Source: Steroidobacteraceae bacterium (GTDB taxonomy: Bacteria > Pseudomonadota > Gammaproteobacteria > Steroidobacterales > Steroidobacteraceae). Taken from it: 32,396 nt of DNA. The notes beneath the pieces were generated by a model. It saw only the letters and a list, made by a program, of their open reading frames with translations, had not been told where the DNA came from and ran no database searches. A program made the translations under genes and the position numbers. This document shows positions 1 to 32,396 of the stretch, in pieces. The stretch spans positions 1-32,396 of the forward strand of contig JADGHX010000037.1 in the NCBI GenBank assembly GCA_019683695.1, written 5' to 3'. Position 1 is the stretch's first letter, and every line of letters starts with the position of its first letter.

Positions 1-1
1 G

Positions 2-506
2 CGCCGGGCGCTGCAGGCGCGCGATCGGGGCTGCCGCTTCCCCGGGTGTACGCATACGCGCTTTGTCGATGCCCATCACGTGCAGCACTGGGCGCAGGGT
101 GGGGAGACGAAAGCCTCGAACCTGGTGCTGCTCTGCCGGCGCCATCACCGCTTCGTGCATGAGGGCGGTGTGAGAATTGAGGTGCTGGATGATGGGGCGT
201 TCCGGTTTGTGAAGCCCGATGGTCAAGCGCTCGACAGCCTTCCGCCGCAGCGGCGCACGCCATCTGCCTGGACGCAACTGGCCTTACACCATGCAGGCGG
301 GTCTCTCGGTGCACCCGGGCACGGCCGTGACGCGCTGGACTGGAGAATCAGTCGATTACGGGCTCGCGGTTGGCGTGCTGCTTGCAGCGGCCAAACGCGG
401 CAGCGTTCCTGCATCGATCGCACACAAAGAAGAGATTCCCGCTGAAACGCGGCATTCGCACCTGCCACCTCGCGCTTTGCCGGTCGCGCATGCGGCGCTG
501 AATTGA
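2..506 (+). pseudogene. HNH endonuclease, DUF222/13E12-repeat type, 3' part, frameshifted
   Basis: Only the C-terminal part of the gene is in the window. The frame starting at base 2 encodes a zinc-finger-type HNH domain: CRFPGC, then DAHH, then a W..GG.T..NLVLLC stretch followed by RRHHR and a further His. This is the usual C-terminal nuclease domain of DUF222/13E12 proteins. After about base 285 this frame loses family character and stops at 445. The next frame (+1) then reads TAVTRWTGESVDYGLAVGVLL, cut here only by its own stop at 504-506, which matches the usual C-terminal end of this family. The simplest reading is one indel between about 260 and 300, making a pseudogene, or a sequencing error. 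These proteins are often multicopy and mobile-like, and this one has no functional link to the flagellar genes. Confidence 0.75.
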
Positions 507-812
507 GCACGCGATTGAGTAGAGGCTGGCCATTGGCGTGCGGCGCGAAGATGCCATGCATGGCAACGCGCTGGTGCGGATCGCGCGGCGGCGATGTTTC
601 CGCTGAAACGCGGCATTCGCCCTCCGTCACCTCGCGCTTTGCCGGACGCGCATGCGTCGCGGACATGAGCGCGTGATTGCGAGAGAGACTGCCATTGGCG
701 TGCTACGGGAAAGTGCCATGCGGGGCAACGCGCTGGCGCGGGTCGCGCGGCGGCGATGGTCCCGCTGAAACGCGGGATCCACCCCTGCCCCCACGGCGCG
801 CCGGCGATGCGA
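354..812. repeat. diverged ~161-bp tandem repeat, about 2.3 clear copies
   Basis: The 13-mer CGCTGAAACGCGG begins at 440, 601 and 763, a period of 161-162 bp. The bases after it (CATTCGC, then CACCTCGCGCTTTGCCGG) and a later ATTGGCGTGC, followed by a GGCAACGCGCTGG-type stretch, recur at the same spacing in the first two copies. The third copy fades by about 812, just before the flagellin promoter. A weaker partial copy precedes the first (354-439) and lies inside the 3' end of the HNH gene. Each copy carries a CCGC/GCGG hairpin; the third is perfect, TCCCGC-TGAAAC-GCGGGA at 761-778. A 14-bp palindrome sits at 552-565. No reading frame is kept across copies, so this is not a coding repeat. Confidence 0.7.
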
Positions 813-813
813 C

Positions 814-839
814 TTAATGCGGTCGGTTGTCGCCGATTT
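814..839 (+). promoter_or_regulatory. putative sigma-28 promoter of the flagellin gene
   Basis: TTAA at 814-817, a 14-base spacer and GCCGATTT at 832-839 match the sigma-28 pattern (TAAA, ~15 bases, GCCGATAA). The site is about 97 bases upstream of the flagellin start and is the only such match in the upstream region. Late flagellin genes are typically sigma-28 dependent, and this cluster encodes its own sigma-28 at 18079. No expression data are available here. Confidence 0.6.
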
Positions 840-935
840 AAGGCTCGCCCGCGGCGCGTCGCTCTGATGGGTTGAAGACGCGAGACCACCGACGGTGTCG
901 CTCTCGTCAGCCAAACCATCAGGAGTCACACACAC

Positions 936-1814
936 ATGCTGAGCCTTCATACCAATGCCGCGGCACTGTCGTCGCAGAATGCGGTCGGCAACACGCAGCG
1001 CGCGCTGAACACGTCTCTCACCCGTCTGGGCACGGGCTTCCGCGTCAACTCCGCGATGGACGACGCTGCAGGTCTGCAGATCGCGGTGCGCCTCGACGCA
1101 CAGACCCGCGGCATGGCCGTGGCGCAGAAGAACACGCAGAACGGCATCTCGATGATGCAGACCGCCGAAGGCGCGTTCACGGAGCTCACCAACGTGCTCC
1201 TGCGTATGAAGGACCTGGCCACCGAAGCGTTCAACGCCTCCACGACGGCGGATGACAAGGCCGCTCTGCAGGCCGAGTTCGATGCGCTGGGCACGGAGCT
1301 CGGCAATATCATCAAGAGCACGGCATTCGGTGGCCAGAAGCTGTTCAGCGATGGCACCACGACGGACGGCTCGGGCGGCCTGCTCTCTGCGGCCATCACC
1401 TTCCAGATCGGCGCGAGCGCGGCCGAAACGATGTCGGTCGACACGGCCACCAGCCTGACGGACCTCGCCACGGCGCTCGACGCGGCCAGCTCGAACTACG
1501 CCACCCCGGGTACCGCGGGTACGGAGCTGACCGCTGGCACGAACGCCATCCTTACCAACATTTCCGATGCCATTACCGCGGTGGGTACGGTGCGCGCTCA
1601 GCTCGGTGCGGCCTCGAACCGCCTCGACCACGTGTACAACAACCTGTCGAACATGATCACGAACACGACCGCTTCCCGCGGCCGCATCATGGATGTCGAC
1701 TACGCCTACGAAACCTCGAACGCGACTTCCAAGCAGCTCCTGCTTCAGGCCGGTACCTCGGCGCTCAAGCAGAGCAGCGGGCTGTCGCAGCTCGTCGTCT
1801 CCCTGCTGCAGTAA
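936..1814 (+). CDS. lafA: lateral-type flagellin (LafA/FliC family)
   Basis: This is the filament subunit, exported through the flagellar type III apparatus and polymerised under the FliD cap. The 292-aa product has the conserved N-terminal D0/D1 helices (MLSLHTNAAALSSQNAV onward, with LGTGFRVNSAMDDAAGLQIA at about residues 31-50). It also has the matching C-terminal helices (AASNRLDHVYNNLSNM, then GRIMDVDYAYETSNATSKQ). The central variable region (about 130-210) is short, so the filament surface domain is small. An AGGAG at 921-925 precedes the ATG. The gene has its own sigma-28-like promoter and a strong terminator, so it is a single-gene unit, and it converges on flhA. The lateral assignment rests on the cluster rather than on this protein alone. 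Confidence 0.95.
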   Translation: MLSLHTNAAALSSQNAVGNTQRALNTSLTRLGTGFRVNSAMDDAAGLQIAVRLDAQTRGMAVAQKNTQNGISMMQTAEGAFTELTNVLLRMKDLATEAFNASTTADDKAALQAEFDALGTELGNIIKSTAFGGQKLFSDGTTTDGSGGLLSAAITFQIGASAAETMSVDTATSLTDLATALDAASSNYATPGTAGTELTAGTNAILTNISDAITAVGTVRAQLGAASNRLDHVYNNLSNMITNTTASRGRIMDVDYAYETSNATSKQLLLQAGTSALKQSSGLSQLVVSLLQ

Positions 1815-1864
1815 GCAGCGCCCCGTCCAACGCGCAGGCTTCGTGATGCGCGTTGGTGTCCAAC

Positions 1865-1900
1865 AGGAGCCAACCGACCCCCGCGGTTGGCTCCTCTTTT
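1865..1900 (+). terminator. Rho-independent terminator after flagellin
   Basis: A perfect 12-bp stem (AGGAGCCAACCG / CGGTTGGCTCCT) closes a 7-base loop and is followed by CTTTT. It lies 50 bases after the flagellin stop and 16 bases before the end of convergent flhA. It therefore insulates the strongly expressed flagellin transcript from antisense reading into flhA. The reverse side has no T-run, so it should act mainly in the plus direction. Confidence 0.9.
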
Positions 1901-1916
1901 AAATGAAGCAGCCCCG

Positions 1917-4001
1917 TCAGCCAAGCGAACCGATGATGCTGATCTCGCGCTGTTCGGGGATCTCGTTGTACGACAGCACGTTGAGACCGGGCGCGAACAG
2001 GCGCGCATAGCGCGACAGCAGCGGCCGGATCTGGGGAGGGACCACCAGCAATGGGGTTGTGCCCTGCTGCTTCATCTGCTCGCGCACCACCGGCATGTTC
2101 ACCTGAAGCTGCGAGAGCAGATGAGGGTCCACGGGATAGTTGTCGAGCACGACCCGGCCGCCCTGGCTCGCCTGGTTGAGCGAACCGAGCAGCATGTTCT
2201 CCAGCTCGCTCGTCAGATTGAACGCCTTCATTTCCGCGGAGTGACCCACGAGCGAGGCCACGATCTGCCTGCGCAGCGCACACCGCACTTCCGCGGCCAG
2301 CAGGATCGGATCCTTCGTGGTCTCGCTGCTCTCGAGCAGTGTCGTGGCGATCTGGACGATGTCCTTCAGCGAAACGTTTTCCGCCACCAGCAGCCGGAAC
2401 ACCTTGAGAAGCTGACTGTGCGTGAGCGCTTTCTCGAGTGCCGCCGCGAGCTTCGGGGCCTGCTGCGCCAGGCGCTCGATGAGCGCCGGAACGTCTTCGT
2501 GACGAAGCAGCTCGGGCAGATGGTCGCGCACAAGCTTGGCGACGTGGGTGGCGATGACGCTCGCCACATCGACAACCTGATAGCCGAGACCCAGTGCATT
2601 GGCGCGTTCTTCTGGCGAGATCCACACGACCGGCATGCCGTACGCGGGCTCGATGCCGGGAATGCCATCGAGCTGGCCGTACACCTCACCGGACGACAGC
2701 GCCATCAGATGGTCCGGGTACACCTCTGCCTGGACGATCTGGGTTCCGTTCAGCAGCACGCAGTACTGCGCAGGCTTCAGGGACAGGTTGTCCCGAACCG
2801 CGATCGGCGGCAGCAACAGCCCCATGGATTCGCTCAGGTTCTGCCGAACGCCCTTCAGGCGTTTGGTCAGCGTGGCCCCCTGAGCCGGATCGATGAGGCT
2901 CACGAGCTTGTAGCCCACCGTCACGGCGAGCGGCTCCACGAAGGGGAGGCTGCGCCAGTCGGGCTCCGGCGCGGGCTCGGTGGCGAGCGCTGCCTGCACG
3001 GCCGCGGTTTCGGCCGCGGGCTTCGTGACGCGCAGGCTCATTCGCCAGCCTGCAAAGCCCAGTACCGCGGCGAAAGAGAGAAAGGTGAACCACGGCATCC
3101 CCGGGATGATTCCGAGAACGAGCATCATGCCCGCCGCGCCGTACAGCACCCCGGGTGTGGCGAGCAATTGAGACCCGACCTGCTGCTCGAAATCTCCTGA
3201 GTCGCTGACGCGCGTGACGATGATGGCCGCGGCGGCGGACAGCAGCAGCGCCGGAATCTGCGCGACGAGGCCATCGCCGATGGTGAGCAGGGCGTAGAGC
3301 CGGAACGCCTCCCCGAACGAGAGGTCGTGCATCAGCGCGCCGATCGCGACCCCGCCGATCATGTTGATGAGCAGGATGAGCATGCCGGCGATGGCATCGC
3401 CGCGAACGAACTTCGACGCGCCGTCCATCGCACCGTAGAAGTCCGCCTCCGCGGCGACCTCGCGTCGACGTGCCTGTGCCTTCTCCTGATTGATGAGACC
3501 GGCGTTCAGGTCGGCGTCGATGGCCATCTGCTTGCCGGGCAGGGCATCCAGTGTGAAGCGTGCGGAGACTTCCGAGATGCGCTCGGCGCCCTTCGTCACG
3601 ACGACGAAGTTGATGATCATCAGGATGACGAACACCACGAGGCCGACGACGAAGTTGCTGCCGATGACCACGTGGCCGAACGCTTCGATCACCTGGCCGG
3701 CGGCGGCAGTGCCTTCATGCCCGTTCAACAGCACGACGCGCGTCGAGGCGACGTTCAGCGTGAGCCGTAACAGCGTTGCGGCGAGGATCACCGTCGGGAA
3801 GACGGAAAAGTCGAGTGGCCGGCGGCTCGTCACCGCGACCAGCACCACGATCAGCGCCAGCACGATGTTGAACGTGAACATCACGTCCAGCACGAAAGGC
3901 GGTAGCGGCAGGATGACCATCGCGAGGATGGCGAGCAGGAAGAGCGGCACCGCAAGTCGGTAGCGGCGCAGCCCGGCCAGGAGTGTCGAGATGGCGTTCA
4001 T
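1917..4001 (-). CDS. flhA: flagellar export gate protein FlhA (lateral LfhA)
   Basis: This is the large inner-membrane subunit of the flagellar type III export gate. It forms the nonameric ring that receives substrate/chaperone complexes. The 694-aa length is normal for the family. The N-terminal half holds several membrane segments (for example about residues 18-36 and 40-58). It contains the family signature RLTLNVASTRVVLL (about 79-92) and the charged cytoplasmic FHIPEP loop (KGAERISEVSARFTLDALPGK, from about 137). The C-terminal cytoplasmic domain starts at about 330. It is the last gene of the minus-strand operon, with 7 bases between the flhB stop and its ATG. Confidence 0.96.
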   Translation of the reverse strand: MNAISTLLAGLRRYRLAVPLFLLAILAMVILPLPPFVLDVMFTFNIVLALIVVLVAVTSRRPLDFSVFPTVILAATLLRLTLNVASTRVVLLNGHEGTAAAGQVIEAFGHVVIGSNFVVGLVVFVILMIINFVVVTKGAERISEVSARFTLDALPGKQMAIDADLNAGLINQEKAQARRREVAAEADFYGAMDGASKFVRGDAIAGMLILLINMIGGVAIGALMHDLSFGEAFRLYALLTIGDGLVAQIPALLLSAAAAIIVTRVSDSGDFEQQVGSQLLATPGVLYGAAGMMLVLGIIPGMPWFTFLSFAAVLGFAGWRMSLRVTKPAAETAAVQAALATEPAPEPDWRSLPFVEPLAVTVGYKLVSLIDPAQGATLTKRLKGVRQNLSESMGLLLPPIAVRDNLSLKPAQYCVLLNGTQIVQAEVYPDHLMALSSGEVYGQLDGIPGIEPAYGMPVVWISPEERANALGLGYQVVDVASVIATHVAKLVRDHLPELLRHEDVPALIERLAQQAPKLAAALEKALTHSQLLKVFRLLVAENVSLKDIVQIATTLLESSETTKDPILLAAEVRCALRRQIVASLVGHSAEMKAFNLTSELENMLLGSLNQASQGGRVVLDNYPVDPHLLSQLQVNMPVVREQMKQQGTTPLLVVPPQIRPLLSRYARLFAPGLNVLSYNEIPEQREISIIGSLG

Positions 4002-4008
4002 GCGTTGC

Positions 4009-5136
4009 TCAGTCAGACAGGTGCCGCGGCACCGGCAGGTCCGCAGGCAGGGAAGGTTGGGTTGATCGGCGCCCCGCGCGGAACGCCTGGATTTGCATCA
4101 CGTAGCTCAGCACGCGCGCCACGGCGGCGTACAGCGCGGCGGGAATCTGCTGATGCACCTGACTCGTGTTGTAGATCGCGCGCGCGAGCGGCGGCATCGA
4201 GACGACTTCCACGCCATGCTCCGTCGCAACCTGCCGGATGAAGAGCGCGAGCTCATCGATGCCCTTCGCCACGACAAAGGGCGCGGCGGCCCGTTTCTCG
4301 TCGTACTTGAGCGCCACGGCATAGTGCTCGGGATTGACGATCACCACATCGGCCTCGGGAACGGCCTTGCGGATGCCGCGCCGCGCGATCTGGTGCTGCA
4401 GTTGGCGAATGCGCTGCCGGACTTCAGGGCGGCCCTCATTGATCTTGTGCTCTTCCTTGACTTCCTGCTTGCTCATGCGCTGGTCACGCAGGAAGAGGAA
4501 CCGCTGCATCGGCAGGTCGATGAGCGCGAACGCCACGAAAACCGCACAGAGCGTCATCAGTCCGCCCATCATCAGCTTCGCGCCGGCGGAGAGGGCCTCC
4601 TGCATGGGCAGTGACGTCAGCCGGCCGTAGTCATCGACGCCACTTCGTGCAAGGTAGTACAGCACCGCGAGAATCGTGGCCGCCTTGGCGAACGCGATGA
4701 GCGTCTCGCCGAGATGCTTCGCACTGAACACACGCTTGAAATACGAGAGCGGGTTCAGCCGGTCGAGCCGGGGAATGAGCGGCGTGCCGCTCAGCACCCA
4801 GCCCCCGGGGAACAGGGACGCGAGGCCGATCGCCAGCGGCACGACCAGCAGTGGCAGCACCAGCTTCAGGAGCAACAGCATTGTTGCCGGGAAGAGCTGC
4901 GACCACGTGTCTTCCAACGTGCCCACGCCTTCGAGTGAGCGCAGGGATTGCGAGAACAGCGTGCGGAAGTCCTCGAGGTATTGCGGGGTGAGCACGAGCA
5001 CGAGTTGCAGGCACACGAGAATGCCCACGGCACCCGCCCAGTCCCGGGAGCGCGCGACCTGACCTTTCTCTCGCGCCTTGCGCAGCTTCTGCGGCGAAGC
5101 CTTCTCGGTCTTCTCGCCCGGATGCGGCGTGGACAC
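4009..5136 (-). CDS. flhB: flagellar export switch protein FlhB (lateral LfhB)
   Basis: This membrane protein switches export specificity from rod/hook to filament substrates after self-cleavage. The product is 375 aa. It opens with the hydrophilic KTEKASPQKLRKAREKGQVARS typical of FlhB, then has four hydrophobic segments (about residues 30-210) and a cytoplasmic FlhB-C domain. The autocleavage motif reads NPEH (about N268-P269-E270-H271, bases 4324-4335) where most FlhB proteins have NPTH; the scissile Asn-Pro pair is kept. The start is GTG at 5136, preceded by GAGGTGA about 7 bases upstream. It lies 6 bases from the fliR stop. Confidence 0.95.
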   Translation of the reverse strand: MSTPHPGEKTEKASPQKLRKAREKGQVARSRDWAGAVGILVCLQLVLVLTPQYLEDFRTLFSQSLRSLEGVGTLEDTWSQLFPATMLLLLKLVLPLLVVPLAIGLASLFPGGWVLSGTPLIPRLDRLNPLSYFKRVFSAKHLGETLIAFAKAATILAVLYYLARSGVDDYGRLTSLPMQEALSAGAKLMMGGLMTLCAVFVAFALIDLPMQRFLFLRDQRMSKQEVKEEHKINEGRPEVRQRIRQLQHQIARRGIRKAVPEADVVIVNPEHYAVALKYDEKRAAAPFVVAKGIDELALFIRQVATEHGVEVVSMPPLARAIYNTSQVHQQIPAALYAAVARVLSYVMQIQAFRAGRRSTQPSLPADLPVPRHLSD

Positions 5137-5142
5137 CGGTCG

Positions 5143-5910
5143 TCACCTCATTCCGAGCCGCAGGAGCTCCAGCACCTGGTTCGTCATGCGCACGTAATGC
5201 TCCGGAATGGATCGCACCACGTGGCCGAGCATGAACAGGCCGAAGATCGTCACGATGGAAAAGCCCAGCGCGAAGAGGTTCAGCGACGGCGCCACCCGGT
5301 TGAGGAAGCCGAAGCCAAGCTGCACGACGAGCGCGGAGAAGATCACCGGCAGCGCCAGGAGCAGCGCGGCCGCCAACACCCATGCCAAGTGCAACGCGAT
5401 GTTCTGGAAGCTCGCGAGGTCGATGCCGCCGCCGACCGGCCAGGCCCGGAAGCTCGAGCCCACGACACTCACCAGTACCAGGTGCCCGTCGATCGCGAAG
5501 AAGACAAGCATGTACAGCACGTAGAGCAGCGCCGAGATCACGTCGGACGAAACTCCGCTCATCGGGTCGTTCAGCGCGGCCATGGCAAGCCCGGCCTGTG
5601 AGGACACGGTGAAACCCAGGATCGCCATCACGGCCAACGTGAGGTGAAAGGCGAGCCCGATCGCGAATCCGAGCAGCACCTGTTCGAGCGTAACGACGAT
5701 GGCGTGAGCCGAGAGCGGCTCGATGGTGACCGCGGGCTGCGCGATCGGCATGAGCACCACGGCCAACACCAGCGCGAGAAGCACCCGTACCGTGATGGGC
5801 ACCATGTTGTCCCCGAGGATCGGGGAGGCGCTGAGCATGCCGAGCACGCGGCAGAACGGCCACCAGATGCCGGTGAGCAGGGCGGGCAGCTGAGTCAAAA
5901 CGAGCTCCAC
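5143..5910 (-). CDS. fliR: flagellar export gate protein FliR
   Basis: This is a core subunit of the FliPQR export channel in the inner membrane. The 255-aa product is of typical length and largely hydrophobic, with six likely membrane segments. Recognisable FliR blocks include LALVLAVVLMPIAQP (about 46-60), LGFAIGLAFHLTLAVM (about 81-96) and the C-terminal LNLFALGFSIVTIFGLFML. It sits between fliQ and flhB in the standard order P-Q-R-flhB-flhA, with gaps of 13 and 6 bases, so co-transcription is very likely. Confidence 0.95.
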   Translation of the reverse strand: MELVLTQLPALLTGIWWPFCRVLGMLSASPILGDNMVPITVRVLLALVLAVVLMPIAQPAVTIEPLSAHAIVVTLEQVLLGFAIGLAFHLTLAVMAILGFTVSSQAGLAMAALNDPMSGVSSDVISALLYVLYMLVFFAIDGHLVLVSVVGSSFRAWPVGGGIDLASFQNIALHLAWVLAAALLLALPVIFSALVVQLGFGFLNRVAPSLNLFALGFSIVTIFGLFMLGHVVRSIPEHYVRMTNQVLELLRLGMR

Positions 5911-5923
5911 GGATGAGCTCCGA

Positions 5924-6193
5924 TCAATGCACCAGCGTTGCCGCGCGCTGGAATACCGCCACGAAGTACTCCATGAGTCGTGTGGTCATCCAGTGGCCGG
6001 CCAGTGTGAGGGTGAGGAGCGTCACGAGCAGACGGGGAAGGAAACTCAGCGTCTGTTCGTTGATCTGTGTGGCGGACTGGAACAGGCCCACGATCAGGCC
6101 GACCACGAGGCCCGGCAACACGAGCACGGTCACAAGCAGCATCACAAGCCGCAGGCTCCCGCTGATGACCTCAACCGCGATATCGGGTGTCAT
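5924..6193 (-). CDS. fliQ: flagellar export gate protein FliQ
   Basis: This small export-channel subunit has 89 aa and two membrane hairpin helices (about residues 13-37 and 50-75). The segment between them, GLFQSATQINEQTLSFLPR, is the FliQ/FliJ-type signature. It starts 9 bases after the fliP stop and is followed by fliR. Confidence 0.95.
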   Translation of the reverse strand: MTPDIAVEVISGSLRLVMLLVTVLVLPGLVVGLIVGLFQSATQINEQTLSFLPRLLVTLLTLTLAGHWMTTRLMEYFVAVFQRAATLVH

Positions 6194-6202
6194 GGATGCG
6201 CG

Positions 6203-7006
6203 CTACAGGTGCACACTGCTGACGAGCGTCGTCACGGTGAGTGTCCAGCCGTCAACGAGCACGAACATGAGCAGCTTGAGCGGCAGGGAGATGACGAGGG
6301 GCGACAGCATCATCATGCCCATCGCCATGAGCAGCGACGACACGACGAGGTCGATGACCAGAAAGGGAATGAACAGCATGCAGCCGATCTGGAACGCCGT
6401 CTTGAGCTCGCTCAGCACGAAGGCGGAAAGCTTTACGAGAAACCCGTGCTGCATCGGGTCCGTCACGGCGCTTTCGCCAGCGAGCTGCGCCACGAGGGCA
6501 AGCGACCCCTTGTGTGTCTGCGCGAGCATGAACTTCGACAGAGGCGCTTCGGCGTTCGCCAGCGCCTGTTGCAGGCCGATGCGCTCTTCATCGAAGGGAA
6601 CGAAGGCATCGTTCCAGATCTGGGTGCCGACCGGTCGCATGACCAGAAGCGTCAGGATGAGCGCCACGCCCGTGACGATGCGATTCGGCAGACCCTGCTG
6701 CAGGCCGAGCGCCTGGCGCAGCAGCGACAGCACGATCACGAACCGCGTGAACGTCGTCATCATGAGCACCAGCACGGGCAGCAGCCCGAGCAGCGTCATG
6801 ATGATGAGCACCTGCGTCTTGACGGTGAACTCCGTCGTTGCGCCGTCCGAGGTGGCGCCAATGATCTCGATCGGCGCGGCCGCGGCGAGCTGCGGCAAGA
6901 GAATCAGCGCGAGCAAGGCGATCAGTGTGCCCGGCGGGCGCGCCGGCAGGCGCGCGCGCAAGGACACTCTCGTGCATCGTGGCTGCGCGGGCGGCGCGGC
7001 GGTCAT
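6203..7006 (-). CDS. fliP: flagellar export gate protein FliP
   Basis: This is the pentameric core of the FliPQR export channel. The 267-aa product has a cleavable signal-like segment (about residues 26-43, ending LPQLAAAAP). The FliP signatures TTFTRFVIVLSLLRQALG and the C-terminal FQIGCMLFIPFLVIDLVVSS are clear, with four membrane segments in the mature part. The first 25 residues are Arg/Pro-rich and precede the hydrophobic core, so translation could start further in. The ATG at 7006 overlaps the fliN stop (ATGA), which supports this start by coupling. No fliO gene lies next to it. Confidence 0.95.
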   Translation of the reverse strand: MTAAPPAQPRCTRVSLRARLPARPPGTLIALLALILLPQLAAAAPIEIIGATSDGATTEFTVKTQVLIIMTLLGLLPVLVLMMTTFTRFVIVLSLLRQALGLQQGLPNRIVTGVALILTLLVMRPVGTQIWNDAFVPFDEERIGLQQALANAEAPLSKFMLAQTHKGSLALVAQLAGESAVTDPMQHGFLVKLSAFVLSELKTAFQIGCMLFIPFLVIDLVVSSLLMAMGMMMLSPLVISLPLKLLMFVLVDGWTLTVTTLVSSVHL

Positions 7007-7386
7007 GACGTGAGGGAATCGAGGTCCATGTCGCTGAGCTCGACCACCTTCAGCCCGTAGTTCTCACCGCTCACCACTACCTCCGCCCGGCCGATGGGCG
7101 TGCCGTTCACCTTCATCACCAGCGGCTCACCGGCGATCGAATCGAGCTCGAGCACGCTGTTCGGCTGCAGGGAGGCGAGATCCGCGAGCGTGATGCGGGC
7201 CGCGCCGACTTCCAGGGTCAGCGTCACGGGAATCCGGCGCATCATCTTCGAGAAATCGCGCCGGGGGCGCGCTCGGGTGGCGTCAGCTTCCGACGGCGTG
7301 TCTTCGAGCTGTTCGGGAAGCTCTCCGCCAAGCAGGGCGTCAACTGGCGTGTCTTCGGGGGCGCTCACGGGACGGTTACTCCACAT
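7003..7386 (-). CDS. fliN: flagellar motor switch protein FliN
   Basis: This C-ring protein binds FliM and the FliH export ATPase complex. The 127-aa product has an acidic, poorly conserved N-terminus (1-45) and a SpoA/FliN domain (about 50-125) with the family run LQPNSVLELDSIAGEPLVMKV and a following VNGTPIGRAEVVV. Its ATG at 7386 overlaps the end of fliM by 11 bases. A GTG at 7368 is an alternative start giving 121 aa, since GGAG lies 10 bases before it, while nothing like a ribosome site precedes the ATG. Confidence 0.93.
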   Translation of the reverse strand: MWSNRPVSAPEDTPVDALLGGELPEQLEDTPSEADATRARPRRDFSKMMRRIPVTLTLEVGAARITLADLASLQPNSVLELDSIAGEPLVMKVNGTPIGRAEVVVSGENYGLKVVELSDMDLDSLTS

Positions 7387-8248
7387 CTTCGAAAGAGGTC
7401 AGGCACAGCTTGCCCTTGTGCTCGGCGATGCTGGCGGTAAAGAGTCGGGAATCCCCGATGAGCACGTCCGTGCGCGGCAGTGAGACGGGGATCACATCGC
7501 CCACGCGAGTGTCGAGCAGCTTGCCGAGCGGCAGCTCCTTTTCGAGCAACCGGGCAGTCAGCGTGAGGTGCAGGCGTGCGGGCAGCGGCTGTGTAGCGGC
7601 TGCAGCCGCCGCGCGCGGTGTGCGCAGATGCTCGCGCGTCGGTGTGAGCCCGCGCAGCAGCTTTGCGACCCACGACTCTTCGAGCAAAAAGTGAATGCGT
7701 CCGGAAGTCTTGCGTGTTGGCTCGGTGACATCGACGCGCAGCAGCCAGCCGCCTTCGATCGGCGCTGCGCCGGGCACTTCGGTGAGCTCACCTGTGGCGG
7801 ATCGCTCCGAATGCGGGAGCAGGGCGTCGATGCTGCGAACGAGTATGCCGGTGAATTGCGCACCGAGCATCGAGACGAGACGTTCCTCACCGGAGGTCTC
7901 CGGTTCGAGCGGCTCGTCCGGTTGCAGGCCGTAGCGATAACGAAGAACACAGGCGACGAGGTCGCGCGCAATGGAGAAACCCACGCGTCCGGTGCTGCTG
8001 CCGAACATGCGCCAGCGCAGCCCCGGTTCGGTGCGACGCTCGAAGGCCACCTCGCCGACCTCGAAGCTCGCCCGATAGCGCCGATTGAATCGGACCCGCA
8101 GCTCCTCGGCGATGTCCTCCCGCACCCGGGCGGTGAACCGGTCTGTCAGATGCACGGGCCGGCCGAGCGTGCGGGGATCGAGGATCCGATGCGGGCGTGG
8201 GCTCGAGGTCAGGCGTTCCCGAATTTGTCTTTGACCAGATACATCCAT
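7376..8248 (-). CDS. fliM: flagellar motor switch protein FliM, short N-terminus (lateral LfiM)
   Basis: This C-ring subunit links FliG to FliN. The middle and C-terminal parts fit FliM: a CheC-like core, then a SpoA domain with LGKLLDTRVGDVIPVSLPRTDVLIGDSRLFTASI near the end (shown by residues ~240-275). The usual N-terminal CheY-P docking peptide (LSQxEIDALL type) is absent, and the common GGxGR motif is replaced by a VLRYRYG block. The open frame extends to an ATG at 8299. A sigma-28-like promoter at 8302-8328 would start RNA at about 8293-8296, so I prefer ATG 8248 (290 aa, MDVSGQRQIRERL); neither start has a good Shine-Dalgarno. It is the first gene of the minus-strand operon. Confidence 0.88.
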   Translation of the reverse strand: MDVSGQRQIRERLTSSPRPHRILDPRTLGRPVHLTDRFTARVREDIAEELRVRFNRRYRASFEVGEVAFERRTEPGLRWRMFGSSTGRVGFSIARDLVACVLRYRYGLQPDEPLEPETSGEERLVSMLGAQFTGILVRSIDALLPHSERSATGELTEVPGAAPIEGGWLLRVDVTEPTRKTSGRIHFLLEESWVAKLLRGLTPTREHLRTPRAAAAAATQPLPARLHLTLTARLLEKELPLGKLLDTRVGDVIPVSLPRTDVLIGDSRLFTASIAEHKGKLCLTSFEDVE

Positions 8249-8301
8249 CACGTGATGGCTTCTTGCTCGATGCGCATCCTGAATTCGCGCTACGAACATC
8301 G

Positions 8302-8328
8302 TTATCGCAAGGTGCGCGAAAATCTTTA
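8302..8328 (-). promoter_or_regulatory. putative sigma-28-like promoter of the fliM-flhA operon
   Basis: On the minus strand TAAA (8328-8325) is followed by exactly 15 bases and TGCGATAA (8309-8302), six of eight matches to GCCGATAA. Initiation would be at about 8293-8296, inside the longest possible fliM frame, which argues for the internal fliM ATG at 8248. The GATAAC part could also serve as a sigma-70 -10 box, so the sigma factor is not certain. Confidence 0.45.
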
Positions 8329-8528
8329 GCGCGCAACGAGGAGTGCCGCCTTACGCGCGCGCGACCCATTCACCGACAATGTTCCAAAGAGCAGACAAGT
8401 AAGAGCAACGCATCGAAGTGGGCACGTGGCGCACGATCGATACACGTAGCGCGTGTGATGCAGCGCATGATTTCAGAAAAGTTTCGCGGGTATCGCTTGC
8501 GCGTCGCGAGAGCGCGCTGCTAGCGTGA
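8329..8528. other. non-coding spacer upstream of the riboswitch
   Basis: No convincing gene is seen here. This is where lateral clusters of Vibrio and Aeromonas carry lafK (and motY) between fliM and fliE, and nothing of either remains. The promoter for the riboswitch transcript must lie in or near this stretch. A weak candidate is TTGCGC at 8497-8502 with CTAGCG at 8520-8525 (17-base spacing). An AAAAGTTT at 8477-8484 resembles a sigma-28 -35 box but lacks a matching -10. Confidence 0.5.
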
Positions 8529-8619
8529 TTCGCAAGGGCACACCCGTGCGAAAGCCGGGGTCGCAAAGCCTCCGGTCTCCCGTCCAGGCATCTGGACCAC
8601 GACAGCGGGGTTGCCGGAC
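8529..8619 (+). promoter_or_regulatory. cyclic-di-GMP-I riboswitch aptamer (GEMM-I)
   Basis: The stretch carries the conserved GEMM-I blocks in order. A 5' CGCAAGGGCACACC (8531-8544) is followed by a stem closed by a GAAA tetraloop (8550-8553). Next comes the core GGTCGCAAAGCCTCCGGTCT (8559-8578). A second stem, GTCCAG-GCAT-CTGGAC (8582-8597), leads to the 3' block GACAGCGGGGTTGCCGG (8601-8617). These match the known consensus (GACGCAAAGCC..., ...AGC-GGGUUGCCG). The GNRA loop and second stem fit the known fold, in which the tetraloop docks into that stem. It lies 148 bases before fliE on the same strand, so it should control the fliE-led operon in response to c-di-GMP. Confidence 0.93.
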
Positions 8620-8698
8620 TTGAACGCCTTGCCGCCCGTGCGGTGGGCGCGCGCGAGAAGGAACGCATCCTTCCCGGTTCGAGACCGTCATCACGCTC

Positions 8699-8734
8699 GG
8701 CCGCGTCCTGCGGCCGCGTCTGCGGCCCCCTTTT
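8699..8734 (+). terminator. riboswitch expression platform: competing GC hairpins before CCCTTTT
   Basis: Three complementary blocks follow the aptamer: GGCCGC (8699-8704), GCGGCCGC (8710-8717) and GCGGCC (8722-8727). The middle block can pair with the first (loop GTCCT) or with the third (loop GTCT). The second pairing lies directly before CCCTTTT (8728-8734) and looks like an intrinsic terminator; the first would prevent it. Such mutually exclusive hairpins are typical of riboswitch-controlled termination. The T-run is short, so termination may be only partial. Which state c-di-GMP favours cannot be read from the sequence. Confidence 0.6.
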
Positions 8735-8746
8735 GCCCGCTGTGTG

Positions 8747-8762
8747 CTCTCCGTGAGGAGAG
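8747..8762 (+). promoter_or_regulatory. hairpin sequestering the fliE Shine-Dalgarno
   Basis: CTCTCC (8747-8752), loop GTGA (8753-8756) and GGAGAG (8757-8762) form a perfect 6-bp stem with a stable GNRA-type loop. The right arm is the fliE Shine-Dalgarno, with the ATG at 8767. CTCTCC is thus a ready anti-Shine-Dalgarno, which suggests translational control of fliE in addition to the terminator-like element upstream. Confidence 0.6.
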
Positions 8763-8766
8763 TTGA

Positions 8767-9111
8767 ATGGCAAGCGACATGAGTGCAGCGATACAGGCGG
8801 TGGCCGCGCGCATCGAGGCCGACGCCGGGTCGCTGGCGATGAAAGTGAGTGCGCCTGCGGCCGGGCACGGGCACGTGCAGGAAGGGACGGACGGCGGGTT
8901 CGCCGAACGTCTGCGCCAGGCGCTTTACGACGTGAATGCGCAGGACCGCGCCGCCTCCGAGAAGATGGCCGACGTCGATGCGGGACGCAGTGACGATCTG
9001 GTCGGCGCCATGCTGGCAAGCCAGGAGGCGAGCCTCTCGTTCTCCCTGTTGATGCAGACGCGGAACAAGCTGGTCGGCGCGCTCGAGGACCTGATCAAGC
9101 TGCAAATCTAG
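8767..9111 (+). CDS. fliE: flagellar hook-basal body protein FliE
   Basis: FliE joins the MS ring to the rod and is an early export substrate. The 114-aa product matches FliE best in its C-terminal half (residues 50-114), with LVGAMLASQEASLSFSLLMQ and RNKLVGALEDLIKLQI as the typical ending. GAGGAG (8756-8761) precedes the ATG. It is the first gene after the c-di-GMP riboswitch and the head of a long plus-strand gene run. fliF follows after 19 bases. Confidence 0.92.
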   Translation: MASDMSAAIQAVAARIEADAGSLAMKVSAPAAGHGHVQEGTDGGFAERLRQALYDVNAQDRAASEKMADVDAGRSDDLVGAMLASQEASLSFSLLMQTRNKLVGALEDLIKLQI

Positions 9112-9130
9112 TCGACCGGAGCGCCTCCAA

Positions 9131-10801
9131 TTGATCACTCGGCTGAAGCAGCTCGTCGCGCGCGTGCGCGGCGCGGCAGGGGACCCCTCCGCGGCATCAC
9201 CAGTCTCCGTGAAGAGCCTGTTGCCGCTCGTGATGCTGGCCGGCGGCATCACGGCGCTCGTGATGCTGTATCTCTGGCGGGATCAATCCACGTACAAGCC
9301 GCTGTTTGGTGCGCGGGAGAACGTATCCGCCGCGGACATGATGGCCGTGCTCGATGGCGCCGGCATCGCCTATCGGGTGCATCCGGAAAGCGGTCAGGTG
9401 CTCGTGCCGGCCGACGAGGTGGGCCGGGCGCGCATGCTGCTCGCCTCGAAGGGCGTGGTGGCGAAGCCGCCCGCGGGCCTCGAGCTGGTGGCGAACGACG
9501 ATCCGCTCGGCGTGAGCCAGTTCGTGCAGGACGTGCGGTTTCGCCGGGGGCTCGAGGGCGAGCTGGCACGAAGCATCATGACGCTCGCCGCGGTGGAATC
9601 CGCTCGCGTCCATCTATCCCTGCCGCGCTCGTCATCGTTCGTCGTGAGCGATGCCGAGAAGAGCTCCGCTTCGGTGATCGTGACGCTCAAGCCCGGCAAC
9701 GAGCTCAGCCGGGAACAGATTGCCGCGATCATCAACATGGTCTCAGGCAGCGTGGCAGGGCTCGATCCCCAGCGGGTCACGCTGGTCGATCAGGCGGGGG
9801 ATCTGCTTTCGGCGCGGGTGGATCTCTCCGAGGGCTTCGAGTCGCTTGAGAGCAATGACGCCGCCCGCTACCACCAGGAGCGAACGTGGAAGAACGCGCG
9901 GGAGCTGCTCGCGCCGGTGCTCGGCGAGCACAACTTCAAGGTGAGCGTCACCGCGGAAGTCGACAACGACCGCGTGAAGGAGACCCGCGAGCAGTACGGC
10001 GACACCCCACGCGTGACCAACGAAGCCCTGCGACAGGAGTCCGATCGCGACGCGCTGGCGCTCGGTGTGCCGGGCTCGCTCAGCAATCGGCCCATCGATG
10101 TCGAGCCGGCTCCGCAGAACGATGCGGGTGCGGGCACGGCTCAGCGCAATGCCACCACTCGGCAGTACGCCTACGACCGCAGCGTCACGCAGATCGAGCG
10201 CAGCCGCGGACGACTGCGCAGGTTGAATGTCGCGGTGGTGTTGAACAGCGCGGCCGCGCCGGGCGGCACGGGCACCTGGACTGCAGCGCAGCTTGCGAAC
10301 ATCGAGAACATTCTTCGCAGCGGGCTCGGCATCGACAGCTCGCGCGGCGACACGCTCGTGGTCTCGGCGCTTCCCTTCCCGAAGTTGCCTGACCCGGCTC
10401 CGTGGTGGAAGCAGCCCGACACGGTCACCGACATCGGCTCATGGGTCCTGCAGGCGCTGGCATTCCTCCTGGTGTTTTTCTTCGTTGCGAGGCCGCTGGT
10501 TCGCCTGGCTCAACAGCGATTCGCAGCACCTGTACCGGCGTTGGCACACGCGCAAGCGGGCGCCGAAGCGAACGCCGCAAACGCGCTGCCGGGCGCGCGG
10601 GAGAACGCCGCGCTCGGACGCGAGACCCGGGCGAAAGGCCCGATGGCCGTGAGTCCGTTGCTCGACGATTACGACCTGCCGCCTGCGGGCTCGCCCGTCG
10701 ATGTGATGGTCGACCACCTGAAGGTGCTCGCTGCTAAAGAGCCGGAGCGTGTGGCCGAAGTGGTGAAGCAGTGGGTTCAGAACAATGTCCGAGCTCAATA
10801 G
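9131..10801 (+). CDS. fliF: flagellar MS-ring protein FliF
   Basis: FliF forms the membrane ring on which the basal body is built. The 556-aa protein is of normal length. It has a first membrane segment at about residues 29-47 (LPLVMLAGGITALVMLYLW). The YscJ/FliF periplasmic domains follow, with LEGELARSIMTLAAVESARVHL and SASVIVTLKPG. A second membrane segment is at about 438-457, followed by a cytoplasmic tail that binds FliG, ending AAKEPERVAEVVKQWV. The start is a TTG at 9131 with GGAG 9 bases upstream; no ATG near it keeps the N-terminus. Its end overlaps the fliG start by 17 bases. Confidence 0.96.
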   Translation: MITRLKQLVARVRGAAGDPSAASPVSVKSLLPLVMLAGGITALVMLYLWRDQSTYKPLFGARENVSAADMMAVLDGAGIAYRVHPESGQVLVPADEVGRARMLLASKGVVAKPPAGLELVANDDPLGVSQFVQDVRFRRGLEGELARSIMTLAAVESARVHLSLPRSSSFVVSDAEKSSASVIVTLKPGNELSREQIAAIINMVSGSVAGLDPQRVTLVDQAGDLLSARVDLSEGFESLESNDAARYHQERTWKNARELLAPVLGEHNFKVSVTAEVDNDRVKETREQYGDTPRVTNEALRQESDRDALALGVPGSLSNRPIDVEPAPQNDAGAGTAQRNATTRQYAYDRSVTQIERSRGRLRRLNVAVVLNSAAAPGGTGTWTAAQLANIENILRSGLGIDSSRGDTLVVSALPFPKLPDPAPWWKQPDTVTDIGSWVLQALAFLLVFFFVARPLVRLAQQRFAAPVPALAHAQAGAEANAANALPGARENAALGRETRAKGPMAVSPLLDDYDLPPAGSPVDVMVDHLKVLAAKEPERVAEVVKQWVQNNVRAQ

Positions 10802-11807
10802 TCTTCCCGCGCAACGCAGTGAGCCGACGCCGCTCGAGCGTGCCGCCATCGTCCTGCTGAGCATGGGTGAGGAGCCCGCCGCGGCGGTTCTGCGCTGCCT
10901 GTCTCGCCAGGAGCTTCTCGAAGTGACGCAGGTGATGTCGCGCATCAGCGGCATCAAGGTCGAGGCGGTGAGAGCTTCTCTCCAACGCTTCTTCGATGAC
11001 TATCGGGATCAGAGCGGCGTTCACGGCGCCTCGCGCACCTACCTGAAACGCTCGCTCGATCTGGCGCTCGGTGCGAATGTGGCCGACACGGTGCTCGACA
11101 CCATCTACGGCGATGCCATTCGCCCCAAGATGGCGCGACTGCAATGGGCGTCGCCCAAGTGGCTCGCCGAGCGCATCAGCCACGAGCATGTTCGCATGCA
11201 GAGCGTGTTCCTCGCGTTCCTGCCGCCGGAGCTCGCGGGTGAGGTCGTGTTGGCATTGCCCGAGGAACGCCGCGAACAGGTGCTGCTGATGATGGCGCGC
11301 ATCCGGGACGTGGATCGGGAGCTGCTCGTCGAGCTCGATGAGCTCGTCGAGCAATGCCTGGAGAGCCTGGGCCTGCAGAGCACGTCGGTGGCGGGCGCGC
11401 GCCAGGTGGCGAACATCCTGCATCGGCTGCCCGCCAACCGCACGAAGCTGCTCGAGCACTTGCGGACGCAGGATGCCGACGCGCTCGATGAGATCGAGCG
11501 CAACATGTACGACTTCTTCATGCTGTCGCGGCAGAGCGAGGCGGTGCTGATCCGCATCCTCGACGAAGTGCCCATGGAAGAGTGGGCCGTTGCCCTGAAG
11601 GGTGCCGAGCCGGCGCTGCGCGACGCCTTCCTGCAGGCGATGCCGCGTCGTCAGGCGCAGAGCTTCGAGGAAACGATGCGGCGCGTGGGCCCGGTGCCCC
11701 GCAGTCGCGTCGAGCAGGCGCGCCAGGACATCATGAAGCGCGTGCGCGCGCTTCGCGATGCCGGCGAGATCGAGTTGCAGATCTTCGCGGAGGCCGTCGT
11801 CGAATGA
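10785..11807 (+). CDS. fliG: flagellar motor switch/rotor protein FliG
   Basis: FliG is the rotor protein that contacts the stator and carries torque. The 340-aa length is typical. The N-terminal domain (LERAAIVLLSMGEEPAAAVL) binds FliF. The middle and C-terminal domains include an EHVRMQS segment (about 138-144) where better-known FliG has EHPQ. The C-terminal torque helix region runs from about 245 to 310 with alternating charges. It overlaps fliF at its start and fliH at its end. Confidence 0.95.
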   Translation: MSELNSLPAQRSEPTPLERAAIVLLSMGEEPAAAVLRCLSRQELLEVTQVMSRISGIKVEAVRASLQRFFDDYRDQSGVHGASRTYLKRSLDLALGANVADTVLDTIYGDAIRPKMARLQWASPKWLAERISHEHVRMQSVFLAFLPPELAGEVVLALPEERREQVLLMMARIRDVDRELLVELDELVEQCLESLGLQSTSVAGARQVANILHRLPANRTKLLEHLRTQDADALDEIERNMYDFFMLSRQSEAVLIRILDEVPMEEWAVALKGAEPALRDAFLQAMPRRQAQSFEETMRRVGPVPRSRVEQARQDIMKRVRALRDAGEIELQIFAEAVVE

Positions 11808-12517
11808 GCGCCACGCGTCATTGGCGACCGCATCGGTTCGCGCCGCTTTCGGAGCTCACGGGCACGCCGGAATGGCATGCGGGCGTGCCGGTGCATCTTT
11901 CCGCGCAGTTGCAGGCGTCGATCTCGGAAGGTTTTCAGCGCGGGATGGAGCGCGGCTATCGCGAAGGACACGAGAGCGGCCGTCAGGCCGGATTCGAGAC
12001 CGGGCTTGCCGAGGGCCGGGCGCAAGGCGCGCGCACAGGCGCGGAGGAGGCGCGTCGAGAGGTTCGCGAGCGCTTCGAGCGCCTGGCCGAGCCGGTGGAT
12101 TCCATCATCCGCAGCCTGCGGGCCCTCGAGGACGACTACCATCGCGCGCTTCGCACCGAAGTCGTGGAACTCGTGGCCCGTGTGGCTCGCGAAGTCATCC
12201 GCTGCGAGCTCATGCTGCAGCCGGCGCAGTTGCTGGCGCTCGTCGACGAAACCGTCGGCACGATGCCGCCGCTGCCGGGCGAACGCATCGACGTGTTCCT
12301 CAACCCTCAGGATCTCGAGCGGATCCGCGAGATCGATCCCCAGCGCGCGAATCAGTGGCATCTGGTGCCGGACATGCGTCTGGAAACCGGGGAGTGCCGG
12401 GTCAGGGTCGGTGAGCGTGAGGCGGATGCAGGGTGCCGCCAGCGTCTGGACCGATGCATGGAACAGGTGAAGCAACAGCTTCTGCCGGATGAGGGGATCA
12501 CGGAGGCCGCCGCGTGA
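11804..12517 (+). CDS. fliH: flagellar export ATPase regulator FliH
   Basis: FliH dimers bind and restrain the FliI ATPase and link it to FliN. The 237-aa product has a glycine-rich repeat region of the GxxxG type (GFQRGMERGYREGHESG through GFETGLAEGRAQG, about residues 44-75), which is the hallmark of FliH. A charged coiled region and a conserved C-terminal domain follow. I place the start at ATG 11804, overlapping the fliG stop (ATGA). The open frame continues upstream to 11582, but that part is only another frame of fliG. Confidence 0.92.
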   Translation: MSATRHWRPHRFAPLSELTGTPEWHAGVPVHLSAQLQASISEGFQRGMERGYREGHESGRQAGFETGLAEGRAQGARTGAEEARREVRERFERLAEPVDSIIRSLRALEDDYHRALRTEVVELVARVAREVIRCELMLQPAQLLALVDETVGTMPPLPGERIDVFLNPQDLERIREIDPQRANQWHLVPDMRLETGECRVRVGEREADAGCRQRLDRCMEQVKQQLLPDEGITEAAA

Positions 12518-13824
12518 TCAGCGACGTCCTGCGCAAGCTGGAAATTGGTTCCGTGCCCGTGGCGACGCCGGCGGGGCGCCTCGTCGGTGCATCCGGCCTG
12601 CTGCTCGAGAGCATGGGCTGCGCGATGCGCACCGGGCAGCGTTGCGTCGTGGAGACCGGGGCAGGGGATTGGATCGACGCGCAGGTTGTCGGCTTCCGCG
12701 AAGAGACGTCGTTCCTCATGGCTCTGCGTCGCCCCGAGGGTCTCGCGACTGGCGCGCGCGTGCTGCCGCAGCCGGAGCGCGAAGGCCTGCGCATCGGACC
12801 GTCGTGGCTCGGTCGCGTCGTGAATGGTCTCGGCGAGCCCGTCGACGGTCGCGGGCGTCTCGGCGGTGACCACGTTCTCGACGCACAGCCACCGCGCGTG
12901 AATCCGCTTCGCAAACACCCGGTTCGCGAACCGCTCGACGTGGGCGTGCGCGCGATCAACGGCGTGCTGACGCTCGGCAAGGGGCAGCGTGTCGGGCTCA
13001 TGGCCGGCAGTGGCGTCGGCAAGAGTGTGCTGCTCGGGCTCATCACGCGGCAGACGGTTGCGGACGTCGTCGTCGTCGGTCTGATCGGCGAGCGCGGTCG
13101 CGAAGTGCGGGAGTTCATGGACATGTCTCTCGGGGAAACCGGGCTCAAGCGCGCGGTCGTCGTGATTGCGCCTGCGGACGAGTCGCCGCTCATGCGTCTG
13201 CGTGCCACCGAGCTGTGCCACACGATCGCGGCTTACTTCCGCGATCAGGGACAGGACGTTCTGCTCTTGGTGGATTCGCTCACCCGTTACGCGATGGCGC
13301 GCCGTGAAGTGGCCCTCGCACTCGGTGAGCCGCCGGCGACGAGAGGCTATCCGCCCTCCGTATTCAGTCTCCTGCCGCAGCTTGTCGAGACGGCCGGGAA
13401 CGGAGAACACGATCGCGGCAGCATGAGTGCGATTTACACCGTGCTCGCGGAAGGCGACGACCAGCAGGATCCGGTCGTCGACACGGCGCGGGCGATTCTG
13501 GACGGTCACATCGTCCTCACGCGCGAGCTCGCGGAGCGAGGTCACTATCCGGCGATCGACATCGCACAGTCCATCAGCCGCTGCATGAGTCTTGTCGCCA
13601 CGCCCGCCCATCAGAAGGCGGCGCGGCGGCTCATCAGCATGGCCGGGCGCTACGCGCGCGTGCGCGACTTGTTGCCGCTCGGCGCGTATGTGCCAGGCGC
13701 CGATCCGGAGACCGATCGCGCCGTGGAGCTCTATCCGCGCATCGAAGCGTTCCTGCAGCAGGGCGTGCGGGAATCGGCGCCGCTCGATGCCACCGTCGCG
13801 GCGCTCGAGGAGCTCATGGCATGA
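12514..13824 (+). CDS. fliI: flagellum-specific export ATPase FliI
   Basis: FliI is the F1-beta-like ATPase that helps load export substrates. The 436-aa product has a Walker A loop GSGVGKS (about 165-171), a Walker B region VLLLVDSLTRYAMARREVAL and the family signature PPSVFSLLPQLVETAGNG. The start is a GTG at 12514 that overlaps the fliH stop (GTGA). fliJ follows with a 4-base overlap, giving the normal H-I-J order. Confidence 0.97.
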   Translation: MISDVLRKLEIGSVPVATPAGRLVGASGLLLESMGCAMRTGQRCVVETGAGDWIDAQVVGFREETSFLMALRRPEGLATGARVLPQPEREGLRIGPSWLGRVVNGLGEPVDGRGRLGGDHVLDAQPPRVNPLRKHPVREPLDVGVRAINGVLTLGKGQRVGLMAGSGVGKSVLLGLITRQTVADVVVVGLIGERGREVREFMDMSLGETGLKRAVVVIAPADESPLMRLRATELCHTIAAYFRDQGQDVLLLVDSLTRYAMARREVALALGEPPATRGYPPSVFSLLPQLVETAGNGEHDRGSMSAIYTVLAEGDDQQDPVVDTARAILDGHIVLTRELAERGHYPAIDIAQSISRCMSLVATPAHQKAARRLISMAGRYARVRDLLPLGAYVPGADPETDRAVELYPRIEAFLQQGVRESAPLDATVAALEELMA

Positions 13825-14294
13825 GCGAACCGCATTTCCTGAAATCGCTCGGCCGGCTGGCGGATCTGCGCGCACGCGAGGTCGAGCGGCTGAGCGCGGA
13901 TTTCGCAAGCCGCGAGGCGACGCGATCCCGCTTCCTGGGCAATCTTGCCCGCCTCGAGAAACTCTGCGAGACCTCCGGCGCGAGTGGAGCACCGCTTCAG
14001 ACCGGCCGCTCCGGATTGCCGGGCGCACGGCTTTCGCCGTCGCTGTCTCTCAACTGCGGCAGCTACAAGCAGGCTGTACTCCGGATGGCGCACGCGCACC
14101 GCGTGGACCTCGCCCTTCACGAAGCGGACATGGCCATTGCCCGACGCGCCCTCATCGCGGCGGCCCGGCGGCGGGACGCCATTAATAAGGAGTTGGCCCG
14201 CCAGCAGCGGACCGTGCGCAGGTCACAGAACACGCGGGAGCAGAAGCGCCAGGACGATCTCGCGCTCGAGGTGTGGCGGAGGGGTCGCAAGTGA
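13821..14294 (+). CDS. fliJ: flagellar export protein FliJ
   Basis: FliJ is the coiled-coil stalk of the export ATPase and escorts chaperones. The 157-aa product is charged and almost wholly helical, with long Arg/Lys/Glu-rich stretches at both ends and a short break at about residues 55-75 (SGASGAPLQTGRSG). Family resemblance is weak in sequence, as usual for FliJ. Position after fliI with an ATGA overlap and the size support the call. Confidence 0.85.
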   Translation: MSEPHFLKSLGRLADLRAREVERLSADFASREATRSRFLGNLARLEKLCETSGASGAPLQTGRSGLPGARLSPSLSLNCGSYKQAVLRMAHAHRVDLALHEADMAIARRALIAAARRRDAINKELARQQRTVRRSQNTREQKRQDDLALEVWRRGRK

Positions 14295-14336
14295 GGGCGC
14301 GTGTCGCTTCAGGCGGACAGGGTTCCGGTCGCCTTG

Positions 14337-14356
14337 AAACAGGAATCCCCTGTTTT
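14337..14356 (+). terminator. weak hairpin between fliJ and fliD
   Basis: AAACAGG and CCTGTTT form a 7-bp stem around a 5-base loop, followed by one further T. It sits in the 81-base gap after fliJ, one of the largest gaps in the fliE-flgN run, and 20 bases before the fliD ATG. It might attenuate or process the transcript between the basal-body half and the lafB-U-like half. A true terminator is doubtful because no T-tract follows. Confidence 0.25.
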
Positions 14357-14375
14357 GGGTGAAGAGGAGCGCGTT

Positions 14376-15737
14376 ATGGCAACCACCATCGACCCGGCAA
14401 CGACCGCCACCCAGCTGGCCACGGCATATACGCAGGCCGCGCAGAAGCTGCTGACTTCACAGAATGAGGCGGCTCAGCGCACTGCGTCGGCGCTGTCGAC
14501 ACTGAAGACCGCGCTCAGCACGTTCGATACGGCGCTGGCGTCGCTCTCGGGCAGCAAGGGTCTGCGGGAGCTCTCGGCTTCGTTCGATGTGACGGGCGTG
14601 GGTACCGCGAGCGCGTCGTCAAAGGCGCAGCCGGGCACCTACTCCTTCTTCGTCGAGCAGCTGGCCACCGCGCATCAGATTGCATTCACCGATCTTCCGG
14701 CGGTGCCGGTCGCACTCGGTGGCCCGCTGACCGTGCAGCTTTCCGACGGCAGCAGCTTCAACGTGAACCTCGTGCTCGCAGATACCGATGGTGACGGCAG
14801 CATCTCGCAGTCCGAAATCGCACGCGCGATCAATCTCGCCGAGGACAACAAGGGCAAGGTGACGGCATCGCTCGTTACCGTGGACGGGCAGACACAGCTG
14901 CTCCTGTCCTCCGGGCAGACCGGTGCGGATCACGCCATCACACTCGATACGAGCGCGATTCCGGCAGGCGCACTGAAGGATGCTCTCGACAACGGACAGG
15001 AGCTCGTCGCCGCGAAGGACGCGATCGTCTGGCTTGGCGGCCCCACCGGGATGAAGCTGCAGCAGTCCTCGAATACGTTCACGGCGATCGAGGGCGTCAG
15101 TGTCACCTTCACGCGCGCGATGTCGGCGTCTGAGCCGCTGGCGACGCTCACTGTGGCCGCGAACAACTCCGCGACGGCGGATAACGTTCGCAAGTTCGTG
15201 GATGCGTACAACGCGCTCAAGAAGAGTCTCGATGATCTCACGCGGCCGGGCGATCCGGCGGCCGGCACCCAGGCGGCCGCCTTTGCATCCGATGCTGGCG
15301 TGCGCGCGCTGCGCAATCGCCTGAGCTCGATTCTGCGGCAGGAGTTCGATGGCCTGAGTCTTCTGGATCTCGGCGTCCGCGCCGATCGCCAGGGCAATCT
15401 CTCACTCGACACCACGCGTCTCGAGAAGACACTGGCTGCAGACCCCGAAGCGCTCGAGAAGGTGTTTGGCAAGGCGAGCCTCACGACGAGCAGCGGGGTG
15501 CTCGGTGCCATGAACGACTGCGTCGATCAGTGGCTCAAGAGCTCCACGGGTCAGATCGCCCGGCGGCAGGAGAGCCTGCAGATGCAGCAGAAATCGCTCA
15601 CTGAGCGTCAGGCGCGGCTCGATGCGCAGTACCAGAGCATTTACCAGCGCTATCTCATGCAGTTCACGCAGCTGCAGCGGCTGCAGGAACAGATGAGCCA
15701 GACCTCGTCGCTCTTCAGCGTCGTTCCCGCAGGCTGA
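14376..15737 (+). CDS. fliD: flagellar filament cap protein FliD (lateral LafB)
   Basis: The cap protein (HAP2) sits at the filament tip and folds incoming flagellin. The 453-aa product has helical N- and C-terminal domains (FliD-N about 10-110; FliD-C about 220-440, ending in a coiled coil QMQQKSLTERQARLDAQY). Between them is a flagellin-IN-like segment with a perfect EF-hand loop, DTDGDGSISQSE (residues 136-147). I start at ATG 14376 because GAGGAG lies just upstream; the frame is open to 14301. It opens the block that parallels lafBCDEFSTU. Confidence 0.93.
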   Translation: MATTIDPATTATQLATAYTQAAQKLLTSQNEAAQRTASALSTLKTALSTFDTALASLSGSKGLRELSASFDVTGVGTASASSKAQPGTYSFFVEQLATAHQIAFTDLPAVPVALGGPLTVQLSDGSSFNVNLVLADTDGDGSISQSEIARAINLAEDNKGKVTASLVTVDGQTQLLLSSGQTGADHAITLDTSAIPAGALKDALDNGQELVAAKDAIVWLGGPTGMKLQQSSNTFTAIEGVSVTFTRAMSASEPLATLTVAANNSATADNVRKFVDAYNALKKSLDDLTRPGDPAAGTQAAAFASDAGVRALRNRLSSILRQEFDGLSLLDLGVRADRQGNLSLDTTRLEKTLAADPEALEKVFGKASLTTSSGVLGAMNDCVDQWLKSSTGQIARRQESLQMQQKSLTERQARLDAQYQSIYQRYLMQFTQLQRLQEQMSQTSSLFSVVPAG

Positions 15738-15771
15738 GGCGACTCAACTCTCAAGACGAAGCGAGGATCCG

Positions 15772-16158
15772 TTGAATTCCGACGCCTATCACAGCTACCA
15801 CGCCGTCAATGTGGCCGCCCAGGTCGCGCAGGCCTCGCCGGTGCAGCTCGTGCTGATGTTGACCGACGGGCTCATCGAAGAGCTGTTGCGTGCGCGGGCA
15901 CATATCGAAGCGCGCCGCTACGAGCTCAAGGCGCGCAGCCTCGATCGCTGCGTCGACATGCTGAACGGGCTGTCGAGCGCGCTCGACGTCGAAGCGGGCG
16001 GCGAGCTGGTCGAGAACCTGAGCCGGCTGTACGAGTACTGCGCGCACCGGCTGTACCAGGCCGGTTACCAGCTCGATCCGAAGATCGTCGACGAGGTCGT
16101 GGATCACATGACGCTCCTGCGCAAGGGCTGGCAGGGCATGCAGGCGCGCCATGGCTGA
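15772..16158 (+). CDS. fliS: flagellin export chaperone FliS (lateral LafC)
   Basis: FliS binds the C-terminus of flagellin and keeps it unpolymerised before export. The 128-aa product has the family signature SPVQLVLMLTDG (about 23-34) after an N-terminal AYHSYHAVNV, then four helices. The start is TTG at 15772, with GAGGA a few bases upstream; no suitable ATG exists near the conserved N-terminus. It overlaps the next gene by 8 bases. Confidence 0.92.
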   Translation: MNSDAYHSYHAVNVAAQVAQASPVQLVLMLTDGLIEELLRARAHIEARRYELKARSLDRCVDMLNGLSSALDVEAGGELVENLSRLYEYCAHRLYQAGYQLDPKIVDEVVDHMTLLRKGWQGMQARHG

Positions 16159-16462
16159 GCAGACGGCACTCGGCACGATGGCCCCGCGACTGCGGCGGGC
16201 CGTCGCCGCGAAGGACTGGACGGCGCTTGCCGCGCTCGATCGCGAGCTGGCGTCCCTGCTGCGGCGACTTGCCGCATCGAAGTCGTTGTCGAGGGCGGAT
16301 CGTCGCGCACTGGAAGAGGTGCGTCAGGCTCACGCGGAAGGGCGGGCTGCGTGCGCACGCGAGCTCGACCTGTCGGCTGAGCGGCTGGCGGTGGCTCACG
16401 AGCGCAAAGGCGGCTGGATGGCCTACGCGCTGAACGGCGCCCCGGAAGAGGACCGCGAATGA
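16151..16462 (+). CDS. FliT-like chaperone (lateral LafD)
   Basis: This is a small helical protein of 103 aa, rich in Ala, Arg and Glu. Sequence alone does not identify it. Its place between fliS and fliK equals that of lafD/fliT in lateral and polar clusters, where FliT is the export chaperone of the FliD cap. Overlaps with fliS (8 bases) and fliK (ATGA) show tight coupling. The function is inferred from context. Confidence 0.7.
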   Translation: MAEQTALGTMAPRLRRAVAAKDWTALAALDRELASLLRRLAASKSLSRADRRALEEVRQAHAEGRAACARELDLSAERLAVAHERKGGWMAYALNGAPEEDRE

Positions 16463-17610
16463 ATGCACTGTTAACCCCTATCATGCCTCGCACCGCGCCG
16501 CTGGAGAGTGGCGAACCGAACCCTTCGCTGGAGCCGGTGCGGACCGCACGCTTTGGAGATGCGCTTCGCGTACAGGCAGCGAGCGATGCGGATGCGCTCA
16601 TCCCGTGCGTGCCTGCGGAAGGCGTGGGCGGGATCGAGCCTCTTCTCTCAGCTGCATTCTGCGCTTCGATCGTGCCGCAGCCGGATGTGGCGCACGAGGC
16701 TCCGGTGAAGAGCGCCGACGCGGAGCCGAATGACATCGGGCCACAGGAGCTGATGCTCACGTGGAGTCCGCCGATGAATCTCACAATCGCGGCCGCGCCC
16801 GGCGTGGCGGTCGGCACGCAAAGCGTTTCCGTCGGAAACGGGATGAGCGAGCGCGTAGCGGCTGCATTCGCGATGCAAGGCGGCACCACGCTGGCGGGGC
16901 CCGATTCGTCGCGCGCGAAAACACCTGGCGAACGAGTGACGGGTGGAGCCGTCGCCTCGGGCATGGAGCTGTTGCAGGCTCATGCCGGCGCCAACCTCTC
17001 AGACACTCGCGCAACTGCACCCGTGCACTTGATCGCGACTCGCGTTGCCAGCGCGACTGCGCCGATGAGCACGGGCGGGATGGAGAACGCGCAGCAGTTC
17101 CAGCCCGCACAGTCTCAGTCCGTACTGCTGGCGGCGATCCCTGAAGGCGGTGGCCTCGAGCGCGCGATCGAAACGTCGCAGACCCAACCCGACTCGCAGC
17201 GTGTTGCGACCGACAAGCCTGCCCTGGTGCAGGCGCTGGGCGAGCGCCTGCACGTTCAGATCAATCGCGGCGTTTCGCATGCTGTGATCCGTCTGGACCC
17301 ACCGAATCTGGGCACCATCGAGATCGTCATCCGCCATGAAGGCAACGGCGTGCAGGTCCACATGAGCGCGAGCCATGGCGATGTCCTGCGTCAGCTGCAT
17401 GGCATCGGCAACGCGCTCGCGCAGGACCTCGTTCAGCGCAACCACGGGGACGTCACCGTCCACGTCTCCGACAGCTCGCGAGAGGCAGACGGACGGGAGC
17501 GTCAGCGGCAAGGAACCGCTCACGAAGAGAGCCGTGCCCGGCCGGGACGGGCCTGGAGCGAGCCGGAAGATGGCGATCGCCCCGTCGCGTTCACGCTGGC
17601 GCGAGCCTGA
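16459..17610 (+). CDS. fliK: hook-length control protein FliK (lateral LafE)
   Basis: FliK measures hook length and triggers the FlhB switch. The 383-aa product has a long, low-conservation N-terminal part (about 1-250) acting as the ruler. Its C-terminal Flg_hook domain (about 255-345) contains RGVSHAVIRLDPPNLGTIEI and VQVHMSASHGDVLRQL, a clear family match. The last 35 residues are charged and disordered. The start overlaps the fliT-like gene, and the next gene begins 13 bases later. Confidence 0.92.
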   Translation: MNALLTPIMPRTAPLESGEPNPSLEPVRTARFGDALRVQAASDADALIPCVPAEGVGGIEPLLSAAFCASIVPQPDVAHEAPVKSADAEPNDIGPQELMLTWSPPMNLTIAAAPGVAVGTQSVSVGNGMSERVAAAFAMQGGTTLAGPDSSRAKTPGERVTGGAVASGMELLQAHAGANLSDTRATAPVHLIATRVASATAPMSTGGMENAQQFQPAQSQSVLLAAIPEGGGLERAIETSQTQPDSQRVATDKPALVQALGERLHVQINRGVSHAVIRLDPPNLGTIEIVIRHEGNGVQVHMSASHGDVLRQLHGIGNALAQDLVQRNHGDVTVHVSDSSREADGRERQRQGTAHEESRARPGRAWSEPEDGDRPVAFTLARA

Positions 17611-17623
17611 GGAGTAGCGCGTC

Positions 17624-18082
17624 ATGCAGAAATCGAGATGGGTGACCGCATGGGTGTTGACCGGTTTCGTCGCGCTGATCACGGGCGGCGGTGCCACCTG
17701 GTTCGTCATGGCCTCTCAGACGCAGAGCCGGCCGGGCAAGGCGACGCCCGTGGTCGATACGCGGGCCTACAAGTACATCAGTCTCGAAAAGGTGATCGTG
17801 AGGTTGCGCAGCCAGCAGGATGAGGAAACCTCGCATTACATGGCGATGGACCTGGTGCTGAAGACGCCCATCGATGAGGAGCGCGTCACGCGCGAGCATC
17901 TGCCGCTCCTGCGCAGCGTGACTGTCAAGGCGCTGTCGAACCTGACCTACGAAGAGGCGAACCGCGCGACAGTCGAGGAGCTCACGAAGCTCATCAACGC
18001 CGCCTACACGGAAACGTACGCGAACGATCGCGTGGGCAAGCCTTTCAGGGAAGCCATGGTGGGCAAGCTCATCATCGAGTGA
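17624..18082 (+). CDS. fliL: flagellar stator-associated protein FliL (lateral LafF)
   Basis: FliL is a single-pass inner-membrane protein that surrounds and supports the stator. The 152-aa product has one membrane segment (about 9-29, AWVLTGFVALITGGGATWFV) and a periplasmic stomatin-like domain (LEKVIVRLRS... and a C-terminal GKPFREAMVGKLIIE). It lies between fliK and fliA, the lafF slot, and its stop overlaps the fliA start. Confidence 0.9.
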   Translation: MQKSRWVTAWVLTGFVALITGGGATWFVMASQTQSRPGKATPVVDTRAYKYISLEKVIVRLRSQQDEETSHYMAMDLVLKTPIDEERVTREHLPLLRSVTVKALSNLTYEEANRATVEELTKLINAAYTETYANDRVGKPFREAMVGKLIIE

Positions 18083-18795
18083 TCATGCTGACGGCTTACG
18101 CGGAAATGGAATGTGCGGCCTCCGCGCCGTGCACGCCGGAAGACGAGCAACAACAGCTGCTCGCGCACGCGGCGCTCGTGAAGCGCGTCGTGCGTCAGTT
18201 GTCATCCAGTCTTCCGGGCGCGGTGGATCGGGAGGATCTGTATCAGGTGGGTCTCCTCGGGCTGCTGGATGCGTTGCGCCGGTACGGGGAGCCCGATGAG
18301 CGATTCCCCGCTTACGCCGTCGTGCGTGTGCGGGGCGCCATTCTCGACGAGCTGCGCCGGCAGGACTGGCGGCCGCGCGGCGTCCGGCGGGAAAGCCATC
18401 GCATTCGCGACGGGGTGCGTGAGCTCACGCGGCGCCTGGGCCGCGAGCCCACGCCGGCCGAGATCATGAAGGAACTGCAGCTGACGCCCGAAGCCTGGCG
18501 CGAATTCGAGCTTGCCGAGAGCGCCGGGGAGCTCGCGAACTTCGACGAGCTGATGCACGAGCTGCCGGATACTCATGGCGTACCCCGCAACTCTCCGGAG
18601 GCACAGCTGCTGCTCCAGCGCAGCATCGAGCAGGCGCTCGGCGCGCTCGACGAGCGCGAGCAGCGCGTGGTGCAGCTCTATTACGAGTTCGACTTGAGCC
18701 TGAAGGAGATTGCGGCCGTGCTCGGGGTGACCGAAGCGCGCGTCTGCCAGATCAACAAGGCGGCCCTGAAGAAGATGAAGGATCGTCTTCGGTAG
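18079..18795 (+). CDS. fliA: flagellar sigma factor FliA/sigma-28 (lateral LafS)
   Basis: This alternative sigma factor directs RNA polymerase to late flagellar promoters. The 238-aa product has region 2 (DREDLYQVGLLGLLDALRRY, then FPAYAVVRVRGAILDELRRQDW), region 3 (LTRRLGREPTPAEIMKEL) and a region 4 helix-turn-helix (LKEIAAVLGVTEARVCQINK). Start: GTG 18079, overlapping the fliL stop (GTGA), or ATG 18085 two codons later. Likely targets here are the sites at 814-839 and perhaps 8302-8328. Its anti-sigma FlgM is encoded about 2 kb downstream in the same run. Confidence 0.95.
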   Translation: MIMLTAYAEMECAASAPCTPEDEQQQLLAHAALVKRVVRQLSSSLPGAVDREDLYQVGLLGLLDALRRYGEPDERFPAYAVVRVRGAILDELRRQDWRPRGVRRESHRIRDGVRELTRRLGREPTPAEIMKELQLTPEAWREFELAESAGELANFDELMHELPDTHGVPRNSPEAQLLLQRSIEQALGALDEREQRVVQLYYEFDLSLKEIAAVLGVTEARVCQINKAALKKMKDRLR

Positions 18796-18822
18796 ACCCT
18801 CATCCTGCGGAGTACAACGTTC

Positions 18823-19734
18823 ATGCAATCCGTCATCGGCATCGCCACCCTCCTGGTCTGCGTGTTCGGCGGATACGTCCTGCACGGGGGGCGGATCGAT
18901 GTGATCTGGCAGCCGGTCGAGATCGTGATCATCGTGGGCGCCGGCGCCGGGGCGATCATTCTCGGCAATCCGCGCCACGTGCTCACGGAGATGTGGCTGC
19001 AGGTGCGCGAGGTTCTGTTCCACAAGAAGCCCGGCGAAGAGTTCCAGCGCCAGCTGCTGCTGCTCATGTACGAGCTGCTCCAGACCGCCGCCGGCGGGCT
19101 GAAGGCCCTCGATGCCCACGTGGAGAAGCCGCACGAGAGTGCGATTTTCAAACGCTACCCGCTGATTCTCGGCCAGCCGAAGCTGCTGCATTTCATCGTC
19201 GACAACTTCCGCCTCATGGCGATGGGCAAGATCAGCGCCCATGAGCTCGAAGGAGTGCTCGAGCAGGAGATCGGGTCCATTCACGAGGAGCTGCTGCAGC
19301 CGGCGCGCTCGCTCGGCCGCATCGGCGAGGCGATGCCGGGCTTCGGCATTCTCGCCGCGGTGCTCGGGATCGTGATGGCGATGAGCACGGTGGCCGAGGG
19401 CGCAAGCTCGGGCGATGTGGCCCTGCTGGTCGCGGCGGCGATGGTCGGTACATTCATCGGCATCTTCCTCTGCTACGGGGTGCTCGATCCAATCAGCAAC
19501 CGCATGAAGCAGCTCGTCGACGAGGAGGTGAAGGCGCTCGAGTCGGTGAAGGTGGTGCTGGTGACGCACGTCTCCGGCAAGCCCGCGTTGCTCGCGATCG
19601 ACGCGGGCCGACGCCTCGTGCAGCTCAACAGCAAGCCGAGCTTCGCGCGCCTGGAGGGCTGGATCGACAAGTTGCAGAACGGCGGCGACCCGAACGCCGT
19701 GCCGCGGCGACGTGCAGGAGACGTGCGTGCTTAG
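18823..19734 (+). CDS. motA: flagellar stator protein MotA (lateral LafT)
   Basis: This is the five-fold stator subunit that couples proton flow to rotor movement. The 303-aa product has four membrane segments: about 2-20, 28-48, and two late ones from about 172-188 and 203-222. The MotA signature MPGFGILAAVLGIVMAM (about 168-184) and a large cytoplasmic loop are present. The downstream MotB and overall type suggest a proton-driven stator. Its last 8 bases overlap the motB start region. No motX/motY is nearby. Confidence 0.94.
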   Translation: MQSVIGIATLLVCVFGGYVLHGGRIDVIWQPVEIVIIVGAGAGAIILGNPRHVLTEMWLQVREVLFHKKPGEEFQRQLLLLMYELLQTAAGGLKALDAHVEKPHESAIFKRYPLILGQPKLLHFIVDNFRLMAMGKISAHELEGVLEQEIGSIHEELLQPARSLGRIGEAMPGFGILAAVLGIVMAMSTVAEGASSGDVALLVAAAMVGTFIGIFLCYGVLDPISNRMKQLVDEEVKALESVKVVLVTHVSGKPALLAIDAGRRLVQLNSKPSFARLEGWIDKLQNGGDPNAVPRRRAGDVRA

Positions 19735-20722
19735 CCGGGCAGAGAAGGCCGACGCCATCATCAAGCGCGTGCCGCGCCGGCGCGAGGCGGGGTCGCACGG
19801 TTCGAGCGGCGCTTGGAAGGTCGCGTTTGCGGACTTCTGTCTCGCGTTGCTGTGCCTGTTTCTCGTTCTGTGGCTGCTGGCCGCGCGTCAGCAGGAAGCC
19901 ATGCAGGATCTGCTCAAGGCCGCCGGCGGCAACCTCATCGATGACGGCCGGGGTCGCATGGTCGAGTCGATGGGCGGGCCACGCGGCAGTCTCATCTCGC
20001 GTGAGCCGCTGCCGAGCGATGGCAACTCGGCCTCTCCGCGTCGGCGTGAGCCGGGCGAAGCCGATTCCGAGCCCCGCCCGCGGAACGTTCGGCTGTCGAA
20101 GACGCTGTATGAAACGAGCGCCGACATGGCCGAGCTCGCCAAGCTGTTCGCGCAGCTCGGGGAGCAAGTCGGGCTCGCCGGCAACATCCAGTCCGTGATC
20201 ACCCCTTACGGGCTGCGCGTCCTGCTTCACGACACCGAGAAGCAGGGCATGTTCGAGCGCGGAAGCGCACAGCCGAGCGAACGGTTCAAGGCGCTGCTCC
20301 GGCATCTCGGGCCGCTGTTCGCCCGGATCGAGAACCAGATGCTGATCGTCGGGCATACGGACTCGCTGCCGTATCGGCACAGCTCGCCCGCGGGCCTTTC
20401 GAACTGGGCCTTGTCCAGCGAGCGCGCGATGGCGGCCCGACGCTACCTGCTGGAGGGCGGAATGCCCGCGGACAGCGTGCTGCAGGTGGTAGGGCTCGCC
20501 GATCGCGCGCCACTCAACACGCGGGACACCACGGCGGACGAGAACCGGCGCATCGAGCTGCTCATCCTGACGAAGCGCCAGGCACGCAGCATCAGCGCGA
20601 TGTTCGGTGCGCCGGATGAGACTCAGCCATGGATCGAGGGTGTCGAGACGGCGTTGCCGGATCGCGAGGACATCCTCGCGCTCCGTGGCCAGTTGGGCGT
20701 GCCGGGGGCGGCTACGCCATGA
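19727..20722 (+). CDS. motB: flagellar stator protein MotB (lateral LafU)
   Basis: MotB anchors the stator to peptidoglycan and carries the ion-binding aspartate. From GTG 19727 the product is 331 aa. It has one membrane helix AFADFCLALLCLFLVLWL (about 33-50) with the channel aspartate at D36. A C-terminal OmpA-like domain (about 185-290) includes VGHTDSLPYRHSSPAGLSNW and ENRRIELLI. I choose GTG 19727 because AGGAG ends 6 bases upstream. A GTG at 19712 would add five residues but has no ribosome site. The stop overlaps an ATG, but flgM probably starts later. Confidence 0.93.
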   Translation: MLSRAEKADAIIKRVPRRREAGSHGSSGAWKVAFADFCLALLCLFLVLWLLAARQQEAMQDLLKAAGGNLIDDGRGRMVESMGGPRGSLISREPLPSDGNSASPRRREPGEADSEPRPRNVRLSKTLYETSADMAELAKLFAQLGEQVGLAGNIQSVITPYGLRVLLHDTEKQGMFERGSAQPSERFKALLRHLGPLFARIENQMLIVGHTDSLPYRHSSPAGLSNWALSSERAMAARRYLLEGGMPADSVLQVVGLADRAPLNTRDTTADENRRIELLILTKRQARSISAMFGAPDETQPWIEGVETALPDREDILALRGQLGVPGAATP

Positions 20723-20745
20723 GAACGAAGTTACGAGGTCGTGTC

Positions 20746-21060
20746 ATGAGAATCCCCTCGGGCAAGTCCACTCCGGATGTCGCCCCTGTGTCTCCGATAT
20801 CGCAGGTGGACCGCGTCTGGTCCGCATCGTCATCTGAATCGGGCGCAAGCGCTTCAGCCTCCGGTGTCGCGCTGGAATACAAGGTGCTGGAGCCGGCGCT
20901 CAAGGCGCTGCGCGAGATGCCGGATGTGGATGCCGCGCGGGTGGCGCAGTTGCGCGATGCGCTGGCGCGAGGCGAGCTGCCATTCAACGCGACCCGGCTT
21001 GCGGCGCTGATCGAGCGCTATCACCGGCCGACGGGCTCTTCGGGCGGGACGGACAAATGA
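20746..21060 (+). CDS. flgM: anti-sigma-28 factor FlgM
   Basis: FlgM holds sigma-28 inactive until the hook is done and FlgM itself is exported. From ATG 20746 the product is 104 aa, the usual size. The N-terminal half is Ser/Pro-rich and disordered. The C-terminal sigma-binding part ends with the family pattern LRDALARGELPFNATRLAALI. GAGG a few bases before this ATG supports it. An ATG at 20719, overlapping the motB stop, would add nine residues (MRTKLRGRV). flgN follows with an ATGA overlap. Confidence 0.9.
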   Translation: MRIPSGKSTPDVAPVSPISQVDRVWSASSSESGASASASGVALEYKVLEPALKALREMPDVDAARVAQLRDALARGELPFNATRLAALIERYHRPTGSSGGTDK

Positions 21061-21485
21061 GCCCACGCCAGGCGCTCGCGCGACTGTTCGAAGGGGTGCG
21101 TGCGGACACCGCCGACTACGGCGTGCTGCGCGACCTGCTGGAGCAGCAATTCGCCGCGGCGCTCGCGCATCGCTCAGAGGAAATCACTGCTCTGGTGGAG
21201 CGCATTCTCGAGGTGACAGCCACACTCCGTGCGCGGAGCAAGGAGCGCACGCAGCTCGCGGCGCTGATTCTCGGCGGAAAGCGCAACTCCGTCACCATGC
21301 GCGACATCTCCGCGCGCCTGCCCGCGAACGCTCGCAAGACGTTCGATACCGCCTGGCAGCGGCTCGAATCGCTCGTGCGCGAGTGCAAGCGGCTCAATGC
21401 ACGTAACGCGCATCTGCTCATGACGCAGCGGGACATCATGCAGCGTGTGCTCGGCACGGAATCGGATACGTATGCGCCGGCTTGA
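21057..21485 (+). CDS. flgN: flagellar export chaperone FlgN
   Basis: FlgN is the export chaperone for the hook-filament junction proteins FlgK and FlgL. The 142-aa product is helical, with a long heptad-like stretch in the first half (LFEGVRADTADYGVLRDLLEQQ) and a family-like C-terminus (LERLVRECKRLNARNAHLLM type). Identification relies partly on position next to flgM. It ends only 6 bases before the convergent flgA gene, so no terminator separates them. Confidence 0.85.
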   Translation: MSPRQALARLFEGVRADTADYGVLRDLLEQQFAAALAHRSEEITALVERILEVTATLRARSKERTQLAALILGGKRNSVTMRDISARLPANARKTFDTAWQRLESLVRECKRLNARNAHLLMTQRDIMQRVLGTESDTYAPA

Positions 21486-21491
21486 TTCCGA

Positions 21492-22220
21492 TCAGTCCTG
21501 CGACAGCGCCGCCGACAGGGGCTCGACGATGTTCTCGTCCACCACGCGCGCGCGGATTTCCATGCCGTTGCCGGCATTGCGGACCCGGATCGTCTCGTTC
21601 CGCCGGCCCGACTCGAGCGCCTCACCGGCGACCTGGACCTCCACGCCGGCGTTGCGCGCCACGATATTCACGCGAGCGCCGCGCTTCACGAGCACGGGTT
21701 CCACGAGCCAGCGTCCCGAGACGACCTGCCCGGCGCGTAATGCCCGCCGGCTGGATTTGCCCACAACGGCTTCGATGTCCGGCATCGGGTCGGTCACGGC
21801 GGAGACGTCTCGTCGCTCGAGGGTCAGTTGTTCGGCAGCGATGGGTCGATGGGCCTCGACGTCTTCGCGCGCGACGACCACTTGCGCCGTCAGCGTTCCG
21901 CGCACCACGAACTCGATGCGTTTGGCCGGGGCGGAGCCGCAGACAACCGCGAATCGCATTCGGGACACCGTTCTCGTATCGACCGGCTCGACTTTCACGG
22001 GGTCCGCACAGGTGTCGACCGTGCCACGGGCGAGCGCCTGCACGCGCACCTGCGGATCGATGAGGCCGGCGCGTTCCGCGACCGCGAGCAGATGCTGCTT
22101 CGCCGATTGCTCGACCCGCTCCTGCGGGCTCGCGGCTTCCGCCGTGACACTGGCGCACGCGGCAAGCGCCGTCAGCAGCCAGGAGTAAAGGAACAGACTT
22201 GAACTGAAAGGCACAGGCAT
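21492..22220 (-). CDS. flgA: P-ring assembly chaperone FlgA
   Basis: FlgA is a periplasmic chaperone needed for P-ring (FlgI) assembly. From ATG 22220 the product is 242 aa with a signal peptide (about 1-29, FLYSWLLTALAACASVTAEAA) and a C-terminal SAF/ChapFlgA domain. Matches include AREDVEAHRPIAAEQLTLERRDV and the RALRAGQVVSGRWLVEPVLVKRG stretch. The frame is open to 22322, but that part is flgB antisense. Its ATG and that of divergent flgB share the tetramer CATG, so each gene's promoter must lie in the other's coding region. At the other end it meets flgN tail to tail. Confidence 0.93.
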   Translation of the reverse strand: MPVPFSSSLFLYSWLLTALAACASVTAEAASPQERVEQSAKQHLLAVAERAGLIDPQVRVQALARGTVDTCADPVKVEPVDTRTVSRMRFAVVCGSAPAKRIEFVVRGTLTAQVVVAREDVEAHRPIAAEQLTLERRDVSAVTDPMPDIEAVVGKSSRRALRAGQVVSGRWLVEPVLVKRGARVNIVARNAGVEVQVAGEALESGRRNETIRVRNAGNGMEIRARVVDENIVEPLSAALSQD

Positions 22221-22590
22221 GGCGATCCGTTTCGACAAGGTTTTGGGCGTGCATGAGCACGCGCTCGCGCTGAGAGCCGAGCGGACGAAGATTCTGGCGG
22301 CGAATCTCGCGAATGAAAACACACCCGGCTACCAGGCGCGCGACATCGATTTCGCCGCGAGCCTGCAGCGGGCACTCGAGACCGCGGCCGGCGAGCCCGG
22401 CTTCGCGGCGGAGGGCAGTGGCCCCGAGTTGCTTTACCGGGTACCGAATCACCCGTCACAGGACGGCAATACCGTGGAGCTCGGCGTGGAGCAGGCCCTG
22501 TTCTCGCAGAACGCGTCGGATTTCCACATGAGTCTCACGTTCATCAACATGAAATTGCGGGGCCTCGCACGGGCCATCGAGGGTCAGTAA
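22219..22590 (+). CDS. flgB: flagellar proximal rod protein FlgB
   Basis: FlgB is a proximal rod subunit. The 123-aa product has the rod/hook N-terminal signature ILAANLANENTPGYQARDIDF (about 32-52, family motif NNLANxxTPGY) and a C-terminal helix. AAAGG 8 bases before the ATG serves as the ribosome site and lies inside the antisense flgA gene. It opens the second plus-strand run, flgB to flgL. Confidence 0.95.
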   Translation: MAIRFDKVLGVHEHALALRAERTKILAANLANENTPGYQARDIDFAASLQRALETAAGEPGFAAEGSGPELLYRVPNHPSQDGNTVELGVEQALFSQNASDFHMSLTFINMKLRGLARAIEGQ

Positions 22591-22592
22591 CC

Positions 22593-23021
22593 ATGTCTTT
22601 CAGGAGCGTTGCCCAGATTGCCGGGTCTGCCATGACGGCGCAGACCGTGCGGCTCAACACCATCGCCAGCAACCTCGCGAACGCCGACACGGCCGCAAGC
22701 AGCGCAGCCGAGGCGTATCGTGCACGCAAGCCCGTCTTCGCTGCGATCTACGAGCGCGAGGCATTTTCCGACGAACCGATCGCCGGTGCGCGCGTCCAGG
22801 TGCTGGATGTCGTGCAAAGCACGGAGCCCGTGCGGGAGGCCTACGAGCCGGACAATCCGCTGGCGAACGACGAGGGCGTCGTCTTCTATTCGAACGTCAA
22901 CCCTGTCGCCGAAATGACCGACATGATGTCCGCCGCGCGCGCCTTCGAGACCAATGTCGACGTGCTGAACCGGGTGAAATCCATGCAGCAGGCGCTGCTG
23001 CGTCTGGGAGAAAACGAATGA
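22593..23021 (+). CDS. flgC: flagellar proximal rod protein FlgC
   Basis: FlgC is a proximal rod subunit. The 142-aa length is typical. It has an N-terminal helix with TIASNLANADTAAS (about 25-38) and a C-terminal part including the usual YSNVNPVAEMTDMMSAARAFETNVDVLNRVK pattern in two pieces. It follows flgB by 2 bases and overlaps flgD by 4. Confidence 0.95.
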   Translation: MSFRSVAQIAGSAMTAQTVRLNTIASNLANADTAASSAAEAYRARKPVFAAIYEREAFSDEPIAGARVQVLDVVQSTEPVREAYEPDNPLANDEGVVFYSNVNPVAEMTDMMSAARAFETNVDVLNRVKSMQQALLRLGENE

Positions 23022-23686
23022 CGATTCAACCCCAGGGCACCTCGGCGGTGCAGGGCCCGACCTCCGGCACCGCGTCGGCCATCACGGGCAACGGCGAGGT
23101 CACGCAGCTCTTCACGACGCTGCTCGTGGCGCAGATCCGTAACCAGAACCCGCTCGAGCCCGCCGACCCGAGCGAGTTCGTCAGTCAGCTCTCGCAGCTC
23201 AGCCAGGTGGAATCGCTGCAGCAGCTCGCGAAGCAGACCAGTGCGAACGGCGCCATGCTGGAGAGCCTGCAGGTGCTGGCGCTCGGCAATCACATCGGCA
23301 CTCGCGTGACTGCAGCCACGGACCATGTGGTCGTGGCGAAGGAGCCGATCACGGGCCACTTCACGCTCGAGAGCGGCAGCGAATCCGTCACGCTCGTCCT
23401 CGAGAACGGGGCGGGGCAGGCGCAGCGCATTGCGCTCGGCACCCGGCCGGCAGGTGACGTGCCGTTCACGATCGACCCCGTGAAGCTCGACCTGGCGCCG
23501 GGCACGTACTCCCTGCGCGTCGAAACCGCCGGCGCAAGCGCATCGCCCGTCGTGCAGGTCGTGGGCACGCTGCGCGGGGTCAGGATCACGCCGGCGGAGG
23601 GTGTGCGCCTCGACATGGAGCATGTCGGGGAGATCGCCTCGGACGCTCTCACGGCCTTCAACGGTGCGCCAGCCCAGGATCACTGA
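23018..23686 (+). CDS. flgD: flagellar hook cap protein FlgD
   Basis: FlgD is the scaffold that caps the growing hook and is lost on completion. The 222-aa product has the family N-terminal block FTTLLVAQIRNQNPLEPADP (about 30-49) with the following EFVSQLSQLSQVESLQQL. A Fn3/Tudor-like C-terminal region (about 95-195) follows. The ATG overlaps the flgC stop. flgE follows after 38 bases. Confidence 0.95.
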   Translation: MTIQPQGTSAVQGPTSGTASAITGNGEVTQLFTTLLVAQIRNQNPLEPADPSEFVSQLSQLSQVESLQQLAKQTSANGAMLESLQVLALGNHIGTRVTAATDHVVVAKEPITGHFTLESGSESVTLVLENGAGQAQRIALGTRPAGDVPFTIDPVKLDLAPGTYSLRVETAGASASPVVQVVGTLRGVRITPAEGVRLDMEHVGEIASDALTAFNGAPAQDH

Positions 23687-23724
23687 CACGCGCCCCCAAG
23701 CGAATTCGTCGAGAGGAATTTCAC

Positions 23725-24912
23725 ATGAGCTTTGCCATCGCCCTTTCGGGCATCAACGCGATCAACGACGAGCTGAACACCATCAGCAACAACATCGCCA
23801 ACGCCGGAACCTACGGCTTCAAGTCGAGCCGCACCAACTTCGCCGCGATGTATGCCGGCCTGCAGCCGACGGGCACCGAAGCGGCTTCGCGGACCCAGAG
23901 CATCGAAGTCGGCGGCGGCGTGCTGACGACGGGGCGCGCCATGGATGCCTCGATCCAGGGGCGCGGATTCTTCGTCACCCGCGATACCTCGGGCGCGGAG
24001 GTGTACACGCGCGTCGGCATTTTCGCGGTGGACAAGGACGGCTTCGTGGTCGACAGCTTCGGCCGCAGGGTCCAGGGCTACAACGTCGTGCCGGGCACGA
24101 CCACGCTCGGTGCCATGGGCGACCTGCAGGTCCCCACCGGCCAGGTGGCCGCCCAGGCGAGCACCGAGGTGCGCTACGTCGGCAATCTGTCGTACGACTG
24201 GGCGATTCCCGCGGTCACGCCGTTCGATCGCACGGATCCGCAGTCCTACAACAGCTCCATCGTCACAGTGGTGTACGACTCGCTGGGCGTCCAGCACAGC
24301 GTGACCCAGTACTTCGTGAAGACCGGCACGAACCAGGTGACCGTGCACTACACGATGGATGGCACCGATCTGCCCACCACCACCGTGCTCGATTTCAACA
24401 CCAGCGGTCAGCTCACGAGTCCCCTCGGCGCCGTGCCGCTTCCGCTCGGTACACCGCCGGGTGCCGCGCCCCTGACGGTGAATCTCAACTACGCGGGCAC
24501 GACGTTCTTCGGCGGTGAAGCCACTACGACGACGAACAACTCGAACGGCTACGCCTCCGGCACGCTCGTCGGCGTGCAGCTCGGTGAGGACGGCGCCGTG
24601 CTTGCCCAGTACAGCAACGGCCTGAAGCAGCGTGTGGGCACGATCGCGCTCGCGACGTTTGCGGCGGAACACGAGCTCGTGCCGATCAGCGACACAGCCT
24701 GGACGACGTCGTCCGCTTCGGGTCTGCCGCTGTACTCCGTGCCGGGGGCGGGCATGGCCGGCAGTCTGACCCCGGGCTCGCTCGAGCAGTCGAACGTCGA
24801 CATGACGGCGCAGCTCGTGAACCTGATGTCCGCACAGCGCAATTACCAGGCGAACACCAAAGTCATCTCGACCGAGAACGAGATGATGCAGACGCTGATG
24901 CAGGCGGTGTGA
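23725..24912 (+). CDS. flgE: flagellar hook protein FlgE
   Basis: FlgE is the main hook subunit. The 395-aa product has the N-terminal LSGINAINDELNTISNNIAN and the AGTYGFKSSRTNF run. Its C-terminal domain is SNVDMTAQLVNLMSAQRNYQ followed by ANTKVISTENEMMQTLMQ. The exposed middle domain (about 145-330) is Thr/Ser-rich. GAGAGGAA precedes the ATG. The 38-base gap to flgD has no clear promoter or terminator. Confidence 0.96.
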   Translation: MSFAIALSGINAINDELNTISNNIANAGTYGFKSSRTNFAAMYAGLQPTGTEAASRTQSIEVGGGVLTTGRAMDASIQGRGFFVTRDTSGAEVYTRVGIFAVDKDGFVVDSFGRRVQGYNVVPGTTTLGAMGDLQVPTGQVAAQASTEVRYVGNLSYDWAIPAVTPFDRTDPQSYNSSIVTVVYDSLGVQHSVTQYFVKTGTNQVTVHYTMDGTDLPTTTVLDFNTSGQLTSPLGAVPLPLGTPPGAAPLTVNLNYAGTTFFGGEATTTTNNSNGYASGTLVGVQLGEDGAVLAQYSNGLKQRVGTIALATFAAEHELVPISDTAWTTSSASGLPLYSVPGAGMAGSLTPGSLEQSNVDMTAQLVNLMSAQRNYQANTKVISTENEMMQTLMQAV

Positions 24913-24922
24913 GCGAGCCCCC

Positions 24923-25651
24923 ATGGACGCTCTGGTCTACACGGTGATGAGTGGCGCCGAGCGCGCGTTGCGTGCTCAGCAGGTGCATGCGAACAATCTC
25001 GCGAACCTCGACACCAATGGCTTCCGCGCCGATCTCGAGCTGGCGCAGAGCGAGGCGGTGACACGCGGCTACGGGTACGACGCGCGTCACCTGAGCCGTC
25101 TCGAAGCCAATGCCGTGTCCTCACGCGAGGGGCCGATCCGCGAGACCGGCCGCGACCTCGATGTGGCCATTTCCGGTCCCGGGTACTTTGCCGTGCAGTG
25201 GCAGGACGGCGAGGCCTACACGCGTGCCGGCAGCTTGGTCGTCGATCAGAACGGTGCACTGATGCTGAACGGGCACCCCGTGCTGGGCGATGGCGGGCCG
25301 ATCGTGCTGCCGGCGTACTCGCGCATCGAGATCTCGCCGGATGGCACGATCTCGGTGCTCACGCCGGGCCAGCTCGAGATGCAGCCGGTGGATCGGCTCA
25401 AGCGAGTGCGCCCCGAAGCCGATGAAGTGACGAAGAACTCTGCCGGGCTGATCGTGGCGCGCTCGGGTGAGCCGCTGCCGGCGGATGACACGGTGACCGT
25501 GCGCAGCGGCCACCTGGAAGGCAGCAACGTCTCGGCGGTCGAGGAGATGGTCGCGACGATGAATCTCAATCGGGACTTCGAAATCCAGATGAAGCTGTAC
25601 CGTGCGGCGGACCAGCTGGCCGAGGCCGGCAACCGCATCGTGCGGGAATGA
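24923..25651 (+). CDS. flgF: flagellar rod protein FlgF
   Basis: FlgF is a proximal rod subunit. The 242-aa product carries the N-terminal VHANNLANLDTNGFRADL block (about 25-42). It has the FlgF/FlgG central block GRDLDVAISGPGYFAVQ (about 75-91) and the C-terminal LEGSNVSAVEEMVATMNLNR with DFEIQMKLYRAADQLAE. It is 10 bases after flgE and 17 before flgG. Confidence 0.95.
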   Translation: MDALVYTVMSGAERALRAQQVHANNLANLDTNGFRADLELAQSEAVTRGYGYDARHLSRLEANAVSSREGPIRETGRDLDVAISGPGYFAVQWQDGEAYTRAGSLVVDQNGALMLNGHPVLGDGGPIVLPAYSRIEISPDGTISVLTPGQLEMQPVDRLKRVRPEADEVTKNSAGLIVARSGEPLPADDTVTVRSGHLEGSNVSAVEEMVATMNLNRDFEIQMKLYRAADQLAEAGNRIVRE

Positions 25652-25668
25652 GGAAGGAGTGAGCACCC

Positions 25669-26457
25669 ATGAATCCCGCAATGTGGATCAGCAAGACGGG
25701 CCTGCAGGCGCAGGATGCGAAGCTGCAGGCCATCGCGAACAACCTCGCGAATGCGAACACGGTCGGCTTCAAGCGTGATCGGGCGGTCTTCGAGGACTTG
25801 TTCTATCAGGTGGAGCGCCAGCCCGGCGCACAGACCGCCGATGGCGTTCTCTCGGCCACGGGCGTCCAGCTCGGCACCGGCACGCGGCTCGTCGGCACGC
25901 AGAAGGTTTTCACCAGTGGCGCGCTGCAGACCACCGGGCAGTCTCTGGATGTGGCCATCGTCGGGCAGGGCTTCCTGCAGATCGAGATGCCGAACGGGGA
26001 ACGGGCCTACACGCGGTCGGGGCAGCTGCAGGTGAATGCCGAAGGGCGCGTCGTGAACACCCGCGGGCTGCCGGTGGTGCCGGAAGTGATCATTCCGCCG
26101 GAGGCCACCTCGGTGACCATCGGTGAGAACGGCATGGTCACGGCAAATGTGCCCGGTAATGCCGAGCCCGTGCAGATCGGGCAGCTCACGCTCGTGAGCT
26201 TCGTGAACCCGAGCGGATTGCTCGCGCTGGGCGACAACCTCTACATGGAAACGCCGGCGAGCGGCGTTCCGAATGAAGGCACGCCCGGCGAAGACGGGCT
26301 CGGCACGATCAAGCAGGGCGCGCTGGAAGCCTCGAACGTGCAGGTGGTCGAGGAGATGGTGGACATGATCACCGCGCAGCGCACGTACGAGATGAACACC
26401 AAGGTGCTTTCTGCGGCAGACAACATGCTGCAGCTCCTTGCGCAAGCCACGCGTTGA
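25669..26457 (+). CDS. flgG: flagellar distal rod protein FlgG
   Basis: FlgG forms the distal rod. The 262-aa product is very close to family standard: MWISKTGLQAQDAKLQAIAN, then NLANANTVGFKRDRAVFEDL, the middle QSLDVAIVGQGFLQIEMPNG and the C-terminal VEEMVDMITAQRTYEMNTKV. A GGAAGGAG ribosome site precedes the ATG. flgH begins 9 bases later. Confidence 0.97.
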   Translation: MNPAMWISKTGLQAQDAKLQAIANNLANANTVGFKRDRAVFEDLFYQVERQPGAQTADGVLSATGVQLGTGTRLVGTQKVFTSGALQTTGQSLDVAIVGQGFLQIEMPNGERAYTRSGQLQVNAEGRVVNTRGLPVVPEVIIPPEATSVTIGENGMVTANVPGNAEPVQIGQLTLVSFVNPSGLLALGDNLYMETPASGVPNEGTPGEDGLGTIKQGALEASNVQVVEEMVDMITAQRTYEMNTKVLSAADNMLQLLAQATR

Positions 26458-26466
26458 GGAGATTTC

Positions 26467-27120
26467 ATGTCCTCGCGTCTCCTGGCGGTTTCTGTTCTGC
26501 TCGCGCTGTGCGGGTGCTCGTTCATGCCGAAACTGCCGTCCCGGCCGACACCGCCGCCCATGCCCGAGATTGCGGCGATGCCACGCGGCCAGTCGGGCGG
26601 TGTGTTCTCGCCGGACATGCCCTGGACGCTCTTGTCGGACAACCGCGCGTTTCGTCCGGGCGATGCGCTGACCGTCGTGCTGCAGGAAGTGACCCAGGCC
26701 AGCAAGAGCGCGGATACGACCTACGCCAAACAGAACGATCTGGCCTTCGAGCCGGTGGTGGTGGGCGGCAAGGCGCTCGATTCCGACCTGAGCTTCAGCG
26801 CGCAGCGCGAGTTCGCGGGCTCGGCCTCGAGCACGCAGCAGAATGCGCTGCGCGGCTCGATCACCGTGCTGGTGCAGGAGGTTCTGCCGAACGGGCTGTT
26901 GCGGGTGAGTGGCGAAAAGACGCTCCGCCTGAATCAGGGCGAGGAATTCATTCGCGTCTCCGGCTACGTGCGCGCGCAGGACATCGACACGGAAAACCGC
27001 GTCTCCTCGCAGCGAATCGCGAATGCCGACATCGCGTACTCCGGTCGCGGAGCGCTGCACGACGCGAACGCGCCGGGGTGGCTGGCGCGCTTCTTCTCGA
27101 GCTCATGGATGCCTTTCTGA
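26467..27120 (+). CDS. flgH: flagellar L-ring lipoprotein FlgH
   Basis: FlgH is the outer-membrane bushing lipoprotein. The 217-aa product has a lipoprotein signal with lipobox LCGC and lipidated Cys17. Family blocks are AFRPGDALTVVLQE, the GSITVLVQEVLPNGLLRVSG stretch and EEFIRVSGYVRAQDI. AGGAGA before the ATG fits translation. It ends 11 bases before the flgI start. Confidence 0.95.
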   Translation: MSSRLLAVSVLLALCGCSFMPKLPSRPTPPPMPEIAAMPRGQSGGVFSPDMPWTLLSDNRAFRPGDALTVVLQEVTQASKSADTTYAKQNDLAFEPVVVGGKALDSDLSFSAQREFAGSASSTQQNALRGSITVLVQEVLPNGLLRVSGEKTLRLNQGEEFIRVSGYVRAQDIDTENRVSSQRIANADIAYSGRGALHDANAPGWLARFFSSSWMPF

Positions 27121-27131
27121 AACGGAGTGCC

Positions 27132-28277
27132 ATGCGCAGCTGGACAGTACGAGGGGCCGCGGCACTGCTGGTCGGCCTGCTGACGATGATGGCCGGCCGT
27201 GCGGCCATGGCGGTGGAGCAGGGCGGGCTCGCGCGCAACATGAGGCCGCTGCGGTCGCTCGTGACCGTTGAAGGGGTGCGCGAGAACCAGCTCATCGGGT
27301 ATGGCCTGGTGGTCGGCCTGCAAGGCACGGGCGACGGGACGCAGGTGAAGTTCGCCGGCCAGACCGTCGCGAACATGCTGAAGCAGTTCGGCGTCAAGCT
27401 GCCCGAGCGCATCGATCCCCGCTTGCGCAATGTCGCCACGGTGATGGTGAGCGCGGTGTTTCCGCCGGGCTATCGCAAGGGGCAGCGCATCGACGTCACC
27501 GTCTCGTCGATGGGTGATGCGAAGAGCCTGCGCGGCGGCATGCTGGTGCTGACGCCGCTGCGCGCCGCGGATGGCCAGATCTATGCCCTGGCCCAGGGCA
27601 ACGTGGTCGTCGGCGGCTTCACGGCCAGCGGGGCGAGCGGTTCGAGCGTCACCGTGAATTCACCCACCACGGGCCGCATTCCGAACGGCGCCACGATCGA
27701 GCGCGAGATCGAGAGCGACTTCCACACGCGCCCGACGGTGCTGCTCAGCCTGAAAGTGCCGAGTTTCCAGACGGCCACGAACATCGTGCAGGCGATCAAT
27801 CGACGCTATGGCCAGCTCGCGAGCACTAACAACGCCACCACGGTCGAAGTGGTCGCGCCGATGAATCCCACCCAGCGCGTGGCCTTCGTCGCCGGGCTCG
27901 AGTCGCTGATGGTTGACGTGGGCGATGCCCTGCCGAAGGTCGTGTTCAATTCGCGGACGGGAACCGTTGTGATCGCCGAGGGCGTGCGCGTTCGTCCTGC
28001 CGCCATTTCGCACGGTTCGCTGAAGGTGGTGATTTCGGAAACCCCGGCGGTGAGCCAGCCTGCACCGTTCAGCCGGGGTGAGACGACGGTCGTGCCGCAG
28101 TCGCAGGTGGACGCACGGCAGGAGGCTCCAGGGATGTTCCTGTGGCCCGAGGGTGTCAGCCTGCAGACCATCATCGATACCGTGAACAGCACGGGCGCGA
28201 CGCCGGACGACATCATGGCGATCCTCCAGGCGCTCGATCAGGTGGGCGCAATCGAGGGCGAACTGGTGGTGATCTGA
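27132..28277 (+). CDS. flgI: flagellar P-ring protein FlgI
   Basis: FlgI is the periplasmic ring around the rod and depends on FlgA. From ATG 27132 the product is 381 aa with a signal peptide (about 1-27, AALLVGLLTMMAGRAAMA). Family blocks include VRENQLIGYGLVVGLQGTGD, GGMLVLTPLRAADGQIYALAQG and the C-terminal SLQTIIDTVNSTGATPDDIM. The frame is open for 678 bases upstream, but that is flgH in another frame. GGAG 4 bases before ATG 27132 favours it over ATG 27105, which has no ribosome site. Confidence 0.95.
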   Translation: MRSWTVRGAAALLVGLLTMMAGRAAMAVEQGGLARNMRPLRSLVTVEGVRENQLIGYGLVVGLQGTGDGTQVKFAGQTVANMLKQFGVKLPERIDPRLRNVATVMVSAVFPPGYRKGQRIDVTVSSMGDAKSLRGGMLVLTPLRAADGQIYALAQGNVVVGGFTASGASGSSVTVNSPTTGRIPNGATIEREIESDFHTRPTVLLSLKVPSFQTATNIVQAINRRYGQLASTNNATTVEVVAPMNPTQRVAFVAGLESLMVDVGDALPKVVFNSRTGTVVIAEGVRVRPAAISHGSLKVVISETPAVSQPAPFSRGETTVVPQSQVDARQEAPGMFLWPEGVSLQTIIDTVNSTGATPDDIMAILQALDQVGAIEGELVVI

Positions 28278-28296
28278 CCTGGAGGGCGTGCGCGAG

Positions 28297-28722
28297 ATGA
28301 GTGCGTTCACTTTCGGCCCCTTGGCAGGCGCTGCGCTCGAGCCTGGCACGTTCGTCGATGCAATTCGTGCGGAGCCGGCCATTCGTGCAGCCACGAATGC
28401 CGACCCGAGCTCGCCGGAGTATCGGGCGAAGGCGCTCGAAGCTGCAGAGAAGTTCGAGGCGTACTTCGTCGCGCAGATGCTTCAGCAGATGCGCCGGATC
28501 ACGCGCCAGCTTTCCGGCGACGAAGGGTCGTTCTCCGCGCGCGCGAACGAGGACATGCTGGACATGGCCGACCTGAGGGTCGCGGACACGCTCGCCCGGC
28601 AGCGGGCCTTCGGGATTGCCGACATCATCCTGCGGCAGGTGCTGCCGCAACCGGCGCTTAAGGAAACGGCTTCTCCGGTCGCTTCCCCGTTGACGAGCCC
28701 CGTGTCCGCCCGAGATTCCTGA
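28297..28722 (+). CDS. flgJ: rod-capping protein FlgJ, single-domain form
   Basis: This rod scaffold protein caps the growing rod. From ATG 28297 the product is 141 aa and holds only the rod-binding domain, with ALEAAEKFEAYFVAQMLQQM and the downstream DMADLRVADTLARQRAFGIA. The C-terminal glucosaminidase domain found in many beta- and gammaproteobacterial FlgJ proteins (total ~310 aa) is missing, and the tail is Pro/Ser/Ala-rich. GGAGG at 28281-28285 suits ATG 28297 (11 bases) rather than GTG 28288 (2 bases). Confidence 0.88.
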   Translation: MSAFTFGPLAGAALEPGTFVDAIRAEPAIRAATNADPSSPEYRAKALEAAEKFEAYFVAQMLQQMRRITRQLSGDEGSFSARANEDMLDMADLRVADTLARQRAFGIADIILRQVLPQPALKETASPVASPLTSPVSARDS

Positions 28723-28730
28723 CGCCTCGC

Positions 28731-30110
28731 ATGACCATCATCGACAACGCACTCTCCGGCGCCCTCGCGGCCCAGGCGGCCCTGCACACGGCCAGTCAGA
28801 ACGTGGCCAACATGATGACCCCCGGTTACACCCGGCAGGGTGTGCTGCTGGCGTCGGTGCAGCCGATGTTCGCGGGGAAGCTGAGCGCAGGCAGCGGCGT
28901 CAGTGTTGCCGCGCTCGTGCGATTCAGCGACGAGTACAAGAGCCTGCAGATGTGGCGCGCGGCTTCCGAGCTCGGCGAACGCAGCGCCGCTCAGCCCTAT
29001 CTCACCCAGCTCGAGCAGGTGATGGGCGCCGACGAGTCCGGCATCAACAGCGGGCTTGATGCGTTCTTCAGCGCGCTGAACGCGGCGAGCGTCGACCCGA
29101 CCTCGACACCCTTGCGTCAGCAGGTGATCAAGGCGGCCGATGCGCTGGCGCAGCGCTTCAACAGCCTGAACCAGGTGATGTCGGGCCAGCGCAGCGCCGT
29201 GTCCCAGCAGCGCCTCGCGGTCGTGGGGCAGATCAATTCCCTGGCTGCCGAGATCGCCAGGCTCAATCAGCACATCGCCGATTCGCAGGGCACGGGCGTC
29301 AATCCGACGGCGCTCATCGATCAGCGCGACATGAAGATCGACGAGCTCTCGCGGCTCGTGGACCTGCAGGTGGTGAGTCAGCCGGACGGCACGCGCAGTG
29401 TCGCCTTGCGTGGCGGGCAGCCTCTGGTGCTCGGTGGGCGCTCGGCGACGATGACAGCGACCTACAATCCCGACGGATCCCAGACGCTGACGGTGGACTT
29501 CGCGAGCGAGTCCTTCACCCTGATCAATAACCGGCTGGGCGGCGAGCTCGGTGGCCTCGAGCACTTCGAGGTGGACGTGCTGGTGCCGATGATGCAGTCC
29601 GTCAGCGCGATGGCCGAACAGCTCGCCGACAACGTGAACACGCAGCTGGCCGCGGGCTTCGCGCCGGATGGATCGCCGGGTCAGCCGCTGTTCGAGTTCG
29701 ACTCGACGGGTGCCGTGGGCATCCTGCGGTTGCGCGCCGGTGCCACGGGCTCGGAGCTGGCGTTCTCCTCGAACCCGGCGACTCCGGGCAACAGCGACAA
29801 CCTCATGCAGCTGATCGCGCTGCGTAGTCAGCCGGTGACGCTGCCCGCGCTCGGCTCCGTCTCACTCGCCGATGCCGCAACCCAGCTCGTCGGCACGCTC
29901 GGCACCGAGTCCCAGCAGAACCAGGCGGGGCTCGCCACGGCCGAGACGGTCCGCAACCAGGCCGAAGAGAGCTGGAAATCCACGAGCGGCGTGAACGCGG
30001 ATGAGGAAGCCGTGAATCTCATGCAGTTCCAGCAGCTCTATCAGGCCAACATGAAGGTGGTGGCCGTTGCGAACGAGCTCTTCGAAAGCACCCTCGCCAT
30101 CCTGAGCTGA
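28731..30110 (+). CDS. flgK: hook-filament junction protein FlgK (HAP1)
   Basis: FlgK joins hook to filament. The 459-aa product has the N-terminal ALHTASQNVANMMTPGYTRQ motif, a FlgK core with INSLAAEIARLNQHIADSQG and LIDQRDMKIDELSRLVDLQV, and the C-terminal EAVNLMQFQQLYQANMKVVA. It is shorter than enterobacterial FlgK (~545 aa), with a reduced variable domain. It follows flgJ by 8 bases and precedes flgL by 5. Confidence 0.96.
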   Translation: MTIIDNALSGALAAQAALHTASQNVANMMTPGYTRQGVLLASVQPMFAGKLSAGSGVSVAALVRFSDEYKSLQMWRAASELGERSAAQPYLTQLEQVMGADESGINSGLDAFFSALNAASVDPTSTPLRQQVIKAADALAQRFNSLNQVMSGQRSAVSQQRLAVVGQINSLAAEIARLNQHIADSQGTGVNPTALIDQRDMKIDELSRLVDLQVVSQPDGTRSVALRGGQPLVLGGRSATMTATYNPDGSQTLTVDFASESFTLINNRLGGELGGLEHFEVDVLVPMMQSVSAMAEQLADNVNTQLAAGFAPDGSPGQPLFEFDSTGAVGILRLRAGATGSELAFSSNPATPGNSDNLMQLIALRSQPVTLPALGSVSLADAATQLVGTLGTESQQNQAGLATAETVRNQAEESWKSTSGVNADEEAVNLMQFQQLYQANMKVVAVANELFESTLAILS

Positions 30111-30115
30111 TTGCC

Positions 30116-31027
30116 ATGCGCATCGCGAGCACGCAGTATCACACCACGATGAACACGGCCCTGCAGAACGCGTCTGCGCGGCTCGAGCTCATCCTGCAGA
30201 AGATGGCGAGCGGGAAGAAGTACATGCTGCCCTCCGAGAACCCGATCGCCTCGGTGAGAATGTCGCGCCTGGCCCGCGAGGAGGCGACCCTCGACCAGTA
30301 TCGGGAAAACATCGCCGCGCTTCGCGAGCGGCTCACGCGGAACGAGCAGTATCTGGATGCCATGTCTGCGGACATGCTGAGCGCGCGGGAACTGATGGTG
30401 TGGGCGGCGGACGGGTCCAACACGTCCGCAGACGTCAACGCGATGGCGAGCTCGCTGCAACCGTTGATGGACAGCATCTTCTTCACGGCGAATGCCCGGG
30501 ACGCGGAAGGCCGCTACGAGTTCTCCGGTTCGGCCACGTCCACGCCGACCATCACCTACGATCCGGCCGCGCCCGTGGGTGCGCGCTACACCTACACCGG
30601 CAACACGGATGTGCAGCTCGTCGTCGTGGGCAACGGCGTCACGCAGCCCGCGAACGTCGCACTCAACGAGATGGCCGCGATGCTGAACCAGCTCGACGAA
30701 GTGCGGGCTGTGCTGACTGCGCCGAATGTCAGTGTGAACGATCCGGCGGTGCGCGCCGTCATCACCGCAACCATGAACGCGCTCGATGGCACGCTGGAAA
30801 GCATCACTGGCAAGATCGCGACGCTGGGCGGCTCACAGAACATTCTCACAACCCTCGAGGAAAACCACTCGAGCGTCAGCCTCTCGAACAAGCAGGCCGC
30901 GCTCGTGCTCGGGCAGCTCGACTATGCGGATGCGGCCGTGAAGCTGAACGGATACACCACCGCCGTGCAGGCCACCCAAAAGGCCTACGGAGCGGTGAGC
31001 AAGCTCTCCCTGTTCGATGTGATCTGA
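30116..31027 (+). CDS. flgL: hook-filament junction protein FlgL (HAP3)
   Basis: FlgL is the second junction protein, a flagellin relative. The 303-aa product has the N-terminal LELILQKMASGKKYMLPSEN (about 23-42; family motif SGKR.xxPSDDP) and EGRYEFSGSATSTPTITYDP, and a flagellin-like C-terminal helix with QLDYADAAVKLNGYTTAVQA. The stop at 31025-31027 lies in the left arm of a hairpin that also includes the next gene's start codon. Confidence 0.94.
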   Translation: MRIASTQYHTTMNTALQNASARLELILQKMASGKKYMLPSENPIASVRMSRLAREEATLDQYRENIAALRERLTRNEQYLDAMSADMLSARELMVWAADGSNTSADVNAMASSLQPLMDSIFFTANARDAEGRYEFSGSATSTPTITYDPAAPVGARYTYTGNTDVQLVVVGNGVTQPANVALNEMAAMLNQLDEVRAVLTAPNVSVNDPAVRAVITATMNALDGTLESITGKIATLGGSQNILTTLEENHSSVSLSNKQAALVLGQLDYADAAVKLNGYTTAVQATQKAYGAVSKLSLFDVI

Positions 31028-31053
31028 GCGAAATTTCGGGAGCGAGCTCAGAT
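31022..31053 (+). promoter_or_regulatory. hairpin joining the flgL stop and the next start codon
   Basis: ATCTGAGC (31022-31029) and GCTCAGAT (31046-31053) are perfect 8-bp complements. They enclose a 16-base loop that carries the GGGAG ribosome site (31038-31042). The left arm contains the flgL stop and the right arm two bases of the next ATG (31052-31054). Ribosomes finishing flgL would open the stem, so the arrangement suggests translational coupling. Confidence 0.5.
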
Positions 31054-32155
31054 GCAGTTGGCTTCGCTGGATTCCGGGCGCGCGGTCGGGCAACGCCCCG
31101 CCACCGCGCGAGCATCCGCGCTGGATGCGGCCGCACCATCGGTGCCGTCACCAGCGGCTCACGCCGCTCCGGCGTCGAGCCTGCCTCCGGCACGCTCGGG
31201 GCTGCGTGCGCTCAACCCGCAACTGAACCGGCGGGTCTCGGGCGCGCAGCAGACTCTGGAGTATCTGGACCAGCTTGCCGCCGAGTTGCAGACGGTGCGC
31301 ACTGAGCTGCGCAAGCAGTTGAGCACGCGTTCGCCTTCGCAGAGCTCGGGCGATTCACCCCTGGAAGCCAGCATCCGGCGAGTGGCCGAGCATTGGGATC
31401 GCCGCATGGCCGCGACCCAAGGCACGCTCGACGTCCGTCTTCAATGGCATGCAGAAGGGCAGGCACGCCGCACGTTCACGATCCGGGGACTGGAGTTGGC
31501 GTCGCTTCGGTCCGGCGGACGGGAAGTGCTGAGCTTTGCGTTGGGTGGACGCGGCCTGCGTGCCGCCTCCAGCGTGGCCATCGAGCCCGGCTTGCCGGAG
31601 CACGAGATCGTGCAGCGTTTCGACCGGGCGCTTGCGCCCGCAGGAATTCGCGCCTCGCGTGGCGAAGGCGGCGAGCTGCGCTTCAGCGTGCCGGAAGCGG
31701 CGTGGCCGGAGGTCCGCGACGCGCTCGCGGTGAGAGGCGAGGGGCAGCGCTTTCCGACAGGGCGCTTCAGTCAGGTGCGCGTGGTGCCTGACGCAGAGGC
31801 GATCCGACCGAGGGAATGGAAAGTCGACAGCGCGGCTTCGCTCCGTGCGACGCGCGAGAGCGTGTTCACCGCGGAAGGCCTGGTGCGCCAGGCGCGCAAC
31901 ACAGTCAACCAGGCATTTGCGGAAACGGCCCTCCAGCTGCGCTCGATCGAAGCGTCTTTGGCCGACGAGACCGCGAACGGTGCTTCGCGTGCCGGCAGAG
32001 GCCCCATCACGCCCGAGTGGAGCGCGCAGTTCGCGCGCTCTTTCGCTGCCGTGGCGAGCGGCAAGGATTTCCAGGCGCTGGCGGCGGTGCTCCCCGCCGT
32101 GTCCGGCATTCATCGGGATCGCGTCGCTGCGTTGTTGGGGCTGCCCGTCGCCTGA
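31052..32155 (+). CDS. unrecognised 367-aa protein at the end of the flagellar run
   Basis: I do not recognise this protein. It has an Ala/Pro-rich, probably disordered N-terminus (about 1-65) and a helical or coiled-coil stretch (about 68-105, QQTLEYLDQLAAELQTVRTE). A probable beta-rich middle follows (about 125-255), with TFTIRGLELASLRSGGREVL and an EHEIVQRFDRALAPAGIRAS pattern reminiscent of flagellin-IN motifs in FliD and flagellin. The rest is mainly helical (about 270-367). There is no signal peptide, membrane segment or cysteine. It starts 24 bases after flgL, is likely co-transcribed, and has GC and codon use like its neighbours. Position after flgL recalls lafW, a putative hook-associated gene of Flag-2 clusters, but I cannot confirm homology. 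Confidence 0.75.
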   Translation: MQLASLDSGRAVGQRPATARASALDAAAPSVPSPAAHAAPASSLPPARSGLRALNPQLNRRVSGAQQTLEYLDQLAAELQTVRTELRKQLSTRSPSQSSGDSPLEASIRRVAEHWDRRMAATQGTLDVRLQWHAEGQARRTFTIRGLELASLRSGGREVLSFALGGRGLRAASSVAIEPGLPEHEIVQRFDRALAPAGIRASRGEGGELRFSVPEAAWPEVRDALAVRGEGQRFPTGRFSQVRVVPDAEAIRPREWKVDSAASLRATRESVFTAEGLVRQARNTVNQAFAETALQLRSIEASLADETANGASRAGRGPITPEWSAQFARSFAAVASGKDFQALAAVLPAVSGIHRDRVAALLGLPVA

Positions 32156-32240
32156 AGCCCGAGCGACGTTCCCGCGCGGGAACGCAGGGCACAGATTCGA
32201 CGCGTACCGCTCGCAGCACGGCCTCATCCTCCTCGATGTT
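32156..32240 (+). terminator. possible 3' hairpin of the flg run
   Basis: An 18-bp perfect palindrome (32167-32184) can fold as CGTTCCC-GCGC-GGGAACG, 11 bases after the last stop codon. No T-run follows, so a Rho-independent terminator is not shown; it may protect or end the transcript in another way. The rest of this stretch contains no gene. Confidence 0.35.
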
Positions 32241-32396
32241 CCACTCTTCCCCCCTGTCCTTCGGCTTCTTCTCTTCGCTTCTTTTCTTTCATCTTCAGTC
32301 TTCACCCGCAGTGGCGACGTCGCCGGCGGCGCCGGGGCCCCCCGGGGGGCGGGGCCCAAACAATTTGAGATAATGTTTTGGGGAGGGGTTGTTGGG
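32241..32396. other. non-coding low-complexity right edge
   Basis: A pyrimidine-rich tract of about 50 bases (about 32241-32292, TTCTTCTCTT-like) is followed by a G/C run able to self-pair (GGGGCCCCCCGGGGGGC, 32335-32351). The tail then turns suddenly T/G/A-rich (32358-32396). No gene or promoter is seen. The abrupt composition change suggests a contig end of doubtful quality. Confidence 0.5.

Follow-up and report, generated by a model that had tools for sequence, protein, structure and literature searches.

Does the leader RNA of a secondary flagellar operon itself read the second messenger c-di-GMP? The question is raised by a stretch of DNA of 32,396 nucleotides (here called the window), the whole of one contig of a 5.18-Mb, 312-contig Steroidobacteraceae genome, in which an earlier note made from the letters alone had seen a c-di-GMP-I (GEMM-I) riboswitch in front of lateral flagellar genes. 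Lateral flagella answer to c-di-GMP, and the routes that we found described are proteins. The lateral flagella of Vibrio, Aeromonas and Shewanella putrefaciens are controlled by proteins, LafK being a sigma-54 activator; in the window, by contrast, the leader RNA carries a predicted sensor, and no sigma-54 activator of the LafK type was found among the frames scanned.

Searching the whole window with cmscan gave one match to one Rfam family at gathering level: RF01051 (c-di-GMP-I, GEMM-I) on the plus strand at 8527-8618, with 64.9 bits (E 1e-10) against a gathering cut-off of 35 bits. The match spans model positions 1-87 of 87, with no non-standard pair marked. The element had been proposed at 8529-8619, 1-2 bases off. 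P2 with its GAAA loop and the P3 stem are both present in the alignment. Judged by this alignment, the assignment of the predicted element to the GEMM-I family is firm. The features around it are as follows.

8497..8526, plus strand: sigma-70-like box pair, TTGCGC (8497-8502), 18 nt, TAGCGT (8521-8526), from a pattern search
8527..8618, plus strand: c-di-GMP-I (GEMM-I) aptamer, RF01051, 64.9 bits
8619..8766, plus strand: leader from aptamer to fliE, candidate expression platform, from fold prediction

Aptamer numbering was taken from passages of PMC3764141 and PMC4744006 and mapped onto our own GEMM-I alignments. The passage of PMC3764141 lists G20, A47, A48 and C92 as ligand contacts, together with the interhelical pair C44-G83. 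By this mapping all contacts are present in the window aptamer (G20 = 8537, A47 = 8565, A48 = 8566, C92 = 8614), as is the interhelical pair (8562/8605); the GAAA tetraloop falls at 8550-8553, C24 at 8541 and U43 at 8561. The 5′ strand of P2 has one additional base, U8547, and the tetraloop receptor in P3, CUCCC / CACGA, departs from the common CUAAN / UANGA.

The genes of the window are listed below in the order in which the text needs them, beginning with the run behind the element.

8767..9111, plus strand: fliE (PF02049)
9131..10801, plus strand: fliF (PF01514, PF08345)
10785..11807, plus strand: fliG (profile match)
11758..12517, plus strand: fliH, start uncertain (PF02108 in frame 11582-12517)
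12514..13824, plus strand: fliI (profile match)
13821..14294, plus strand: fliJ (profile match)
14301..15737, plus strand: fliD (profile match)
15772..16158, plus strand: fliS (profile match)
16151..16462, plus strand: fliT-like, by position (PF05400 at E 0.07 only)
16459..17610, plus strand: fliK (PF02120)
17624..18082, plus strand: fliL (profile match)
18079..18795, plus strand: fliA, sigma-28 (profile match)
18823..19734, plus strand: motA (profile match)
19712..20722, plus strand: motB (profile match)
20629..21060, plus strand: flgM, anti-sigma-28 (profile match)
21057..21485, plus strand: flgN, last gene of the riboswitch-headed run (profile match)
1917..8299, minus strand: divergent fliM-like, fliN, fliP, fliQ, fliR, flhB and flhA, not behind the riboswitch (profile matches)
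21492..22322, minus strand: flgA (TIGR03170)
22219..31027, plus strand: second plus-strand run, flgB C D E F G H I J K L (letters of the rod-protein genes assigned by order)
936..1814, plus strand: flagellin (profile match)

With fliE starting at 8767 (PF02049), the 148 bases between aptamer and fliE that the earlier note had counted on the same strand were recovered, and so was the run of ~12.7 kb: fliE-flgN occupies 8767-21485, 12.7 kb on one strand, with fliD, motAB, fliA and flgM inside. Of the phrase ‘complete lateral flagellar operon’ one half stood, as the element does head the lateral fliE operon; ‘complete’ was too strong, because this operon is one of at least three transcription units and the divergent fliM-flhA genes, the minus-strand flgA and the separate flgB-L run all lie outside it. 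The fliM-like gene matched only PF01052, the C-terminal domain. Behind flgL, at 31052-32155 on the plus strand, there is a 367-aa frame with no Pfam or NCBIfam match.

We call the flagellum of the window secondary (lateral-type) as the window holds a separate full flagellar gene set and a second set is located elsewhere in the genome. This second cluster, on contig C82, has a fliF with 40% and a flhA with 51% identity to those of the window; its companions are two sigma-54 activators, an SRP54/FlhF-like GTPase, fliM and an atypical PilZ protein. Scoring 150 of 256 first-look candidates gave five GEMM-I elements in the genome, with none on contig C82 among the matches listed. The genome also has 23 GGDEF matches. 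Within the neighbourhood of related genomes GEMM-I is common, at least one being present in 117 of the 148 genomes searched (the window's own included), and a FliF close to that of the window is rare (4 of 148, own included).

The window's arrangement recurs. A FliF scan of named genomes yielded 214 relatives, of which the best 80 were kept as loci. These were searched with a covariance model that we derived from 33 GEMM-I elements of the window's genome and its relatives. Besides the window, 18 of these best 80 loci carry, between fliM and fliE, a GEMM-I oriented like fliE (L010, L013-L020, L022, L026, L032, L037, L041, L050, L051, L053 and L073). All six carrier loci given to Rfam matched RF01051, with 60-77 bits. 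Named carriers include Azoarcus indigens DSM 12121, Zoogloea sp. LCSB751, Roseateles violae PFR6 and Ramlibacter sp. H39-3-26; the 13 carriers with a family label belong to Zoogloeaceae, Rhodocyclaceae, Sphaerotilaceae and Comamonadaceae (Ramlibacter). Among the genomes of the 80 loci, 34 were searched for FliF, and 33 of them have it in two or more places.

Wherever matches were found, the gene order was the same as in the window, with one exception, L079, in which motA and motB directly follow fliF. Both fliM and fliE were found in 77 of the 80 loci, and the gap between them was measured between the ends of BLAST matches. It amounts to 842-1232 nt in the 18 carriers and to 468 nt in the window. 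Among the 59 loci without the element, 51 have a gap of 237-740 nt; of the other eight, one has 1311 nt and seven have 2599-2936 nt.

The seven loci with long gaps of 2.6-2.9 kb (L024, L027, L029, L030, L035, L038 and L079) are riboswitch-less loci of Comamonadaceae with long extra frames in the gap. The larger minus-strand gap frame is histidine-kinase-like both in L024 and in L038; a second gap frame scanned in L024 had no match. Perhaps the histidine-kinase-like frames of L024 and L038 encode an alternative regulator.

Presence of the element clusters on the FliF tree: it took 4 changes, against 17.4 for shuffled labels, with 0 of 500 shufflings as low. The tree was made by a quick method from 81 rows and an outgroup, with L009, which begins at fliF and has its leader outside the record, scored as lacking the element; the well-supported branches force only 2 changes of presence. 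Close to the window the element was missing from the other loci searched: none of six other Steroidobacter-type loci (L006, L007, L008, L012, L023 and L033) gave an RF01051 match, leaving the window's copy alone in its near neighbourhood, and the unfiltered model reached at most 6.2 bits on the one leader tried, that of L006. One early gain followed by several losses would fit this distribution; transfer of the leader or of the cluster would fit as well.

In a wider draw the lateral-aptamer model was run against genomes that share the class (369) or the order (399) with the Zoogloea genome, and the top 10-11 candidates per genome were scored; among these, matches of at least 85 bits were the window, the Zoogloea locus and one further locus, L156. 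The search of viral contigs found no relative. In L010 the leader occurs twice in inverted orientation, at about 8559-8867 on the minus strand facing the fliM operon and at 9220-9520 on the plus strand facing fliE, and the sequence matches between the copies extend into the leader reading frame; thus, by inverted duplication, each of the two divergent operons there faces one aptamer.

The lateral aptamers have a largely shared form. In the 20 that were aligned, G20, A47, A48 and C92 (alignment positions 11 G, 39 A, 40 A and 88 C) and the pair C44-G83 are invariant. C24/U43 together with a P2 5′ strand longer by one base is present in 18 of 19 fliE-strand lateral aptamers, the exception, L010, having A24/U43 with the longer strand. 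The 32 other GEMM-I of the model alignment have A24/A43 (29), A24/G43 (2) or C24/U43 (1), and none has the longer P2.

A wider comparison used 90 other GEMM-I loci, a set that leans towards the models used since most loci are top-scoring matches; 71 of them gave 78 pattern matches and 19 gave none. C24/U43 and the longer P2 occurred together in two of these loci: L156, and L155, whose element is none other than the Zoogloea lateral one. Of the 78 matches, 4 had C24/U43 but no longer P2, and 10 had a longer P2 but no C24/U43. We rejected the notion that the combination is exclusive to lateral flagella, as L156 has both features and no flagellar neighbour and as each feature occurs alone elsewhere. 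As far as these alignments go, the form is typical of the lateral set, non-exclusively.

The element of L156 / L185, around 6752-6842, is located away from flagellar genes; in L156 a frame for a Rieske/VanA-type oxygenase starts ~2.4 kb downstream of it, with three closer frames that match nothing in Pfam. C24 goes together with U43 outside flagellar loci too, for example in L110, L132, L148 and L164; among the 78 pattern matches C24 was never seen with A43 and was seen once with C43. This suggests that positions 24 and 43 are coupled.

The tetraloop receptor is more variable. CUAAN is kept in 8 and UANGA in 6 of the 20 lateral aptamers, as compared with 23 and 25 of the 32 other GEMM-I, and among the 20 the CUCCC strand is found in the window's copy only. 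An altered receptor had been considered as a shared mark of the lateral set and was discarded, as the changes differ and four of the 20 (L014, L015, L016 and L018) keep the common form. The outer pairs of P3 covary in relatives. The P1 stem was in no excess over shuffled flanks (combined p 0.64 in 13 chosen loci). No second conserved RNA structure was found behind the aptamer; the pairs of the consensus fold were all in the aptamer or adjoining it.

Upstream of the aptamer, 13 of 19 leaders, among them that of the window, have a pair of boxes of the form TTG(N3)-16/17/18-TA(N3)T that ends 8-16 nt before G20; by shuffling, 0.08 such leaders would be expected. We settled on this pattern after inspecting the sequences. 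Within these 13 leaders the pairs end 10-14 nt before G20, and in the window 10 nt before this ligand-contacting base. The six leaders without the pair are L014-L018 and L050. A general promoter scan at its stricter threshold gave none. Were the boxes functional, the transcript would begin a few bases ahead of the ligand pocket and contain little of a P1. The search for sigma-54 sites in the fliM-fliE gap gave nothing firm, best scores (out of 12) being 6-10 where the element is present and 6-11 where it is absent; a sigma-54 site, TGGCACTATAATTGCC, is present in four Massilia loci without the element.

Taken together, the recurrence in the same gap and orientation, the largely shared aptamer form and the box pair support a link of the predicted element to the lateral fliE operon.

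How a bound aptamer would be read out is less apparent from the leaders. A scan found no intrinsic terminator in the window leader; a GC hairpin before CCCTTTTG, predicted at about 8710-8734, is too weak to be claimed as one. Another predicted hairpin, 8746-8763, contains the Shine-Dalgarno sequence (GGAGAG). Masking of the Shine-Dalgarno sequence at the first start is convincing by eye in the window, L010, L022, L032 and L037, yet over all 19 leaders it was non-significant against shuffles: accessibility was within the lowest 5% of shuffles in 3 of 19 leaders, and duplex energies gave a combined p of 0.14 (all 19) or 0.055 (13 chosen loci). When leaders were folded once with and once without the aptamer, the differences were inconsistent and indicated no direction.

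A start codon could be placed 129-166 nt behind the aptamer in 19 of 19 leaders, the choice being made partly by eye; the ribosome site there is plausible in most leaders and weak in L026. In the window this start is that of fliE itself. In the 18 other loci it opens a frame of 5-8 codons (nine loci; seven codons in L014, L015, L016, L018, L019 and L020) or of 27-124 codons (nine loci), with peptides that are alike between close relatives only. There fliE follows at about 330-640 nt behind the aptamer, the window's leader being shorter, and thus control in these loci need not act on fliE itself.

By computation we thus observed an aptamer, its position, its recurrence before lateral-type fliE in several families and promoter-like boxes. 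The probable reading is that a GEMM-I riboswitch on a sigma-70-type transcript controls the lateral fliE-flgN operon, with high c-di-GMP most likely lowering its expression. A sigma-70-type promoter would give rise to a transcript with the predicted riboswitch at its 5′ end; at high c-di-GMP the nascent leader would bind the ligand, and the bound leader would lower expression of the operon, fliA, flgM and the stator genes included. The lateral flagellum would then be built at low c-di-GMP only. Read-out would be by translation or by Rho-dependent termination rather than by an intrinsic terminator, and the other flagellar set, with its sigma-54 activators and FlhF-like GTPase, would stay outside riboswitch control. 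If so, these bacteria may use an RNA sensor to decide on building their second flagellum.

The sign of the switch is where an alternative has most room. A functional GEMM-I could be an ON switch, with c-di-GMP raising the operon, for instance for lateral flagella upon surface contact. Both signs are known, ON- and OFF-switches with homologous aptamers being named in the title of PMC9262584; in Vibrio cholerae, according to an excerpt of PMC4744006, Vc1-dependent expression was reduced when c-di-GMP was lowered; and our own folding favoured neither direction. We nevertheless consider an ON switch unlikely and the OFF direction preferable, because of two precedents. In Clostridioides difficile the class I riboswitch Cd1 (Cdi-1-3), which precedes the 23-kb flgB operon, acts as an OFF switch (PMC6366702), and in Shewanella putrefaciens the lateral flagella are stimulated by PdeB, a phosphodiesterase that carries a GGDEF domain (PMC9061725).

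The window element might also be a decayed or passenger GEMM-I that has lost regulation. It has the sole CUCCC receptor strand among 20 and a shorter leader, and the element is missing from the six Steroidobacter-type loci nearest to it; on the other hand, contact residues and GAAA loop are kept, the Rfam alignment has no non-standard pair and promoter-like boxes are present, which makes decay quite improbable.

Some GEMM-I RNAs prefer cGAMP, and these variants carry A at position 20. A GEMM-I sensing another cyclic dinucleotide, such as 3′,3′-cGAMP, would accordingly be at odds with the G found at position 20 in 20 of 20 lateral aptamers, and we give this option very little weight.

That the match arose by chance or as an artefact, or that the contig was misbinned, is hardly credible. 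An E of 1e-10 and 18 other loci of the same arrangement speak against chance. The assembly to which the window belongs as a whole contig has 312 contigs and an estimated contamination of 1.54%, but the window's FliF is nearest by path to the Steroidobacteraceae rows of the FliF tree, and the genome itself is joined to this family by way of the L006, L008 and L023 genomes; misbinning would, moreover, leave the element's identity as is.

To place the proposed OFF switch among known systems, some background is needed. C. difficile is Gram-positive with peritrichous flagella, S. oneidensis has a single polar flagellum, and the lateral flagellar genes of Vibrio and Aeromonas are in split divergent operons. 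In the part of PMC6366702 that describes it, Cd1 resembles the window element in that a GEMM-I heads a long early flagellar operon including the motility sigma factor, and it is the natural model; it differs in its terminator read-out, with none found in the window, where the aptamer is of the U43/longer-P2 form and the flagellum a secondary, proteobacterial one. A GEMM was also proposed before fliE in a proteobacterium: Table 3 in a portion of PMC2659441 has a putative GEMM before fliE and before flgB of Shewanella oneidensis, credited there to an earlier paper. The second flagellar set of S. putrefaciens, the lateral one, is responsive to c-di-GMP, and a section of PMC9061725 gives FlrA2 and MotL as the proteins that likely mediate this. 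As for read-out, Vc1 of V. cholerae has no apparent terminator or anti-Shine-Dalgarno sequence in the account excerpted from PMC4744006, yet regulates its gene.

Thus, GEMM-I before a flagellar operon is known from Cd1; what is new is a known aptamer class in a new, recurring place and in a largely shared form. The earlier note knew of no described riboswitch-controlled lateral flagellum, and we recognised none among the matches listed in our searches of mainly open-licence literature. An RNA sensor heading the lateral operon in several families would link the second messenger directly to a whole organelle, and would provide a natural case of two flagella of one cell under different kinds of c-di-GMP reader. 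The named carrier strains, presumably harmless bacteria, could make RNA control of lateral flagella testable.

One could speculate further, tentatively and with doubt about the whole, that a GEMM-I with U43 (mostly with C24) and a longer P2 travelled with one lineage of proteobacterial secondary flagella; that it sits too near the transcription start for much of a normal P1, and that its tetraloop receptor drifted away from the common form; that, together with a sigma-70 promoter, it replaces the LafK/sigma-54 master switch, the lateral flagellum then taking its c-di-GMP signal from RNA and the polar one from proteins; and that in many species a small leader frame would be gated first, rather than fliE.

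Other GEMM-I elements of the window's genome have different neighbours. Those on contigs C198 (L124) and C233 (L125) are located before pilM-pilN and before an M23 peptidase gene adjoining secA. The one on contig C281 is strong (85 bits) and is found ~1.6 kb downstream of a GGDEF domain; behind it, on the plus strand of L123 at 5283-7112, there is a 609-aa frame with no Pfam match.
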